A stretch of 64,000 nt of DNA from Actinophytocola xinjiangensis (GTDB lineage: Bacteria > Actinomycetota > Actinomycetes > Mycobacteriales > Pseudonocardiaceae). The position numbers and the translations under genes are program-made. The stretch spans positions 1 through 64,000 of the forward strand of contig NZ_MSIF01000027.1 of assembly GCF_001921215.1 (NCBI RefSeq). Direction: 5' to 3'. The notes under the pieces are model-generated. The model saw nothing but the letters and a program-made list of their open reading frames with translations. It ran no database searches and was not told the origin of the DNA. Below are positions 1 to 64,000 of the stretch, in pieces (position 1 is the first letter of the stretch; each line of letters opens with the position of its first letter).

Positions 1-2
1 TG

Positions 3-50
3 GCACGCAACCCCACCCGACCACTCACCCTCCTCGGCATCCCCACCTAA
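3..50 (+). CDS. 3' end of a CDS truncated by the window start
   Basis: An open frame runs from the window edge to a TAA at 48-50 and ends in the residues LLGIPT. Codon third positions are G/C rich, as expected for coding sequence in this genome. Too little is present to name the protein, and it could be chance. Confidence 0.3.
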   Translation, partial: ARNPTRPLTLLGIPT

Positions 51-187
51 CAAACCAACGACTTTGCCGACCCCCTGGCCCACTCCGGGGGCACCCCTCA
101 GCGCCATTCTATCCGAGGGTGGCTGGGAAAAGGGGGGTCGGCGGGGGGCTGTGGACAACTTGGGGGTGTGGTTGGAAGCGAAAGAAA

Positions 188-225
188 ACTCGGGGGGTCT
201 GCCGCCGTTGGCAGACCCCCCGAGT
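188..225 (-). terminator. Rho-independent terminator
   Basis: A perfect 16-bp inverted repeat (188-203 and 210-225) surrounds a 6-base loop. Read on the minus strand it is followed by TTTTCTTT, the expected U tract. It lies 13 bp beyond the stop of the minus-strand gene at 238-522, so it terminates that transcript. Confidence 0.9.
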
Positions 226-237
226 CGACAACCTGGG

Positions 238-522
238 TCAGGGCAACAGATCCGCCCGGACCAGACGCAGTTCGGCGGCCGCGCGTTCGAACAGTCCTGC
301 CCGCAGTTGCGCGGCGGCCAACCGTACCGCCGCGGCCTGTTCGCGGATTCGCGAGATGTCGCCGCAGGTGGCGCAGCGAACCAGGGCTGTCATGAGGTCT
401 TCGGCGGCCAGGTCCCCGTCCGCGTCCGGTTGGCCGATTCTGGGCAGTACGCCGTCGATGCCGACCAGGAGGTCGTGGCCGGCTCTGGGACGAATGTCCG
501 GAACCGCGTCCTTGATTGCCAT
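238..522 (-). CDS. small hypothetical protein, 94 aa
   Basis: No function recognised. The ATG at 522 is preceded by GGAGAGG at suitable spacing, and the gene is followed at once by a strong terminator, so it looks like a genuine monocistronic gene. The protein has no signal peptide or membrane segment. A CATC motif (C-A-T-C, middle of the protein) is followed by an Ala/Arg/Leu-rich stretch likely to form one long amphipathic helix. A single CxxC-like pair could bind metal only if the protein dimerises. This is inference. Confidence 0.65.
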   Translation of the reverse strand: MAIKDAVPDIRPRAGHDLLVGIDGVLPRIGQPDADGDLAAEDLMTALVRCATCGDISRIREQAAAVRLAAAQLRAGLFERAAAELRLVRADLLP

Positions 523-569
523 GATCCAAGCCTCTCCGTTGAAGCGTCGATCGATAGCGGCGGAGTGCC

Positions 570-580
570 TCCACAGTGGA
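570..580. repeat. recurrent palindrome TCCACAGTGGA, copy 1
   Basis: Perfect 11-bp palindrome about 48 bp upstream of the ATG at 522, so in the likely promoter region of the small hypothetical gene. The same 11-mer, on one strand or the other, recurs at 1297, 42440, 54552, 60161 and 62473. Confidence 0.7.
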
Positions 581-737
581 TCACCAAAACGCCACTCGGT
601 GAACAGCGCCCCATCGAGTGATGATCACCGGAGGCCCAGCGGATGAACCCTTCTCCGGGGGCCCGGGAATGGCTCTCGTTAGGGTGCCGGTTCGCTCTGT
701 CGGGGCGGTGAGGGTCACGCTGTGCACGCGACGCTGG

Positions 738-1754
738 TCAGCGGCGGGGATCCACCTGGACCTTGGGGGCCGGGCCGTACCGCCCGGTGCCAGCCAGAAC
801 ATCGGCGACGTCGGCCAGGCCGACGGTCGCGGCGACCAGGGGGCGGGGGTCGATGGTGGCGAAGCTCTCGATCGCGCCGGTCAGGCCGCCGGAGCCGCTG
901 AGCACACCGACGGCGGTGACGTCCCGGAAGACCAGCTGGCGGCTGTCGATCAGGCTCGGCTCGCCGGAGAGGCCGATGAACACGACCCGACGCCCTGGCT
1001 CGACCAGTTCCACGGCCCTGGCGGGCACCGACGCGGCGCCGGAGGCGTCGATCACGGCGTCGAACAGGCCTTCGGGCGGCGCGCTGGTGGCGGCGAGCCC
1101 CAGTGACCGGGCGAACGCGAGGGACGGCTCGTCGACGCCGAGGACGTGCACGTCGACGCCGTCGGCGGTGGCGAGCATGGCGCACAGCAGGCCGATCGTG
1201 CCGGGGCCGATGACCAGCAGGCGTCCGGTGACGGCGGCGGCCCGGACGGCACGCACCGCGTTGGCCGCCGGCTCCACCAGCGCCCCGGCCACGAAGTCCA
1301 CAGTGGACGGAAGGGGGTGCAGGGCGCGCACCGGGACCGGCAGGTACTCCGCCAGCGCACCCGGCCAGCCGTTGCGGATACCGATCTCGTACCGGTCGGC
1401 GCACAGGTGCTGCCTTCCGCCGACGCAGCGCGCGCAGTGACCGCAGCCGAGCATCGTGTCGCCGGTGACCCGGCGGCCACGCCACGTCTCGTCGACGCCG
1501 GGGCCGACGGCCGACACCACACCGGACCACTCGTGGCCGATCCGCATCGGGTACGCGGCCTGGCCGGTGTGCAGGTAGGACATCTCGCCGGTGAAGATCT
1601 CCGCGTCCGTGCCGCACACCCCGGCCCGCTCGACCGCGACCACGACCTCCCCCGGCCCGGCCACCGGCACCGGCACCCGGACCACCCCGGCCCGTGCGGG
1701 ACCCGTCACGACGAAGGCTCGCATGGTCGCGGCGGAGGTAGCGTTGCCCATCAT
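738..1754 (-). CDS. zinc-dependent medium-chain alcohol/polyol dehydrogenase
   Basis: NAD(P)-dependent oxidation of an alcohol or sugar alcohol, cytoplasmic. The 338-aa protein has the medium-chain (MDR) layout: catalytic-zinc residues in CGTD and GHEWSG, a structural zinc site in CGHCARCVGGRQHLC, then a Rossmann motif GPGTIG. The first codon at 1754 gives MMGNATS; an internal ATG at 1724 matches the family start (MRAFVV) but has no ribosome site, while a GGA-rich stretch precedes 1754. It is divergent from the sugar-acid dehydratase at 1780 with only 25 bp between the starts, so the promoters must overlap the coding ends. Pairing a dehydrogenase with an IlvD/Edd dehydratase suggests oxidative, non-phosphorylative sugar catabolism. 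The substrate is not determined. Confidence 0.85.
   Translation of the reverse strand: MMGNATSAATMRAFVVTGPARAGVVRVPVPVAGPGEVVVAVERAGVCGTDAEIFTGEMSYLHTGQAAYPMRIGHEWSGVVSAVGPGVDETWRGRRVTGDTMLGCGHCARCVGGRQHLCADRYEIGIRNGWPGALAEYLPVPVRALHPLPSTVDFVAGALVEPAANAVRAVRAAAVTGRLLVIGPGTIGLLCAMLATADGVDVHVLGVDEPSLAFARSLGLAATSAPPEGLFDAVIDASGAASVPARAVELVEPGRRVVFIGLSGEPSLIDSRQLVFRDVTAVGVLSGSGGLTGAIESFATIDPRPLVAATVGLADVADVLAGTGRYGPAPKVQVDPRR
1297..1307. repeat. recurrent palindrome TCCACAGTGGA, copy 2
   Basis: The copy lies inside the dehydrogenase coding sequence and is flanked by G and C, giving a 13-bp palindrome (1296-1308). Confidence 0.7.
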
Positions 1755-1779
1755 TTCCGGATCCTAGATCGGAGGGCCC

Positions 1780-3486
1780 GTGCGCAGTTCCGCCTGGTAC
1801 AGCGGCGACGACCGCAACGCCTACATCCACCGCGCCTGGATGCGCCGCGGCGTGCCCGGCGACGCCTTCACCGGCCGCCCGCAGATCGCCATCGCCAACA
1901 CCGCCTCCGACCTCACCCCGTGCAACGCGCACCTCAACGAGGTCGCCGACAGCGTGCGGCACGGCGTCTGGGAGGCCGGCGGCGTGCCGCTGAACCTGCC
2001 GGTCGTCTCCCTCGGTGAGACCAACGTCCGGCCGACCGCCATGTTATGGCGCAACCTCGCCGCGATGGCCACCGAGGAACTGTTACGCGCCAACCCGATC
2101 GACGGCGTCGTGCTGCTCGGCGGCTGCGACAAGACGATCCCCGCCCTGCTGATGGCCGCCGCCTCGGTCGACCTGCCGGCGCTGGTCGTGCCCGGCGGGC
2201 CGATGCTCACCGGCACGTTCCGGGGCACGCCGCTGGGCTGCGGCACCGACGTGTGGCGCCTGTCGGAGGAGGTCCGCGCCGGCACGCTGTCCCGCGAGGC
2301 GTTCCTGGAGTCCGAGTCCTCCATGATCCGCAGCCGGGGCCACTGCAACACCATGGGCACCGCCTCCACGATGGGGCTGCTCGCCGAGGCCCTCGGCACG
2401 ACCCTGCCCGGTCTGGCCGGCATCCCGGCCGCCGACAGCCGCCTGCTCGCCAAGGCCCACGAGTCCGGCCGCACGATCGTCGAGATGGTCGCCGCCGGGC
2501 GCCGGCCAAGCCAGGTTCTCACGCCGGCCTCGTTCCACAACGCGATCGTCACGCTGGCCGCGATCGGCGGCTCCACCAACGCCGTCGTGCACCTGCTGGC
2601 GATCGCCGGGCGGCTCGGGATTCCGTTGACGCTGGCCGACTTCGACCGGATCGGCGCCGGGGTGCCGCTGCTGGTCGACCTGCAACCGGCCGGCCGGTTC
2701 CTGATGGAGGACCTGCACCGCGCCGGCGGCCTGCACGCCGTGCTCGCCCAGGTCCTGGACCTGCTCGCCCCTGAGGCGATCACGGTCACCGGCCGGCCGC
2801 TGGTCGAGGGCGTCGACGGCACGCCGATCTGGGACGGTGAGGTCATCCGCACCCGGTCGGACCCGCTGCGCCAGGACGCGGGCATCGCCGTGCTGCGCGG
2901 GAACCTGGCGCCCGACGGCGCGATCGTCAAGCCGGCCGCCGCGTCCCCGGAACTGCTCACCCACCGTGGCCGGGCGGTGGTGTTCGACTCGGTGGAGGAC
3001 CTGCACGCCCGCATCGACGACGAGGACCTGGACGTGGACGCCGACTCGGTGCTGGTGCTGCGCGGCTGCGGCCCCCGGGGCTATCCGGGCATGCCGGAGG
3101 TCGCGAACCTGCCGCTGCCGGCCAAGCTGCTGCGCGCCGGGGTGCGCGACATGGTCCGGGTGTGCGACGGGCGGATGAGCGGCACGGCCTACGGCACGGT
3201 CGTGCTGCACGTCGCACCGGAGGCGGCGGCCGGCGGGCCGCTGGCGCGGGTGCGCAGCGGTGACTGGATCAGCCTGGACGTGCCGGGGCGGCGGCTGGAC
3301 GTGGAGGTGCCGGCCGAGGAACTGGCCGCGCGCGAGCCGGCGCCGGCGATGACCGAGGGCCTCGCCAGTCCCCGGCGCGGGTGGGAGCAGCTGTACGTGC
3401 GGACGGTCCGGGGCGCGGACACCGGCGCGGACCTGGACTTCCTGGTCGGGTCGAGCGGGCACGCCGTGGCCAGGGAGTCGCACTGA
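1780..3486 (+). CDS. IlvD/Edd-family dehydratase, probably a sugar-acid (aldonate) dehydratase
   Basis: Dehydrates a 2,3-dihydroxy acid to a 2-keto acid using an Fe-S cluster and Mg. The 568-aa length and motifs fit the family: an N-terminal RSSAWYSGDD/HRAW block, LTPCN (first cluster cysteine), LLGGCDKT (second) and GHCNTMGTAS (third), with the C-terminal GRMSGTAYGTVVLH block. The N-terminal block and the dehydrogenase neighbour resemble arabonate/xylonate dehydratases more than biosynthetic IlvD, so I favour a sugar acid as substrate. The GTG start at 1780 is preceded by GGAGGG at short spacing and gives the expected family N-terminus. Confidence 0.85.
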   Translation: MRSSAWYSGDDRNAYIHRAWMRRGVPGDAFTGRPQIAIANTASDLTPCNAHLNEVADSVRHGVWEAGGVPLNLPVVSLGETNVRPTAMLWRNLAAMATEELLRANPIDGVVLLGGCDKTIPALLMAAASVDLPALVVPGGPMLTGTFRGTPLGCGTDVWRLSEEVRAGTLSREAFLESESSMIRSRGHCNTMGTASTMGLLAEALGTTLPGLAGIPAADSRLLAKAHESGRTIVEMVAAGRRPSQVLTPASFHNAIVTLAAIGGSTNAVVHLLAIAGRLGIPLTLADFDRIGAGVPLLVDLQPAGRFLMEDLHRAGGLHAVLAQVLDLLAPEAITVTGRPLVEGVDGTPIWDGEVIRTRSDPLRQDAGIAVLRGNLAPDGAIVKPAAASPELLTHRGRAVVFDSVEDLHARIDDEDLDVDADSVLVLRGCGPRGYPGMPEVANLPLPAKLLRAGVRDMVRVCDGRMSGTAYGTVVLHVAPEAAAGGPLARVRSGDWISLDVPGRRLDVEVPAEELAAREPAPAMTEGLASPRRGWEQLYVRTVRGADTGADLDFLVGSSGHAVARESH

Positions 3487-3660
3487 GCGCCGGCGCACTG
3501 AGCACCGGGTAGCCGTCACCGAGAGCCAGGTTTCTGGCCGGTCGCGTGACCTGTTACGGGCTGGAATCCGTCCGATGTGGTGGTTTCCTGCGGAGGTTTA
3601 GGTCCGGGTACTCGTGGGCGGCCCCGTTCGGGGCCGGTTGACACGAATGGAGATCACCCC

Positions 3661-4107
3661 ATGGAGCTGGACCCTCGGAGCCGCACCACGCGTGCCCTGC
3701 GCCGGTACACCGGCCTGGTCAGCGAGGCGCTCGGCCTGACCGGGGACACCTTCTGGGTGCACACAGAGTCACCGACCACGGGCTACATCCCGTTGGACGA
3801 CCGCGCGCCCGGCTTCCCCAGTCGAGATCTCGCGTTGCTGTGGGACGAACGCCACGGCTGGTCCGCCGCGATCGAGACGGCCTCCGGTGAGGACCTGATC
3901 GTCGTCTCCTATCTCGGCAAGGACATTCTTCCGCCGCCACCCACGGTCGCCAGGTTCGCCATCGACCTGGTCGCCGGCCGGGGGACGGGTCAGCCCGATC
4001 CCCCGGGATTCCGCGAGGTGGACGACCTGGACGACCTGGTGGACCGGATCGCGCGGTACGCGCCGTCCTGGCTCACCACCCCCACGAAGGGTTACCAAGT
4101 CACCTAA
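3661..4107 (+). CDS. DUF6292-like protein, 148 aa
   Basis: An actinobacterial protein of unknown function. The ATG at 3661 has GGAG 8 bases upstream; an in-frame upstream start at 3577 lacks one. The pattern RRYTGLVSEALGL, then LLWDERHGWSAAIET and SGEDLIVVSYLGKDILPPP, matches what I remember of DUF6292, a small soluble domain common in actinomycetes. There is no signal peptide or transmembrane helix. It stands alone between the dehydratase and the sialidase on the same strand. The family assignment is from memory. Confidence 0.75.
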   Translation: MELDPRSRTTRALRRYTGLVSEALGLTGDTFWVHTESPTTGYIPLDDRAPGFPSRDLALLWDERHGWSAAIETASGEDLIVVSYLGKDILPPPPTVARFAIDLVAGRGTGQPDPPGFREVDDLDDLVDRIARYAPSWLTTPTKGYQVT

Positions 4108-4156
4108 AACCCGGTAGGTTCGCAATCGGTTTTCCTCGGCTGGAAGCGAGTGTGCC

Positions 4157-5386
4157 GTGCGCCGGTTGCGAACCCTCGGGCTCCTCATCGGACTGACCAT
4201 CGCGACCGGTGTCGCGGGAACCGTCGCCCCGCCAGCCGTCGCGGCGGCCCAGTCGCACTCCGAGAAGATCATCTTCGACGGTGGCGGCAGCGAGGAGCTC
4301 AACGGCCTGCGCTACCACTCCTACCGGATCCCGTCGCTGGTCCGCACCACCGACGACACGCTGATCGCGTTCGTCGAGGGCCGCGCGGCCAACAACGCCG
4401 ACTTCGGCAACATCAACCTGCTGTACAAGCGGTCCACCGACAACGGCGCCACCTGGTCGCGGCTCTCGGAGGTGATCGGCTCCGGCCAGGGCACCTGGGG
4501 CAACCCGACCTCGGTCGTCGACCGGACCACCGGGCGGATCTGGCTGTTCATGAACCACCAGCCGCCCGGCTCGGGCACGGTGAACTCGTGGGACGACCGC
4601 CAGGTCTGGGTGTCCTCCAGCGCCGACGACGGCGTGAGCTGGACGGCACCGGTGAACCTGTCGGCCACCCTCAAGCCGCGCACGCTGGCCAACGGGTCGA
4701 GCTGGAACTGGGACGCCGTCGGCCCCGGCGTCGGCATCCAGACCACCTACCGCAACCCTGGCCGGTTGGTGATTCCCGCCCAACACCGCACCATCTACAG
4801 CGACGACCACGGCACCACCTGGAAGGTGGCGCCGCTGCGCACCACGGCCGGCGCGGCCATGGAACAGACCGGCGAGTCGACCGTGCTGGAACTGGCCGAC
4901 GGCGCCCTCTACCGCAACGACCGGGCCACCACCCCGGTGTGGGAGAACGGAAAGCGCCGCTGGGTCGCGCGCGGCACCATCGAGGGCGGCTTCACCCCGT
5001 TCGCCCCGGCCAGCTGCCTGCTCGACCCGAAGAACGAGGCGGCCACCATGCGCTACAACGCCGACGCCCCCGCGCGGCTGGCGTTCGTCAACTCCGCCAG
5101 CACCGAGACCCGGACGAAGATGCGGATCCGGCTGAGCGAGGACGAGGGCCGCACCTGGAGCTACAGCCGGCCCTTCGCCGACGCCCCACTGCCGCTGGAG
5201 GGCGGCGGCTACCGCGAGGGCGGCTACGCCAGCATCGCCAAGACCGCCGACTACCACGTCGGCGCCCTGGTCGAGGTGAACGAGAACACCGGGTCCAACT
5301 CGACCTCGCACCGCTCGATCGCCTTCCGCAAGGTCAACCTGCCGTGGATCCAGGGCGGTGTGCGGGAACCCGGCTGCGCCGGCTGA
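4157..5386 (+). CDS. secreted exo-alpha-sialidase (GH33 neuraminidase)
   Basis: Releases terminal sialic acids from glycans outside the cell. The GTG-initiated 409-aa protein begins with a Sec signal peptide (basic MRRLRT, a hydrophobic stretch, then Ala-rich cleavage near residue 30). It carries the diagnostic RIP motif in YRIPSLV (Arg57) and four Asp boxes of the S-x-D-x-G-x-T/S-W type: STDNGATW, SADDGVSW, SDDHGTTW and SEDEGRTW. These define a six-bladed sialidase propeller. No carbohydrate-binding module follows; the protein ends soon after the last blade. No sialic acid uptake or catabolism genes lie nearby, so the role may be scavenging or host/plant glycan trimming. Confidence 0.93.
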   Translation: MRRLRTLGLLIGLTIATGVAGTVAPPAVAAAQSHSEKIIFDGGGSEELNGLRYHSYRIPSLVRTTDDTLIAFVEGRAANNADFGNINLLYKRSTDNGATWSRLSEVIGSGQGTWGNPTSVVDRTTGRIWLFMNHQPPGSGTVNSWDDRQVWVSSSADDGVSWTAPVNLSATLKPRTLANGSSWNWDAVGPGVGIQTTYRNPGRLVIPAQHRTIYSDDHGTTWKVAPLRTTAGAAMEQTGESTVLELADGALYRNDRATTPVWENGKRRWVARGTIEGGFTPFAPASCLLDPKNEAATMRYNADAPARLAFVNSASTETRTKMRIRLSEDEGRTWSYSRPFADAPLPLEGGGYREGGYASIAKTADYHVGALVEVNENTGSNSTSHRSIAFRKVNLPWIQGGVREPGCAG

Positions 5387-5450
5387 GGCGCGGTTGTTCG
5401 CCATGGCTTAATGTGCTCGCCACCAGTCGTTCGAGCATGGGGGTGGGCCA

Positions 5451-6224
5451 GTGGTTGCCGGCATCGAGGACATTCACAGACCCGAGGCGGCCCCCGGGCC
5501 GGTCGAGCGGGCGGTGAGCCTGCGCAAGCTGGGCTGGTGGGTGCTCGGCGTGAGCGTGCTGCTCAACGTGCTGAGCATGGCGATCCCCGCGCTCATCGAC
5601 CATCCGCTGACCACCGAACGCGGCGAGATCCGGGTCTACTTCGACGTGTTCTCCGAGGGCAACCTGCCGACCTGGTGGAGCGTCGCGCTGCTGGTGCTGG
5701 CGGCGGTGAGCCACGCCGTGGTCGGCGCGCTGGCGGTGGCGGCCCGCACGCGCGGCGCGTGGGCGTGGTTCGTCAGCGCCGCGGTGCTCGGCGCGCTGTC
5801 GCTGGACGACCACACCTCGCTGCACGAACGCCTGGAGCGCATCGGCAAGAGCTGGGTGAGCTTCGAACGCTTCCCCGGCTACTGGCTGGTGCCCGGGATC
5901 ATCGCCGGCCTGGTGATCGCGGTGGCCATGGGGCTGCTGGCGTGGCGGCTGTCCGGGCTGACCCGCTGGTGCATGATCGGCGGGCTGGCGCTGCTGCTCG
6001 GCTCGGCGATGGGCATGGAGATGGTGCAGGGCCTGCTGGTCGCCGCCGGCGAGAGCGGCCCAGTCTACGTGCTCGTGCTGCACGCCGAGGAACTCGGTGA
6101 GAACCTCGGTGTGCTGCTGATGATCACGGCGGCCGTCCGGTCGGTGACCATCACCCTGCGGGCGGGGCAGGTGGGGATCCGCCACGGGCGCACGGAACCG
6201 ACGATGATCACCGAAGAACGATGA
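5451..6224 (+). CDS. multi-pass membrane protein of unknown function
   Basis: A 257-aa protein with about six hydrophobic segments (around residues 27-47, 75-95, 103-120, 140-160, 170-190 and 205-225). A conserved-looking polar loop, SLDDHTSLHERLE, lies between segments 3 and 4; its acidic and His residues could bind metal or heme, but this is speculation. The GTG start at 5451 follows a G-rich stretch. A near-perfect 17-bp tandem repeat spans its stop codon (6201-6234). Confidence 0.75.
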   Translation: MVAGIEDIHRPEAAPGPVERAVSLRKLGWWVLGVSVLLNVLSMAIPALIDHPLTTERGEIRVYFDVFSEGNLPTWWSVALLVLAAVSHAVVGALAVAARTRGAWAWFVSAAVLGALSLDDHTSLHERLERIGKSWVSFERFPGYWLVPGIIAGLVIAVAMGLLAWRLSGLTRWCMIGGLALLLGSAMGMEMVQGLLVAAGESGPVYVLVLHAEELGENLGVLLMITAAVRSVTITLRAGQVGIRHGRTEPTMITEER

Positions 6225-6234
6225 TCACCGAACA
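6201..6234. repeat. 17-bp tandem duplication spanning a stop codon
   Basis: Two adjacent 17-bp units (6201-6217 and 6218-6234) differ at one base. The TGA of the membrane protein (6222-6224) is in the second unit, and the first carries the same bases in another frame. It looks like a recent slippage duplication that lengthened the C-terminus. Confidence 0.8.
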
Positions 6235-6272
6235 GCACTGACGAGCACGCACGATCGCTGGAGGACGCCACG

Positions 6273-7310
6273 ATGCTGGCCGGACGGTTGGAGATCGCGA
6301 CCAGGAAGTTCGCCGTGCGCGAGGTACCGGTGCCCGAGCCCGGTCCCGGCCAGGTCCGGATCCGGGTCCGCGCGGCCGGGGTGTGCCTGTCGGACGTGCA
6401 CCTGATCGACGGCAGCCTCAGCCCGCTGTTCCTCGACGCCCCCGAGGTCACCCTCGGTCACGAGGTGGCCGGTGAGATCGACCTCCTGGGGCCCGGTGTC
6501 GAGGGCTGGCAGCCGGGCGACCGGGTCCTGTTGCAGGCCGGCGAACGCTGTGGCGTCTGCCAGAACTGCCGGCGTTTCCGCGACCCGTGCCTTGCCGTGC
6601 GTACCCGCGGCGTCGACTACGACGGCGGCTGGGCCGAGTACGCCCTGGCCAGCCAGCACACCCTGGTGGCCATCCCCGACGGGTTGCCGTACGACCAGGC
6701 GGCGATCGTGCCGGACGCGGTGTCCACGCCCTGGGGCGCGGTCACCGAGACCGCCCAGACAGCCCCGGCCCGGGCGGCCGGCGTGTGGGGAGCCGGCGGC
6801 CTCGGTGCTCACGCCGTGCAGTTGCTTCGCCTGGTCGGGGCAGCCCCGATCGTGGCCGTCGATCCGTTGCCCGCTGCCCGTGACCGGGCGCTGGAGTTCG
6901 GTGCCGACGCCGCGTTCGACTCCGCCGACCCGGAGCTGCGGTCGAAGGTGCTGGCGCTGACCGGCGGCGGCCTGGACGTGGCGTTCGACATGGCCGGCGT
7001 GGCCCAGGTCCGCGACCAGGCGGTGCGCTGCCTCGGCCTGGGCGGGCGGCTGGTGCTGGTCGGCCTGACCCCCGACCCGCTGACCATCGAGAACAGCATT
7101 CCGCTGAGTTTCCGTGGCCAGCGGATCATCGGCCACTACGGCTCGTCGCCGCGCGCGGTGGAGCAACTGGTCGACCTGACCCGCTACGGGCGCCTGGACC
7201 TGTCCCGCTCGATCTCGGGGACCTACCCGCTGGCCGACGCCGCGCAGGCCGTCGCCCAGCTCCAGGCCAAGCGGGACAACCCGATCCGGTTGATCCTGCG
7301 GCCGTTCTAG
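6273..7310 (+). CDS. zinc-dependent alcohol dehydrogenase (MDR family)
   Basis: NAD(P)-dependent alcohol/aldehyde oxidoreductase, 345 aa, cytoplasmic. Zinc-site residues are visible in VCLSDVH and GHEVAG, the structural zinc loop is CGVCQNCRRFRDPC, and the cofactor motif is GAGGLG. The ATG at 6273 has GGAGG upstream at good spacing. It ends 4 bp inside the opposite-strand PEP-mutase-like gene (tail to tail). The catalytic cysteine neighbourhood reads CLSD rather than CGTD, as in some bacterial alcohol dehydrogenases. Substrate unknown. Confidence 0.87.
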   Translation: MLAGRLEIATRKFAVREVPVPEPGPGQVRIRVRAAGVCLSDVHLIDGSLSPLFLDAPEVTLGHEVAGEIDLLGPGVEGWQPGDRVLLQAGERCGVCQNCRRFRDPCLAVRTRGVDYDGGWAEYALASQHTLVAIPDGLPYDQAAIVPDAVSTPWGAVTETAQTAPARAAGVWGAGGLGAHAVQLLRLVGAAPIVAVDPLPAARDRALEFGADAAFDSADPELRSKVLALTGGGLDVAFDMAGVAQVRDQAVRCLGLGGRLVLVGLTPDPLTIENSIPLSFRGQRIIGHYGSSPRAVEQLVDLTRYGRLDLSRSISGTYPLADAAQAVAQLQAKRDNPIRLILRPF

Positions 7311-8053
7311 TAGGGAGTCGTGCCCTGCGCCAGGTCGGCCAGCGTCCTGTCCAGCTGGCTCTGGCCGAGCCGGAACAGGCCTGGCCCGAAGGAGACCCGG
7401 GCGACACCGGCGGCGCGCAACACCTCCAGCGACAGACCGCCGGGCATGTAGACGGCGTTGACCGGGGCCGGGCGGACGGCCTCGACGAACTCGCCGAGCA
7501 GCTCCTGGTCGGCCAGCAGGATCGGGTAGACGCAGTCGGCACCGGCGTCGAGATAGGCGCGGGCGCGGGCGATCGCGTCGGGCAGCACCGCGCGCGGGTC
7601 CGACGCGCCGATGAACGAGTCGACCCTGGCGTTGATCACCAGGTCGGTCGCGGCACGCAGGGCGGCGAGGTACCCGGCCTGCTCGGCGGTGTCGACCAGG
7701 CCGGTGCCCGCGTGGTCGGTGTCCTCGAGGTTGACGCCGGCGACGCCGACCGCGGCCAGCCGCTCGGCCAGTTCCCCGGCGGGCAGGCCGTAGCCGGCCT
7801 CGATGTCGGCGGTGACCGGGACGTCGACCACGCGGACCATCCTGGCGATCGCGGCGAACATCTCCTCCGCCGGGGCCCCCTGGTGGTCGGGGTAGCCCAG
7901 GACGTCGGCCACGGCGGCCGAACCCGTTGCCACGACAGGAAAACCGGCCTTGACGACGGCCTTGGCGCTGGCCGCGTCCCAGGCGTTGGGCAGGATCAGC
8001 GGGTCGCCCGGCACGTGCAGCGAGCGCAGGCGGGCCACGGTCTCGGCGGTCAT
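7307..8053 (-). CDS. PEP mutase/isocitrate lyase superfamily protein
   Basis: A 248-aa single-domain member of the superfamily that makes or breaks C-C or C-P bonds in small 2-oxo or dicarboxylic acids. Visible motifs are LPNAWDAASA near the start, ADIEAGYG (metal site) and GVNLEDT. The KKCGH catalytic motif of true isocitrate lyase and methylisocitrate lyase is absent, so this is the common uncharacterised actinobacterial branch, possibly an oxaloacetate/2-oxo acid lyase. The ATG at 8053 overlaps the stop of the upstream AhpD-like gene by 4 bp (ATGA), so the two are translationally coupled. Confidence 0.85.
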   Translation of the reverse strand: MTAETVARLRSLHVPGDPLILPNAWDAASAKAVVKAGFPVVATGSAAVADVLGYPDHQGAPAEEMFAAIARMVRVVDVPVTADIEAGYGLPAGELAERLAAVGVAGVNLEDTDHAGTGLVDTAEQAGYLAALRAATDLVINARVDSFIGASDPRAVLPDAIARARAYLDAGADCVYPILLADQELLGEFVEAVRPAPVNAVYMPGGLSLEVLRAAGVARVSFGPGLFRLGQSQLDRTLADLAQGTTPY

Positions 8054-8526
8054 CGGGCCGACCCCGGCAGCTCGGGCCGGCCGGGGATCGCCAGCCGGTT
8101 CCACGAGTTGATCGTGACGATCACCCAGTGCACGGCCGCGTACTGGGCCTCGGTGAACGCCCCCATGGCCCGCTCGTACACCTCGTCGGACACGCCGTGG
8201 GTGTCGGTGAGGGCGGTCATCGCTTCGGTCAGGTCCAGCGCGGCGCGTTCCTGCTCGGAGTACAGGTCGGTCTCCCGCCAGGCCTCCAGGACGAAGATCC
8301 GGCGCGGGTCCTCGCCGGCCTTGAGCGCCTCGGCGCTGTGCATGTCGAGGCAGAACGCGCACCCGTTGAGCTGGGAGGCCCGCAGCTTCACCAGCTTGAC
8401 CAGCAGGCGGTCAAGGCCGGCGTCGGTCGCGGCCTTCTCGACCACGGCCGCCAGGGACAGCATCGCCTGGTAGGCGGCCGGAACGGCCGGCCCGGGTTGG
8501 ATACGCGTCAGTGTCGCGGATGTCAT
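8050..8526 (-). CDS. AhpD-like carboxymuconolactone decarboxylase family protein
   Basis: Probable peroxide-related reductase, 158 aa. The redox motif CAFCLDMH (CxxCxxxH) is intact, as in AhpD-type alkylhydroperoxidases. No AhpC partner is adjacent; instead it is coupled to a PEP-mutase-like gene. It starts 47 bp from, and divergent to, a MocR-type regulator that probably controls it. The usual product name would be carboxymuconolactone decarboxylase family protein. Confidence 0.88.
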   Translation of the reverse strand: MTSATLTRIQPGPAVPAAYQAMLSLAAVVEKAATDAGLDRLLVKLVKLRASQLNGCAFCLDMHSAEALKAGEDPRRIFVLEAWRETDLYSEQERAALDLTEAMTALTDTHGVSDEVYERAMGAFTEAQYAAVHWVIVTINSWNRLAIPGRPELPGSAR

Positions 8527-8561
8527 GTGATCGACGCTAGCGCCAAACCTGTCCACGGGTA

Positions 8562-8594
8562 TGGTCCAGTGGCGTGACGGATTCGTGGTCCAGT
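8562..8594. promoter_or_regulatory. direct repeat TGGTCCAGT, candidate MocR operator
   Basis: TGGTCCAGT occurs at 8562-8570 and 8586-8594, 24 bp apart and on the same face of the helix. The first copy lies between the divergent starts and the second just inside the regulator gene. MocR/PdxR regulators are reported to bind direct repeats, and I recall TGGACC-like half sites for some of them. Confidence 0.5.
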
Positions 8595-9935
8595 TCGCTC
8601 GACGCGCACCTCGGGTGGACCCCGGGGTCCGGGCGCGCGGGCCTGGCCTCGGCGATCCGGGCGGCCATCCGCGACGGGCGGTGGAAGGCCGGCGAGATGG
8701 TGCCCTCGACCCGCGCGCTGGCCCGCGACCTGGGGATCGCCAGGGGCACGGTGACCAGGGTGTACGCCGACCTGGCCGCCGAGGGGTACCTGTCGACCAG
8801 CCAGGGCGCGCCGACCAGGGTGGCCACGGCCGGTGTCTCACCGCTGTCCGCGCCGCCGCTGTCCGCGCACGCGCCGCCCTACCGCTGGACGCTGGCGCCG
8901 GGACGGCCCGACCCGTCACTGTTCCCGCGTGGGGCCTGGCTCGCGGCCACCCGGCGGGTGATGCAACACGCCCCGAACGACGTCTTCAACTACGGAGAGC
9001 CACAGGGCTCGTCGGTGCTGCGGGCCACCCTGAGCGCCTACGTCGGCCGCACCAGGGGGGTGCTGGCCGACCCGGCGCGGATCGTCGTGTGTGCCGGCTT
9101 CAGCCACGGGATCAGCCTGCTCGGCCACGCGCTGCGCTCGGTCGGAATCACCACGACCGCCTTCGAGGACCCGTCGATGGACCGCTTCCGCGACATCATG
9201 TCGCAAGCGGGCCAACGGATCACCGGCGTCCGGGTCGACTCGCGAGGCATTGTCGTGTCCGAACTGGACAGTCCGGCGGTGGTGGTCACACCGGCCCACC
9301 AGTTCCCCGTCGGCGACACGCTGGCCCCCGCCCGGCGCACCGCGCTGGTCGACTCCGGCGCCGTGGTGATCGAGGACGACTACGACGGGGAGTTCCGCTA
9401 CGACCGCCAGCAGGTCGGCGCCCTCCAGGCCCTCGACCCCGAACGGGTGGTTTATGCGGGCACGGTCAGCAAGACCCTGTCGCCGTCGCTGCGGCTGGCC
9501 TGGCTGGTCCTGCCCCGGTTCCTGGTCGACCCGGTGCTGGCCGCGCTGGAAACCACCGGCACCTACCCGCCGACGCTGCCGCAGCTGGTGCTGGCCGACC
9601 TGATCAGCTCCGGCGCCTACGACCGGCACGTGCGCCGCGCCCGCCTGGAGTACCGCTCCCGCCGGGACCGCCTGGTCATCGCCCTGCCGGAGCGGCTGCG
9701 CCCGCGCGGCATCTCCGCCGGGCTGCACCTGGTGGTCGGCCTGGACCGGGCGGCCGAGGAGCGGGTGCCCGAGCTCGCCCGCCGGCACTCGCTGGACATC
9801 GCCCGGCTCAGCCCGCTGTGGCTGCGCGACGACGACGCGCCCGGCGGGCTGGTCATCGGCTACGGCGCGTCCACCGGCAACGCCTTCGGCGGAGCGCTGT
9901 CGGCCCTGTCGTCGCTGCTGGCCGACCTGGCCTGA
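8574..9935 (+). CDS. MocR/PdxR-type regulator (GntR HTH plus aminotransferase-like domain)
   Basis: PLP-sensing transcription factor of 453 aa. The N-terminal winged helix (about 20-90) contains MVPSTRALARDLGIARGTVTRVYADLAAEGYL in pieces typical of GntR. The rest is a class I aminotransferase fold, with the PLP lysine expected in GTVSKTLSPS and conserved DDYDGEFRYD before it. It is divergent from the AhpD-like/PEP-mutase-like pair, its likely target. The start GTG overlaps the proposed promoter region, so translation is probably nearly leaderless. Confidence 0.9.
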   Translation: MTDSWSSSLDAHLGWTPGSGRAGLASAIRAAIRDGRWKAGEMVPSTRALARDLGIARGTVTRVYADLAAEGYLSTSQGAPTRVATAGVSPLSAPPLSAHAPPYRWTLAPGRPDPSLFPRGAWLAATRRVMQHAPNDVFNYGEPQGSSVLRATLSAYVGRTRGVLADPARIVVCAGFSHGISLLGHALRSVGITTTAFEDPSMDRFRDIMSQAGQRITGVRVDSRGIVVSELDSPAVVVTPAHQFPVGDTLAPARRTALVDSGAVVIEDDYDGEFRYDRQQVGALQALDPERVVYAGTVSKTLSPSLRLAWLVLPRFLVDPVLAALETTGTYPPTLPQLVLADLISSGAYDRHVRRARLEYRSRRDRLVIALPERLRPRGISAGLHLVVGLDRAAEERVPELARRHSLDIARLSPLWLRDDDAPGGLVIGYGASTGNAFGGALSALSSLLADLA

Positions 9936-9953
9936 CCGGTAGGGTGGCGTTCC

Positions 9954-11462
9954 ATGTCGGCCACGGACGAGGCGCGTCGGCTCAAGCTGTACGCCTACCT
10001 GGACGCGCGGGAGCACCGCCGTACCTACCTGGCGATCATGCGGTTGTTCGCCTCGACGCTGCTCGCCGACCTGTCGGCCGGTGAGGTCACCGCCGCGCTG
10101 GCCCGCGCCGAGCGCCTCGGCGAGATCCCGCCGGGCGAGGCGCGGGTGGAGACGGTGATCGTGCGGCTCAAGCAGCTCGTCGAGTGGGGCAACCTGGTCG
10201 CCGGGCGGCGTGAGGTGGTGGCCGCGAGCATCGCCGAGTTCCAGCACGGCAGCGTGCGGTACCAGGTCAGCAAGCTCGGGGTGCGGGTGCAGCGCGCGGC
10301 CGACGAGCTGCTGGCCACCGCCGAGGGCGCGCGCGAGGTGTCCCGCGAGCTGCTGCCGGCGATCGTCAACGGCCTCGACGAGCTGCTGCGCCGGCTGCGG
10401 CTGGCCGGAACCGAGCAGGGCGGCCGGCGGGCGACCGAACGGCTCGCCGAACAGGTCACCACGCTGTTCCTGCAACACGGCGAGCTGGCGGCGACCGTGC
10501 GCGACTTCTACGCCTACCTTGGCCAGGTCGTCACCCGCTACCACCTGATGGCCGAGGAGATCTCCGGGTTCCGCAACCTGCTGGTGGAGTACATCCAGAA
10601 GGTCGTCGAGGACGTGCTGCGCTACACGCCGACGATCGCCGAGATCCTCACCAGGCACGAGTTCGCCGGCGCGGTGACCGAGCTGCTGCGCATCCTGACG
10701 CCGGAGTCGCTCGGCGCGGACATCGAACGCGCGCGCGGGCGCCGCGCCGAGGACTGGGTGGAGCTGACCGACTGGTTCGTCGACCGCCCCGGCCGCCCCA
10801 GCCAGGTCACCGCGCTGCGCGAGGCCACCGCCCGCGCCATCGGCACCCTGCTGGCGACGGTGAAACGCGCGACCTCCGGCGGCGGCCCCGAACCCGGCCG
10901 CCGCGCCGAACTGCTGACGCTCGCCAAGTGGTTCGACGAGTCCACCCCCGACCAGGCGCACACCCTCGCCGCCGCGGCCTTCGGCCTCTACTCCGCCCGC
11001 AACCTGCTGCCCGCCCCCGAACACGACGGCGGCGACGACGAGCGCACCCCGTGGGCCGACGGCCCGGTGATCGACGTGACGGTCAGCGTGCGCGGCCGGG
11101 GCGACCGGGGCGCGCGCGGACGCACCTCCCGCATCCTCGACGACCCGCTCGGCCGCGAACAGCTGCTGGCCCAGGCCCGCCACGCCGACGCCCGCCACGC
11201 CGACGCCCTCGCCGAACTCGCCGCCGCCCGGGGCCGCCTCGACCGGGTGACCCTGTCCCCCGACGCCCTGGGCACCCTCTGTGGACTGCTCACCGACGCC
11301 ATGGCCCAGCGCGAACGCACCACCGACCCGGGCGAGGCCGGCGACCCGGTCGGCGGACTGCGCCTGACCGTGCGCCCCGAACCCGGCCACACCCAGACCA
11401 TCCACACCACCGCCGGCACCCTGCACCTCGCCGACACCACGGTCGAGGTGAGCGCACGGTGA
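9954..11462 (+). CDS. jetA: Wadjet type II component JetA (TIGR02677/DUF2397 family)
   Basis: Probable kleisin-like subunit of a Wadjet SMC complex that recognises and helps destroy circular plasmid DNA. The 502-aa length, the opening RLKLYAYLDAREHRRTYLAIMRLF and the position directly before TIGR02678- and TIGR02680-like genes match the family; the assignment is from memory of those families. The centre is Leu/Ala/Glu rich and helical (residues about 70-300). The C-terminus repeats HADARHADALAEL. It lies 18 bp after the MocR gene but is functionally tied to the downstream genes. Confidence 0.83.
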   Translation: MSATDEARRLKLYAYLDAREHRRTYLAIMRLFASTLLADLSAGEVTAALARAERLGEIPPGEARVETVIVRLKQLVEWGNLVAGRREVVAASIAEFQHGSVRYQVSKLGVRVQRAADELLATAEGAREVSRELLPAIVNGLDELLRRLRLAGTEQGGRRATERLAEQVTTLFLQHGELAATVRDFYAYLGQVVTRYHLMAEEISGFRNLLVEYIQKVVEDVLRYTPTIAEILTRHEFAGAVTELLRILTPESLGADIERARGRRAEDWVELTDWFVDRPGRPSQVTALREATARAIGTLLATVKRATSGGGPEPGRRAELLTLAKWFDESTPDQAHTLAAAAFGLYSARNLLPAPEHDGGDDERTPWADGPVIDVTVSVRGRGDRGARGRTSRILDDPLGREQLLAQARHADARHADALAELAAARGRLDRVTLSPDALGTLCGLLTDAMAQRERTTDPGEAGDPVGGLRLTVRPEPGHTQTIHTTAGTLHLADTTVEVSAR

Positions 11463-11535
11463 GCGGCCAGGGACTCCTGCGGAGCGGGCCACCGCGACAC
11501 CGGCACGTCGAGGCTTCCGTTGGCGGGGTGGCGCG

Positions 11536-12717
11536 GTGAGTGCCGATGCCCTGGACCAGTTGGGGGAGATCGACCAGGCGGACGTCGTGCGGTGTGCGCG
11601 GGTGTTGTTGCGGCGGCCGTTGCTGCGGGTGGGTGGTCAGGACGGTGAGCTGCTTCCGCTGGTCCACCGCCACCGGGCCGTGCTGATCGACCTGTTCGCC
11701 GGGCTGTTGGGGTACCGGCTGGTGGTGGAGCGGCGCTTCGCCCGTCTCTACAAGACCGGGCCGGGCCAGGACCCCACGCGGGGCGAGCCCACGCTGACCC
11801 CGCGCGGGTACGCCTACCTGGCGCTCGCCCTGGCCGCGTTGACCACCGTCGGCCAGCAGACGTTGTTGTCGCGGCTGGTGACCGACATCCGCGCCGCCGG
11901 GACGCAGGCCGGGGTGGCGGTCAGCGACGACCTGTCCGACCTGCGGGCCATCGCGTCCGCGCTGCGGCACCTGGTGGCCATCGGGGTGTTGACCGAGACC
12001 GAGGGGACCGTGTCGACCGAGTCGAGCGCCGAGGCGTTGCTGACCGTGGACACCACGCTGCTCGGCCAGCTCGTCGCGGGCCCGATCGGCACGGCGACCA
12101 CCGCCACCGAGCTGGTCGGGCTGGCGGCCCGGCCGGGGCCGCGCGGGGTCGAGCACGTGGTGCGCCGGCGGCTGGTGGAGAACCCGGTCACCCACTACGC
12201 CGACCTCACCGACGAGCAGGCCGCGTGGCTGCGGCGCCGCGCCCGCGCCGAGGCGCGGCTGCTGGAACGCTGCTTCGGGCTGGTCACCGAGACCCGGCTG
12301 GAGGGCGTGGCGGTCACCGACCCGCAGGACTACCTGACCGACCTGTCCTTCCCCGGGCAGTCGACGGTCGCGCGGATCGCGCTGCTGGCCCTGCCGGAGC
12401 TGCTGTCGGGCCAGGCCGACGAGCGGGGCTGGGTGGCGGTGACCGTGGAGCGGGTCGCGGCCGTGTGCGCCGAGCTGTTCGAGGCCTACCCGGCGGCGTG
12501 GTCCAAGCAGACCAGCGTGCCGAGGCTGGTCGACGACGTGCTGCACCTGCTGGCCGCGCTGGGGCTGGCCAGGCGCGGCGAGGACGGCTGGCTGCTCAGC
12601 CCGGCCGCGCACCGCTGGCAGCCGTCGGCCGACGCGACGCCCCGGCAGGGTGAGCCGGAGGAGGCGCCGGAGCCGGTGGAGCGCTGGTCACTGTTCGACG
12701 AGGGGGTTCCCACATGA
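11536..12717 (+). CDS. jetB: Wadjet type II component JetB (TIGR02678/DUF2398 family)
   Basis: Probable KITE-like accessory subunit of the SMC complex, 393 aa. It consists of winged-helix-like segments; the motif FARLYKTGP near residue 75 and the C-terminal ERWSLFDEG are typical of the family as I recall it. The GTG at 11536 follows a G-rich ribosome site; 73 bp separate it from jetA. Its stop overlaps the jetC ATG by 4 bp, so JetB and JetC are translationally coupled. Confidence 0.83.
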   Translation: MSADALDQLGEIDQADVVRCARVLLRRPLLRVGGQDGELLPLVHRHRAVLIDLFAGLLGYRLVVERRFARLYKTGPGQDPTRGEPTLTPRGYAYLALALAALTTVGQQTLLSRLVTDIRAAGTQAGVAVSDDLSDLRAIASALRHLVAIGVLTETEGTVSTESSAEALLTVDTTLLGQLVAGPIGTATTATELVGLAARPGPRGVEHVVRRRLVENPVTHYADLTDEQAAWLRRRARAEARLLERCFGLVTETRLEGVAVTDPQDYLTDLSFPGQSTVARIALLALPELLSGQADERGWVAVTVERVAAVCAELFEAYPAAWSKQTSVPRLVDDVLHLLAALGLARRGEDGWLLSPAAHRWQPSADATPRQGEPEEAPEPVERWSLFDEGVPT

Positions 12718-15700
12718 GATGGCAGCTGCACCGGGGTGGGATCGTCAACATCTGGCAGTACTCGGTCGAGGTGTTCGACCTGTCGGGTGGGCGCGCGATC
12801 TTCCAGGGCACCAACGGTTCCGGCAAGTCGCGCACGCTGGAGCTGCTGGCGCCGCTGTGTCTGGACGGGGACCTGCACCACATCGGCTCCAAGGGCTACG
12901 ACACGGTCAGCATGCGCCGGCTGATGCTCGACGACTACGCCGGCGGCCCCAACCGCATCGGCTACGCGTGGATCGAGCTGCGGCGCGAGGTCGACGGCGT
13001 CGCCGAGTACCTGACCAGCGGCATCGGGGTGAAGGCCTCGGCGACCTCCCAGCAGATCAACGACTCGTGGCGGTTCGTCACCGACCGCCGGGTCGGGCAC
13101 GACTTCGAGCTGGTGTTCGACGGCACCCCGGTCTCCGCGACCGCGCTGCGCGAGCTGATCGGCGCCGACTGTCTGCACGACGAGGAACCGTTCCGCGCCA
13201 GGATCTCCGAGCTGGTGTACGGGATCCCGGCCGCCCGCTACGCCGACCTGCTGCACCTGCAACGCACCCTGCGCAACCCCGACGTCGGCCTGAAGGTCCT
13301 GGAGGGGCAGCTGGAGCAGATCCTGTCCGACTCGCTGCCGCCGCTGGACCCGTCGGTGGTCGAGCAGCTGGCCCGCTCGTTCGAGGACCTGGAGTCCATT
13401 CGGGACAACATCCGGGGTCTCGCGTCGGCCGACGCCGCCCTGCGCCGGTTCCTCACCGGTTACGCCGGTTACGCCTACGGGTCGCTGCGCACCACCGGGC
13501 GCCGTAGTGCCGACGCGACCCGGGAGCTGGCCTCGGCCAGGGCCGAGATCGCCAAGCTGGTCACCCGGCTGCGTGACGACGAGGCGGCGGCCGAGAAGGC
13601 CGAGACCGAGGTCGCCCAGCTGGAGGAGCGGGAGACCACGCTGGAGTCGCGCATCGACGACCTGAAGTCCAGCCCGCTCTACGACAGCGTGCGCGACCTG
13701 GCCGACCGCAAGCGGGTCGTGTCGGCCGCGCGGCAGGCGGCGGTCAGCGCCCTGCGCCAGTTGCGCACCCAGCGCGAGCACACCGGGCAGCTGGTCGACT
13801 CGGTGACCGCCGAGCTGGCCCGGTTCGCCGACGACACCGCCCAGGCGGTGGACCTGGCCGTGACGATCGCCGAGCGGATGCGGGCCGCCGGCCTGGATCC
13901 CCGGCTCGCGCCGAGCGTGCCGCCCGCGCCGCTGGGCGAGGCCGGCGAGGTGCACGAGACCGGCCGGGGCACGCTCGACCCGGAGGCCGCGCCGGTGGAG
14001 CTGACCCGCCGGGTGCCGCCGCCGCTGGACCCCGACGCGCTGCGCGCCGAGCTGGCGGTGGCCGCCGAGCAGGCCACGCGCGGGGCGGCCGCGCTGGCGC
14101 GGCGGTGCGCGGAGACTCTGTCGCTGCTGGAACGCGCCCGCGAGCTGGAGACCGAACGCGGCGACATCGGCCGCCGCCAGCAGGAGGCGCGGGCCGCGCA
14201 GCTCGCGGCGACCGAGGCCGCCGGGCGGCGCAACGAGGCCGCCCAGCAGCTCGACGACGTGGCGCACACCTGGTTCGACGCGGTGACCCGCTGGGCCGCG
14301 CAGGTCCCGGACTCCCCCGCCGAGCTGGCGCCACCGCCGGTGGCCGAGCTGGTGGCCGACCAGGAGGCGTCCCGCGCGGCGACCGAGCGGGCGCACGCGT
14401 GGCTGCGTGGCCAGCTGCCGGCGCTGCACGCCGAGGCCGGCCGCGGCAAGGACCTGGTCGCCGACCTGGACCGGCGGATCGCCGCCGCCACCGGCGAGCT
14501 GACCGCCCTGCGGTCCGGTGTGGACACCCAGCCCGACCGGCCGGCCTTCGCCACCGCACGGCGGGACCCGTCGGCCGGCGCGGCGTTCTACCGGCTGGTC
14601 GACTTCGTGTCCGATGTGGACGACGAGGCGCGCGCGGGCTGTGAGGCGGCGCTGGAGTCCTGCGGGCTGCTGACCGCGTGGGTGAGCTCGGACGGCACGC
14701 TGGCCGACCCGGCGCACCCCGACCTCACCGCGCTCGCCGACGGCCCGGTGCCCGACGGTCCGGCGCTGAGCGGTGTCCTGGTCGCCGCGGTGCCCCCGGA
14801 CTCGCCGGTCACCCCCGAGGTGGTCGACCGGCTGCTGGCGCGGATCTCGTTGGGCGGGAACGGAACCGGCCTCGCGGTGTCGGTCGACGGGCGCTGGCGG
14901 GCCGGGGTGCTGTCCGGCGCGTCGGCCAAACCGGCGGCGGAGTTCGTCGGCGCCGGGGCGCGCGAGTCCGCGCGGCAGCGCCGCATCGGCGAGCTGACCG
15001 AGACCGTCGACCGGCTCACCGGCGAACGGGACGTGGCCGAGGCCGCGCTGGCCGCCGCCCGCGAACGGGCGGCCGCGTGGGAACGCCACGTCGACGACCA
15101 CCCCGACGACCGGGCGCTGCTGACCGCGCACGTCACCCTGCGCGGCGCCGGCCAGACCGCCGACGACGCCGCCGGCCGCGCCTACGCCACCCGCGACACG
15201 CACAGCGCCGCCGCCGACCGCCACCGGTCCCGCGCCGACGAGCTGGTCGCCGACGCGCGCGCCGCCGGCCTTGACTCGTCACCGGAGTCGTTGCAGCAGG
15301 CCAGAACGGCCGCGCTGGAGGCGCGGACCGCCGCCGAGGGCCTGGTCACCGCGCTGACCCGGCGCTGCGCGGGGGCGGTGGACACGCTGGCGAAGGCGGT
15401 CGCCAACCACGCGCGGGCGGCCGAGGAGCTGGCGGAGGTGGCGGCCGGCACCGAGCGGGCGTGCCTGGACCACGCCAACGAGGCGGCCGGCTACGAGGAC
15501 CGGGTGCGGGCCGTCGGCGGCGCGGCCGAGCAGCTGCAACGGGACCTGGCGGCGGCCGAGCAGGAACGCGCCGGGGTGCGTGAACGCCTGCCGGCCGCCC
15601 GGGCCAAGGCGACCGACGCGCGGGTGAAGGCCGGCAAGACCCAGACCCAGATCGACACCCGCGAGACCAGGACCACCGAGCTGGCCGAGCGTGAGGCCGT

Positions 15701-16778
15701 TGCCCACCAACGGTTCCAGGACGCCCTGGCGGCCGACGGGGTGTGGGCGGCGGCGGTCGCCGAGCCGGCCGAACCGCCCGCCGACCCGGCCGAGGCGTTC
15801 ACCGCGCTGACCGCGACCCCGCGTGAGGTCGTCGGCGAGGACACCGTGCTGGGCACGCTTCAGGCGTTGCAGGCGGCGCTGGCCGGCAGCCACGACATCG
15901 TCGCGCAGCGCGGCGCCGACATCCTGACGGTCACGGTGACCGGCGCGCACGGCCACCAGCCGGTCGCCCAGGCCGCCCGGGACGTGGCGCAACGCCTTGC
16001 CACGCAACGGAACCTGCTGTCCGAGGAGTACCAGTCGATCTTCGACGCGTTCATGCTGCGCGACCTGGCCGACAAGCTCGCCACCCAGCTGGCGGTGGCC
16101 GACGACCTGTGCCGCCGCATGAACGACACCCTGGACGTGGCCCGCTCCAGCCAGGGCGTGCACGTCCAGCTGGAGTGGCAACCCGCCCCGGACCTCGACG
16201 AGGACATGCGCCAGGCACTGACCCTGATCCGCACCCCGTTCGCCAAACGCGGCCCCGGCGAGGACGAGCGGCTGCGCCAGGCCCTCACCGACCGGATCAC
16301 CACCGAACGCGACGGCCAGTCCGGCGACTACGCGCAGGTGCTTGGTCGGGCCCTGGACTACCGCTCCTGGTACCGCTTCACCGTCCGGGTGCGCGACGAC
16401 GGCCCCGACGGCGCGCCCAGGACCAGGCGCATGCGCCAGCTGTCCTCCGGTGAGACCCGCCTGATCTCCTACGTGACCCTGTTCGCCGCCGCGTCGGCGT
16501 TCTACGACGCGGTCAGCGCCGGGGCACAACGCCCGCCGGTTCGCCTGGTCCTGCTCGACGAGGCCTTCGAACGCCTCGACGAGCCGACGATCGCGCGGAT
16601 GCTGGGCCTGCTGGTTGACCTGGACATGGACTGGATCATCACCTGGCCCAGCGGCTGGGGCCTGTCGGAGAAGATCCCCCGGATGCACATCTACGACGTG
16701 CTGCGTCCCAAGGGTGGCCGGGGAATCGCCTGCACCCACGCCATCTGGAGCGGCAACACCCTGGCCGAGCAAGGCTGA
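12714..16778 (+). CDS. jetC: Wadjet type II SMC ATPase JetC (TIGR02680 family)
   Basis: The motor of the complex: an SMC/MukB-like ATPase thought to extrude DNA loops and identify small circular DNA. It has 1,354 aa. Walker A is GTNGSGKS at residues 32-39. Long Ala/Glu/Arg-rich coiled coils occupy about 240-620 and 730-1,080, interrupted by a hinge-like region near 610-720. The ABC signature QLSSGE lies near 1,243, and Walker B LVLLDEAFERLDE near 1,277. All ATPase motifs are intact. In the loci I know, a TIGR02679 jetD nuclease gene follows; here an AraC regulator follows instead. Confidence 0.9.
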   Translation: MRWQLHRGGIVNIWQYSVEVFDLSGGRAIFQGTNGSGKSRTLELLAPLCLDGDLHHIGSKGYDTVSMRRLMLDDYAGGPNRIGYAWIELRREVDGVAEYLTSGIGVKASATSQQINDSWRFVTDRRVGHDFELVFDGTPVSATALRELIGADCLHDEEPFRARISELVYGIPAARYADLLHLQRTLRNPDVGLKVLEGQLEQILSDSLPPLDPSVVEQLARSFEDLESIRDNIRGLASADAALRRFLTGYAGYAYGSLRTTGRRSADATRELASARAEIAKLVTRLRDDEAAAEKAETEVAQLEERETTLESRIDDLKSSPLYDSVRDLADRKRVVSAARQAAVSALRQLRTQREHTGQLVDSVTAELARFADDTAQAVDLAVTIAERMRAAGLDPRLAPSVPPAPLGEAGEVHETGRGTLDPEAAPVELTRRVPPPLDPDALRAELAVAAEQATRGAAALARRCAETLSLLERARELETERGDIGRRQQEARAAQLAATEAAGRRNEAAQQLDDVAHTWFDAVTRWAAQVPDSPAELAPPPVAELVADQEASRAATERAHAWLRGQLPALHAEAGRGKDLVADLDRRIAAATGELTALRSGVDTQPDRPAFATARRDPSAGAAFYRLVDFVSDVDDEARAGCEAALESCGLLTAWVSSDGTLADPAHPDLTALADGPVPDGPALSGVLVAAVPPDSPVTPEVVDRLLARISLGGNGTGLAVSVDGRWRAGVLSGASAKPAAEFVGAGARESARQRRIGELTETVDRLTGERDVAEAALAAARERAAAWERHVDDHPDDRALLTAHVTLRGAGQTADDAAGRAYATRDTHSAAADRHRSRADELVADARAAGLDSSPESLQQARTAALEARTAAEGLVTALTRRCAGAVDTLAKAVANHARAAEELAEVAAGTERACLDHANEAAGYEDRVRAVGGAAEQLQRDLAAAEQERAGVRERLPAARAKATDARVKAGKTQTQIDTRETRTTELAEREAVAHQRFQDALAADGVWAAAVAEPAEPPADPAEAFTALTATPREVVGEDTVLGTLQALQAALAGSHDIVAQRGADILTVTVTGAHGHQPVAQAARDVAQRLATQRNLLSEEYQSIFDAFMLRDLADKLATQLAVADDLCRRMNDTLDVARSSQGVHVQLEWQPAPDLDEDMRQALTLIRTPFAKRGPGEDERLRQALTDRITTERDGQSGDYAQVLGRALDYRSWYRFTVRVRDDGPDGAPRTRRMRQLSSGETRLISYVTLFAAASAFYDAVSAGAQRPPVRLVLLDEAFERLDEPTIARMLGLLVDLDMDWIITWPSGWGLSEKIPRMHIYDVLRPKGGRGIACTHAIWSGNTLAEQG

Positions 16779-16946
16779 TCGCGTCCACCGGCCGGTGGAC
16801 GAACCCGTTGGCCCGTAAGGCCGATCCGGTCCGGCATGTCTTGTTCGGGCCGCCGTCGGCCTGCTTTGATGGCGGTGCGGCGGGCGGTGGTCCCGCCGTT
16901 TCGGTGCCGGCGCACCGCGGCGGCCGTTTCGTGCGGGGGGCGCGGA

Positions 16947-17918
16947 ATGTGGCAGACGGTGTCCAACCACGATCTACCGCCGGCCGACCAGCTGCCGTTC
17001 TGGCGTGAGCTGATCGCCGACGCGCTGGCACCGCTGTCCCTCAACGAGAGCACGGGCGCGGTGGGCTTCCCCGCGTCGGCCTCGGTGCTGGACCTCGGTT
17101 CCGTGCGGGTCGGCGGGTTCACCAGCCCGCCCGTCGACCTGGACCGCACCTGGGCCGACATCCGGCGGTCCGACCCCGGCACCTACCAGTTGGCCTTCGT
17201 CACCGGGAGCGAGCTGTGGGTTTCCCAGCGGCGCCAGGACTCGGGGTTCGTCGGCGGGGACATGGTGCTGTTCGACCTGTCCTACCCGTTCGAGGGCGGG
17301 GTGCCGGACCGGGGTCCGGCGGACGTGGTCATCCTGCAGATTCCGCGGGCCGAGATGCCGCTGCACCCCGACAAGGTCCACCGCCTGCTCGCCCAACCCC
17401 TGTCGGCCAACACCGGCATGGGCGCGATCCTCGCCCAGTTCCTGCGCTCGCTGCACTCCCACGGGCCCGACTGCGACCAGCGCGACCTGGCCAGTCTGGG
17501 CACGATCGCGCTCGACCTGGCGGGCGCCTGCCTGGCCCAGCACCTCGGCTGCTACGCCGACCTGCCGGCCGAGAGCCGCCAGCAGGCGCTGCTCGCCCGC
17601 GTCAACGCCTTCATCGACCACAACATCGGTGACCCGGACCTGAAACCGGCGACCATCGCGGCCCACCACCACATCTCCCTGCGTTCGCTGCACGCGCTCC
17701 ACCGGCAGCAGGGGGAGACGGTGAGCGCCTCGATCCGCCGGCGCCGCCTGGAGGGGTGCCACACCGACCTGACCGACCCCCGGCTGCGGCAGCGCTCGAT
17801 CGGCGCGATCGCCGCCCGATGGGGTTTCCGGAACCTGCCGGACTTCAGCCGGGCTTTTCGCGCCGCCTACGGCCGCACGCCCAGCGAGGCCCGTCGGGCG
17901 GTCGGCCGGGACGGGTGA
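16947..17918 (+). CDS. AraC-family transcriptional regulator
   Basis: A 323-aa regulator with an N-terminal AraC-binding-like cupin domain (about 40-190) and a C-terminal double helix-turn-helix (about 220-320) ending in AARWGFRNLPDFSRAFRAAYGRTPSE, a classic AraC signature (second HTH). I place the start at the ATG at 16947, preceded by a run of G; an upstream in-frame start at 16836 adds 37 unlikely residues. It occupies the position where jetD would be expected after jetC. Its target may be the secreted lectin downstream. Confidence 0.87.
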   Translation: MWQTVSNHDLPPADQLPFWRELIADALAPLSLNESTGAVGFPASASVLDLGSVRVGGFTSPPVDLDRTWADIRRSDPGTYQLAFVTGSELWVSQRRQDSGFVGGDMVLFDLSYPFEGGVPDRGPADVVILQIPRAEMPLHPDKVHRLLAQPLSANTGMGAILAQFLRSLHSHGPDCDQRDLASLGTIALDLAGACLAQHLGCYADLPAESRQQALLARVNAFIDHNIGDPDLKPATIAAHHHISLRSLHALHRQQGETVSASIRRRRLEGCHTDLTDPRLRQRSIGAIAARWGFRNLPDFSRAFRAAYGRTPSEARRAVGRDG

Positions 17919-18030
17919 CCGCACCAGAACCCAAGAATCGGCGCGCTCCCCGCTAACGACAGCACCGTGGGCCGGCCGGAAGCATGGTCCTGGTCAGTGA
18001 TCGTCAAACCATGACGAAAGGCAGACAACG

Positions 18031-18603
18031 ATGCGTCTTTCCCTCCGTGGAGCCAGACCCGGCCGCCGGGTGGCGATCGTTCTCGGAATGCTGTTGATGG
18101 CAACGATGATGGCCGCACCCGGCGCGGCCCAGGCGTCGACCAACGAACCCGTGCCCGTGCCCGTGGCCGCGGCGGCGGACACGCTGTTCGGCGCGAACGC
18201 CGAAGGCATTCTGGTGAACAAGTTCAGCGGCAAGTGCCTGGAAATCCTCAACTACTCCGCGGCCAACGGCGCTCCCGCCGGTCAGTGGGGCTGCTACGGC
18301 GGCGGCAACCAGCACTGGGTCATCGGCGAGTGGTCGGACGGCACGCTCGCGCTGATCAACGGCAACAGCGGCAAATGTCTGGAGATCCTCAACTACTCCG
18401 CGGCCGACGGTGCTCCCGCCGGCCAGTGGGACTGCTACGGCGGCAACAACCAGAGGTGGCTTCTCGGGCAGTGGGACGACGGCTACTTCGCGCTGATCAA
18501 CGTGCACAGCGGCAAGTGCCTGGAGATCCTCAACTACTCCACCGCCGACGGGGCCCCCGTCGGTCAGTGGGGCTGCTACGGCGGCGACAACCAGAAGTGG
18601 TGA
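18031..18603 (+). CDS. secreted ricin-type beta-trefoil lectin
   Basis: Exported carbohydrate-binding protein, 190 aa. A Sec signal (basic start RLSLRGARPGRR, a hydrophobic core, AAQA cleavage near residue 36) precedes a single RICIN domain with three lobes. Each lobe has GKCLEILNYS and a final QxW-type motif (NQHW, NQRW, NQKW). The lobes are nearly identical over about 30 residues, much more so than is usual for beta-trefoils. There is no catalytic domain. It is followed by a strong terminator. Confidence 0.9.
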   Translation: MRLSLRGARPGRRVAIVLGMLLMATMMAAPGAAQASTNEPVPVPVAAAADTLFGANAEGILVNKFSGKCLEILNYSAANGAPAGQWGCYGGGNQHWVIGEWSDGTLALINGNSGKCLEILNYSAADGAPAGQWDCYGGNNQRWLLGQWDDGYFALINVHSGKCLEILNYSTADGAPVGQWGCYGGDNQKW

Positions 18604-18618
18604 CCTGCTGATCGCCGC

Positions 18619-18644
18619 GGGGGGTGGGGCTGGCCCCACCCCCC
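18619..18644 (+). terminator. GC-rich hairpin terminator after the lectin gene
   Basis: A perfect 11-bp stem (18619-18629 with 18634-18644) with a CTGG loop begins 15 bp after the lectin stop. It is followed only by TT, so it would be the U-poor terminator type common in actinomycetes. Confidence 0.75.
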
Positions 18645-18726
18645 TTCCGGTGGCGCGCCGGATGTTCCGCACCGCCGCGTTGAAGAAAACTTCTTGCCGG
18701 ATCCCCACCAGGTAAGGAGATGACGG

Positions 18727-19833
18727 ATGCGTGCGAGGAAGACCCGGATGGTCGCGGGCTCGGTGGCGTTGGCGATCGGACTCGGGTGTGTGAGTGCCGG
18801 GACCGTGGCCGCGCAGCCACGCGACGACCACGCCGACACCCAGGCGCTCATCGACGGCTACGTCGACCGGGGCGTGCCGGGGGCGATGGTGTTCGCCAGG
18901 GACGGGCGCCGGTCGTGGTCGGTCACCAGCGGGACCAGCCGGCTCGGGGTCGACGACCCGATCCGGCCGTGGGACCGGGTGCGGGTGGCCAGCAACACCA
19001 AGATGTTCGTGTCGGTGGTGACGTTGCAGCTCGTCGGCGAGGGGAAGATCGAGCTGGACGCGCCGATCGAGCGGTACCTGCCCGGCCTGGTGTCGGGCAA
19101 CGGGTACGACGGCAACCGGATCACCGTCCGGCAGCTGCTCCAGCACACCAGCGGGATGGACGACTACGTCGCGGACCTGATGGCCGACCCCGTCGGCAAC
19201 AACCGGCCGTGGGCGCCGGAGGAGCTGGTGGCGCTCGGCCTGTCCCACCCGCCGCTGTTCGAGCCGGGCACCGACTGGGCCTACTCCAACACCGGCTACG
19301 TCGTGCTCGGCCTGCTGATCGAGAAGATCACCGGCAACAGCACCCGCGACGAGATCGACGACCGGATCGTCAAGCCGCACTGGCTGTTCCAGACCGAACT
19401 GCCCCGCTCCGGCGACGTGCACATCAGCGGCCCGCACGCCCACGGCTACTTCGCCTTCCCCGGCCAGCCGGTCATGGACATCACCGACTTCGAACCCAGC
19501 ATGGCCAGCTTCTCCGGCAGCATGGTGTCCTCCGGGCTGGACATGACCCGGTTCGTGCGGGCGCTGGTCGAGGGCAGGGTGCTCGCGCCGGAGCTGCTCA
19601 AGGAGATGCGGGCCACCATCCCGGTGGAGTACGGCGAGTACGGCCTTGGCCTGGTCAGCTACACCACGCCCTGCGGGGAGCAGGCGTGGGGGCACAGCGG
19701 CAACATCGTCGGCTACGACTCGTTCACCGCCGCCACCGAGGACGGCCGGTCGGCCTTCGCGGTGGCCAACGGACGGGACACCGCCGGTGACGCGGTTGAC
19801 CTGCGGGAGGCGGTCAACTCGGCCCTGTGCTGA
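18727..19833 (+). CDS. secreted serine hydrolase, class C beta-lactamase/DD-peptidase fold
   Basis: Penicillin-binding-protein-like hydrolase, 368 aa, with a Sec signal peptide (cleavage near VAAQ, about residue 30). All three active-site elements are present: SNTK (Ser89, Lys92), YSN (Tyr186) and HSG (His323) in place of KTG. This combination is typical of the D-alanyl-D-alanine carboxypeptidase/esterase-like group rather than true AmpC. The ATG at 18727 has GGAG 8 bases upstream. It has its own terminator. The substrate (cell-wall peptide, beta-lactam or ester) cannot be told. Confidence 0.9.
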   Translation: MRARKTRMVAGSVALAIGLGCVSAGTVAAQPRDDHADTQALIDGYVDRGVPGAMVFARDGRRSWSVTSGTSRLGVDDPIRPWDRVRVASNTKMFVSVVTLQLVGEGKIELDAPIERYLPGLVSGNGYDGNRITVRQLLQHTSGMDDYVADLMADPVGNNRPWAPEELVALGLSHPPLFEPGTDWAYSNTGYVVLGLLIEKITGNSTRDEIDDRIVKPHWLFQTELPRSGDVHISGPHAHGYFAFPGQPVMDITDFEPSMASFSGSMVSSGLDMTRFVRALVEGRVLAPELLKEMRATIPVEYGEYGLGLVSYTTPCGEQAWGHSGNIVGYDSFTAATEDGRSAFAVANGRDTAGDAVDLREAVNSALC

Positions 19834-19849
19834 GAAAGAAGGGGGAAAC

Positions 19850-19881
19850 GGGTGGGGCCCTCGGGAGGGAGGGCCCCACCC
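19850..19881. terminator. bidirectional terminator between convergent genes
   Basis: A perfect 13-bp inverted repeat (19850-19862 and 19869-19881) with a 6-base loop lies between the stop of the serine hydrolase and the stop of the opposite-strand permease, so it can serve both transcripts. Confidence 0.85.
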
Positions 19882-19883
19882 GC

Positions 19884-21197
19884 TCACGCGCGCATGACCG
19901 TGGCGATCGGGATCCGCGCCGCCCGGATCGCCGGGATCAGCCCGCCGAGGATCCCAGCGACCAGCCCGGCGATCACCCCGGCCACGCCCGCCTCCCACGG
20001 GAAGGCGACGTTGGCCAGGAACGGTTCCCGGGACGCGAACAGCCGGCTGGCGGCCTCCAGGCCGACCACGCCGGCGCCGATCGCCGCCGCGGCGGTCAGC
20101 AGGCCGGTCAGCAGGGTCTCGGCCAGCACGATGCCGGCCAGCAGGAACCTCGGGGTGCCGACCGCGCGGCGCAGCGCGAACTCCTCGACCCGCTCCCCCA
20201 CCGTGGCCAGCCCGACGTTGAGGATGCCGGCCACGCCGATCAGCAGCACCAACGCCGCCATGCCGAGGAAGATCCAGCGCATCAACGAGATCTGGCTGCC
20301 CATCTGTTCGAGCGAGTCGATCGTCTCGACCTGGAACTCGGTCGGGATGTCGTTGGCGGCGAAGCGCGACCTGAGGATCTGCTCCAGGTCGGTCGCGGTC
20401 GGCGAGGCCAGCAGTTCGATCCCGCCGCCGTAGTTCGGGTCGGACAGGCCGGCCGGCTCGGTCCAGTTCAGCAGTTCGTCGGCGCGCACGTAGGCCGTCG
20501 GGCCCCAGCCGCCGTCGTCGACCACGCCGACGATCAGCGGGGTCGGGTTGGCCGACGCCCCGGTGATCCGCATCTCCGCCGGCACGCTGTAGGCGGCGAA
20601 CGCCTCCGCCGCGTGCTTGTTGATCACCAGCCGGGGGGCGAGCGACGGCGCCGAGTCGAAGTCGACGAACTCGCCGGACTCCAACCGGAAGGGCCGGAAC
20701 TCGCGTACGTCGCCGGTGATCCCGATCAGGCTCAGCTCGACCGCCTGCCCGACCGGCTTGGGCTCGTCGTCCTGCTCGGACTGTTCGACGCAGTTGCCGT
20801 GGTCGTCGCAGACCATCTGGGGCGGGGGGCCGTAGCCGGCCTGGTCGATCGGCACGCCGCCCTCGTTGACCGGCCGCAGCCCCGGCTCGCCGATGATCGC
20901 CTGGGCACGGGTCATGGCGACCGCGTCGTCGCGGCCGGCGACCGCGTCCAGGGTGATCGCCGAGGCGCCCTGCTCGGACGGCAGGTACATCAGCAGCGTG
21001 CCGTCCTTGCCGCGCTGCAACTCCAGGTCGGCCAGCAGCGCGCGCTGCGCGATCACCGACCCGGCCTGCACGGTCACCACCGCGAGCACCCCGAGGAACA
21101 GGCTGACCATCGACAACAGCGTGCGCAGCTTGCGGGCCCGGATGCCCTGCAGGCCGATGATCAGCGAGGACCGCAGCCGCCCGGAGAGCCGGATCAC
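19884..21197 (-). CDS. MacB/FtsX-type ABC transporter permease
   Basis: Membrane permease, 437 aa, with the MacB topology: one N-terminal transmembrane helix (about 28-48), a large extracytoplasmic domain (about 50-305) and three C-terminal helices (about 310-330, 355-378 and 400-425). The Arg/Ala-rich GERVEEFALRRAVGTPR loop is the FtsX-domain coupling region. The GTG start overlaps the stop of the ATPase gene by 4 bp. With the adaptor and ATPase genes it forms a tripartite mechanotransmission-type exporter, perhaps for a peptide, lipid or antibiotic. Confidence 0.88.
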   Translation of the reverse strand: MIRLSGRLRSSLIIGLQGIRARKLRTLLSMVSLFLGVLAVVTVQAGSVIAQRALLADLELQRGKDGTLLMYLPSEQGASAITLDAVAGRDDAVAMTRAQAIIGEPGLRPVNEGGVPIDQAGYGPPPQMVCDDHGNCVEQSEQDDEPKPVGQAVELSLIGITGDVREFRPFRLESGEFVDFDSAPSLAPRLVINKHAAEAFAAYSVPAEMRITGASANPTPLIVGVVDDGGWGPTAYVRADELLNWTEPAGLSDPNYGGGIELLASPTATDLEQILRSRFAANDIPTEFQVETIDSLEQMGSQISLMRWIFLGMAALVLLIGVAGILNVGLATVGERVEEFALRRAVGTPRFLLAGIVLAETLLTGLLTAAAAIGAGVVGLEAASRLFASREPFLANVAFPWEAGVAGVIAGLVAGILGGLIPAIRAARIPIATVMRA

Positions 21198-21865
21198 GCG
21201 AGCACCCCGTCGGTCAGCCGGGCGACCCGGCTCATCTTGGCCGCGTGGTCCCGGTCGTGGGTGACCAGCACCAGCGCGCAGCCCTCGTCGGTGGTGGCGC
21301 GCAACGCCTCCACCACGAGGTTGCCGGTGTCGGTGTCCAGCGCGCCGGTCGGCTCGTCGGCCAGCAGGATCTTCGGGCGGCGGACCAGCGCGCGGGCGAT
21401 CGCCACCCGCTGCTGCTCCCCGCCGGACAGGCGCGGCGGTTTGTGCCGGGCCAGGTGGCCGATCTCCAGTCGCTCCAACGCCTCCATCGCGGTGGTGCGG
21501 CGTTTGCGACGTGGCAGCCAGCCCTGGCCGTTGACCAGTGCCATCGACACGTTCTGCAGCGCGGTGAGGTGCTTGAGCAGGAAGAATCGCTGGAACACGA
21601 ACCCGAACTCGGCGCTGCGCAGCGCGGCCGCCCGCCGCTCCGGGACACGGGTGATGTCCTTGCCGCCCAACAGGTACTGGCCGCCGTCAGGGCGGTCGAA
21701 CAGGCCGATCAGGCTCAGCAGCGTGCTCTTGCCCGACCCGGAGCGGCCCAGCACCGCGACGCTCTCCCCCGGCTCCAGCGTCAGGTCGACCCCGGACAGG
21801 ATGGTGCGCGCCTCGTCCTGGCCCCGCAACGTCTTGGTGACGCCGGTGAGCTGGATGAGGGTCAC
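21194..21865 (-). CDS. LolD/MacB-type ABC transporter ATP-binding protein
   Basis: Cytoplasmic ATPase of 223 aa driving the adjacent permease. Walker A is GRSGSGKS (residues 40-47), the signature is LSGGEQQ, Walker B is ILLADEPTGALD, and the switch His is in LVTHD. I choose the GTG at 21865 because it gives the family N-terminus and overlaps the adaptor stop by 4 bp (GTGA). The whole operon is coupled: adaptor, ATPase, permease. Confidence 0.92.
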   Translation of the reverse strand: MTLIQLTGVTKTLRGQDEARTILSGVDLTLEPGESVAVLGRSGSGKSTLLSLIGLFDRPDGGQYLLGGKDITRVPERRAAALRSAEFGFVFQRFFLLKHLTALQNVSMALVNGQGWLPRRKRRTTAMEALERLEIGHLARHKPPRLSGGEQQRVAIARALVRRPKILLADEPTGALDTDTGNLVVEALRATTDEGCALVLVTHDRDHAAKMSRVARLTDGVLA

Positions 21866-22857
21866 TTCTGCTCCCCCTGGGCCGGCGCGGGCGGCAGGTC
21901 GGGGCCGGGAACCGTGATGGTCTCGGTGCCGGTCAGGCCCGAGCGGATCTGCACGACCTTGCCGTCGGTGAGTCCCAGTTCGACCTCGACGATCCGGCGG
22001 CTGCCGTCGTCCTCGACGACCTCGACCTGCCCGCTGCCCTGTCCGCCGGCGACCGCCTCGACCGGGACGACGAGCGCGTCCTTGGCCTGCTGGGTGACCA
22101 CGTCGAGGGTGACCGCCGCGCCGTTGATCAGCTTGACCTTGGGCGGCGCGGTGCACACCAGGCGCATCCCGGTCGGCTCCGAGCCGGTGGCGCCCGGGTC
22201 CTGCTCCTGCTCGGGCGGCGGCAACGTGGTCGGGCCGGCACCCGGATCGGGTTGTTCGCCGGCCGGTGGCTCCGGCGGGGCGGGCGGGGCGGGGACGGTG
22301 CCGGCGGGCAGGGCGGCGATCGTGCCCAGCGCCGTGCAGGGGAACGGCCCGGGGCCGTTCTTGATCTGCGCGCGCACCGAGGCCAGCCCGTCGGTGATCC
22401 GGTAGGCCTGCGAGCCGTCGATGTCGGCGACGATGCCGTAGCCGACGAGTTCGACGGTGGCCACCGGCATCCCGGCGGTGACCGTGTCCTTGTCCTCGAC
22501 CAGCCGCCCGGCGAACGTGGAGCCGGCCGGTGCCTCGAACCAGTGCGGCTCGCCGTCCTTCCACACCGAGCCGACGCGGAACGCCTTGGTCGGCGGCTCG
22601 GGCTCGGCGATGCGGCTGAGGAACCGGACCTGGCCGGCGGCGGGGGCGACCAGGCCGACGACCGGGTTCATCGTCACCACGCCGTCGAGGGTGATCGAGT
22701 TGGCGAGGTCCTGGCGGCTCGGCTGGACCGTGGTCATCGCCGTGCCGCGCGGCGCGAGCTCCGGGTTCTGTGCTTCTGGCCCCGGCGACGTACAGGAACT
22801 CACGGTGACGGCGCACAGTGCCGCCACACCTAACCGGACGAGGACGCGTTTCTCCAC
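21862..22857 (-). CDS. lipoprotein membrane-fusion/adaptor protein of the exporter
   Basis: Extracytoplasmic adaptor, 331 aa. A lipobox-like VTVSSC places the acylated cysteine at residue 22. HlyD/RND-adaptor-type beta segments flank a Pro-rich stretch (about 190-235) that replaces the usual helical hairpin. In monoderm actinomycetes such adaptors bind a peptidoglycan- or membrane-facing ligand rather than TolC. The GTG start has GGAGG upstream. First gene of the operon. Confidence 0.8.
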   Translation of the reverse strand: MEKRVLVRLGVAALCAVTVSSCTSPGPEAQNPELAPRGTAMTTVQPSRQDLANSITLDGVVTMNPVVGLVAPAAGQVRFLSRIAEPEPPTKAFRVGSVWKDGEPHWFEAPAGSTFAGRLVEDKDTVTAGMPVATVELVGYGIVADIDGSQAYRITDGLASVRAQIKNGPGPFPCTALGTIAALPAGTVPAPPAPPEPPAGEQPDPGAGPTTLPPPEQEQDPGATGSEPTGMRLVCTAPPKVKLINGAAVTLDVVTQQAKDALVVPVEAVAGGQGSGQVEVVEDDGSRRIVEVELGLTDGKVVQIRSGLTGTETITVPGPDLPPAPAQGEQK

Positions 22858-23033
22858 CCCAGACCTCCGCTGATCTCTCAGGAGTTGTGTTGACCGTTAG
22901 GACGCCGGCCCCGACCAGGCGTTGCCTGTTTGCGCAGACTTCGCACAGACGGAGTCTCCTCCTGCCGAATCGGCGGTTAGTGTCGAGGTCACCGGTGCCG
23001 GCTTTCCCTTCCCTGCTGCCACGGGAGAAATGC

Positions 23034-23969
23034 GTGAGCACATCGAGCATTCAGTCGCGTCCGGACAAATCCGGTGTGGACCCGACGGTTCCGCCGCGGC
23101 GTTGGCTGGTCGTCGGACTGGCCTCACTGGCCGGTTTCCTGCTGACCATTCTGTGGTCGGCGAAGTTCGTCGACGGCGTGATCGGCGACAACGTGGCGAA
23201 CACGCTGCTGGGCCACGACGCGGAGAACACCGAGATCACCGGGGTCGCCGCCGGGATCGCGTTCGCGTTCGTGACCGGCCTGGCCGGCACGTTCACCGCG
23301 TGCAACATCGCCGTGTTCGGCACGATGGCGCCGATCCTGGGCAGGGCACCGGGGTGGCGCGACCGCACGCGGGCGACGATGGGGCCGCTGCTGTGGCTGA
23401 CCGTCGGGCTGGTGACGGTCTCGGCGGTCTACGGCGCGATCGTCGGGTTCGTCGGGACCTCGATGCCGCAGTTCTCCACCGCGCAGAACGTGCCGGGTGA
23501 GCTGTCGGCGCGCAGCGTCCAGTCGATGATCGTGTTCGGGCTGATCGGGCTGGCGATGCTCTACCTGGGTCTGGCGGCGCTCAAGATCGTGCCCGACCCG
23601 TTCGACGGGCGGGACCGGGCGCGGATGATCTTCCTGGGCGTGCTGGTCGGCGGTTTCCTGATCGGCCGGCCGTTCCCGCTGTTCCGGCACATGTTCCGCG
23701 ACGCCGCCGAGCGCGGTGACCCGCTGTACGGGGCGGGCGCGTTCGTCCTCCAGTCGGTGGGCAACGTGGTGGTGATGGCGCTGCTGCTGGTGCTGGTCGC
23801 CGCGGTGTTCGGCGGCCGGATCGCCCGCTGGCTGGGGGCGCGGCCGCATCGCGCGGTGGTGCTGACCGCCGCCGGGCTGATCGTCGCCGGGGTGTTCACG
23901 TTCCTGTACTGGGACGTGCGGCTGCTGGCCAACCGCGACCTCATCTGGTATCCGAGGCTGTGGCGCTGA
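23034..23969 (+). CDS. multi-pass membrane protein, possibly CcdA/DsbD-like
   Basis: A 311-aa protein with about seven to eight hydrophobic segments. A Gly/Thr-rich helix with a single cysteine, GLAGTFTACNIAVFG, sits early in the protein and recalls the transmembrane cysteine helices of the CcdA/DsbD electron carriers, but the usual second cysteine is not evident, so function is open. I choose the GTG at 23034 because GGGAG precedes it. It is divergent from the exporter operon and precedes a TauE-like exporter. Confidence 0.75.
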   Translation: MSTSSIQSRPDKSGVDPTVPPRRWLVVGLASLAGFLLTILWSAKFVDGVIGDNVANTLLGHDAENTEITGVAAGIAFAFVTGLAGTFTACNIAVFGTMAPILGRAPGWRDRTRATMGPLLWLTVGLVTVSAVYGAIVGFVGTSMPQFSTAQNVPGELSARSVQSMIVFGLIGLAMLYLGLAALKIVPDPFDGRDRARMIFLGVLVGGFLIGRPFPLFRHMFRDAAERGDPLYGAGAFVLQSVGNVVVMALLLVLVAAVFGGRIARWLGARPHRAVVLTAAGLIVAGVFTFLYWDVRLLANRDLIWYPRLWR

Positions 23970-24123
23970 GCGACACCGTACGCACATCGTTGCTCACTTT
24001 CAGCTAGTTCGGGGTTACGCTTCCACCGAGGCGTTCCGCAATGTGGTCTCCCTTTGCCACAGCGTGAAAAAGGTGCACGATCTGGTGAACCCGGATCCGA
24101 CCCGACCCCGACAAGGTGGAGCG

Positions 24124-25044
24124 ATGCGACAGCTCGTCCTGCTGGCCCTGGTGGGCCTCGGCGCCCAGCTCGTCGACGGCGCCCTCGGCATGGCCTACGG
24201 CGTGACATCGACAACCCTGCTGCTGGCGATCGGGACCAACCCCGCCGCCGCGTCCGCGACGGTGCACCTGGCCGAGATCGGCACCACGCTGGTCTCCGGC
24301 CTGGCCCACTGGCGCTTCGGCAACGTCGACTGGAAGGTGGTCGCCAAGATCGGCATCCCGGGGGCGGTCGGGGCGTTCGCCGGGGCGACGTTCCTGTCCG
24401 GGCTCTCGACCGAGACCGCCGCCCCGGTGATGTCGATCATCCTGCTCAGCCTCGGGCTCTACATCCTGGTCCGGTTCACCAGCTTCGGCCTGCCCAAGCA
24501 CAACCTGGGCAAGCCGCTGCGCAAGCGCTTCCTCGCCCCGCTGGGCCTGGTCGCCGGCTTCGTCGACTCCACCGGGGGCGGCGGCTGGGGCCCGGTGGGC
24601 ACCCCGGCGATCCTGGCCAGCGGCCGGCTGGAGCCGCGCAAGACCATCGGGTCCATCGACACCAGCGAGTTCCTGGTCGCGGTCGCCGCGAGCATCGGGT
24701 TCTTCGTCGGACTGGGGTCCGAGGGCATCGACGCCGGCTGGGTGTTCGCGCTGCTGATCGGCGGGGTGATCGCCGCGCCGATCGCCGCGTGGCTGGTGCG
24801 CCACGTCCCGCCGCGCGTCCTCGGGTCGGCGGTCGGCGGGATCATCATCCTGACCAACACCCGGACCCTGCTGCGCAGCGACTGGATCGACGCCTCCGAC
24901 GGCGTGCGCAACATCTTCTACATCGTGATCTTCCTGGTCTGGGCGGCGGCGCTGGCCTACTCGATCCGCGCGTACCTGGCCGAGCGCCGCGAGGAGCGGG
25001 CGGCGACCAGCGACAAGGAGACCGAGCCGGAGGGTGTCGCCTAG
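24124..25044 (+). CDS. sulfite exporter TauE/SafE-family permease
   Basis: Membrane permease, 306 aa, about eight transmembrane helices in two TauE repeats. Family motifs are visible: QLVDGALGMAYG at the start and GFVDSTGGGGWGPVGTP at the start of the second half. Members export sulfite, sulfoacetate or other organosulfur anions; the substrate is not identifiable here. The ATG at 24124 follows GGTGG. It ends 4 bp inside the opposite-strand membrane protein gene. Confidence 0.9.
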   Translation: MRQLVLLALVGLGAQLVDGALGMAYGVTSTTLLLAIGTNPAAASATVHLAEIGTTLVSGLAHWRFGNVDWKVVAKIGIPGAVGAFAGATFLSGLSTETAAPVMSIILLSLGLYILVRFTSFGLPKHNLGKPLRKRFLAPLGLVAGFVDSTGGGGWGPVGTPAILASGRLEPRKTIGSIDTSEFLVAVAASIGFFVGLGSEGIDAGWVFALLIGGVIAAPIAAWLVRHVPPRVLGSAVGGIIILTNTRTLLRSDWIDASDGVRNIFYIVIFLVWAAALAYSIRAYLAERREERAATSDKETEPEGVA

Positions 25045-25592
25045 CGCGGCTGGCCGCGCCAGTCGGCCGGGTGCAGCCGGGCCGCGAGCAGGGCGGCCAC
25101 CCCGCCGACGGTGAAGGCGAACGTGGCCGGGGAGAACGCGCTCATCCGGCCATCGAAGTGCCCGGCCAGGACCAGGATCATCAGCCAGGCCACCGCGCAC
25201 AGCACCAGCAGCACGGTCCCGCAGATCCGGGCGAAGCGCACCGGGCCCGGCCCGACGTCCGAGGCGAACAGCCGCAGCAGGGCGACCAGCGCGACCAGGA
25301 TGACCAGCGCGAAGGTCGCCGTCACCAGCGCGGCCATCGCGGCCTCGTCGCGGAACGGGCCGTTGCCGCCCTCGCGCAGGCTCACGGCGGCCGGGAGCAG
25401 CGCGATCGAGTCGTCGGGCTCGTCGGTGGTGGCCACCAGGAACGGCAGGACGTAGCCGAGCACGATGGCGACCGCGCCGACCGACACCACCGCCCGGAAC
25501 ACGCCCACCTCCAGCCGGTGCACCCGGTCGGCCAGCGCGTACAGCTGGTGCCGCAGTTCCTTGACCCGGTCCTCGTCGGTCTTCCCGTCCAC
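25041..25592 (-). CDS. hypothetical four-helix membrane protein
   Basis: A 183-aa protein. A short charged N-terminus with a likely coiled-coil segment (about 5-30) is followed by four hydrophobic helices (about 33-53, 85-107, 120-142 and 150-170) with a small extracytoplasmic loop. No family recognised. It overlaps the convergent TauE-like gene by 4 bp at the stops. Confidence 0.7.
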   Translation of the reverse strand: MDGKTDEDRVKELRHQLYALADRVHRLEVGVFRAVVSVGAVAIVLGYVLPFLVATTDEPDDSIALLPAAVSLREGGNGPFRDEAAMAALVTATFALVILVALVALLRLFASDVGPGPVRFARICGTVLLVLCAVAWLMILVLAGHFDGRMSAFSPATFAFTVGGVAALLAARLHPADWRGQPR

Positions 25593-25673
25593 AGCCGCCT
25601 CCCGTGCTCCGTTCCGGGAGGGTAGGCCGGCGCGGGCCGGGAGTGGGCCGGTTCGGCCGAACCCGGACCGTAC

Positions 25674-27308
25674 TCAGATCGTGGCGGCCACCGCCTGACG
25701 CGCGGTTCGGGCGTCCGGCGCGTCGACGGCGATCCTGGCCAGCTCGGCGCACCGTTCGAGCGTGACGCCCGCGAGGCTGGCCCGCACCGCCGGCACGCTC
25801 GGCGCCGACATGGACAGGCTGGTGACGCCCAGGCCGACGAACACCAGCGCCAGCAGCGGGTCCCCGGCCGCCTCGCCGCAGACACCGACGGGTTTGCCGG
25901 CCTCACGGCCGGCGGCCGCGCAGGTGGCGACCAGGTCCAGGACGGCCGGCTGCCACGGGTCGAGCAGGTCGGCCAGGTCGCTGCTCATCCGGTCGGCGGC
26001 CAGCGTGTACTGGCTGAGGTCGTTGGTGCCGATGCTGACGAAGTCGACGTGGTCGAGCAGCCGCCGGGCGTGCAGCGCGGCCGCCGGGACCTCGACCATC
26101 GCGCCGGCCACCGCCAGCCCGGCGGCCCGCACCGCCTGGGCGAACCCGGCGGCCTCGGCCGGGGTGGCGACCATCGGGGCCATCACCCAGACCTGGGCGT
26201 CGGTGGCCGAGGCGGCGCCGGCGATGGCGGTGAGCTGGTCGGTGAGCACCGTCGGGTTGGCGCGCGCGACCCGCAGCCCGCGCACGCCCAGCGCCGGGTT
26301 CTCCTCCTGCGCCAACCCCAGGTAGGGCAGGGGTTTGTCGGCGCCGGCGTCCAGGGTCCGCACGACGACGCGGCGCTGCCCGAGCGCGGCGAACAGCTCG
26401 GTGTAGGCGGCCTGCTGCTCGGCGACCGTCGGCGCCGAGGTGCGGCCGAGGAACAGGAACTCGGTGCGGAACAGGCCGACGCCCTCGGCGTCGTCGGTCA
26501 GGTCGGCGGCGCCGCCGACGTTGAGCAGCAGCGGGACCGGGTGGCCGTCGGCCGTGCGGCCGGGACCGGTCAGCGCGGCGAGCCGGGCGCGGTCGGCGGC
26601 TGCCCGCTCGCGGATCCCGGCGGCCTCGCCCGGGTCGATCACGGTGACCTGGCCGGTGGTGCCGTCGACGGACACCACCGTCGCGTCGGCCAGGGTGACC
26701 ACGTCCGGGCAGCCGACCACCGCCGGCAGGCCCATGGCCCTGGCCAGGATGGCGGTGTGGCTGGTCGGGCCGCCGCGCCGGGTGACGATCGCCAGCACGT
26801 CGGCCGGGTCCAGCACGGCCGTGTCGGCCGGCGAGAGGTCCTCGGCGGTCAACACGAACGGCTCGCCGGGGCTGGGCAGGCCGGGCATCGGCTCGCCAAG
26901 CAGGTCGGCGACCGCGCGGTCGCCGATGTCGGCCAGGTCGGCCGCCCGCTCGGCGAAGTACCCGCCGAGCTGGGCGAAGGTCTCCCGCTGCTCGGCGATC
27001 GCCTCGGTGATCGCCCACGCCGCCGCCGACCCCCGCGCCACCCGCGCGGCGACGGCCGTGGCCAGGGTCGAGTCGGCGGCCATCATCGCCTGGGTCTCCA
27101 GCACCTCGGCCGCCGCGCCGCTCACCGACGCGGCCCGCGCCCGGAGCGCGGCGGCCACCCCGGCCAGCGCGGACCGGGCGGCGGCGACCTCGGCGTCGGG
27201 GTCGGTGACCGGCGGCGCCACCTCCGGCAGGGCCGGCGGCGGGGCCAGCCGGAACACCGGGCCGGCGCTACGGCCGGGGCTGACCCCGATCCCCACCAGC
27301 TCAGGCAT
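25674..27308 (-). CDS. ptsI: PTS Enzyme I (phosphoenolpyruvate-protein phosphotransferase)
   Basis: General PTS component that takes phosphate from phosphoenolpyruvate and passes it to HPr. 544 aa. The active-site His184 lies in GGPTSHTAILAR; the C-terminal PEP-binding barrel has GLFRTEFLF, SIGTNDLSQYTLAADR and the catalytic CGEAAGDP. I choose the ATG at 27308, which gives MPELVGIGVSPG, the family start; it overlaps the HPr gene by 8 bp. Placement in a sugar operon means this operon carries its own phosphate relay. Confidence 0.94.
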   Translation of the reverse strand: MPELVGIGVSPGRSAGPVFRLAPPPALPEVAPPVTDPDAEVAAARSALAGVAAALRARAASVSGAAAEVLETQAMMAADSTLATAVAARVARGSAAAWAITEAIAEQRETFAQLGGYFAERAADLADIGDRAVADLLGEPMPGLPSPGEPFVLTAEDLSPADTAVLDPADVLAIVTRRGGPTSHTAILARAMGLPAVVGCPDVVTLADATVVSVDGTTGQVTVIDPGEAAGIRERAAADRARLAALTGPGRTADGHPVPLLLNVGGAADLTDDAEGVGLFRTEFLFLGRTSAPTVAEQQAAYTELFAALGQRRVVVRTLDAGADKPLPYLGLAQEENPALGVRGLRVARANPTVLTDQLTAIAGAASATDAQVWVMAPMVATPAEAAGFAQAVRAAGLAVAGAMVEVPAAALHARRLLDHVDFVSIGTNDLSQYTLAADRMSSDLADLLDPWQPAVLDLVATCAAAGREAGKPVGVCGEAAGDPLLALVFVGLGVTSLSMSAPSVPAVRASLAGVTLERCAELARIAVDAPDARTARQAVAATI

Positions 27309-27582
27309 CGGCCGGCTCGGCGTCCAGGTCGGTGGCCAGGACCTCGACCATGGCGTCCAGGGCGGCCTGCGCGCCCTCGCCGTCGGCCTCGACGGTGACC
27401 GTGTCGCCGCCCTTGGCGCCCAGCGAGAGCACCGCGATGATGCTGGACGCGTCGACCGGCGGTCTGCCGGCGACCCCGATGCGCACCAGCACCGGCTGGG
27501 CCGCGGCGACCCGCACGACGGTCGCCGCCGGGCGCCCGTGCAGTCCGATCCTCGAGCCGACGACGACATCCCTGCTCGGCAT
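27301..27582 (-). CDS. ptsH: PTS phosphocarrier protein HPr
   Basis: Small phosphate carrier between Enzyme I and EIIA, 93 aa from the ATG at 27582, which has GGGAGG upstream. This start places the active-site histidine at position 15 in GLHGRPAA, as in canonical HPr, and a serine at 46 (DASSIIAV). A longer reading from 27603 is in frame but disfavoured. A tail (EPADA) extends past the usual end. Confidence 0.93.
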   Translation of the reverse strand: MPSRDVVVGSRIGLHGRPAATVVRVAAAQPVLVRIGVAGRPPVDASSIIAVLSLGAKGGDTVTVEADGEGAQAALDAMVEVLATDLDAEPADA

Positions 27583-27612
27583 GGGTCCTCCCGCACTCGT
27601 CACGTTTCGGTG

Positions 27613-27637
27613 GTCACGGTTCTGTCGTCACGGTTCT
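27613..27637. repeat. 14-bp tandem repeat across the dehydrogenase stop codon
   Basis: GTCACGGTTCT occurs at 27613-27623 and 27627-27637, with a third degenerate copy just below 27613. Each unit carries a TGA on the minus strand. It resembles the stop-codon duplication at 6201-6234. Confidence 0.7.
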
Positions 27638-28668
27638 ATGGTCACCTTGATCGCCCGCCCGCTCGCGACCAGCTCGATCGCGTCGGGCAGCTCCGCCAGC
27701 GGCAGCCGGTGGGTGATCAGGTCGGTCACCGGCACCCGTCCGGACGCGATCAGCTCCAGCGCCCGCTTGTTGTGGTCCGGGCTGGACCCGTTCGCGCCGA
27801 CGACCGTCAGCTCCCGGTAGTGCACCAGGTTCGCGTCCAGGGTGATCGTCGGCCGGTCCTTCGGCAACCCGCCGAACAAGCTGATCCGCCCGGCCCGCGC
27901 GGCCATCCGCAGCCCGTCCTCCTGGGCGGCGCCGGACGCGGCGGCGGTGATCACCACGTCCACGCCCCGGCCGCCGGTCAACGCCAGGACCTGCTCGACC
28001 GCGTCGGTCTCCGCCCCGCAGATCGCCGCGTCCGGGGCGACCAGCGCCGAGGCCATGTCCAGCCGGGCGCGGTTGAGCTCGACCAGGAACACCCGCCGCG
28101 CGCCCCGGGCGCGGGCCAGCCGCACGTGCAGGCAGCCGATCGGCCCGGCGCCGACCACGACCACGTCGTCGCCCTCACCGACCCTGGCCAGCTCCTGCCC
28201 GTTGAGGACACACGCGAGCGGCTCGGCGACCGACGCCTCGGCGAACCCGACGTTGTCGGGCACCCGGTTGAGCCCGTCGACAGCCAGCACGGCCCGGGGC
28301 ACCACCAGGTACTCGGCGAACCCGCCGTCGTAGTGGTAGCCGACCGAGGTCTGGTTCGGGCACACGGTGCGGTGCCCGGTGGTGCACTCCTGGCACGTCC
28401 CGCACGGCACGGCCGCGATCACCTGCACCCGCTCGCCCGGCGACCAGCCCGACACGTCCGCGCCGACTCCGACGATCTCGCCGGCGATCTCGTGACCGAT
28501 CACCCTCGGCGGCACCAGGTGGTGGTGGCCGTGGTTGAAGATCTTCACGTCCGTGCCGCAGGTGGAGCAGTTGCGGACCCGGATCTTCACCTCCTCCGGC
28601 CCGGCCTTGGGCTCCTCGGCGTCCTCCAGCCGCAGGTCACCAGGGGCGTAGAAACGCGCGACCCTCAT
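27628..28668 (-). CDS. zinc-dependent polyol (phosphate) dehydrogenase
   Basis: Probable dehydrogenase for the PTS product (a polyol phosphate) or a free polyol, 346 aa. MDR motifs: NCSTCGTDVK, GHEIAGEI, structural zinc CGTCQECTTGHRTVC, Rossmann GAGPIG. It is not related to the classical mannitol-1-phosphate dehydrogenase MtlD, which has no zinc loop. GatD and arabitol-phosphate dehydrogenases are known zinc MDR enzymes acting on PTS products, so that kind of reaction is plausible. The ATG overlaps the EIIA stop by 4 bp. Confidence 0.88.
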   Translation of the reverse strand: MRVARFYAPGDLRLEDAEEPKAGPEEVKIRVRNCSTCGTDVKIFNHGHHHLVPPRVIGHEIAGEIVGVGADVSGWSPGERVQVIAAVPCGTCQECTTGHRTVCPNQTSVGYHYDGGFAEYLVVPRAVLAVDGLNRVPDNVGFAEASVAEPLACVLNGQELARVGEGDDVVVVGAGPIGCLHVRLARARGARRVFLVELNRARLDMASALVAPDAAICGAETDAVEQVLALTGGRGVDVVITAAASGAAQEDGLRMAARAGRISLFGGLPKDRPTITLDANLVHYRELTVVGANGSSPDHNKRALELIASGRVPVTDLITHRLPLAELPDAIELVASGRAIKVTIEP

Positions 28669-29117
28669 CCCTCGATTCCCTTTCCGATCGTGGCGAGCAG
28701 TGCGTGCACCTCGCCGGGGTCCTCGGAGGAGCGCAGCCGCTCCGCCTGGGCCGGTTCCATGAGGATCTGGGCGAGCGCGGAGAGCACCGAGACGTGCTCG
28801 TCGCCCTTGGCGGCGATGGCCACGCAGATGGTCACCCGCTGGCCGTCCCAGTCGACGCCGTCGGGGAACTGGAGCACGCCCAGCGTGGTGCGCCGCACCA
28901 GCGCGCGGCTCGCGTCGGTGCCGTGCGGGATCGCGACGCCCTCGCCGATGTAGGTGGACACGCTGCGTTCGCGGTCGAGCATGCTGTCCGCGTAGCCGGG
29001 TTCGACCGCGCCCAGTTCGTCGAGCAGCGCGCCGGACTGGCGCACCGCGTCCCACTTGTCGGTGGCGCGCCGGCCCAGCCGGATCGCCTCCAACGACAGC
29101 ACACCGGACTCAGCCAC
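28665..29117 (-). CDS. mtlF: PTS mannitol/fructose-type EIIA
   Basis: Sugar-specific phosphotransfer protein, about 150 aa. The phospho-accepting histidine (His65 from this start) lies in VAIPHGTD, as in the fructose-mannitol EIIA family. I choose the GTG at 29117 because GGAAGG sits 11 bases upstream and the length fits MtlF; the GTG at 29129 is an alternative with the Shine-Dalgarno too close. The start overlaps the EIICB stop by 8 bp. The gene name reflects similarity, not a proven substrate. Confidence 0.9.
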   Translation of the reverse strand: MAESGVLSLEAIRLGRRATDKWDAVRQSGALLDELGAVEPGYADSMLDRERSVSTYIGEGVAIPHGTDASRALVRRTTLGVLQFPDGVDWDGQRVTICVAIAAKGDEHVSVLSALAQILMEPAQAERLRSSEDPGEVHALLATIGKGIEG

Positions 29118-30567
29118 GGAGCTCGCCACCTTCCTTGAACGCCTGCTCGACCTCGTCGAACACCGGATCACCCAGGAACATCCGGAACGGGACGACCACC
29201 GCGCCGGGAACCACCGACCGCGCCCGCGCCACCAGGTCGGCGTGGGTCAGCACGAGCCGCGCGTCGGCCGGCAGCTCGTTGATCGGCAGGTGCTTGACCG
29301 TCACCCCGTACGGTTCGAGCCTGGTGCGCAGCTGGCTGGCCAGCATGACGCTGCTGCCCATGCCGGCGTCACAGGCCACCAGCAGGGTGTCGACCTCACT
29401 GGCCAGGACCGAGTGCCGCGTCGCCACCGGCCCGGGGGTGTCGGTGGCGGTGTCAGTGCCGGCGTCGGTCGCCTCGGGGGTGGCCGGCGGCGGTGCCGCG
29501 TCGTCGGCGTCGGCTCCCCGGCCGAAGCGCAGCAGTACCGCGCCGACGACGAACGCCACGCCGGCCGCGACGGCGATCGAGGCCAGCACGCTCAGGTGCC
29601 CGCCCCGCGGGGTGACCGCCAGGTAGGCGAAGATGCTGCCCGGCGCGGGGGTGGACACCAGGCCGGAGTTGGTGATCATGGCGGTGCCGACCCCGGCCAT
29701 CCCGCCGGCGATCGCCGCGATGATCATCTTCGGCTTCATCAGCAGGTACGGGAAGTAGATCTCGTGGATGCCGCCGAGGAACTGGATGATCATCGCGCCC
29801 GGCACGGTCGGCCGGATCTTGCGGGGGCCGAACAGGAACATCGCGACCAGCACGCCCAGGCCAGGCCCGGGGTTGGTCTCGATCATGAACATCAGCGACT
29901 GGCCGACCTCGGCCGACTGGTCGGCGCCGATCGGGCCGAACACCCCGTGGTTGATGGCGTTGTTCAGGAACAACGCCTTGGCCGGCTCGACGATGATCGA
30001 CACCAGTGGCAGCAGACCGTTGTCCACCAGGAAGTCCACGGCGTTGCCGGCGGCGGTGGTCAGGCCCTCCATGACCGGGCCGATGCCCAGCACGCCGACC
30101 AGCGCGATCGCGCCGCCGATGATGCCGGCGGAGAAGTTGTCCACCAGCATCTCGAAGCCGGACCTGATCTTCCCGGCCACCAGCCGGTCGAACCCCTTGA
30201 GCGCCAACGCGGCCAGCGGGCCCATGATCATCGCGCCGAGGAACATCGGCTGGTCGGCGCCGACGACCACGCCCATGGTGGCCACCGCGCCGACGACCGC
30301 GCCGCGCTGGCCGTGGACCATCCGGCCGCCGGTGTAGCCGATCAGCACCGGGAGCAGGACCTTGATCATCGGGTCGACCAGGCCGGCGAGCGTCGCGTTG
30401 GGCGTCCAGCCGGTCGGGATGAACATCGCGGTGATCAGGCCCCAGGCGATGAACGCGCCGATATTGGGCATGATCATGCCGGCGAGGTGGCCGCCGAACC
30501 GCTGCACTCTCGCGCGGAAACCGTTGCCGGATAAGTTCTTCAGCTCCGTCATGGACACGTTGGTCAT
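29110..30567 (-). CDS. mtlA: PTS mannitol-type EIICB permease
   Basis: Membrane transporter that phosphorylates its polyol during uptake, 485 aa. The EIIC half (about 1-345) has the mannitol-family motifs MPNIGAFIAWGLITAMFIP, NNAINHGVFGPIG and GGIHEIYFPY. A low-complexity Ala/Pro/Asp/Thr linker (about 350-385) leads to EIIB with the phospho-cysteine at about residue 399 in ACDAGMGSS. No fused EIIA; that is the next gene. It begins on the ATGA shared with the PfkB gene stop. Confidence 0.92.
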   Translation of the reverse strand: MTNVSMTELKNLSGNGFRARVQRFGGHLAGMIMPNIGAFIAWGLITAMFIPTGWTPNATLAGLVDPMIKVLLPVLIGYTGGRMVHGQRGAVVGAVATMGVVVGADQPMFLGAMIMGPLAALALKGFDRLVAGKIRSGFEMLVDNFSAGIIGGAIALVGVLGIGPVMEGLTTAAGNAVDFLVDNGLLPLVSIIVEPAKALFLNNAINHGVFGPIGADQSAEVGQSLMFMIETNPGPGLGVLVAMFLFGPRKIRPTVPGAMIIQFLGGIHEIYFPYLLMKPKMIIAAIAGGMAGVGTAMITNSGLVSTPAPGSIFAYLAVTPRGGHLSVLASIAVAAGVAFVVGAVLLRFGRGADADDAAPPPATPEATDAGTDTATDTPGPVATRHSVLASEVDTLLVACDAGMGSSVMLASQLRTRLEPYGVTVKHLPINELPADARLVLTHADLVARARSVVPGAVVVPFRMFLGDPVFDEVEQAFKEGGELRG

Positions 30568-31535
30568 CGACTCTGCTCCGTCCGGTCATCCTGGAGCGGC
30601 CCACGCAGGTGCCGCGTGCGGTCTGGGGTCGCCGGCACGAGCACGGCCGTTCTGTCCACATCGGACGGTCCGGGCATGCGGCTGCCGGGCAGCCGCACCG
30701 CCGCCGCGCCCCAGGACAACGCCTCGGTCAGGTCGTCCGCGCCGGTCTCGCCGGCCGCGAGGAACCCGGCGAGCATCGCGTCACCCGCGCCGACCGTGCT
30801 GCGGCCCCGGTCGACGGGCGACTCACCCCAGCGCACCCCGCGCCCGTCGACCAGCACGGCGCCGTCGGCCCCCAGGCTGGCCAGCACCGTCGCCGCCCCC
30901 GCCGCGCGCATCCGGTGCGCCGCCTCGATCGCGTCGGCGACCGTGTGGATCCCGAAGCCGACCGACTCGGCCAACTCCTCCCGGTTGGGCTTCACCAGCG
31001 CCGGCCGCGCCGCCAGCGCCGCGCCCAACGCCGGGCCCGAGCTGTCGACGGCGAACCGCACGCCCAACTCGCCCAGCCGGCGGCCGAGCCCGGCGTAGGA
31101 GCCGTCCGGCACGCCCGGCGGCAGGCTGCCCGAGGCCACCACCCAGTCCGCGCCGGCGGCGGCGTCCAGCACCGCCTCCTCGACCCGCGCGAGGTCGTCG
31201 GGCAGCAGCGACCCGCCCGGCTCGTTGATCTTGGTGACCGTGCCGTCCGGCTCGACCAGGCTGACGTTGGACCGGGTGTGCCCGGCGACCGCGACCGCGA
31301 CGACGTCGATGCCCTCCTGGCGCAGCAGCGCGGTCAACTGCTCGCCCTCCGGCCCACCGCAGGGCACCACCGCGCGCGTCGCCACGCCGTGCGCGGCCAG
31401 CGCCCGGGAGACGTTGACGCCCTTGCCGCCGGGGTCGAGGCGGGCGGCGCTGGCCCGGTTCAGCTCGCCGCGCGACAGCCTGGCCACCTCGATCGTGCGG
31501 TCCAGACTGGGGTTGAGCGTCAGGGTGACGATCAC
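30564..31535 (-). CDS. fruK: 1-phosphofructokinase-type PfkB kinase
   Basis: Phosphorylates fructose-1-phosphate, or a similar ketose phosphate such as tagatose-6-phosphate, to the bisphosphate. 323 aa. LTLNPSLDRTIEV at the start, GGKGVNVSRAL for sugar binding, and the catalytic aspartate in STVGAGDAMLAGF are the PfkB/FruK signatures. The GTG at 31535 overlaps the repressor stop by 4 bp. Its company with a mannitol-type EIICB rather than FruA makes the in vivo substrate uncertain. Confidence 0.88.
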   Translation of the reverse strand: MIVTLTLNPSLDRTIEVARLSRGELNRASAARLDPGGKGVNVSRALAAHGVATRAVVPCGGPEGEQLTALLRQEGIDVVAVAVAGHTRSNVSLVEPDGTVTKINEPGGSLLPDDLARVEEAVLDAAAGADWVVASGSLPPGVPDGSYAGLGRRLGELGVRFAVDSSGPALGAALAARPALVKPNREELAESVGFGIHTVADAIEAAHRMRAAGAATVLASLGADGAVLVDGRGVRWGESPVDRGRSTVGAGDAMLAGFLAAGETGADDLTEALSWGAAAVRLPGSRMPGPSDVDRTAVLVPATPDRTRHLRGPLQDDRTEQSR

Positions 31536-32293
31536 ACGCGCACCACCCTCGGTCCCCGCGACTCGATCTCGGCCGCGGTGCGCTCGTCGAGCCCGGTGTC
31601 GGTGATGAACGTGTCGATCTCGGCGAGCCGGCCGAACCGGGCCAGGTGGTCGGTGCTGAGCTTGGTGTGGTCGGCGAGCAGGACCGTGCGGCGCGCGGCG
31701 GCGATCATCGCGCGCTTCACCGCGGCCTCGGCCTGGTCGGGGGTGGTCAGCCCGCGCTGCACGGACACGCCGTTGGTGGCGATGAAGGCGACGTCGACGT
31801 AGCTCTGGGCCAGGGCCTCGATGGCCCACGGGTCGACGCAGGCCAGCGTGCGGGCGCGTACCCGGCCGCCGATGAACAGCACGGTGATGTTGGTCCGCGT
31901 GGCCAGCGCCTGGGCGGCCGGCAGGGAGTTGGTCAACACGGTGAACTGGCGGTCCACCGGCAGGATCGCGGCCAGCCTGGCGGTGGTGGAGCCGGCGTCG
32001 AGCAGGATCGAGCCCTCGTCGGGCAACTCGGCCAGCGCCGCCTTGGCGATCCGGTCCTTCTCGGCGGTGAGCAGGGCGTCCCGCGCGGCGAGCGCCGGCT
32101 CGAAACCCAGACGCTCCACCGGGATCGCGCCGCCGTGGACCCGGCGGAGCAGCCCGTGCCGTTCGAGCACCGACAGGTCCCGGCGGATGGTCTCACCGGT
32201 CACCGACAGTTCGGCCGACAACTCCGCGACGTCCACCCGTCCGTCGCGGCGGGCGCGGTCGACGATGTGCTGCTGCCGCTCTTCCGCATACAT
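31532..32293 (-). CDS. DeoR/GlpR-family transcriptional repressor
   Basis: Probable repressor of the PTS operon, 253 aa. N-terminal helix-turn-helix (about 5-57) with MYAEERQQHIVDRARRDG and VTGETIRRDLSVLE; the C-terminal DeoR sensor (about 75-235) has ILLDAGSTTA, the sugar-phosphate pocket. As first gene of the operon it is autoregulated by inference. Phosphorylated sugars such as fructose-1-phosphate usually relieve such repressors. Divergent from the alditol oxidase. Confidence 0.92.
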   Translation of the reverse strand: MYAEERQQHIVDRARRDGRVDVAELSAELSVTGETIRRDLSVLERHGLLRRVHGGAIPVERLGFEPALAARDALLTAEKDRIAKAALAELPDEGSILLDAGSTTARLAAILPVDRQFTVLTNSLPAAQALATRTNITVLFIGGRVRARTLACVDPWAIEALAQSYVDVAFIATNGVSVQRGLTTPDQAEAAVKRAMIAAARRTVLLADHTKLSTDHLARFGRLAEIDTFITDTGLDERTAAEIESRGPRVVRV

Positions 32294-32311
32294 GTTGATT
32301 TGCCGCCGTTT

Positions 32312-32348
32312 CTCTGTGTTCCTCTGTATTTACCGTCACAGCTGTGAC
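32312..32348. promoter_or_regulatory. operator region: 10-bp-spaced direct repeats and a palindrome
   Basis: CTCTGTGTT (32312-32320) and CTCTGTATT (32322-32330) repeat with exactly one helical turn of spacing, the arrangement seen for DeoR/GlpR-type operators. Just beside them GTCACAGCTGTGAC (32335-32348) is a perfect 14-bp palindrome. Both lie between the divergent deoR-like and alditol oxidase genes, so one or both probably bind the repressor and control both transcripts. Confidence 0.6.
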
Positions 32349-32392
32349 GAGTCAACACCTGATTTCCGAGCGCGGAGGCGGATACTGGGCCG

Positions 32393-33613
32393 GTGGAACG
32401 CAACTGGGCCGGCAACCTCACCTACCGCGCGACCCGCCTCGAGACCCCGACCAGCATCGACGAGCTGCGCCAACTGGTCGCCGAAACACCGAGGATCCGC
32501 GCCCTCGGCTCGCGCCACTCCTTCAGCGACGTGGCCGACACTCCAGCCGTACTCGTGTCACTGGCCGAACTGCCCGGCACCGTCACCGTCGACGGCGACC
32601 GGGTCACCGTGCCGGCCGCCACCAGCTACGGCGACCTGGCCGCGACCCTGCACACCCACGGCCGCGCCCTGCCCAACCTGGCGTCGCTGCCGCACATCAG
32701 CGTCGCCGGCGGGGTCGCCACCGGCACCCACGGCTCCGGCGACCGCAACGGCTGTCTGGCCACCTCGGTCGCCGCGCTGGACGTCGTCGGCGCCGACGGG
32801 CGGCTGACCAGGATCTCCCGCGACGACCCGGAGTTCGCCGGCTCGGTGGTCGCCCTCGGCGCGCTGGGCGTGGTCGTCTCGGTCGTGCTGGACACCGTGC
32901 CGGCCTTCGACCTGCGCCAGACCGTGTACCCGAGGGTGCCGTGGCGGGCCGTACTCGCCGGGTTCGACGAGCTGATGGCCGCCGGCCACAGCGTCTCCCT
33001 GTTCACCGACTGGGCCGGGGAGAACCTGCGCCAGATCTGGGTCAAGTCCACCGGCGAGCCGCCCGCCGACCTGTTCGGCGTCGCACCGGCCACCACCGCG
33101 CTGCACATGATCCCCGGCGAGTCGACCGACGCGGTCACCGCGCAGCTGGGCGTGCCGGGGCCGTGGCTGGACCGCCTGCCGCACTTCCGCCTCGACCACA
33201 AACCCAGCAGCGGCGACGAACTGCAGAGTGAGTACCTGCTGCCCCGCGACCGCGCCCCCGAGGCGCTGCGCCGGCTGCGCGCCCTGGCCGGCCGGATCGC
33301 CCCGGTCCTGCACGTGACCGAGATCCGCTCGGTCGCCGCCGACGACCTGTGGCTCAGCGGCGCCCACGGCCGCGAGACGATCGCCGTGCACTTCACCTGG
33401 CGCAACCTGCCCGCCCAGGTCGCCGCCCTGCTGCCGGCGGTCGAGGCCGCGCTGCTGACGCTGGACGCGCGGCCCCACTGGGGAAAGGTCTTCGCCACCG
33501 GCGACCTCGCCGGGCGGTATCCGCGCTGGTCGGAATTCCGCGCGCTGCGCCGCGATCGCGACCCCGACGGCCGGTTCACCAATCCCTTCCTGACCCGGCT
33601 GGGTCTGGTCTGA
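32393..33613 (+). CDS. alditol oxidase-like FAD protein (AldO/sugar-lactone oxidase family)
   Basis: Oxidises the terminal hydroxyl of alditols such as xylitol, sorbitol or mannitol with O2, giving aldose and H2O2. 406 aa, close to AldO of Streptomyces. The N-terminal FAD domain has GSRHSFS, with His42 as the likely covalent FAD attachment site; GGVATGTHGSG contacts the cofactor. The C-terminus has ARPHWGKVF, the catalytic HWGK block of the family. Divergent from and probably co-regulated with the polyol PTS operon, so the two offer alternative polyol routes. Confidence 0.88.
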   Translation: MERNWAGNLTYRATRLETPTSIDELRQLVAETPRIRALGSRHSFSDVADTPAVLVSLAELPGTVTVDGDRVTVPAATSYGDLAATLHTHGRALPNLASLPHISVAGGVATGTHGSGDRNGCLATSVAALDVVGADGRLTRISRDDPEFAGSVVALGALGVVVSVVLDTVPAFDLRQTVYPRVPWRAVLAGFDELMAAGHSVSLFTDWAGENLRQIWVKSTGEPPADLFGVAPATTALHMIPGESTDAVTAQLGVPGPWLDRLPHFRLDHKPSSGDELQSEYLLPRDRAPEALRRLRALAGRIAPVLHVTEIRSVAADDLWLSGAHGRETIAVHFTWRNLPAQVAALLPAVEAALLTLDARPHWGKVFATGDLAGRYPRWSEFRALRRDRDPDGRFTNPFLTRLGLV

Positions 33614-33730
33614 CGTTCTTCCCGCGCCGACAATCTGTCCTATCTGACGCACCGGGATTTCTCCGGCGACGCATAATCGACAGTGTCGGACGGCACCGCC
33701 TCGTCGTCGGTGCCGTGGGAAGGATGGCCA

Positions 33731-35491
33731 GTGACACTGCCGCCGGCGGTCCATCGAACAATCGTCGTCGTCGACGTCGAGGGATTCACCGACTCGGGAC
33801 GTCTGGGCGTCGACCACCTCGCCGTGCGCGGGGGAATGTACGACGTCCTGAATACCGCGTTCACCGACTCGGCCATCGACTTCGACTCCTGCGAGCACGA
33901 GGACCGGGGCGACGGCGTGCTCGTGCTGGTGCCGCCGACGGTGTCCAAGAGCGTGATCGCCGACCGCCTGCCCGACCGGCTGGTCGCCGCGCTGCGCCGC
34001 TACAACTCCACCCGGGTGCCGACCTCCCGGTTCCGGCTGCGGGTGGCGATGCACTCCGGCGACATCCGCCGCGACGGCGCCGGCTGGGCCGGCCAGCCGG
34101 TCATCGACACCTTCCGGATCATCGACGCCGACGCCGTGAAGACCGCGCTGCGCGAGTCCGACCGGATGATCGCACTGATCGTCTCCGACCACTTCTACAC
34201 CGACGTCATCCAGGGCGACCCGGGCACCGTGCCCGAGTCCTACACCCACGTCCAGGCCGTCACCAAGAACTTCAGCAAACCCGCGTGGCTGCGCCTGCTC
34301 GGCCACGACGTCACCGCGCGGCCGGCCACCGAACCCACCGCGCGCCCCGAGGTCCTCGGCGTCGTCCGGCCCGCCGACGAACAGGCGCTGCGCCCGCTGC
34401 TGCATGACCAGAACCCGCCCAGGATGAGCACGCTGCTCGGCCGCGCCGCCCAGGGGGTGATTCCGCTGCCCCGCCACGAGACCGTGCCCGACGCCTGGGC
34501 GGCGTTCCAGTTCCTGTCCGACTTCAACGCCGACGTGGACGGCATTCCGCCCTCGATGCTGTTCCTGCAGCTGATCGCGGCCGAACTCGACGACGACACC
34601 GGCGAGCGGCTGCGCGCCTGGATCGCCGACCAGTCACGGCGATTACGGCGCGGCCGGGAGTTGGCCGACCACCCGGTCACCCGCACGCCGGTGCCCGACG
34701 AACCGCACCTGCACCTGACGATCATGGTCGAGCCGGACTCGATCGACCCCAGCCGCTGCCTGCTGTCCTCCTGGCGCCAGGACGACCCGCTGAGCTGGCC
34801 GCCGGTGCGCGGCCCGGTGCGCGAGGTGGAGATGGACGAGTTGGAGTACCGGGTCGACGAGATCATCCTGGACGCCGAGGGCGCGTGGGCCGACAAGGGC
34901 ATCTCCGCGGCCGTGGAATTCCTGCTGCCCCGCACATTGCTGAGCCTGCCGGTCGGCCGGTGGAGCAAGGAGCACGGTTCGGGCAAACCGCGGCCACTGT
35001 CGTTCGATTATCGCGTCAGTATAAGGTCGCTCGAGCGGATGCGCACGAGGCACTGGCACCGTGCCTGGCACGTACGATGGGACTCCATGCTGGAAAACCC
35101 CACCTCCGACCGGATGCACTATTCCGGTTCGGCGAAGGAGCATCCCATCGACGCCGTACTGAGCGACCCGCACTGGGTTGGGCTGGTGATGGCGAAACCG
35201 CCGTCCCCCCAACCAGAACCGGGCGCCGCGCCGGATGAGCTGATGTCCGCGCTCCGCAGCGGGCTGCCGGTGATCTTCTGGCACCCCGACGCCGGCCCCG
35301 AGGATCTCCGGAAGTTGATCGCCGAGGTGCTGCCCGACGGAAGTGGATTGATGGACCGCCTGAGGAAACAAAAGCTGCACGATTCTGGAACGGTCAACAA
35401 CAACTCACTCGTTCGCGATTTGGTGGTAATGTGGGACGACCCGAAAAGAGTAATAGTTCTCGATCAACCGGTGGACCCGACGGAACCGTAA
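33731..35491 (+). CDS. class III cyclase-like domain fused to a VMAP-C (vWA-MoxR-associated) protein
   Basis: Proposed effector/signalling subunit of a ternary NTPase system, 586 aa. Residues about 8-170 look like a class III nucleotidyl cyclase: VVVDVEGFT (metal Asp15), EDRGDG (Asp61), RVAMHSGDI, and a dimer motif altered to QPVIDTFRI, where the usual Asn is Asp, so activity is uncertain. Residues about 210-300 form a helical linker. The C-terminus (about 310-586), with LLPRTLLSLPVGRW, VSIRSLERMR and GLPVIFWHPDAG, matches VMAP-C as I remember it. The GTG at 33731 has GGAAGGA upstream; a start at 33683 is less likely. First gene of a three-gene operon. Confidence 0.78.
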   Translation: MTLPPAVHRTIVVVDVEGFTDSGRLGVDHLAVRGGMYDVLNTAFTDSAIDFDSCEHEDRGDGVLVLVPPTVSKSVIADRLPDRLVAALRRYNSTRVPTSRFRLRVAMHSGDIRRDGAGWAGQPVIDTFRIIDADAVKTALRESDRMIALIVSDHFYTDVIQGDPGTVPESYTHVQAVTKNFSKPAWLRLLGHDVTARPATEPTARPEVLGVVRPADEQALRPLLHDQNPPRMSTLLGRAAQGVIPLPRHETVPDAWAAFQFLSDFNADVDGIPPSMLFLQLIAAELDDDTGERLRAWIADQSRRLRRGRELADHPVTRTPVPDEPHLHLTIMVEPDSIDPSRCLLSSWRQDDPLSWPPVRGPVREVEMDELEYRVDEIILDAEGAWADKGISAAVEFLLPRTLLSLPVGRWSKEHGSGKPRPLSFDYRVSIRSLERMRTRHWHRAWHVRWDSMLENPTSDRMHYSGSAKEHPIDAVLSDPHWVGLVMAKPPSPQPEPGAAPDELMSALRSGLPVIFWHPDAGPEDLRKLIAEVLPDGSGLMDRLRKQKLHDSGTVNNNSLVRDLVVMWDDPKRVIVLDQPVDPTEP

Positions 35492-35504
35492 GGGGTTTTC
35501 ACGG

Positions 35505-36593
35505 ATGAGCGTGAACGAACAGGACACGGAACCCACCGACCGGGCGGCGCACGTCGAACCGCCGGCCTGGTGGATCTACCGTGGCAGCGGCCGGCCCACC
35601 CACGACCTGGACCCGATCACGCTACTGCCGCCGCCTCCGCCGTGGCGGGCGTTCCGGGGAGGCCCACTGCCCGACGAGAGCACCGACACCTCGCCACCGG
35701 ACGACGGCGAGGCCGACCGGCGCCTGGGCACCGAGTTCCACCTGTCCGACCGCGACATCGACTTCCACGAGCTGAACCTGGTCAACGCCGCGCTCTACCT
35801 GCGCCGCCCGCTGCTGGTCACCGGCAAACCGGGCACCGGCAAGTCCAGCACCGCCTACCGCCTGGCCAGGGAACTGGGCCTTGGCCGGGTGCTGCGCTGG
35901 GCGATCACCAGCCACACCACGTTGCAGTCCGGCCTCTACAGCTACGACGCCATCGGGCGCGCCCAGGCCGCCGCGACCGCCCAGGCCACCCGGGGCGGCG
36001 AGCCGGCCGAGGAGCCGCCCATCGGGGACTTCGTGCGGCTCGGCCCCCTGGGCACCGCGTTCCTCCCGACCCGCCGCCCCCGCGTCCTGCTGGTCGACGA
36101 GCTGGACAAGAGCGAGGCCGACCTGCCCAACGACCTGCTGTCGATCTTCGAGGAAGGCGAGTTCCCGATCCACGAACTGGCCAGGGTGCGCGGCCGGGTC
36201 CCCGAGGTCACCGTGCACACCGCCGACCCCAACGGCACCGCGCGAGTGGTCGACGGGCGGGTCGCCTGCCACGCCTTCCCGGTCGTGGTGATGACCAGCA
36301 ACGGCGAACGCGAGTTCCCGCCGGCGTTCCTGCGCCGCTGCCTGCAACTGGAGATCCGCGAACCCACCCTCGAACAGCTCGCCGCGATGGTCGCCAACCA
36401 CCTGCTCGACCCCGCCGGCGAACACCGCGAACGGCTGGTCCGCGAGTTCGCCGAACGCAGCCGGGCCGAGGGCGGGCTGCCGGCCGACCGACTGCTCGAC
36501 GCCGTGTTCCTGGCCACCTCGGGCGCCTACCAACCGGACCAGGTCGCCTGGCCCCGACTGGTCGACGCGCTCTGGCGCCGGCTGACGGTGTGA
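35505..36593 (+). CDS. MoxR-type AAA+ ATPase
   Basis: ATP-driven remodelling subunit, 362 aa. A Pro/Asp-rich N-terminal extension (about 1-70) precedes Walker A TGKPGTGKSS (about 106-114), Walker B RVLLVDELDKS (about 194-203), the sensor MTSNGEREFP, and an arginine finger region FLRRCLQLEI. MoxR ATPases act with vWA proteins on protein complexes; here the vWA partner is the next gene, whose start overlaps this stop (GTGTGA). Thirteen bp separate it from the VMAP gene. Confidence 0.88.
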   Translation: MSVNEQDTEPTDRAAHVEPPAWWIYRGSGRPTHDLDPITLLPPPPPWRAFRGGPLPDESTDTSPPDDGEADRRLGTEFHLSDRDIDFHELNLVNAALYLRRPLLVTGKPGTGKSSTAYRLARELGLGRVLRWAITSHTTLQSGLYSYDAIGRAQAAATAQATRGGEPAEEPPIGDFVRLGPLGTAFLPTRRPRVLLVDELDKSEADLPNDLLSIFEEGEFPIHELARVRGRVPEVTVHTADPNGTARVVDGRVACHAFPVVVMTSNGEREFPPAFLRRCLQLEIREPTLEQLAAMVANHLLDPAGEHRERLVREFAERSRAEGGLPADRLLDAVFLATSGAYQPDQVAWPRLVDALWRRLTV

Positions 36594-39500
36594 GTGACGT
36601 GGCCCGGCCGGCCGATGCCCCCGACCCCGCCGCCCCCCGGGCGGAGCCGTCGGCCGCCGGTCGGCGCCACCTGCGCCTCGACGACCTGACCTGGACCGAC
36701 GTCGGCGACATCATCTGGCTGGCCTCGGCCATCGAACGTCCCGGCGCCCCACCGCCACCACCGCCGGCAGTGGAGGAGGACCGCGACGTGCCGACCTTCG
36801 ACGACTCCGAGGCCACCCTCGCGTCGACCGGACCGAGGCCGCCGGACCCGCCGGCCACCGAGACCGCTGAGGCCGCCGAGCCGCCACCGCTCCCCGAGGC
36901 GAAGCAGACCGAGGCGAAGCAGGCCGAGGCGGCGCCCACCCGGTGGCGCGGCCTGCGCATGCTGGCCGGCGAGGGCGGCAGTGCCGCGAAGGTCGCGGTC
37001 CGGGATTCCCTGGACTATTTCCGCGCACTGCGCCCGTTGAAACGAAAAATCCGTTCGCGGCGACCGGAGGACGTCGTCCTGGACGAGGAGGCGACCGCCG
37101 AGCAGGCCACCGAAACCGGATTGTGGTGGCCGGTCGTGCGGGCCAGGAAAGAGCGCTGGCTCGACCTCACGCTGGTTCTCGACAACGGTCCGACAATGGG
37201 GCTGTGGCGGTCCAAGATAGCGAACTTCGCCGCCCTCCTGGAACAGCTCGGTGCTTTCCGGTCCATTCAGATCAGGCTGCTGGAGGTCGACGGGGACCGG
37301 GCGGTGCTGCGTGGCGGGACACCGAACGCCGCGCCCCGCGACCCGGCCGAGATCCTCGACCACTCCCACCGCAGGGTGGTACTGCTGCTCACCGACGGCA
37401 TCGGCGAGCCGTGGCGCCGGCAACTGCTGCACCCCGTGTTGGCCCAGTGGAGCCGGTCGATGCCGGTCAGCATCGTCAACCTCGTGCCGCAGTGGCTGTG
37501 GCAGCGCGGTGGCCTGGAGCTGCACCGGGCCACGCTCAACCCGCGCGGCACGGTGAAACCCAACCGGCACTGGACCTTCCAGCTGCCGGAGGCGTGGCTG
37601 GCGCGCGACCCCGACCGGGTGGCCCCACCCGGCGCCGTCCCGGTGCCCGTACTGGAACTGCAACCCCGGTGGTTGAGCTGGTGGGCAAGACTGGTCATGG
37701 GCGAATCCAGTTCAGTGGACGCGACGGTGGTTCTCGCCGCCGACACGCCCAACGCGGTGATCTCCACGAACGAGTCCCTCACCGGTCAGGAAAGAGTCGC
37801 CAGGTTCCGCGGCAACGCATCTCCGCCGGCATTTCGCCTGGCCACACTGCTGGCCGCGCTCCCGGCGAGACTGGACCTCGCGGAACTCGTCCAGCAGCAT
37901 TTCCTACCCGACGGAGGACCGGAGTACGTCGCCGAGATCCTGCTCTCGGGGATCATGTACGCTCCCGGTCCCAGGGGCCGGTCGTCCACTTCGGACAAGG
38001 GTGGGGAACTGGCATTTCCTGAGGCAGTCCGTGAACTGCTCCTCATCGGTGCCCGGCGATCGGAGACCGCCAGCGTCGTCGGGGTCGCGGCCGAGTACTT
38101 CGGTGAACGGATTCCGGTTCTCGGTCACCTCCGAGCAGCCATCGCCGACCCGCACAACACACCGGACCTGGAGCTCACCCCCGATTCCAGAACCGATGTC
38201 GAGCTCGAAAGCGCCGTCATGCGCGCGCTTTCCGGGCCCTATCTCAGTCGGGCGGACCGGCTGCGCACCGTCCTCGCGCAGGCCAGCCACCCGGCTGGCC
38301 TACCAGAACCCGCCACGAGCCGACATGCGAGCCCCACGATGCCGAAGCTGCCCGAGCAGGCCGTTCCCACCTCCGACACCTACGCGTCGGCGGACAGCCG
38401 GCCGGGCAGCCAACGCCAACCCGATCCGGTCGATCCGGTCACCACACCGCTGACCCATCCGGGCCCGCGCCCGTACCCGAGGCGCCAGCCGGACGACCCG
38501 CCACCCGTGTGGGGGAACGTCCCGCCGCGCAACCCGAACTTCACCGGCCGCGGCGAACTCCTTGAGCAGCTGGGCAAGCGCCTGACCAGCGGAACCACCG
38601 CCGTGCTGCCCTCGGCGCTGCACGGCATGGGCGGTATCGGCAAGACCCAGATGGCCGCCGAGTACATCTACCGGCACCTGCAGAACTACGACCTGGTGTG
38701 GTGGATCGACGCCGCCCACGTCACCCAGATCCGGGCGGGCCTGACCGACCTGGCCAGGGTGCTCAACCTGCCGGGCGCCGCCGAGACCACCGTCGCCGTG
38801 CCGGCGGTGCTGGAGTCGCTGCGCACCGGCCGCCCGTTCCGCCGCTGGCTGCTGGTGTTCGACGCGGCCGACAGCCCCGAGTCGGTGCTGCCGTTCTTCC
38901 CCCGCAACGGCCCCGGTGAGATTCTGGTGACCTCCCGCAACTCCGACTGGGCGGGAATAGCCAGGCCGCTGGAACTGGCCGTGTTCAAACGCGAGGAAAG
39001 CATCGCGCTGCTCGGCAAACGCGGCCCGGAAATCACTGTGGCGGAAGCCGAGGAACTGGCCGAGAAACTCGGCGACCTCCCCCTGGCGATCGAACAGGCG
39101 GCGGCCTGGCGCGCGGTCACCGGAATGCCCGTCCGGGAGTACCTGCGCCTGTTCGACGAGTCCGTCGCGGAAATCCTGGACGCCGCCACCGCCCCGAACC
39201 ACGAGGTGTCGGTCGCCGCCGCCTGGAACGTGTCGTTCGACGAGCTGAAGAACCGCAACCCGGCGGCCCACCAGATCCTGCACATCTGCGCGTTCTTCTC
39301 CCCCGAACCCATTTCCCGCGACCTGCTCACCGGCGTCAGCCGCGTGTCGATCTCCCCCGAACTCGACGCCGCCCTGCGCGACCCGATCAAACTCGCCCGC
39401 GCCATCCGCGACATCAACCGCTACGGCCTGGCCAAGATCGACCACGGCAACAACACCCTCCAACTGCACCGCCTGGTCCAGTTGGTGCTCCGCAACCGGG

Positions 39501-40978
39501 TCATGGCCCCCCAGATCCACGCCCAGATGCAACACGGCGCCCACCAACTGCTCGCCAGCCTCGACCCCAACGACCCCGAGCAGAGCCGCCACTGGCCCCG
39601 CTACCGCGAGCTGCTCCCCCACGCCTACGCCGCCAACGTCATGGACTGCGACGACGACTGGCCCCGCCAACTCATCATCAACCTCATGCGCTACCTGTTC
39701 GAGTACCGCGACCACGAGGAGGCGGCGAAACTCGCCACCACCGCCAAGGAGCACTTCACCCGAACGCTGGGCCCGACCCACCCCCAGACCCTCGACGTGT
39801 CGTCGCGCCTGGGCCTGTACCTGTGGGCGATCGGCAGGTACTCGGAGGCCGCCGAGCTCAACCAGCGCACCCTCGCGCTGCGCATGCAGGTCTCCGGCGA
39901 GGAGAACGAGGAGACCTTCGCCCTCCAGCGCAACATCGTCATCGACCTGCGCGCCCAGGGCGACTTCGCCGCGGCCGGGAAGCTGAGCGAGGAGGTCCTG
40001 CACAAGGCCCGGCGCATGTTCGGCAACGACGACCCGGAGGCGCTCGCCGCCGCCTTCCAGCACGGCATCAGCCTGCGTCTGGCCGGCGACTACCGGGCCG
40101 CCGCCGAACTGGACGAGGAGACCTACCGTCGCCGCGTCGAGGTTCTCGGCCCCGATCACCCGCACACCAGCAACACGCGCGCGGCCCTGATCGTCGACCT
40201 CCGGGAGGCCGGTGAGTACGGCCAGGCGCGGGTCATGCAGGAGAACCACGCCGAGTCCTTCCGGATCCGCTACGGCGAGACCCCGGACTCGATCATGGTG
40301 GACATCATCCTGTCCCTGACCCGCCGCAAGGACGGCGACCACGCCGGGGCTCTGCCGCTGTCGAAGGACGCCCTGGAGCGGTCCCGGCTCCGCTACGGCG
40401 ACGACCACGCGAACACCATCGTCTGCTCGCTCGCCCACTCGATCGACCTGCGCCACGCGGGCAAGTTCACCGACGCGAAGGAACTGGGCGAGAACGCGTT
40501 CGGAAAGTACCGGAACACGCTCGGCGAGCACCACCCACACACGCTGGCGGCCACGGTCGACCTCGCGGTGACCCTGCGGCTGATGGGTGAGCCGTCCCAG
40601 GCTCGGGTGCTCGACGAACGCGCGCTGGAGCACTACCGGATCGGGATCGGACCCGACCATCCGTACGCATTGGTCGCCATGATCAACCTGGCCAGCGACC
40701 TGTCCGCCCTCGGCGAGTACGACAAGGCGATCGACCTGGGTCGCGACGCCCTGGAACGGGGCACCCGGGTACTCGGGGCCGACCACCCGACCATGCTGGC
40801 GGCCGCGTTCAACCTCGGGCTCGACCTGGACGCGTCCGGTCGGGCCGAGGAGGCGAAGCCTTTCCTGGCACCGACCGTCGCCAGGTACCGCAAGGTGCTC
40901 GGCGAGGCGCATCCGGGAACCCAGGCGGCCGTGCGCGGCACCCGAGCCGACTGTGACATCGACGCGATCCTCATGTAG
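36590..40978 (+). CDS. giant vWA/SAV_2336-like, NB-ARC and TPR protein (FxsT-like)
   Basis: Predicted regulatory STAND NTPase, 1,462 aa. Order: a variable Pro/Glu-rich N-terminus (1-140); a vWA-like domain (about 185-390) with a modified metal motif DNGPTM and LLTDG; a helical part to about 580 and a Pro-rich linker; NB-ARC with P-loop GMGGIGKT (about 679-686), LVFDAAD, VTSRN and GDLPLAI; then about ten kinesin-light-chain-like TPRs (1,050-1,455) marked by HPxTL. This matches the FxSxx-COOH system TPR protein (FxsT) as I know it. The GTG at 36590 overlaps the MoxR stop. It converges on the hydroxylase gene with an 8-bp overlap. Confidence 0.82.
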   Translation: MSDVARPADAPDPAAPRAEPSAAGRRHLRLDDLTWTDVGDIIWLASAIERPGAPPPPPPAVEEDRDVPTFDDSEATLASTGPRPPDPPATETAEAAEPPPLPEAKQTEAKQAEAAPTRWRGLRMLAGEGGSAAKVAVRDSLDYFRALRPLKRKIRSRRPEDVVLDEEATAEQATETGLWWPVVRARKERWLDLTLVLDNGPTMGLWRSKIANFAALLEQLGAFRSIQIRLLEVDGDRAVLRGGTPNAAPRDPAEILDHSHRRVVLLLTDGIGEPWRRQLLHPVLAQWSRSMPVSIVNLVPQWLWQRGGLELHRATLNPRGTVKPNRHWTFQLPEAWLARDPDRVAPPGAVPVPVLELQPRWLSWWARLVMGESSSVDATVVLAADTPNAVISTNESLTGQERVARFRGNASPPAFRLATLLAALPARLDLAELVQQHFLPDGGPEYVAEILLSGIMYAPGPRGRSSTSDKGGELAFPEAVRELLLIGARRSETASVVGVAAEYFGERIPVLGHLRAAIADPHNTPDLELTPDSRTDVELESAVMRALSGPYLSRADRLRTVLAQASHPAGLPEPATSRHASPTMPKLPEQAVPTSDTYASADSRPGSQRQPDPVDPVTTPLTHPGPRPYPRRQPDDPPPVWGNVPPRNPNFTGRGELLEQLGKRLTSGTTAVLPSALHGMGGIGKTQMAAEYIYRHLQNYDLVWWIDAAHVTQIRAGLTDLARVLNLPGAAETTVAVPAVLESLRTGRPFRRWLLVFDAADSPESVLPFFPRNGPGEILVTSRNSDWAGIARPLELAVFKREESIALLGKRGPEITVAEAEELAEKLGDLPLAIEQAAAWRAVTGMPVREYLRLFDESVAEILDAATAPNHEVSVAAAWNVSFDELKNRNPAAHQILHICAFFSPEPISRDLLTGVSRVSISPELDAALRDPIKLARAIRDINRYGLAKIDHGNNTLQLHRLVQLVLRNRVMAPQIHAQMQHGAHQLLASLDPNDPEQSRHWPRYRELLPHAYAANVMDCDDDWPRQLIINLMRYLFEYRDHEEAAKLATTAKEHFTRTLGPTHPQTLDVSSRLGLYLWAIGRYSEAAELNQRTLALRMQVSGEENEETFALQRNIVIDLRAQGDFAAAGKLSEEVLHKARRMFGNDDPEALAAAFQHGISLRLAGDYRAAAELDEETYRRRVEVLGPDHPHTSNTRAALIVDLREAGEYGQARVMQENHAESFRIRYGETPDSIMVDIILSLTRRKDGDHAGALPLSKDALERSRLRYGDDHANTIVCSLAHSIDLRHAGKFTDAKELGENAFGKYRNTLGEHHPHTLAATVDLAVTLRLMGEPSQARVLDERALEHYRIGIGPDHPYALVAMINLASDLSALGEYDKAIDLGRDALERGTRVLGADHPTMLAAAFNLGLDLDASGRAEEAKPFLAPTVARYRKVLGEAHPGTQAAVRGTRADCDIDAILM

Positions 40979-42788
40979 CGGGGACGAGTTGCCCGATCCA
41001 GGCCGCCAGGCCCTCCGGGGTGGGTGCGGTCCGGCTCTGGCGCAGTGTCCGGTGGACCGCGCGCACGACCTCCGGGCAGCCCAGCAGGGCGCGGGCGGCC
41101 GGGTCAGGGCCGCTCGCCGCCAATGCCAGCCCCAGTCCCACGAGGGACGTCGGCCGATCGGGGTCGTCGACCAGTTCCGCGCGGTATCCCCGGACGGCGT
41201 CGGCGAACCGGCCGCTGGCGTAGGCCAGGTCGGCCGGGGTGGCGTCCGGGACGGTCGGCCACAGCTCGTCCAGCTCCGGCAGGCCGACGCCACCGGTCCG
41301 GAGCTGGACGAGGTCCGTGCGGGCCGGTGACCACAGGCCGTCGGGGACCGGGGTCGGGGGCGTGGCGCTCGCGTCGATCATGGCCGGCGGCCGTGGTCGC
41401 CCGGCCGTCCAGGCGGCCGCCATCCTGGCGATGTCCGCCGGATCCGGGCGCAGGTGCCGGACCCGCCACCCCGCGCGGTGGTCCTTCGCCGCCGCGTCGG
41501 CGAGTTCGGCCACGTCCGGGGGGACCGGCTCCCCCTGCCAGCGGCCGAGCCGCTCGGCCATGCCGTCGAGAAACCGTTGCCCGGCAACGGTCAGGGCGCT
41601 GTCGCCGCCCAGCGCGTGCAGCGCGAACCAGGTCTGCTGACGCCAGTAGGCGAACTCGAAGGCGGCCCGCCGGTCACCGGTGGCGGCGAGGGAGCGCCAG
41701 AACGCCACGACCCCGAGGAAGGCGTAGAGGCCCTGGACGGCGCCGCTGACCGGGCGCGGGTCGTCCCGCCAGGGAACGTAGAACCGTTCGCGCGGGTCGT
41801 TGTCGTGCAACCGGATCAGGTGCAGCAGGCCACCGAGCACGATGTGCTGGAACTCGTGGATCAGCGTGCTGGCCAGGGACGTACCGTCCGTTGGCCGCCC
41901 GACCACGGCGCTGCCGAACGCCTCACCGGTCGAGGCACTCGGGTTGCGGTAGAGCACCTGGGGTTTGGGAACGAGCGAACTGAGGCCGATCGGCATGGTC
42001 TCGGCGAACCCCGGCAGGTGGGTGACGATCAGCTGGCAGGCCTCGTCGATCAGGCGCTGCCACTCCCGCACCTCGGCGACCGGCAGGCGCTGGGGCGGGA
42101 TCGGCTCGTAGAGCCCCCGGTACGGGTCGAGATCGTCCAGGCGCACCGTGAAGCGGCGGGCACCGACCCGCACCCGCACCTTCCGCACGGCCCACCAGCC
42201 GGGGGCGTCCAGGCCGGGGGACTCCGGCAGGACAACGGAACTGGTGTCGTCGCTGACGGTGAACCGGCCGCGGTCGCCGCGCACGACGGCGACCGAGAAG
42301 GGTTCGGTCGTGGCCAGCCGGGCCATGCCCAGCGACGGCAGGATGACGTTACCGTTCCAGGCGGGCACCTCGGCCGCGAAGTCGAGGCCGGCGCGGATGG
42401 CGGCCGTCGCGGCCAGGGCGTGCCAGTGACCGAGGTGCATCCACAGTGGACCGATACCGTCGGTTCCGTTGCGGCACAGGCGGGTCGTGTAGCCGGCCCA
42501 GCTACCGGTGTAGGGGTGGGTGAGGATCCGGTCGAACGCCTTGGGCGAGCGGGACTCCACCCGTGCCAGCAGTTCCCAGGCGATGTCCAGCGGGGGCAAC
42601 GGTCCCAGCCGTCGCGGCGACTTCGCCGACTCCTCCATCAGCGCGCGGAGCAACAACTTGCGCCGGCTCCGTTCGGCACGGCGCAACCGTCGCAACACTC
42701 CCGCGTTGCCGTCGAGCCGAGCCAGATCGTCGAGATCCCGCCAGGACAGGCGATGGAACGCCGGGCGTTCCGCTCCGTCCTGGGGCAT
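40971..42788 (-). CDS. HExxH-type (alpha-ketoglutarate) peptide beta-hydroxylase
   Basis: Predicted RiPP tailoring enzyme, 605 aa, that hydroxylates a precursor peptide at a beta carbon. The metal motif HEFQH lies at residues 311-315 with the downstream Arg/Asp-rich segment LIRLHDNDPRERFYVPWRDDPRP. The family is the one seen fused, in inactivated form, to FxSxx radical SAM maturases (FxsBH); here it is free-standing with the motif intact, so probably active. The C-terminal 120 residues resemble a repeat/TPR-like tail. The ATG shares one base with the precursor stop (TGATG), giving tight coupling. Confidence 0.8.
   Translation of the reverse strand: MPQDGAERPAFHRLSWRDLDDLARLDGNAGVLRRLRRAERSRRKLLLRALMEESAKSPRRLGPLPPLDIAWELLARVESRSPKAFDRILTHPYTGSWAGYTTRLCRNGTDGIGPLWMHLGHWHALAATAAIRAGLDFAAEVPAWNGNVILPSLGMARLATTEPFSVAVVRGDRGRFTVSDDTSSVVLPESPGLDAPGWWAVRKVRVRVGARRFTVRLDDLDPYRGLYEPIPPQRLPVAEVREWQRLIDEACQLIVTHLPGFAETMPIGLSSLVPKPQVLYRNPSASTGEAFGSAVVGRPTDGTSLASTLIHEFQHIVLGGLLHLIRLHDNDPRERFYVPWRDDPRPVSGAVQGLYAFLGVVAFWRSLAATGDRRAAFEFAYWRQQTWFALHALGGDSALTVAGQRFLDGMAERLGRWQGEPVPPDVAELADAAAKDHRAGWRVRHLRPDPADIARMAAAWTAGRPRPPAMIDASATPPTPVPDGLWSPARTDLVQLRTGGVGLPELDELWPTVPDATPADLAYASGRFADAVRGYRAELVDDPDRPTSLVGLGLALAASGPDPAARALLGCPEVVRAVHRTLRQSRTAPTPEGLAAWIGQLVPAT
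42440..42450. repeat. recurrent palindrome TCCACAGTGGA, copy 3
   Basis: Perfect copy inside the hydroxylase coding sequence. Confidence 0.7.
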
Positions 42789-42988
42789 CAGTCGATCCGC
42801 TCACCACCACCGCCTTGGTTAGAGCTTCGGTAGCGGGCGGCGACGCGGCGGGTGCGGTCGACGACGTGGCCCAGGGAGCGGCGCAACGGTTCGCTGTCCA
42901 GTTCACGGAGCCTGGTGAAGGGGACGGCGTCCAGGTCGATCAGTTCGGATTCGATGCCTGGTTCGATATCCGCCGAGAACGAATTCAT
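42788..42988 (-). CDS. FxsA-like RiPP precursor peptide, 66 aa
   Basis: Probable ribosomal peptide substrate. A leader-like part has LIDLDAVPFTRLRELD followed by PLRRSLGHVV, the pattern I associate with FxSxx-COOH precursors. The core region has YRSSN, a Tyr version of FxSxx, but it is followed by a nine-residue Gly-rich tail instead of ending the protein. The ATG at 42988 has GGAGGG 10 bases upstream; in-frame ATGs at 42997 and further upstream have worse spacing. Stop and hydroxylase start overlap (TGATG). No radical SAM enzyme is adjacent. Identity as a precursor is inference from sequence and context. Confidence 0.7.
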   Translation of the reverse strand: MNSFSADIEPGIESELIDLDAVPFTRLRELDSEPLRRSLGHVVDRTRRVAARYRSSNQGGGGERID

Positions 42989-43058
42989 GCCATCCATTCC
43001 CTCCGCCGTGAGCAGACATTCCATGATAGCCGACCCGATCCCATCTGGTTCAGACCAA

Positions 43059-43766
43059 TCAGGGTCCGGGGGATGGTGAGCGGCCGGCGGCGAGTTCGCG
43101 CAGGGTCTCCGGGTGCATGATCGTGATGCGTTGGCGGGCCGTGGCGACCACGCCGAGGCGGCGCAGTTCGTCCAGGCCGCGACCGAGGGTGCTGCGGGAG
43201 ACCCTGGCGAAGCTGGCCAGCTCGCTCTGGTTGAAGTGCAGATCGACCTGGTGGCCCTCGTCCCAGTCCGGGGCGTACTGGAGGGCCAGTTCGAGCAGGA
43301 CCGCCGCCAGGCGTTGGGGGAAGTCGGGGCCGCCGGCCTCCAGACGGAGGCGGTCGGACTGCTGGAGGCGGATCGCCACGGTGCGCAGGAGTTCCTCGGC
43401 GATGTGCGGGCGGCGGCGCAGGACGCCGAGAAGTTTCTCGCGGGCCACGACGAGGGTGTGCACCTCGTCGATGGCCTCGATGGTCGCGGTTCTTGGCAGG
43501 CCGCTGATCGGGGCCATCTCGCCGACGATCTCGTGAGGGCCACGGGCCGCGAGGGGGGCGTCGTCGCCCCGGTAGTTGGTGGCGCTGATCTTCACCCAGC
43601 CTCGCAGGACGACGAACATGCTGGCGGGCGGGCTGCCCTGGAGCGCGAGGATCTCGCCGGGCCGCCACACCCGGACGTGACCGGCGTCGGTCAGCTCCGC
43701 GCGTTCGGCGGCCGTGAGGCGGTGCCAGGCTCGGCGTTCGCCATTCTCATCGGCCGAGAAGCCCAT
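43059..43766 (-). CDS. Crp/Fnr-family cyclic-nucleotide-binding regulator
   Basis: Transcription factor, 235 aa. The N-terminal cyclic-nucleotide-type beta-roll (about 20-135) has ILALQGSPPASMFVVLRG and GEMAPISGLPRTATIEA, the pocket segment (GE...RTAT) needed to bind the phosphate of cAMP/cGMP. The C-terminal winged helix (about 150-225) has NQSELASFARVSRSTLGRGLDEL. The ATG has GGGGAGG 8 bases upstream. It lies 70 bp before the precursor-hydroxylase operon on the same strand and may control it. Confidence 0.9.
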   Translation of the reverse strand: MGFSADENGERRAWHRLTAAERAELTDAGHVRVWRPGEILALQGSPPASMFVVLRGWVKISATNYRGDDAPLAARGPHEIVGEMAPISGLPRTATIEAIDEVHTLVVAREKLLGVLRRRPHIAEELLRTVAIRLQQSDRLRLEAGGPDFPQRLAAVLLELALQYAPDWDEGHQVDLHFNQSELASFARVSRSTLGRGLDELRRLGVVATARQRITIMHPETLRELAAGRSPSPGP

Positions 43767-43960
43767 CTCGCGGCCTCCCCGGTTGAACGGACGGGCACGG
43801 TTTCGCCCGATGTTTCATTTGACGCATCACTCGCTCCCCCAGGCCGCCAGCATAGTCAGTAGGTACGAAACCAACTGTTGCCACCGCAATCATCAATTGT
43901 GCCAGGCAAAAGGCCGTATCACCAGCACGGCCCTGGCGAACGGTACTTGGGGAGGACACC

Positions 43961-44359
43961 ATGCGAAGTGCGGAGAACGTGCTCTGGCGGGTGGAGGACC
44001 GGCGGCGCCCGAGCGCGGCCCCGACCCCGTGGGCACCGAAATCGTTCAGCCGGACGCCGGCCGTCTTCGCGCCGCACCCGCCGCTGGCCTCCGGCGGCTG
44101 GTACAGCGGCACCGGCCAGGAGACCGCCGGCGCCGGGCGGGTGCCGCTGGGCGCCCCGGCCGACAGGTCCGCGGTGGCCGCGTTGCTGTTGACGCTGCTG
44201 TTCGGCCCGCTCGGGCTGGGCTACCTGTCGAGGGCGGCCGGGGTGCTGGCCGGGGCGGCCAGCGTCGGCCTGCTGGTCGTGGCCGGCGTGGGGGCGCTGG
44301 CCGTGCTCTGGCCGCTGGCGATGGTGGTCTCAGTGATCGCGACGGCCAACCGGCACTGA
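43961..44359 (+). CDS. small two-helix membrane protein
   Basis: A 132-aa protein with a hydrophilic, Pro/Ala-rich N-terminal half and two hydrophobic segments (about 70-90 and 95-125). The turn GPLGLGYLSRAAG recalls TM2-type proteins. The ATG is preceded by GGGGAGG. No function recognised. Its end overlaps the convergent TetR gene by 30 bp. Confidence 0.65.
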   Translation: MRSAENVLWRVEDRRRPSAAPTPWAPKSFSRTPAVFAPHPPLASGGWYSGTGQETAGAGRVPLGAPADRSAVAALLLTLLFGPLGLGYLSRAAGVLAGAASVGLLVVAGVGALAVLWPLAMVVSVIATANRH

Positions 44360-45430
44360 CGTCGGTGCCGATGTCATGGTGTGGCCGGCGCCGATACCGG
44401 TCGCGCGGGTGACGATCCGGCCGCCAGCCACCCGGATCGCGGTCTCGGTCGTGTCGGTCACCGTCTCGACGCCGGCCGCCGCCGCGACGGCGCCGGTCTC
44501 GTCGCACACGACTTCCAGGTGGGGCCAGGAAGGCCGCGGGACCGCCTGGCGCAGGCAGGCCGTCAGGTCGGCCACCGCCAGGCGGGCCAGCGGTGCCAGT
44601 TCCGCGGGGTCGCCGGTGACCATCACGACGGTCACCCGGGTGCCGGGGGCGACCGCGCGGGCGGCGTCCTCGGCCGCCGAGAGCCGGTTCAGGCCCAGCA
44701 CGGTCAGCACGCCGTCGGCGGCCAGGTCGACCGGCTCGTCGGCCACCAGGCCGGTCACCGGGGCGGGCGGGCGCCACGGCTCGTCGACCGACCGGGCGTC
44801 CGGGTGCAGGCCGGTGGCCAGCAGGTGGTCGTCCAGGTCGAGGTCCGCGAGCCGTTCGCAGGCGCGGACGACGCCGAACGGTTCCCCGAACCCCGGGGCG
44901 GCGGCCGCCAGCTGAGCCGCGCCGTGCAGGGTGGTCAACACAGCCTCCGCCACCCGCACACCGCGTCCGCCGCCCCGGCCCAACCGTTCCAGCGAGAGCC
45001 CCAGCAGGGTGGCGTTGAGCGTCATGAGCTGGGCGAAGGGCCGGCGGGTGGTCTCGTCGGCGAGGATCTCGGGCAGCAGGTCGCGGGTCAGGCGGCCGTG
45101 GCGCTCGTCGGTGGCCAGCGGCAGGCGGGCGACCCATTCGCGGGCCAGGGCGCCCAGGGCGGCGGCGGGGGTGTCGCCGGGGTCGGTGACCGTGGCGGGG
45201 CGGCGGGTCTGGTCGGCGAGCACGGCGAAGTAGAGCGCGCGTTTGCCGGGGAAGTTGGAGTAGACCGCGCCCCGGGTCAGCTCGGCGCGCTCGGCGATGT
45301 CGTCGATCTTCGCCGCGCGGAAGCCGCGGTCGGCGAACTCGTCGGCGGCGGCGGCCAGCACCCGCGCCCGGTTGTGTTCGCGCAGTTCCGCCCTGGTGAG
45401 TCGCACCCCGCCCTCCCCTCGCGTTGCCAT
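44330..45430 (-). CDS. TetR-family regulator with an extra C-terminal domain
   Basis: Probable repressor of the divergent P450 gene, 366 aa, nearly twice the usual TetR length. The N-terminal HTH (about 10-60) contains FRAAKIDDIAERAELTRGAVYSNF. A TetR ligand-binding region follows to about 195. The remaining 170 residues are an alpha/beta-looking domain (VLTVLGLNRL, VTVVMVTGDP, LEVVCDE) that could be a degenerate thioredoxin-like fold without cysteines; this is a guess. The ATG at 45430 is preferred; a TTG at 45445 is the alternative. Confidence 0.85.
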   Translation of the reverse strand: MATRGEGGVRLTRAELREHNRARVLAAAADEFADRGFRAAKIDDIAERAELTRGAVYSNFPGKRALYFAVLADQTRRPATVTDPGDTPAAALGALAREWVARLPLATDERHGRLTRDLLPEILADETTRRPFAQLMTLNATLLGLSLERLGRGGGRGVRVAEAVLTTLHGAAQLAAAAPGFGEPFGVVRACERLADLDLDDHLLATGLHPDARSVDEPWRPPAPVTGLVADEPVDLAADGVLTVLGLNRLSAAEDAARAVAPGTRVTVVMVTGDPAELAPLARLAVADLTACLRQAVPRPSWPHLEVVCDETGAVAAAAGVETVTDTTETAIRVAGGRIVTRATGIGAGHTMTSAPTSVPVGRRDH

Positions 45431-45460
45431 TCGGTCCACTGACAAGATACCGTCACCATT

Positions 45461-45492
45461 CAGATGATGAGATCATATGTTCAGACCATCTG
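45461..45492. promoter_or_regulatory. 32-bp imperfect palindrome, candidate TetR operator
   Basis: Centred on CATATG (45474-45479), with 13-base arms matching at 9 positions, beginning CAGATG and ending CATCTG. It lies between the divergent TetR and P450 genes and stops just before the P450 ribosome site. Confidence 0.65.
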
Positions 45493-45500
45493 GAGGACGC

Positions 45501-46658
45501 GTGCACGAGATCGACCTTGCCGACCCCGAGGTGCTGGCGGACCCGTTCACCGCCTACGGCCGGGCCAGGGAAGCCGGCCCGGTCGCCAGGCTGCCGATGC
45601 CCGGCATCGGCACGGTGTGGGTGCTGACCAGGCACGAGGACGCCCGCGCCATGCTCGGCGACCCGCGCTTCGCGCTGACTTCGGCCAGCTTCCTGCGCCC
45701 GGACGTGCCAGAGCACTGCCTGCGCTACATGCGCTCGATGGCCGAGATGAACGGCGCCGAGCACAAACGCCTGCGCCGCACGGTCAGCCCCGCGTTCTCG
45801 GTGCGCCACGCCCGCTCGCTCGCGCCGGTCATCGAGCGGATCGTCGGGCGGCTGCTGGACGCGCTGCCCGACGGTGACCCGGTCGACCTCGTGCCACACC
45901 TGACCCGGCCGCTACCGATCGAGGTGATCTGCGAACTGGTCGGCATCCCGGAGGCCGACCGCCCGCGCTGGCACGAGTACGGCGCGTCGGTCGCCTCCGG
46001 CGCCGGCCCGGCCTTCGCCGAGGCCGTCCCCCGGTTCATCGCCGACGCGATCGCCGCCGTCGAACGGGCCCGTGCCGACCCCGGCGACGACGTGTTGGGC
46101 ACCCTGGTCGGCACCGAGGACCTCGCCGAGACCGACCTGGTGATGCTGGTCTGGAACCTGATGCTGGCCGGCCAGACCCCCACGAACCTGATCGCCAACG
46201 CCGTGGGCCACCTGCTCACCGACCCCGACGCGCTCGCCGCGCTGCGCGCCGACCCCGGGCTGCTGCCGGGCGCGGTCGAGGAACTGATCCGCTGGTGCGG
46301 GCCGACGCTGCTGACCATCCCCCGCTACGCCACCGAGGACCTCGACCTGCACGGCACGCCGGTCGCCAAGGGCGAGGCGGTCTGTGTGTCGGTGGCCGCC
46401 GCGCACCGCGACCCGAGGGCCTACGCCGACCCCGACCGGTTCGACCCGCGCCGCCCGGCCGGCCCACCCGGCCACCTCGGTTTCGGGCACGGGCCGCACT
46501 TCTGCCTCGGCGCGGCGCTCGCGCGCACGCAGACCGAGGTGGCGATCGGCGCGCTGCTCGACCGGTTTCCCCGGCTGGCGCTGGCCGGGGACCTGGCCGC
46601 GCTGCGGGCGCCGGACCCGGGCACCTGGCGGCTGTCGGCGTTACCCGTGTCCCGCTGA
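45501..46658 (+). CDS. cytochrome P450
   Basis: Class I bacterial P450 monooxygenase, 385 aa, soluble. Key motifs: I-helix AGQTPT, EELIR (ExxR) and heme loop FGHGPHFCLGAAL with axial Cys335. The GTG at 45501 is preferred because GGAGG precedes it and the palindromic operator is then wholly upstream. An in-frame ATG at 45477 would fall inside the operator. No ferredoxin gene adjoins. Probably induced by the ligand of the divergent TetR protein. Confidence 0.92.
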   Translation: MHEIDLADPEVLADPFTAYGRAREAGPVARLPMPGIGTVWVLTRHEDARAMLGDPRFALTSASFLRPDVPEHCLRYMRSMAEMNGAEHKRLRRTVSPAFSVRHARSLAPVIERIVGRLLDALPDGDPVDLVPHLTRPLPIEVICELVGIPEADRPRWHEYGASVASGAGPAFAEAVPRFIADAIAAVERARADPGDDVLGTLVGTEDLAETDLVMLVWNLMLAGQTPTNLIANAVGHLLTDPDALAALRADPGLLPGAVEELIRWCGPTLLTIPRYATEDLDLHGTPVAKGEAVCVSVAAAHRDPRAYADPDRFDPRRPAGPPGHLGFGHGPHFCLGAALARTQTEVAIGALLDRFPRLALAGDLAALRAPDPGTWRLSALPVSR

Positions 46659-46668
46659 GCACGACGAC

Positions 46669-46700
46669 AAGGGGCCCCCGGCGTGTGCCGGGGGCCCCTT
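46669..46700. terminator. bidirectional hairpin terminator
   Basis: Perfect 14-bp stem (46669-46682 with 46687-46700) with a GTGT loop, bracketed by AA and TT. It lies between the convergent P450 and cupredoxin genes. Confidence 0.9.
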
Positions 46701-46712
46701 CGCTGACCGGGG

Positions 46713-48869
46713 TCAGACGGCGGCGCTGCTGATGCCGACGTCCGATCTGGTGGCGGCGCGGACGATGATGTCCCGCTGCGTCGAGGTCAACAGCCCCTCG
46801 GTCACCAACCCGTTGGTCACCTGTCGGACGTGCCGGACGAACGCGGTGTGCGTCGGGTAGTCGTCGTCCTGCGCGATCAGGTCGCTGATCGTGCAGCCGT
46901 CACCGGTGTCCTTGTTGGGCACGTAGGTGTTCTCCGAGCCGATCCACACCGTGTCGCGGGTGTCGGAGTCCGGGCACTGGTCGGTGCTGACCTCGATCAC
47001 CCGGAACGAACCGGACTGCTCCACCGAGGTGTTGCCGGCGTTGTCGGTCGCCCGGTACCAGACCGTGTGCTCACCGGCCCCGACCTGCAACGGCGCGGTG
47101 TACTCGGCCCAGTCCCCGTCGTCCAGCTTGTACTCGACGAGCGCGACCCCGGAGTCGAGGTCGAGCGCGGTGAGCGTGACCGTCGCGTTGTCCAGGTAGT
47201 TCCAGCCAGAGTCCTGGTTGCCGGTCACCATGGCCGACACGCTCGGCGGCGTGACGTCCTGGTCGGGGTCGGCCACCACCGTGAACGACTCCGAGCCCTC
47301 CTCGGACACGTTGCCGGCCAGGTCACTCGCCCGGTAGGCGAAGGTGTGCTCGCCCGGCTCCCGGACCTGGACCGCCGCCGTGTAGACGGTCCACTCGCCA
47401 CCGTCCAACGAGTACTCGATGGTGTCCACGCCGGACCCCTCGTCCTCGGCGGTGACGGTGACCACCGCACTGCCGAGGAAGTTGCCGTCGGGGTCCTGCT
47501 CACCGACGACCGTGGCGGACGCGGTCGGCGCGGTGGTGTCCTGCTCCACCACGGAGAACGACTCCGAGCCCTCCGGCGAGGTGTTGCCGGCGACGTCGGT
47601 CGCCCGGTAGGCCAGCACGTGGTCACCCGGCGCGTTCACCGTGACCGGAGCGCTGTAGGCGGTCCACTCGCCGCTGTCTAATTTGTACTCCACGGAGTCC
47701 ACACCGGACCCCGCGTCGGTGGCCGAGACGGTCACCACGGCGGCGTCGACGTAGTTGCCGTCACCGTCCTGCTCACCGGTGACCTCGGCGGTCACCTCCG
47801 GCGGCGTGGTGTCCTCGCCACCGCCACCCTCGACGATCGAGAACGGCGTCGAGCCGGTCTCCGAGGCGTTGCCGGCGGCGTCGGTCGCCCGGTACTGCAC
47901 CGCGTGGTCACCCACGGCGGTGACCTGGACCGGGGCGGTGTAGGGCTTGAAGCCGGTGTCGTCGATCTCGTACTCCACCAGCTCCACGCCGGAGCCGACG
48001 TCGGTGGCGGTCACGGTGATCGTGGCGGTGCCGAGGAATCTGCCCTCGGCGTCCCGCTCACCGGTGATCTCCGCGCCGACCTCCGGCGGCGTGGTGTCCT
48101 CCCCGCCGCCGTCCTCGACGACGGTGAACGACTCCATGCCCTCCGGCGAGGTGTTGCCGGCGTTGTCGGTCGCCCGGTAGTGCAGCATGTGGTCACCGAC
48201 CGTGTTCACCGTGACCGGTGCGGTGTAAGCGGTCCACGCCCCACCGTCCAACTGGTACTCGACGGTGCCCACACCTGACCCGGCGTCGGTGGCCTCCAGG
48301 GTGGCCGTCGCCGAGCCGAGGTAGGCGCCATCGGCGTTCTGCTCGCCGGTGATCCGCGCGGTCACCGTCGGCGGGGTGGTGTCGTCCCCACCGGCGCTGA
48401 CGATCAACTCGCCCTTCATCGTGCTGTGGCCGGGAACCGTGCAGTGGAACAGGTACTTGCCCGGGGTGAGGTTGACCGTCTGCTCCCACCGACCGCCGTT
48501 GGCGTCCAGCGGGTTGGCGGTGATGTTCACCGGGACGTCGTGGTTGTAACCCGGCGTCGACGTGTCGAAGGTCAACGTGTGGGTCATGAACGTGGTGTTG
48601 CCGGTCGCCTCACTGTTCTCGAACACGATCGTGGTCTCGCCCGGCGTCGCGGTGGTCGGCGCCGAGGCGTAGGCGTCGATGCGGTCGTCGGCCGTCCAGG
48701 TGAGCGTCTGCGCCGCGGCCGCCACCTGGGGGGCGTTCGGCGCCGGCTTGGCGGGCCGGGGCGCCGCCGCCTCCGGCAGCGCCGCCTCCGGGGACGCCGA
48801 GGCCGGCAGCGCGGTCAGCCCCAGCATTATCAGCGCCGCGGTGGTCGCGGCGGCAAGTGGTCGGAACAT
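46713..48869 (-). CDS. secreted cupredoxin with five Ig-like (OmpL47-type) repeats
   Basis: Exported 718-aa protein. Signal peptide (1-25), then a plastocyanin-like domain (about 55-160) with the copper ligands visible in FHCTVPGHSTM (Cys, His, Met) and an upstream His in MTHTLTF. Five repeats of about 85 residues follow, each opening DTTPP and ending YRATDxAGNxS, the pattern of OmpL47/bacterial Ig-like modules. The last about 75 residues form a separate module also found inside the neighbouring ThuA protein. The ATG has GGAGG upstream. Probably a surface copper protein acting with the laccase encoded upstream. Confidence 0.85.
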   Translation of the reverse strand: MFRPLAAATTAALIMLGLTALPASASPEAALPEAAAPRPAKPAPNAPQVAAAAQTLTWTADDRIDAYASAPTTATPGETTIVFENSEATGNTTFMTHTLTFDTSTPGYNHDVPVNITANPLDANGGRWEQTVNLTPGKYLFHCTVPGHSTMKGELIVSAGGDDTTPPTVTARITGEQNADGAYLGSATATLEATDAGSGVGTVEYQLDGGAWTAYTAPVTVNTVGDHMLHYRATDNAGNTSPEGMESFTVVEDGGGEDTTPPEVGAEITGERDAEGRFLGTATITVTATDVGSGVELVEYEIDDTGFKPYTAPVQVTAVGDHAVQYRATDAAGNASETGSTPFSIVEGGGGEDTTPPEVTAEVTGEQDGDGNYVDAAVVTVSATDAGSGVDSVEYKLDSGEWTAYSAPVTVNAPGDHVLAYRATDVAGNTSPEGSESFSVVEQDTTAPTASATVVGEQDPDGNFLGSAVVTVTAEDEGSGVDTIEYSLDGGEWTVYTAAVQVREPGEHTFAYRASDLAGNVSEEGSESFTVVADPDQDVTPPSVSAMVTGNQDSGWNYLDNATVTLTALDLDSGVALVEYKLDDGDWAEYTAPLQVGAGEHTVWYRATDNAGNTSVEQSGSFRVIEVSTDQCPDSDTRDTVWIGSENTYVPNKDTGDGCTISDLIAQDDDYPTHTAFVRHVRQVTNGLVTEGLLTSTQRDIIVRAATRSDVGISSAAV

Positions 48870-48901
48870 GTCAGGGTGCCTCCAAGTGGGCGGGGGAAGG
48901 C

Positions 48902-48934
48902 GGGCCGGCCGGCGCGCGGTGCACCGGCCGGCCC
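48902..48934 (-). terminator. hairpin between the ThuA-type and cupredoxin genes
   Basis: Perfect 11-bp GC-only stem (48902-48912 with 48924-48934) just after the ThuA-type stop on the minus strand. There is no U tract. It may be an attenuator or an mRNA-stabilising stem within an operon. Confidence 0.5.
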
Positions 48935-48939
48935 ACGCG

Positions 48940-51900
48940 TCACAGCTCCCGCACCCGGATGTTGCGGAACTCGATCAGATCGTTGTTGCCGTGGTTCTGC
49001 AGGCCGATGAAGCCACTGAGGAACTGCCGCAGATCCGTCGGCGGGTCACCCGCGCGCGAGGACTCCTTGCCCGGGGTGTTGTCGAACTCGTTGATCACCA
49101 CACCGTTGCGGGTCATCGTGTAGTGCTGACCCACGACCCGGACCTCGTACTCGTTCCAGACGCCCTTGTCCGTCGGGTTGGCGCCGTCGAGTGCCACCGG
49201 GTCGAAGTTGTAGACCGACCCGGTCTTCTGCGGCTCACCGGTGTCCCCGTCATAGATCTGGATCTCCTGTCCACAGTAGATCGCGACCCACGCCTGCGAG
49301 GTGCGTGCCGAACCGACGGTGCCACAGCTTCCCGGCGGGCGCTGTGCGAGCGGCGTCCTCGGGTCGGGGAACCGGGTGAAGATCCCGCTGTTGGCGCGGT
49401 TTCCTTCCGGCGATATGTCCCGGAACTGCGCCTTGACCGAGAAGTCACCGAACGGCTTACCCGCGTACCACAGCATGCCAAGGCCGCCGCTGGAGCGCAG
49501 CGAGCCGTCGGACTGGATCGAGAACGACCCGCCCGGCGCCTGCTGCCACGCGTGCAGCGACTCCGGCATCCCGTTGTACAGCGCGTCGTAGCCCTTCACG
49601 CCGGCCCGGCCGATGTTCGACTCCGCCGCGGCGGTGTCCAGCTTGGCCTTCTGGTTGGCGTTGAGGATTCCCAACTGCCGCAGCTGCTTGGTGACCGCCT
49701 TGACGTGGTTGACGAACTTGGTGTGACCCACCCAGGTGATCTCGTCGTCGATCAGGTCGTCGACCTTGCACCCGCCGCCGACGTTCTTGTTCGCCACGGT
49801 GGTGTTGACGTCCAGGAAGGTCACCGTGGTGTTCGGATCGGACACCACACAGCCGACGTTGACGTTGGTCCGCACGACCGCCGTCTCGCCGTCCGCGTAG
49901 GTCACGGTCAGCTTGGCGGTGTACGGGCCGACCCGCTTGTAGGTGTGCGTCGGGTTGGCCTCGGTGGAGGTGGTGCCGTCACCGAAGTCCCACGCCCAGG
50001 ACACGCCGCCGGCCTTCTGGCCGTTGAAGCGGTGGGTCAGCGCCTTGTCCTGCACCGCCACCGACGAGGTGGTGGTCGCCGGGGTGGGGCCACCGCCGGT
50101 GTAGGTCACCCGGACCAGCTTCTGGTTCGGGTGCACGCTGAAGAACCCGCCGCCGTAGTCGAGCAGGTAGAGCGCGCCGTCGGGACCGAACTTGGCGTCC
50201 ATCCAGCTCTGCAGGCGGTCGTCGCCGGCACCGTTGCGCACGATCGGCAGGATGGTCTCGGCGAACAGCGGGGGCTCCGCCGTCGGCACGCCCTCGGGGT
50301 CGACGGTCACCGCGACCCGGTTGCTGGCGTTGGACTGGTCACCGATGAACCACTTGTCGTCCCAGTACTCCGGCCAGGCGACACCGCTGTCGGTGTCCAC
50401 GCGGTCGTAGTGGTAGGTCGGACCGGTCATGACCGCCTGCCCGCCGCCGGTCAGGTACGGCTGGGTGTAGGTGGCGTCGGCGGCGTTGTAGGTGGGGATG
50501 TTGGAGCCGGGCCGGTTCGGGAACACCGGGCCGCCACCGTCGGGCGAGTACCAGATCATGTTGTCCTTGATCGGGGGCAACGTCACCAGGCCGGTGTTGC
50601 GCGGCGAGGAGTTGATCGGGTTGTCGCAGTCGTACCAGCCGGTCAGCACGGTCGCGTCGTTGTTGCTGCGGTCGCGGTAGGGCTGGCGGTTACCCATGCA
50701 GTACGGCCAGCCGTGGTTGCCGGCCTCGGTGATGATGGTCGCCGTCTCGTACTTCGCCGGGCCAAGGTCCGGGTTCGGCGAGCCGGCGTCCGGGCCGACC
50801 CACGCGGCGGTGAGCCAGTCGGTCTCCGGGTCGACCTGCAGGCGCGAGATGTTGCGCACGCCCATCACGTAGATCTCCGGCCGGGTCTTGGCCGTGCCCT
50901 CGGGGAACAGGTTCCCCTCGGGGATGGTGTACGTGCCGTCCGTCTCCGGGTGGATGCGGATGATCTTGCCGTTGAGGTCGTTGGTGTTGCCGGAGGTGCG
51001 CCGCGCGTCCTGGAACGAGGTGCCCTTGTACTCGGCGGTCCAGTTGTTGCCGGAGTAGCCGCTGGAGCCCTGCGAGGAGTTGCTGTCACCCGAGCCGACG
51101 TAGAGGTTGCCGGCCTTGTCGAAGGACATGCCGCCACCGGCGTGGCAGCAGCTGTGGATCTGGGTGTCCCAGCTGATCAGGTCCTTGCGGGAGGACAGGT
51201 CCAGCGTCTGGGCGGCGTGGTCGTAGGTGAAGCGGGAGACCGTGCGCTTGCCGATCCGGTTGTCCCGGTCGATCGACTCGTGCGGCATCCAGTACACGTA
51301 CAGCCAGCCGTTGTCCGCCCAGTTCGGGTCGGTCACCAGGCCGAGCAGGCCTTCCTCGTTCTTGACCAGCTCGTCGCCGCTGCCCCGGTTGCCCATGACC
51401 TCCAGGGTGGTCAGGAGCTTGACCTTCTTGGTCTCGGGGTCCCACTGGTGCAGCGTGCCGCAGCCCTTGCCGATGTCCGGGTTGGTCCAGTCGTTGGGGG
51501 TGGGGACGACGTTGCCGGCACAGGCGGCCTTGCCGACGTAGAACACCTTGCCGTCGGGGGCGATGGTCAGGCCGTGCGACTCACCGATCTGGTCGAGCTG
51601 ACCGGCCTGGTTGGCCGTGGTCAGCCGCTCCATCTTGTAGTTGGCGGCGATCGTGGCCTTGCAGTCCGCGCGCACCATGCCGGTCGTCCACTTGAGGGCG
51701 CCGAGCAGGTGGGTGCGGAACGCCGACTCGCCGTAGCTGCCGTCGGTGTGGCCCATGCCGGTGTAGAACGACCGGCCGCCGTCGTAGTCACGGCACCAGG
51801 ACACCGGGTGGAACGGGCCGTTCGCGCCCTGGCCGGGGTTGTAGTGCCGCTCCTCGACCTGGGCGACGGTGTGCACCGTGCCGACCGGGTTGGGCGCCCA

Positions 51901-52917
51901 GTTGATCCACTTGTCAGTGCGGGTCAGCGTCGGCGCGAGGCCGGCGTTGGCCGGGTGCTTGCGGTCGGTCAGGTTGACCACCGACTCCACCGGCTGCGGC
52001 TCGGGCGGGGGCGCCGACTCCGCGGTGTAGAGGCCCCAGTCGGCGAGCTGGGTCGCTGGCTCGCCGTCGTTGGCCGTGATGTTGAGCCGGTACTGCGGGT
52101 AGGCCGTGGTGTTCGGGATCTCGAACTCGCGGGCCTGGAAGCGCTCCGGGAAGTCCTGGTTGGTCTGGGTGTCCAGATCGGTCCAGTTCGTCCCGTCGGC
52201 GCTGCCCTGCAGGGTCCAGCTCTTGGGGTCGCGGCCCTCGAAGTCGTTGGCGGAGGTGAGCGAGTACTTGTTCACCACCTGGGCGGCGTCGAGGCGGTAG
52301 TTGATCCACGCCGTCCTCGCGAACGCCAGCCACTTGGTGTTGGACTTGTTGTCGGTGAGCTTGACCGCGGTCTCGTTCGGCGCGTTCTCCGCGCTGGCGG
52401 TCACCGCGGCCACCGGCAGCGGCGGGGTCAGCGCGCCGACCGGACGGGTGCCGACCAGGCCGGTGAACCACTCCGAGTCGGGCTGGAACTTGGCGGCGTC
52501 GGCGACACCGAGGTAGCCGTTGCCGGCCTTGATGTAGCTCTGCAACGCCGCTTCCTGGTCGGCGCTGAGCTTGAGTCCCTCGGCGGAGAGCATCACGACG
52601 CCCCGGTAGCGGGCGAGGTTGGCCGGGGTGAACGCGGCCGGGTCGGTGGTGACCGCCACGTTCATGCCGTTGCTCTGGCCGAGGCCCGCGATCGCGTCGG
52701 TCGCCCGGATCACGGGGTCCTTCTGGTCGGCGGCCGGTCCGTGGAAGACCAGCACGTTGACCGGTGCCGCGGTCTGCGCCGCGGCCTGGGGTGCCGTCGC
52801 GGTGACGACCGACGGCGCGACCAGTGTCCCGAAGGACATGGCCGCGCTGATCATCACCACCCCGGCGCTTCGCCAGGAACGGCGTCGGGACAAGCCTGTG
52901 GGAACTCTTCGTCCCAT
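48940..52917 (-). CDS. secreted ThuA / sugar dehydrogenase / PKD / DUF1080 multidomain protein
   Basis: Exported 1,325-aa protein. After a signal peptide (about 1-48): a ThuA-like domain (50-430) interrupted by a discoidin-type (F5/8) domain (about 190-310); a soluble glucose dehydrogenase-like PQQ/Ca propeller (about 450-960) with GLLGLVTDPNW, HSCCHAGG and RPEIYVMGVRN; a PKD domain with WAWDFGDGTTS (about 970-1,050); a module of about 75 residues shared with the cupredoxin protein; and a DUF1080 (concanavalin-like, 3-keto-glycoside hydrolase) domain (about 1,130-1,325). ThuA and DUF1080 both occur in 3-keto-sugar metabolism, so oxidation and cleavage of extracellular glycosides is plausible. 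The ATG has AAGGAG upstream. Confidence 0.87.
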   Translation of the reverse strand: MGRRVPTGLSRRRSWRSAGVVMISAAMSFGTLVAPSVVTATAPQAAAQTAAPVNVLVFHGPAADQKDPVIRATDAIAGLGQSNGMNVAVTTDPAAFTPANLARYRGVVMLSAEGLKLSADQEAALQSYIKAGNGYLGVADAAKFQPDSEWFTGLVGTRPVGALTPPLPVAAVTASAENAPNETAVKLTDNKSNTKWLAFARTAWINYRLDAAQVVNKYSLTSANDFEGRDPKSWTLQGSADGTNWTDLDTQTNQDFPERFQAREFEIPNTTAYPQYRLNITANDGEPATQLADWGLYTAESAPPPEPQPVESVVNLTDRKHPANAGLAPTLTRTDKWINWAPNPVGTVHTVAQVEERHYNPGQGANGPFHPVSWCRDYDGGRSFYTGMGHTDGSYGESAFRTHLLGALKWTTGMVRADCKATIAANYKMERLTTANQAGQLDQIGESHGLTIAPDGKVFYVGKAACAGNVVPTPNDWTNPDIGKGCGTLHQWDPETKKVKLLTTLEVMGNRGSGDELVKNEEGLLGLVTDPNWADNGWLYVYWMPHESIDRDNRIGKRTVSRFTYDHAAQTLDLSSRKDLISWDTQIHSCCHAGGGMSFDKAGNLYVGSGDSNSSQGSSGYSGNNWTAEYKGTSFQDARRTSGNTNDLNGKIIRIHPETDGTYTIPEGNLFPEGTAKTRPEIYVMGVRNISRLQVDPETDWLTAAWVGPDAGSPNPDLGPAKYETATIITEAGNHGWPYCMGNRQPYRDRSNNDATVLTGWYDCDNPINSSPRNTGLVTLPPIKDNMIWYSPDGGGPVFPNRPGSNIPTYNAADATYTQPYLTGGGQAVMTGPTYHYDRVDTDSGVAWPEYWDDKWFIGDQSNASNRVAVTVDPEGVPTAEPPLFAETILPIVRNGAGDDRLQSWMDAKFGPDGALYLLDYGGGFFSVHPNQKLVRVTYTGGGPTPATTTSSVAVQDKALTHRFNGQKAGGVSWAWDFGDGTTSTEANPTHTYKRVGPYTAKLTVTYADGETAVVRTNVNVGCVVSDPNTTVTFLDVNTTVANKNVGGGCKVDDLIDDEITWVGHTKFVNHVKAVTKQLRQLGILNANQKAKLDTAAAESNIGRAGVKGYDALYNGMPESLHAWQQAPGGSFSIQSDGSLRSSGGLGMLWYAGKPFGDFSVKAQFRDISPEGNRANSGIFTRFPDPRTPLAQRPPGSCGTVGSARTSQAWVAIYCGQEIQIYDGDTGEPQKTGSVYNFDPVALDGANPTDKGVWNEYEVRVVGQHYTMTRNGVVINEFDNTPGKESSRAGDPPTDLRQFLSGFIGLQNHGNNDLIEFRNIRVREL

Positions 52918-52987
52918 CCCTTGCTCCTTCTTCGGTGGTTGGGGCCGGTGCCTGAAACAGCTCTGTCCGATATAGCTCTGGATGTCC

Positions 52988-54073
52988 TCAGTGGCCGGAG
53001 TGCGCGCCGGGGGCCGGCGGCGTGGCGGGTGCCGGCGGCTGGACCGACGGGTCGACCGACGTGCTCTCCGTCGGGTCGCCGGTGGGGTTGACCAGGGTGG
53101 CGCCGTGGTTGTGGCCGTGGAAGCGGTCGATGGACTCCTGTGCTCCGGCCGGCATGCTGCCGTCGGCGTTGCGCACGAGGAAGATCCCGGACATCGGGTC
53201 GGAGTGGCTCTGGACGTGGCAGTGGTACATCCACGCGCCGGGGCCGACGGCCTCGCCGGCGAGGACCTGGAAACCGAACGACGATCCGGGGTCGAGGTTC
53301 TTGTTGTCGATGACCGGTGAGTGGTCGTTGTCGCCGCGCAGCATGCCGGTGCGGGTGTCCGCCCAGCGGTGGGCGTGCAGGTGGAAGGTGTGCGGCAGGT
53401 TGCCGTGCCCGATGCAGACGAACTCGACCCGTTCCCCGTGGCGGGCCTCGAGCATCGGCGTGTCCGGCGCGACCTTGTTGTTGATGGTCATCTCGTTGAA
53501 CACGATGGTGTGCTGCCGGTCGGGCAGCAGGTCACCGGCCTTGCGGACGATCAGCCCGCCGTAGAGGCCCTTCGCGATGCCCACCGTGCCGTGGTCGGTG
53601 CCCAGCGCGTGGTCGTGGTAGTGCCAGTAGCCGGCGCTGCCTGGCATGTAGAAGCCGCTGCCGGTGCGGTACTGGGTCTGGGTACGCCAGACGTAGGTAC
53701 GCGTCTCACCCGGTTGGTTGAACGAGTTGTTGAGCGGTGAGCCGTCGGAGTTGGTGTCGTAGTTGACGCCGTGCGGGTGGATGGACAGCCGCTCGGACGT
53801 GCTGTTGACCAGTTCGATCTCGAGGGTGTCGCCTTCGTAGATCTCCAGCAGTGGACCGGGGATCGTGGCCTGGCCGGGGGCCAGGCCGTAGCCGAACATG
53901 CCGCCGGGCAGCGCCTCGGCGTAGATCGTCACCCGCCGGGTGCGGCCGGCGGCGGCGGTGGCCGTCGAGCCGGCGGTGCTGGCGACCACGACCGGCGCGA
54001 CGGCGGCCACGGCGGCGGCGCCGGCCAACATGGACCGGCGGGTGAGACGGGAGGGTGCGCGATTGTCCATCAT
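52988..54073 (-). CDS. Tat-exported two-domain multicopper oxidase (small laccase)
   Basis: Laccase-type oxidase, 361 aa, coupling oxidation of phenols or metals to O2 reduction. The Tat signal is TRRSMLAGAAAV. The four copper-ligand blocks are present: HPHG, HYHDH, HTFHLHAH and YHCHVQSHSDPM; spacing and length match two-domain, trimeric small laccases. The C-terminus adds a Pro/Ala/His tail. Start ATGATG at 54073/54070. The gene lies 70 bp upstream of the ThuA-type gene on the same strand; the three exported proteins may form one transcription unit. Confidence 0.92.
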   Translation of the reverse strand: MMDNRAPSRLTRRSMLAGAAAVAAVAPVVVASTAGSTATAAAGRTRRVTIYAEALPGGMFGYGLAPGQATIPGPLLEIYEGDTLEIELVNSTSERLSIHPHGVNYDTNSDGSPLNNSFNQPGETRTYVWRTQTQYRTGSGFYMPGSAGYWHYHDHALGTDHGTVGIAKGLYGGLIVRKAGDLLPDRQHTIVFNEMTINNKVAPDTPMLEARHGERVEFVCIGHGNLPHTFHLHAHRWADTRTGMLRGDNDHSPVIDNKNLDPGSSFGFQVLAGEAVGPGAWMYHCHVQSHSDPMSGIFLVRNADGSMPAGAQESIDRFHGHNHGATLVNPTGDPTESTSVDPSVQPPAPATPPAPGAHSGH

Positions 54074-54550
54074 GGATCTCCAGTTGGCGGGAATGCAGGC
54101 GAGCGGGGGTGATGGCCGGTCGGCCCCGGGAGGGCGCCAGGTCGGGGCCGGGTGGGGATTGCGCCGTGGCCGGGTGGGCTCACCATGCGCGCGGCTCGCA
54201 CGGAGAACGAATGCGACCGTGCTCCTGCCGCGATGACATCGTCGTCATGCTTGCCACGCCCTTCAGCCCGCTTCTGATCAAACGAGTCGAACTTATGTCG
54301 TTCAGCGACAAAAGTTAAGGGCCAAATGGCTCAATGGGGTGACGGACCTCCCATGCCCCCGCCCCCTGACCCCTGCTGTTCCCGCTGTTCGTTCGACCCC
54401 TGATCGAATCAGTAACCGTGTGTTCGCGCGAGCCCGGCGATTCCGGCCGACGCGCCGGAGCCGGTCACGCTGGGTTGATCTCGTGCCCGGACAGACGAAA
54501 AACGTCCGGCCAGGACCATGACGGCCCCGGACCGGACGTTGGTTCTCAAA
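54074..54550. other. intergenic region without a convincing gene
   Basis: About 480 bp between the laccase start and the hairpin after the CYP154-like gene. It is locally less GC-rich, with short inverted repeats such as GTCG-N5-CGAC near 54299-54311 and TTCGA-N7-TCGAA near 54390. It probably holds the laccase operon promoter. Short open frames here lack ribosome sites and codon bias. Confidence 0.5.
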
Positions 54551-54585
54551 CTCCACTGTGGACTCGTGAGAAGTCTACAGTGGAG
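54551..54585 (-). terminator. inverted repeat terminating the conservon/P450 operon
   Basis: Fifteen-base arms (54551-54565 and 54571-54585) with two mismatches and a 5-base loop lie 8 bp after the CYP154-like stop. On the minus strand the stem is followed by TTTGAG. The left arm contains TCCACTGTGGA (54552-54562), the reverse complement of the recurrent 11-bp palindrome (copy 4). Confidence 0.7.
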
Positions 54586-54592
54586 CGACGAG

Positions 54593-55831
54593 TCAGGCGA
54601 GGTGAACCGGGAGCACCGCCGCGGAGTTGGAGAAGAACGACGGGACCGGCGGCAGCGTCGCCGCCTCCGTTGCCAACCGGACGTTCGGGTACCGCTCGAA
54701 CAGCGCGGGCAGCGCGACCTGCGCCTCCAACCGCGCCAGGTGCGCCCCCAGACAGATGTGCGGGCCGCCGCCGAAGGCCAGGTGCCTGGCCGAGGGACGG
54801 GTGATGTCGAAGGTGTCCGCGCCGGCACCGTGGTGGGCCTGGTCGCGGCCGACCCCGCTGTAGGGCGCCAGGATCGCCTCGCCCTTGGGGATCCGCACCC
54901 CCGCGATCTCGATGTCCTCGAACGGGTACCGGGCGGGGAAGTTGCCGATCGGCGCGTCCCAGCGCAACGTCTCCTCGACCACCCGCGCCCACACCTCCTC
55001 GCCGCCGCCACGCGCCAGCTCCAGCTGGTCGGGGTGGGTCAGCAGCGCCCGGACACCGTTGACCACCAGGCTCAACGTCGTCTCGTGACCGGCGGTCAGC
55101 AGCAGCCAGATCGTGTCGATCAGCTCCTCGGTGGTCAGCGCCTCGTGATCCTGGTCGCCGACCTCGATCAACGCGCTGGTCAGGTCCTCCCCCGGCTCCG
55201 CGCGCCGCAGGTCGACCAGGCGGTTGAGCAGCTCGTGGCGGTCCCGCTGGGTCGCCACCACCTCCTCGGCGGTGGTGTTGGTGCGGAAGATGCTGTCCAC
55301 CAGCTCCCGCAGCCGGGGCCGCCAGTCGACCGGCACCCCGGTCAGCTCGCAGATCATCGACATCGGCACCGGGTAGGCGAAGTGCTGACGCAGGTCGACC
55401 ACGCCGTCGGCGTCGGCGTTGGCCGGCAACGCGTCCAGCAGCTCGCGCACGATCTCGGTCAGCCGGGGACGCAGCCGCTCCACCCGGCCCCGGGTGAACG
55501 TCCTGGTCACCGGGCGGCGCAACCGCTGGTGGGACTCGCCATCACTGGTGACCATGTTGGTCACCTTGATCATGCCGACCAGCGGCCACTCGTCGGTGAC
55601 CTCACCGGAGATGATCGCGTTCCAGTTGCGCCAGTTCTTCGACACGCGGGGGTCGGTCACCAGGTCGGCCAGCAGCGCGTGGTCGGTCACCGCCCACACC
55701 CCGACGTCACCGGGCAGCACCACCCGGACCACCGGGCCCAGCTCCCGCATTCTCGCCGCCTCACCGTGGTGGTCGGTGCCCATGGGGTCGAGGTGGATGA
55801 CGGGAACCCGCGCGGTGACCTGGTCGGTCAT
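54593..55831 (-). CDS. cytochrome P450, CYP154-like
   Basis: Monooxygenase of 412 aa with full canonical motifs: I-helix TAGHETT, ETLR (ExxR) and heme loop FGGGPHICLGAHL. The segment RWDAPIGNFPARYPFEDIEIAG and the position after a conservon match the CYP154 family. The ATG at 55831 has AGGAGG upstream and overlaps the stop of the preceding P450 (ATGA). Last gene of the cvn operon. Confidence 0.9.
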   Translation of the reverse strand: MTDQVTARVPVIHLDPMGTDHHGEAARMRELGPVVRVVLPGDVGVWAVTDHALLADLVTDPRVSKNWRNWNAIISGEVTDEWPLVGMIKVTNMVTSDGESHQRLRRPVTRTFTRGRVERLRPRLTEIVRELLDALPANADADGVVDLRQHFAYPVPMSMICELTGVPVDWRPRLRELVDSIFRTNTTAEEVVATQRDRHELLNRLVDLRRAEPGEDLTSALIEVGDQDHEALTTEELIDTIWLLLTAGHETTLSLVVNGVRALLTHPDQLELARGGGEEVWARVVEETLRWDAPIGNFPARYPFEDIEIAGVRIPKGEAILAPYSGVGRDQAHHGAGADTFDITRPSARHLAFGGGPHICLGAHLARLEAQVALPALFERYPNVRLATEAATLPPVPSFFSNSAAVLPVHLA

Positions 55832-57069
55832 CTGGAACTGCCTCCTGGTTTGGTGAACGTGACGGGAAGGCTTGCCGGGCAACGCGTCCACGGCGAGGGC
55901 AGCAGCGTCACCGCGTCAGCCGGTATCGACAACGTCACATCATGTAGTCGGTGCAGGGCCGTGTCGACCGCTATCCGTGTGATCATTCGGCCCGCGCGTT
56001 GGGCGGGACACGAGTGCGGACCGGCACTCCACGCCAGGTGCGACCGGTTGCCGATCTCCAGCCACGGGTCGTCGGTGTGCACCCTCGGGTCGGCGTTCGC
56101 GGCGGCCAGGCCGAGGATCAGCGCGTCGCCGCGCCGGATCGGCAGCCCGCCCAGCTCACAGTCGACCAACGCGTAGCGGGCCGGCATGTTCGCCATCGGC
56201 GGGTCCCGCCAGAGCACCTCGTCCAGCGCGTCGTCCAGCCCCAGCCGCCCGCCGCGCAACCGCCCGGCGAACCGGGGGTCGGCCAGCATCAGCCGCAGCG
56301 TCTGCGCGATCCACGACGTCGTGGTCTCGTAGCCGGCGGAGATCATCAGCACCATCGACTGCTGGATCTCGAAGTCGTCGCGCAGGCTGGGGTGGTTGAG
56401 GAACGCCGTGGTCAGGTCGTCGGCCGGGGTCTGGCGGCGGGCACGCATGACCCCGGTGAGGATCCGTTCCAGCTCCTGGGCCGCCGGCGCGGAGTCCTCC
56501 GCCGAGGAGAACAGCGCGATCAGCGCCGCGCGCAACTGGTGGCCCTGCGCGGTCGGCAGCCCGAACAGACCGGCGACGGTCAGCATCGGCACCACGGCCG
56601 CGTAGTCGGCGACCAGGTCCGCCTCGCCCTGCCCGGCGAACCCGTTGACCAGGTCGACACAGGTGCGCCGGATGAACCGGCTCATCCGGTGCTCGTCGAG
56701 CCCGGCCAGGCCCTCGTCGAGCGGGCCGCGCAGCCGGCGGTGCTTGTCGCCGTCGGCGAAGTAGGCGTTGTCCCTGGGGAACATCATCGGGCCAAGACCC
56801 GAGTCCGGCGGCACCCTGCCGTCGCGGAACAGACCCCAGTTGTTGGGGTCGCGGGAGAACAGCTGCTCGTTGCGGACCACCTGGCACAGCTCGTGGTGGC
56901 CCAGGACGAGCCAGGCGTTGATGCCCGGCTCAAGCTGGACGGGCGCGACCTCGCCCCAGCGTTCGCGCAGCGCGCCGTAGGCGGCCTGCGGGTCGGCGAC
57001 GTTGGTCGTGGTGATCAGCGGGGTCAGTTCGGTGTGCTCGGCGAGCAGGTGCCGGCGGGTGGTGGTCAT
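55828..57069 (-). CDS. cytochrome P450, CYP157-like, with altered ExxR motif
   Basis: A 413-aa P450. The I-helix AGYETT and heme cysteine (AGPHSCPAQRA) are present, but the normally invariant ExxR is DEVLW, with Trp in place of Arg, and the glycine after the heme cysteine is replaced (CPA). CYP157 enzymes of Streptomyces are known for lacking ExxR and for sitting beside CYP154 in conservons, so the family call is strong. Coupled to cvnD by a 4-bp overlap. It may need CYP154 as partner. Confidence 0.88.
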   Translation of the reverse strand: MTTTRRHLLAEHTELTPLITTTNVADPQAAYGALRERWGEVAPVQLEPGINAWLVLGHHELCQVVRNEQLFSRDPNNWGLFRDGRVPPDSGLGPMMFPRDNAYFADGDKHRRLRGPLDEGLAGLDEHRMSRFIRRTCVDLVNGFAGQGEADLVADYAAVVPMLTVAGLFGLPTAQGHQLRAALIALFSSAEDSAPAAQELERILTGVMRARRQTPADDLTTAFLNHPSLRDDFEIQQSMVLMISAGYETTTSWIAQTLRLMLADPRFAGRLRGGRLGLDDALDEVLWRDPPMANMPARYALVDCELGGLPIRRGDALILGLAAANADPRVHTDDPWLEIGNRSHLAWSAGPHSCPAQRAGRMITRIAVDTALHRLHDVTLSIPADAVTLLPSPWTRCPASLPVTFTKPGGSSR

Positions 57070-57674
57070 ACGGATGCCTTGGCGGGAAGGGGAAAACGGA
57101 TGGCGTGGTCGACGAGCGTGCTCAGCGCCGCGGCGCAGGACTCACGGGACCGGGCGTCACAGGTCACGATCGGGGTGTCCGGTAACAGGTCCAGCGCCTC
57201 GCGCAGTTGGCCGGTGGCGTAGCGGGGGGCGCCCGGGAACTCGTTGATGGCCACCGCGAACGGCATGCCCGTGCGCAGCTCCAACTGGTCGAACACCTCG
57301 AAGCTGTCCTCCAGCCGGCGCGAGTCGACCAGCACGAGGGCGCCGACCGCGCCGTCGGCCAGGCCCTCCCACAGGTCCCAGAAGCGGCGCTGGCCCGGCG
57401 TGCCGAACAGGTAGAGCACCACTTCCTCGCTGACGGTGATCCGGCCGAAGTCCATCGCGACCGTGGTGGTCGACTTGGCGTCCAGACCGGCCAGCGAGTC
57501 GACGCCGACGCTGGCGACGGTCATCGTCTCCTCGGTGCGCAGCGGCGGGATCTCGCTGACCGACCCGATCAGCGTCGTCTTGCCGACGCCGAACGCGCCG
57601 ACCACCAGGATCTTCACCGACTGGGCGACCGTGGCCGGCACGTACGGGGTTGGTTCAGAGCTTGCGGAGACCAT
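57066..57674 (-). CDS. cvnD: conservon GTPase-like protein CvnD
   Basis: Small Ras/MglA-like nucleotide-binding protein, 202 aa. G1 GAFGVGKTT, switch region TVAMDFGRI, G3-like FGTPGQRRFW and G4 AINEF are visible. In conservons CvnD cycles nucleotides under control of CvnB-type proteins at the membrane with CvnA. The ATG has GGAGAAAG upstream and lies 20 bp inside cvnC. Confidence 0.93.
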   Translation of the reverse strand: MVSASSEPTPYVPATVAQSVKILVVGAFGVGKTTLIGSVSEIPPLRTEETMTVASVGVDSLAGLDAKSTTTVAMDFGRITVSEEVVLYLFGTPGQRRFWDLWEGLADGAVGALVLVDSRRLEDSFEVFDQLELRTGMPFAVAINEFPGAPRYATGQLREALDLLPDTPIVTCDARSRESCAAALSTLVDHAIRFPLPAKASV

Positions 57675-58041
57675 TGAGCACTTTCTCCAGGAGGTCGCGG
57701 TCGGGCAGCGCGTGGCGCGGCGGGCCGGAGCGGATCGACAGGTGGCCGGAGTCGACGAGGTCCGACGCGATCACCACCACCAGGCTGACCGGCAGCTTCA
57801 GGTACGCGGCCGCCTCGGCCAGCGACAGCACCCCCCGGCACAGCGCCAGCAGCTCCCGCGTCCGCCGGCTGGCCGACACCGGCACCGGCACCTCCGGGTC
57901 GACGCGCAGCAGGGTCTCGGGCCGGATGGTGTTGCGGGAGGGGCGGGCACGGCCCGAGGTGATGACGTAGGACCGGACGGGATGGTCGGCGAAGTGGTCG
58001 GCGTGGTCGGCGACGTGGTCGTGGAAGTCGGGGTCCGCCAT
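57655..58041 (-). CDS. cvnC: conservon DUF742 protein CvnC
   Basis: A 128-aa DUF742 protein, third member of the conservon. A His/Asp-rich N-terminus (DHVADHADHFADH) precedes a winged-helix-like domain with VRSYVITSGRA, LSLAEAAAYLKLPVSLV and the terminal DRDLLEKVLNGLRKL typical of the family. Its partner role is probably to bind CvnA or DNA; function is not settled. Confidence 0.93.
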   Translation of the reverse strand: MADPDFHDHVADHADHFADHPVRSYVITSGRARPSRNTIRPETLLRVDPEVPVPVSASRRTRELLALCRGVLSLAEAAAYLKLPVSLVVVIASDLVDSGHLSIRSGPPRHALPDRDLLEKVLNGLRKL

Positions 58042-58046
58042 CGCGG

Positions 58047-58448
58047 TCAGCGGGCGCGCGAGGGCGTGCTGAGGGTCCGTTCACCGATGGTGAGCACCTG
58101 CGCCTGCATCTGCTGGGCGATCAGGGCCGGGTCGATCACCTGCTCGGTGACCACCGCCAGCCGTGACCCGTCACCGGCGCCGCGCACGAACAGGAAACCA
58201 CCGTCGAACTCGACCATGACCTGCCGGGGGCCGGTGCCGCTGCCGAACTCCTTGCTCACGCCCTGGCCCAGCGAGCTGAGGCCGGCGCAGGCGGCGGCGA
58301 GCTTGTCGGCGACGTCGACGGGCGTGTGCCCGGTGCGGACCTTGAGCAGGCCGTCGGAGGTGAGCACGACCGCGTGCCGGACACCGCGCACCGTACTGAT
58401 CAACTCCAGCATCCAGCTGTTGTCGTCGGGGGTGGTGAAGGACGTCAT
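58047..58448 (-). CDS. cvnB: conservon roadblock/LC7 protein CvnB
   Basis: A 133-aa roadblock/LC7-domain protein, likely GTPase-activating or scaffolding for CvnD. WMLELISTVRGVRHAVVLTSDGLLK opens the domain, and FLFVRGAGDGSRLAVV follows in the centre. The ATG overlaps the cvnA stop by 4 bp; five bp separate it from cvnC. Confidence 0.93.
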   Translation of the reverse strand: MTSFTTPDDNSWMLELISTVRGVRHAVVLTSDGLLKVRTGHTPVDVADKLAAACAGLSSLGQGVSKEFGSGTGPRQVMVEFDGGFLFVRGAGDGSRLAVVTEQVIDPALIAQQMQAQVLTIGERTLSTPSRAR

Positions 58449-60019
58449 CGGTTCTCCGTGTCCTGTGTGGCGTCATGGGTGATGTCGCGAATGAGGTCGT
58501 GGGTCATGTCGGTCGTGGTCGCGCCGAGGAAGGCGCCCATCCACTGGCCGGCCGCCTCGGCCGACTGGGGTGGCTCGGGTTGTTCACCTGGCCAGTCGAC
58601 GGTGCCGGCCAGTGCCTCGGTGCGCCGGGAGCGGCGGCGGGGCAGCGCCGGCAGGTCCCCGGCGTAGGGCTCCGGCTCGGGTTCCGGGTCCGGTCGCGGG
58701 TCGCGGGCGGGTGCGGGGTCGGAACGTGGCCGGGGGCTCGGCGGCTCGGGAGCGGTCGACTCGCCGGAGGAGAGCACCGGGGTCGCGAACTCGACCAGGT
58801 CGACGCCGGGCGGCGCGTCGAGCGGGTCGAGGGTGCCGGAGGTGATCGGTTCGCGGGTGGGCAGCGGGTCGGGGCGCCGGGTGAGGGCGTGGGTGAGCAC
58901 GCCGGACAGGGCCACCGGTTCGGTCATCTCGGTGGGCACCAGCACGATGGCGCGCAGGCCGCCGTAGACCGACTCGGTGATGTCGACCCGGAAGCCGTGC
59001 CGGCGTACGTAGGCGCCGACGACCGGCAGGCCGGTCTGCGGGATCTCGCCGAGGTCGGCCAGGCCGACGGGCCGTCGGCCGGAGGCGATGTCGCGGACGC
59101 GTTCGAGGCGGACGTCGTCGAGGCCGACGCCGCCGTCGTCGATCTCGATGACCGCGCCGCGCTGCACGTGCCGCAGCGACACCAGGACCTGGGTGGTCGG
59201 CGGGGAGGACTGGGCGGCGTTGGCGAGCAGTTCGGCGAGCACGTGGATCAGCGGCTCGACCACGCGCGCGGAGACCGCGACGCCGGGGTCGCCGGAGACC
59301 TCGACGCGCTGGTAGGCGGTGATCCGGCCGGCGGCGCCGCGCACGACGTCGCTCAGCGGCAGCGCCTGGTGCCACTGCTGGCCTGGCCACTCCCCGCACA
59401 GCGCGGCCAGGCTCTGGGCGTTGCGGGCCTGCTGGGCGGCGGCGTGGTCGAGGCGCATGCTGGTGTGCAGGACGTCGGCGTCGGCGGGATGGCGGTGCAC
59501 CATCCGCGCGGCCTCCTCCTGGATGCGGTGCGCGGAGGACTGGACCTTGCGGCCGAGGGTGACCACGGCGGCCTGCACGGCGTCGTGGCGGGCGTGGCGG
59601 TCGTCACGGACGCGGGCGAGTTGGGCACCGGCCCGGGTGATCACCGCGGCGGTGACCTCGTCGCCGGCGGGGTCGGGCATCGGCGGGACGGCACCGCCGG
59701 TGGTCAGTGCCGGCAGTTGGGCCTCGACGAGGTTCTCCAGGGTCAGCCGGCGGGTTTCGCAGATCCGCTCCAGGTCACGGATCCGGTCGTCGAGCCGGTT
59801 GAGCTCGGCGTCGTGGTCGCGGGCGGTGTTGGCCGAGGTGAGCGCGCCGGCGACCACCACGCCGACGGCGACCACGCCGGCCGCGACCCACCACAGCGTG
59901 CCGTCGAGGCCGTCGCCGAACAGCAACGGTGAGACGAGCACGTAGGCGGCGACGCCGACGACGCTGATCAGCAGGCCGGCCCGTCGTGGCAGGGCCGGGG
60001 CGGGCGTGGGAGATGCCAT
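58445..60019 (-). CDS. cvnA: conservon sensor-kinase-like protein CvnA
   Basis: Membrane sensor, about 524 aa. Two N-terminal hydrophobic helices (about 15-60), a coiled coil (about 65-100), then a dimerisation-like region and a histidine-kinase ATPase domain (about 245-365): VLAELLANAAQSSPP (N box) and IEIDDGGVGL (G1). The C-terminal 160 residues are a Pro/Glu-rich low-complexity tail. The phospho-accepting His region is weak, as in other CvnA proteins. Start ATG 60019; GTG 60025 is the alternative. First gene of a six-gene coupled operon. Confidence 0.9.
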   Translation of the reverse strand: MASPTPAPALPRRAGLLISVVGVAAYVLVSPLLFGDGLDGTLWWVAAGVVAVGVVVAGALTSANTARDHDAELNRLDDRIRDLERICETRRLTLENLVEAQLPALTTGGAVPPMPDPAGDEVTAAVITRAGAQLARVRDDRHARHDAVQAAVVTLGRKVQSSAHRIQEEAARMVHRHPADADVLHTSMRLDHAAAQQARNAQSLAALCGEWPGQQWHQALPLSDVVRGAAGRITAYQRVEVSGDPGVAVSARVVEPLIHVLAELLANAAQSSPPTTQVLVSLRHVQRGAVIEIDDGGVGLDDVRLERVRDIASGRRPVGLADLGEIPQTGLPVVGAYVRRHGFRVDITESVYGGLRAIVLVPTEMTEPVALSGVLTHALTRRPDPLPTREPITSGTLDPLDAPPGVDLVEFATPVLSSGESTAPEPPSPRPRSDPAPARDPRPDPEPEPEPYAGDLPALPRRRSRRTEALAGTVDWPGEQPEPPQSAEAAGQWMGAFLGATTTDMTHDLIRDITHDATQDTENR

Positions 60020-60157
60020 GATCACCAGATGTCCGGATCGCAGGAGCGGGTACGTATCAGCTGCTCGACTGAGATCTCACGGTCCGTGCTTCCCCGAAAG
60101 CAGCGAGACACGAGATTATCCCAGGAGTCAAGGCCGCCGGAACGGGCGTCCGACTAA

Positions 60158-60174
60158 CTGTCCACAGTGGACAG
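60158..60174. promoter_or_regulatory. 17-bp perfect palindrome CTGTCCACAGTGGACAG
   Basis: It contains copy 5 of TCCACAGTGGA (60161-60171) and is the longest version. It lies between the divergent cvnA and ATPase-regulator genes, so it may be an operator for one of them. Confidence 0.55.
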
Positions 60175-60270
60175 GCGATGACCGGAGCGGCAGGTGGCAC
60201 GTGGCGGATCACCGCGCGGAACTGGTTTCCTGGTGTCCACCGGACATCGGTCGACGAGGGCGGGACGGGC

Positions 60271-62178
60271 ATGGACGTGACGATCGGCGATCGGGTGAGC
60301 GGGCGCACCGCCGTGCTGGTGGGCAGATCCGAGGAGCTGACGCTGTTCACGCGGCTGCTGCGCGGTGAGCTGGACCGCAACGTGCTGCTGCTGCACGGAC
60401 CCGGTGGCATCGGCAAGACCCAGCTGCTGCGTGCCTGGTCAGCGGCGGCCACCGCCGCCGGCCGGCCCACCCGCTGGATCGACGCCCGCTCCATCGAACC
60501 ACGACCGGAGGCCATCGCCGCCGCCCTGGTCGACATCGCCCCGGCGACCGTGGTGTTCCTCGACGGCTTCGAACGCATCGCCGCCGGCGCCCGCGAACTG
60601 CGCGACGACGTCGTCCCCCGGCTGCCCGGCGACGCCCTGGTGGTCATCGCCGGACGCGACCGGCCCGACGCCGGCTGGTTCGCCGGCGGCTGGGCCCACG
60701 TGTCCTTCGCCATGGAACTGGCCGCGCTGGAGACCGGCACGGCGGTCGAGCTGCTCGGCGCGCACGGCGTGCCGCCCGCCCCGGCGCGCGAGATCACCCG
60801 CTGGGCGGCAGGCTCACCGCTGGCCCTCGTCCTGGCCGCCGGCGCCTGGCAGCGGCACGGCCACATCACCCCCGAACCCAGACTGGTCGCCACCCTGGTG
60901 CGGCTGACCACCGCCGTGCGCTGGGGCACCACGCACTTCGACGCCCTCGCCACCTGCGCCATCGCCCGGCGCACCACGCTGGACCTGCTGGCCGACACCC
61001 TCGAACCGAAGGCCGACGCCGCCGCCGCGCACGCGTGGCTGGCCGGGCTGCCCTTCGTCGACCAGGTCGGCGACGCGGTCACCCTGCACGACGCCGTGCG
61101 CGAGCCGATGCGCGAACACCTGCTGGGCGCCCGGCCCGCGCGGGAACGGGAGCTGCGCCGGCGGGTCACCGACCACCTGTACCGGCTGGGGACCCTCGGC
61201 GACCGCTCGGTGCTCACCGACCTCGCGCACCTGCTGCGCAACCCCGTGCTGCGCTGGACCTACTGCTGGGACGGCAGCTCGCGCTACCACGCCGACCGGC
61301 TGCGCGCCGGGGACACCGAGGTACTCGGCGAGGGCCTGATCGCCCGCGGCTACCCGCAGTGGTGGGCGGCCAGCGAGCCCTACCACCGGCTCGCGCCGCG
61401 CAACGTCGTCGTCGCCCGCAACGACACCGGCACCCCCGTCGGCTACGCGGTGTGGATCACACCGGGGTCGGCGCCGCTCGAGGTGCTGGCCGGCGACGAG
61501 TTCGGCCGCGACTGCCTGAGCTTCGCCGACCGGGTGTGCGCGTCGACCGACGTGGTGATCTGGCGCGACAGCATCGACCTGTCCGACGAGGAGGGCCTGG
61601 CGCTGGCGATGCTCAACATCGCGGTGGCGCTGCGCGCGGACGTGGCCAACCCCCGGCACGCGATCGTCCCGCTGTTCCAGCACAACCAGCGGCTGCACCA
61701 GTTCTGCCTGGCCGCCGGCGGGAAGGTGGTGCCGGAGCTGGACCGCACGGTCGACGGCCGGCCGCTGTGCGCGTACTGGATCGACTACGGCGCCGGCGGA
61801 CTGCGCTCCCACCAACGCGACCAGGTCTACCGCGAGCTCGGTCTGCCGCCGGCGCTCAACATCGAGGACGTGCGCGCCGCGCTGGAGTCGTTCTCGGTGG
61901 CGGTGTCGCTGGCCGAACACCCGCTGGCGGTGGGCATCGGTGTCGAGCAGCGGGCGGAGTCGGTCCGCGAGACGCTGCGCGCGGGCATCGCCGGCGCGTT
62001 CGGCCAGAGCCCGAAGGAGGAGGAGCTGCGCCGGGTGCTGTGGCTGCGCTACGTGGAGGCCGGCTCGACCTCCGGCGCGACGGCCCGCGCGCTGTCGATG
62101 AGCAAGGCGACCTATTTCCGGCGGCTCAACGAGGGCCTGCGCCGGCTCACCGAGCACCTGGTGGCCCAGTCCAGCTGA
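60271..62178 (+). CDS. P-loop ATPase regulator with a C-terminal HTH
   Basis: Predicted ATP-dependent regulator, 635 aa from ATG 60271 (an ATG at 60178 adds 31 residues and starts by the palindrome). The STAND/AAA-type ATPase has P-loop HGPGGIGKT (about 48-56) and Walker B VVFLDGFERI. A central alpha-helical part follows, with a GNAT-like stretch RNDTGTPVGYAVWITPG (about 405-420). The C-terminus (about 585-632) looks like a helix-turn-helix: TARALSMSKATYFRRL. Divergent from the conservon. No specific family name is certain. Confidence 0.72.
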   Translation: MDVTIGDRVSGRTAVLVGRSEELTLFTRLLRGELDRNVLLLHGPGGIGKTQLLRAWSAAATAAGRPTRWIDARSIEPRPEAIAAALVDIAPATVVFLDGFERIAAGARELRDDVVPRLPGDALVVIAGRDRPDAGWFAGGWAHVSFAMELAALETGTAVELLGAHGVPPAPAREITRWAAGSPLALVLAAGAWQRHGHITPEPRLVATLVRLTTAVRWGTTHFDALATCAIARRTTLDLLADTLEPKADAAAAHAWLAGLPFVDQVGDAVTLHDAVREPMREHLLGARPARERELRRRVTDHLYRLGTLGDRSVLTDLAHLLRNPVLRWTYCWDGSSRYHADRLRAGDTEVLGEGLIARGYPQWWAASEPYHRLAPRNVVVARNDTGTPVGYAVWITPGSAPLEVLAGDEFGRDCLSFADRVCASTDVVIWRDSIDLSDEEGLALAMLNIAVALRADVANPRHAIVPLFQHNQRLHQFCLAAGGKVVPELDRTVDGRPLCAYWIDYGAGGLRSHQRDQVYRELGLPPALNIEDVRAALESFSVAVSLAEHPLAVGIGVEQRAESVRETLRAGIAGAFGQSPKEEELRRVLWLRYVEAGSTSGATARALSMSKATYFRRLNEGLRRLTEHLVAQSS

Positions 62179-62183
62179 GGCGC

Positions 62184-63077
62184 TCAGCCCACGACGTAGG
62201 GCCTCAGCAGGGCGATCAGCTCGGGGTCGCCTCGGCCGTTGTGCTCCTCGGAGGCGATCCGCCTGGCCACGCCGGCCAGGAAGTCGGCGACCTGGACCCT
62301 GGCGTCGTCGCGGGAGTCGACCAGCCGCAGCCCGGCGAGCCGTCCGGCGCACAGGCGCTTGAGCTGGGCGATGCGGGTCTCGGTGAACGAGAGCTGTTCG
62401 TCGTGCACGATCTCGACCGGTTCGCCGCCGCTCCAGTGCGTCACCGTGCGGACGATCGACGAGACCATCGGGTCCACAGTGGACACTACGGTCGGGTCGA
62501 CCGCGATGCTCGTCCGGTAGTTCTCGATCCGTTGCCGCCCACCGGACATCTCGGCGAGGATCGACCGCACCTGGTCGTCCACACGGAACCGCAGCAGGTA
62601 GTCCAGGTCCTGGAAGAACGAGTCGATGGTCACCTGGTCGCCGCGCCGGGTGCGCACCCGGACCACACTGTTGAACGACTCCAGGAACGCCGCCCACCGC
62701 TGCTGGCCGAACGCCGCCGGGCCACCCGTGTTGAGAACCGCCGCCCGGGAGTCGTCGCCGGTGAGCAGGCCGACCATCCGCGACACCAGGAACAGCGTCT
62801 TGTCCACCAGCACCACGAACGCCTCGCCGTGCATCGGCCCGGACTCGCCAAGCAGCCACACCAGCGCGCCCCGGTGCTTGTCACGCAGCAGGTGGTTGGC
62901 CTTGTACTCCTGGGCCGGTGAACGGATCCGGTCGCGGACCCGCGCCACGCAGTCGGTCGCGGCGGCCAGGCTCAGCCCGACGCTGGCGTGGGCGAACACG
63001 TCGGTCACCCCGCCGACCAGCTTCTCGCCCTCCGAGCCGGACTCGTCACAGGCGATCTCCACGACCACCAGCCCCAC
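62184..63077 (-). CDS. DUF3800-like protein
   Basis: A 297-aa protein beginning EIACDESGSEG, the Asp-Glu-Ser-Gly opening of DUF3800-type proteins, and ending with DARVQVADFLAGVARR, the matching distal acidic motif. DUF3800 is thought to have an RNase H-like fold and is often found near mobile elements and defence genes, but its activity is not established. It starts (GTG) 6 bp after the stop of the upstream CocE-like gene on the same strand. It contains copy 6 of the recurrent palindrome (62473-62483). Confidence 0.75.
   Translation of the reverse strand: MGLVVVEIACDESGSEGEKLVGGVTDVFAHASVGLSLAAATDCVARVRDRIRSPAQEYKANHLLRDKHRGALVWLLGESGPMHGEAFVVLVDKTLFLVSRMVGLLTGDDSRAAVLNTGGPAAFGQQRWAAFLESFNSVVRVRTRRGDQVTIDSFFQDLDYLLRFRVDDQVRSILAEMSGGRQRIENYRTSIAVDPTVVSTVDPMVSSIVRTVTHWSGGEPVEIVHDEQLSFTETRIAQLKRLCAGRLAGLRLVDSRDDARVQVADFLAGVARRIASEEHNGRGDPELIALLRPYVVG
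62473..62483. repeat. recurrent palindrome TCCACAGTGGA, copy 6
   Basis: Perfect copy in the DUF3800-like coding sequence, extended to 13 bp by flanking G and C (62472-62484). Confidence 0.7.
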
Positions 63078-63083
63078 GGTAGC

Positions 63084-64000
63084 TCAGGGATGGTCGCGCC
63101 ACCGCACGTCGGCCGGGTCCCCGGCGGTCTCCGGCGCCGCCACCCGAGGCGCGACCGCCGTCTCGGGCAGTACCGTCCCGGGGAGTGCCGCCCCCCGGTG
63201 GCCCAGCACGACCGGCAGGGCCAGCCGGCTGCGGGCCAGGTCGACGTCGACCGTGGCGCCGGTGTTCGTCGGCAGGGTGAAGTCCGGGTCGCTCAAGGTG
63301 ATCACCAGGCCGAGGACCCGGCCCTTCGGCAGGACGGCGTCGTGCGGGTTGAGGTCCCAGGTGACCGTGTGCCACCGGCCGGGGCGCAGCGGCGTCGGCC
63401 GGGTCAGCGAGTCGCGGTGCGCGGCGTCCACCCAGCCCCGGGTCAGCACGCCGTAACCCGAGGTCAGCAGGTTCTTGGCGGTGTCGAGGTAGCAGGCGTG
63501 GTCGGTCGCGCTGGCCTGGCCCCAGCAGGAGCGGGTGTCCAGGTTGCGGATGCCGACGCCGTGGGTGAACGCGTGGATGCGGGTGGCGTCGCCGTAGTCG
63601 ACCAGCCGCGCCGACAGCTCGGTGTTCGGCCGGTTCGCCCTGATCCGCAGCGAAACCGTTGCCGCGCCGCTGATCCGCAGGTCACGGGCGAGCGGGGCGG
63701 TGAGGAACACCAGCCGTCCTGGCACCGGGGCGTTCGGTTCGGCGACGGCCGGGTGCTCGCCGAGGCCGGGGTCGTCGGTGAGGCTGACGGTGCCCCGGCC
63801 GGGCAGCAGCCCGAGGGTGCCGGCGCCGCCGGTCCCCCCGCGCAGGGACACCGGCAGTCCGACGGTGCCGCGCGCCGGCCAGGCCGGCTCGTCGACCCAG
63901 GTGTCGGGGCTGCGTTCGATGGACACCGGCTGTTCGCGCTGGACACCGTTGGGCAGGTCCTGGAGCCAGTGGTCGAACCAGCGGTGCAGGGTGTCGACCC
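63084..64000 (-). CDS. CocE/X-Pro dipeptidyl-peptidase family protein, C-terminal part
   Basis: The 5' part lies beyond the window. The visible about 305 residues begin with HRWFDHWLQDLPNG, typical of the end of the CocE/S15 catalytic domain, and continue into the jelly-roll C-terminal domain of X-Pro peptidases, with LVFLTAPLARDLRISGAATVSL and RGWVDAAHRDSLTRPTPL. The catalytic serine is not in view, so activity cannot be judged. The usual substrates are Xaa-Pro peptides or acyl esters. Confidence 0.88.
   Translation of the reverse strand, partial: VDTLHRWFDHWLQDLPNGVQREQPVSIERSPDTWVDEPAWPARGTVGLPVSLRGGTGGAGTLGLLPGRGTVSLTDDPGLGEHPAVAEPNAPVPGRLVFLTAPLARDLRISGAATVSLRIRANRPNTELSARLVDYGDATRIHAFTHGVGIRNLDTRSCWGQASATDHACYLDTAKNLLTSGYGVLTRGWVDAAHRDSLTRPTPLRPGRWHTVTWDLNPHDAVLPKGRVLGLVITLSDPDFTLPTNTGATVDVDLARSRLALPVVLGHRGAALPGTVLPETAVAPRVAAPETAGDPADVRWRDHP

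Follow-up and report, generated by a model that had tools for sequence, protein, structure and literature searches.

An RxD-type, peptide-equipped VMAP-ternary locus in Actinophytocola xinjiangensis with a predicted peptide oxygenase

Introduction

Do two convergent operons, one encoding an NTPase complex and the other a small modified peptide, belong to one system, and of what kind would that system be? The question is raised by six genes in a stretch of 64,000 nucleotides, hereafter the window, from the genome of the soil actinobacterium Actinophytocola xinjiangensis, in which a sequence-only reading had seen a sensor complex and a peptide acting together. The locus is almost certainly an RxD-type, peptide-equipped VMAP-ternary conflict system, and the analyses below demonstrate its gene content, arrangement, recurrence and predicted folds.

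Organization of the locus

The open reading frames place the six genes at the positions first proposed, in two convergent operons. The plus-strand operon holds the three genes that had been named for it, as both reading frames and profile searches confirm. The first encodes the VMAP protein (33731..35491), composed of a cyclase-fold domain (33749..34300), a VMAP-M0 middle region (34367..34669; PF19916, E = 2.9e-21) and a VMAP-C domain (34754..35443; PF20028, E = 1.2e-34), the only VMAP-C place found in this genome. Its reading frame is open from 33683 (33683-35491), and 33731 is the likelier start because the GTG there sits behind AAGGA. The second gene encodes a MoxR-type AAA+ ATPase (35505..36593; AAA_5, E = 3.1e-8), in which the N-terminal motifs W-x-h-a-p-G and P-s-W-R-x-a, assigned to the MoxR of VMAP-ternary systems by Kaur et al. 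2020 (PMC7159879), are present as WWIYRG and PPWRAF. The GTG start of the third gene overlaps the MoxR stop (GTGA), and its product of 1462 amino acids (36590..40978) joins a SAV_2336 N-terminal region, which contains the vWA domain with its MIDAS motif D-x-G-x-T ... T-D-G (36689..38113; NF041121, 403 bits), to an NB-ARC domain (38561..39094; PF00931, E = 9.1e-8) and a TPR array of approximate span 39695..40891 (TPR_12, TPR_10, TPR_16). The whole C-terminal part matches the FxSxx_TPR model NF040586 with 828 bits against a cut-off of 300. The VMAP and vWA models, whose failure to match had been named as a possible refutation, both found their targets.

The 3' ends of the two operons overlap by the 8 bp originally read (40971-40978). 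On the minus strand lie a stand-alone HExxH enzyme with a C-terminal TPR-like segment (40971..42788), recognised by TIGR04267 and its predicted fold, and a precursor peptide of 66 amino acids (42788..42988; alternative starts 42997 and 43024), whose gene ends at 42788 in a TGATG overlap with the enzyme gene. Upstream of this pair, where a Crp regulator had been placed, a Crp/Fnr gene (43059..43766, minus strand) was confirmed by its cNMP-binding and HTH domains (PF00027, 4e-17; PF13545, 5.8e-15). Rfam returned nothing at gathering score in 28000-48000, and the PADLOC models gave weak ATPase matches to MoxR and nothing more in the locus.

Relation to known systems

The locus had been presented as a joining of separately known parts; the gene combination as such is already published. 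Kaur et al. 2020 (eLife, PMC7159879) report peptide-processing modules attached to VMAP-ternary systems, and for the RxD type they give the order VMAP-MoxR-vWA, the fusion of NB-ARC (AP-ATPase)/TPR to vWA, and an HExxH gene with a small RxD-tailed precursor, all as in the window; a CRP gene occurs in some of these systems and Crp is present here. They read the HExxH protein as a peptidase, whereas the fold predicted for the window enzyme is that of an oxygenase. New here are this predicted fold, the statistics of the R-x-[DE] tail, and the persistence of the tail where NB-ARC/TPR is lacking.

With the FxSxx-COOH (Fxs) system the locus shares leader homology, an HExxH domain and the NF040586 C-terminal region, but its precursor tail is R-I-D rather than FxSxx, and NB-ARC/TPR is fused to vWA. 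The description of the precursor as FxsA-like stands for its leader (TIGR04268 covers model positions 2-31 of 44) but not for the peptide as a whole, which scores 14.3 bits against a cut-off of 28 and ends in ERID. The radical SAM/SPASM protein FxsB (TIGR04269) is absent from the window's contig and was found only on contigs C23 (430 bits) and C67 (34 bits); identity with the FxSxx-COOH system was rejected, since no FxsB lies on the window's contig and only the FxsA leader is common. An Fxs-like set is present elsewhere in the same genome, on C23.

The precursor peptide

The precursor consists of an FxsA-type leader, a Gly-rich core and a C-terminal E-R-I-D, the R-I-D codons lying at 42791..42799 on the minus strand. 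Among 93 distinct precursors, a few of which are likely false (e.g. L059, L130_937, L054_7760), R-x-[DE] stands exactly at the C-terminus in 49, and at any other distance from the end in no more than eight; the remaining 44 end otherwise. Precursors were located by a regular expression combined with position, which gave none in 43 of 137 rows, and those of L114 and L117 and the second one of L118 were found only by separate inspection; the 'QxQ' label wrongly took in a few GYQPQRDA-type tails, and one row labelled 'RxD' ends in QRDE. In the 49 RxD precursors position -5 is Gly or Ala in 38, while -4 is Gly in five and Ser in two; in the window precursor -5 is Gly and -4 is Glu.

In many precursors a Gly/Ser-rich stretch precedes the tail, a build that would suit a peptide acting as the effector itself, in the form of a modified toxin or bacteriocin that firing of the sensor releases or activates; a toxin or signal is also what Kaur et al. 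2020 (PMC7159879) offer for such peptides. However, it is the tail that is conserved and the preceding part that varies, and no transporter- or immunity-like gene occurs among the six locus genes, to which the search was confined. An effector role is thus rather unlikely.

The HExxH enzyme

The enzyme exceeds the cut-off of TIGR04267 (mod_HExxH) by a wide margin (168 bits against 40), its HExxH motif lies at 41844-41858, and HExxH and W-R-x-D-x-R are invariant in all 24 aligned enzyme rows. Foldseek with the AF2 model (pLDDT 92.5) returned SjiH (22ob, E = 3.0e-25) and the HExxH domain of ChlB (8s5f, E = 3.8e-10); below E = 0.001 the matches were these oxygenases only, the first peptidase, BepA, following at 0.079. 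The window enzyme shares with the ChlB/ChlH domain (PDB 8s5f) and SjiH (PDB 22nu/22ob) both fold and active-site motif, H-E-x-x-H ... W-R-x-D-x-R being common to it and ChlH/ChlB, and differs in standing alone, a radical SAM fusion being reported for the ChlB/ChlH HEXXH protein (bioRxiv 2025.10.30.685615, PMC12636437). A search judged by titles or the start of abstracts found no paper on SjiH. The model therefore points to an alpha-ketoglutarate-type peptide oxygenase, not a peptidase, as very probably the function of the protein. That it is instead a zincin peptidase hydrolysing the precursor, the reading of 2020, would agree with its HExxH motif and with the reported hydrolysis by PflC, of the same enzyme class, when its leader is missing (PMC12636437), but is improbable given that peptidases enter the fold matches only with BepA.

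The predicted oxygenase has a further likeness in PflC and PosC, Pseudomonas alpha-ketoglutarate HEXXH enzymes that act at the C-terminus of a precursor ending in A-R-M-D (bioRxiv 2025.10.30.685615, PMC12636437). This tail resembles RxD, the enzymes themselves being set side by side by description only. In the account given there the precursor has Ala at -4 and an NHLP-type leader, with MNIO, GNAT and transporter genes in the loci, whereas the window precursor has an FxsA-type leader and, in place of the small residue directly before R-x-D that would go with PflC/PosC-like cleavage, Glu.

Role of the RxD tail

Three Streptomyces loci retain an RxD precursor and the enzyme, with no vWA or NB-ARC/TPR found in the approximately 21.8 kb fetched. 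As the tail is kept there in the absence of NB-ARC/TPR, it more likely serves the enzyme, and it is probably, judging from sequence, the enzyme's recognition or reaction site. In a few Streptomyces an apparent two-TM partner adjoins the enzyme-peptide pair; a search for this partner in G172's genus had one hit among 295 genomes, and a search of the phylum had none among 396, a sample that held no positive control.

The same three loci weigh against the tail being a ligand of the vWA MIDAS, as RGD binds integrins, with the hydroxylase merely tuning the contact. Such binding would fit the capture of peptides assigned to vWA by Kaur et al. 2020 (PMC7159879) and the presence of both MIDAS Asp in 104 of 112 aligned rows (an alignment in which some loci of one genome were entered twice and one row is all gaps), yet it is very unlikely. 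Some QxQ-type loci have lost the MIDAS Ser/Thr, but they all fall in one part of a quick tree and so provide no independent test. MIDAS integrity was also tried as a marker of peptide type and rejected: the Asp are nearly always there, and the Ser/Thr losses cluster with relatedness and hence permit no inference on peptide type.

Recurrence across genomes

Within 150 genomes of the same family, 60 VMAP-C places were found, 48 with an HExxH gene within 12 kb, in every case together with FxSxx_TPR, and 12 without. Conversely, the 68 HExxH places of at least 120 bits comprise 47 with both VMAP-C and FxSxx_TPR within 12 kb, 18 with FxSxx_TPR alone and three with neither. These counts cover every one of the 60 VMAP-C places, 99 of 103 HExxH places (at least 40 bits) and 86 of 108 listed FxSxx_TPR places (at least 397 bits). 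For 71 of these 103 HExxH places (at least 90 bits) the surrounding stretches were fetched. A wider scan of 78 loci found an NB-ARC/TPR gene in 73, accompanied by VMAP-C in 59, and none in five; in 64 the HExxH and NB-ARC/TPR genes are convergent and lie no more than 1.5 kb apart. NB-ARC/TPR is accordingly the most constant partner of HExxH (65/68 against 47/68 for VMAP, and 73/78 against 59/78). The 137 distinct enzyme rows derive from 163 HExxH reading frames, 19 having been removed as duplicates and seven by a narrow motif filter; L058, L078 and L044 among the latter do hold HExxH (L058 and L078 with PWLD), and the other four show none.

The neighbourhood counts support the proposal that NTPase complex and modified peptide form one system, the joint action itself being what we infer from them, and independent occurrence of the two operons in most genomes did not emerge. 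Chance linkage of unrelated neighbours is practically negligible: it could appeal to the 28 of 31 weaker HExxH places (40-120 bits) that lack VMAP and TPR, and to the opposite strands, which do make this two operons and not one transcript, but it leaves the linkage of strong HExxH places to both partners, and the convergent joint, without explanation. A repeated co-occurrence of all six genes, suggested as the mark of a single system, holds for VMAP-C, NB-ARC/TPR and HExxH but not for Crp, which is linked in only 26 of 99 VMAP-bearing rows; to ask for all six is therefore too strict.

The cyclase-fold domain and Crp

The 'cyclase-like' label given to the N-terminal part of VMAP is backed by profile and fold, though Pfam gave no match for the domain in the window and Guanylate_cyc was reached, at E = 0.044, by one of 42 aligned members. 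PDB guanylyl cyclases are matched at profile level (E = 1.5e-6), Foldseek of the AF2 model (pLDDT 90.3) returns Cya2 (E = 7.0e-9), and both metal Asp and the Arg are present; together these support a predicted class III nucleotide-cyclase fold. Class III cyclases usually carry a transition-state Asn. The corresponding residue is Ile in the window, and in the 14 rows where Crp adjoins the precursor it is Asp in 11, Asn in two and Ile in one.

The cyclase domain is present in all 26 Crp-linked rows, and Crp in none of 42 cyclase-free rows, although in L071, masked by duplicate removal, Crp lies 2.2 kb upstream of a cyclase-free VMAP; L058 and L078 would be two further rows that have a cyclase but no Crp. 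The cyclase search model was grown from the window's own domain, so that other cyclases may be missed. On the quick tree there are seven independent pairs on starred branches, about two of them informative and all pointing the way expected (sign test, median p 0.5). Co-occurrence as proof of a cNMP loop was rejected on account of the few informative pairs, the L071 exception and the mostly missing Asn beside Crp; the loop is a lead only.

Proposed mechanism

The design of the locus is also the one predicted by Kaur et al. 2020 (PMC7159879). In the mechanism proposed here, VMAP and vWA would capture an infection-related target, and ATP hydrolysis by MoxR would remodel them and set the threshold, with the NB-ARC/TPR part as an NLR-like switch. 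The HExxH enzyme would bind the precursor by its FxsA-type leader and oxidise residues at the conserved C-terminal tail, either by beta-hydroxylation or by alpha-hydroxylating the small -5 residue and cleaving the backbone. Either the peptide so modified or the released tail may then be read by the NB-ARC/TPR protein and tune or trigger it, and Crp, where present, may couple peptide output to cyclic nucleotide. Taken as a whole, an RxD-type VMAP-ternary system working through an oxidised peptide is slightly favoured. Of its parts, a role in defence is evenly balanced, and action of the peptide through NB-ARC/TPR, its most constant partner, is tentative and a little short of that. Rather unlikely is a version in which an oxidised peptide rules the switch, RxD guiding -5 alpha-hydroxylation and a backbone cut whose two products, a capped x-R-x-D fragment and an amidated peptide, would include the ligand, and in which a few Streptomyces have joined the enzyme-peptide pair to the two-TM partner as well.

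In place of the peptidase release proposed in 2020, a specific oxidation at a defined site can be predicted. In these loci a bacterial NB-ARC/TPR protein, resembling in that part the immune receptors of plants and animals, is paired with a genetically encoded and presumably oxidised peptide. Were this peptide the ligand of the switch, bacteria would have in it a counterpart to peptide-gated immune receptors.

Locus architecture and recurrence

Six genes occupy 33683-43766 of the window. On the plus strand the VMAP and MoxR genes are separated by 13 nt, and the MoxR gene overlaps at GTGA the gene encoding the fused vWA-NB-ARC-TPR protein (vWA gene). The minus strand carries Crp together with precursor and HExxH genes that overlap each other at TGATG. 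Where the operons converge, they have 8 bp in common (40971-40978). The sequence-only reading of a coupled plus-strand trio facing a precursor-hydroxylase pair preceded by Crp is borne out by these positions, and its domain calls (VMAP-C, MoxR, vWA, NB-ARC, TPR and Crp) by model matches, which also include VMAP-M0, the AAA_5 type for MoxR, the SAV_2336/vWA region, an FxSxx_TPR region and the HExxH domain. The upstream neighbours at 29110-32293 (minus strand) comprise a DeoR/GlpR-type regulator and, by eye, a PTS permease and a sugar-kinase-like ORF.

Among the 150 genomes of the family sample, the HExxH domain model TIGR04267 matches in 65, VMAP-C in 43 and FxSxx_TPR (E<=1e-90) in 56. Linkage within 12 kb was scored place by place, with 99 of 103 places for HExxH, all 60 for VMAP-C and, for FxSxx_TPR, the best 86 of 108 listed. 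HExxH places of at least 120 bits (n=68) have both VMAP and TPR in 47 cases, TPR only in 18 and neither in three; the weaker places (n=31) have both in one, TPR only in two and neither in 28. A wider scan of GTDB species genomes, which have genomes in common with the family sample, used a 24-row HExxH alignment as query, and the best 80 of 536 matches gave 78 loci. The parts recur together: 48 of the 60 VMAP places have HExxH and TPR (neither in 11, TPR only in one), and 59 of the 78 loci from the best 80 of 536 have NB-ARC/TPR and VMAP, a further 14 having NB-ARC/TPR only. Five have neither (L114, L117, L118, L151 and L144, the L144 stretch stopping 151 bases beyond its HExxH gene), and a convergent joint lies within 1.5 kb in 64 of these 78. 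The arrangement is real and well conserved. Actinophytocola gossypii (NZ_JAFFZE010000012.1) is among the species that carry the locus. Tandem pairs of VMAP-MoxR-vWA/NB-ARC/TPR plus HExxH sets occur within one stretch in L054/L056, L050/L069 and L071/L072.

Kaur, Burroughs, Iyer and Aravind (eLife 2020, PMC7159879) describe a peptide-processing module in about 20% of actinobacterial VMAP-ternary systems. It pairs an HExxH gene, whose product the authors call a zincin-like MPTase, with a precursor that is variable, its types being FxSxx, RxD and acidic; in the latter two types AP-ATPase and TPRs are fused to vWA, and some systems include a CRP-like gene. The window shares with the RxD type both the precursor tail (...GGGGERID) and the vWA-NB-ARC/TPR fusion, and is a member of this already described kind. 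The same genome holds a second, Fxs-like set on another contig (L073, G000:C23:548503-568164), with an FxsB radical SAM protein (430 bits), an HExxH domain and FxSxx_TPR (557 bits), in which the precursor finder gave no precursor.

The N-terminal domain of the VMAP protein (model pLDDT 90.3) matches class III cyclases, and both metal Asp residues and the Arg are kept in 57/57 cyclase-bearing rows examined. At the usual Asn position, rows with Crp adjoining the precursor (n=14) have Asp in 11, Asn in two and Ile in one, the window; with Crp adjoining VMAP (n=12), Asn is found in nine. The 99 VMAP-bearing rows comprise 26 with cyclase and Crp, 31 with cyclase only, 42 with neither and none with Crp only, duplicate removal having hidden one exception, L071; the association is not significant after allowing for relatedness. 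An apparent cyclase gene fragment (L056:19072-19686, weak model match) lies upstream of a cyclase-free VMAP gene.

A predicted oxygenase

The HExxH protein profile matches SjiH (PDB 22nu, E 8.2e-92) along positions 14-433 and ChlH (8s5f, E 7.2e-18) along 299-417, with HE..H and a PWR.D.RP stretch in common. Its AlphaFold2 model (pLDDT 92.5) matches SjiH 22ob (E 3.0e-25, TM 0.89 on target) and the ChlB HExxH domain (E 3.8e-10), the first peptidase appearing at E 0.079, and H311, E312, H315, W340, R341, D343 and R345 are invariant in 24/24 aligned rows. This evidence points to an alpha-ketoglutarate oxygenase, whereas Kaur et al. read the protein as a metallopeptidase. The NCBIfam name of the TIGR04267 domain is already that of an alpha-ketoglutarate HExxH oxygenase type, and the re-reading has been published for a radical-SAM-fused relative (preprint PMC12636437). 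In L058 and L078 the enzymes have PWLD in place of the WR of the 24 rows, and the adjoining precursors end in Q-G-Q-R-D.

The precursor tail and its putative modification

Precursor candidates (93 distinct) adjoin 94 of 137 distinct HExxH ORFs. R-x-[DE] forms the exact C-terminus in 49 of the 93 (next commonest distance, 8); among these, -1 is D in 46 and E in three, -2 is I/V in 39, -4 is E/K/Q in 41 and, at -5, G or A accounts for 38 and P for eight. Other tails are Q-x-Q, S-V-G or unsorted. The leaders of RxD and FxSxx precursors are akin, since a search of a 44-sequence set with a model built from the 49 picks up L032's FxSxx precursor (E 3.7e-11), which adjoins FxsB (481 bits) and scores 48 bits with the FxsA model TIGR04268, against 14.3 for the window precursor.

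Three Streptomyces loci, L114, L117 and L118, keep an RxD precursor (ends GARCD, AARCD and AERID; two precursors in L118) and an HExxH enzyme, with no match to VMAP, MoxR, vWA or NB-ARC/TPR in the fetched stretches. Retention of the tail where the receptor is missing, seen in these three loci, favours a role in serving the enzyme. The convergent position, 3' of the enzyme gene, is taken by a conserved ORF (for example L118:11788-12768) that is 314-381 aa long and shows 57-59% identity to the first of the three. By eye it has two hydrophobic stretches, apparently transmembrane, and it has no Pfam match above cut-off; it is rare (1/295 genomes of one genus sample).

The Pseudomonas HEXXH enzymes PflC and PosC beta-hydroxylate Gln and carry out oxidative cleavage at an ARMD C-terminus; alpha-hydroxylation with cleavage is favoured by small residues and beta-hydroxylation by larger ones (PMC12636437). 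The precursors resemble these tails in R-x-D with a nearby small residue, although this lies at -5 here and at -4 in ARMD; since PosC tolerates Ala in place of R, M or D when these are replaced one at a time (PMC12636437), the likeness is no proof of common use. By analogy, under the residue-size rule of that study, the window tail would be a candidate for hydroxylation at Glu -4 or for cleavage at Gly -5. VMAP, Kaur and NB-ARC are absent from the main text of that preprint, and among open-licence papers none was found that links conflict loci of this kind to oxidation by HExxH enzymes. The defence role of the locus is putative. The oxidative chemistry and its site on the peptide are a sharper, testable prediction for an already described kind of system.
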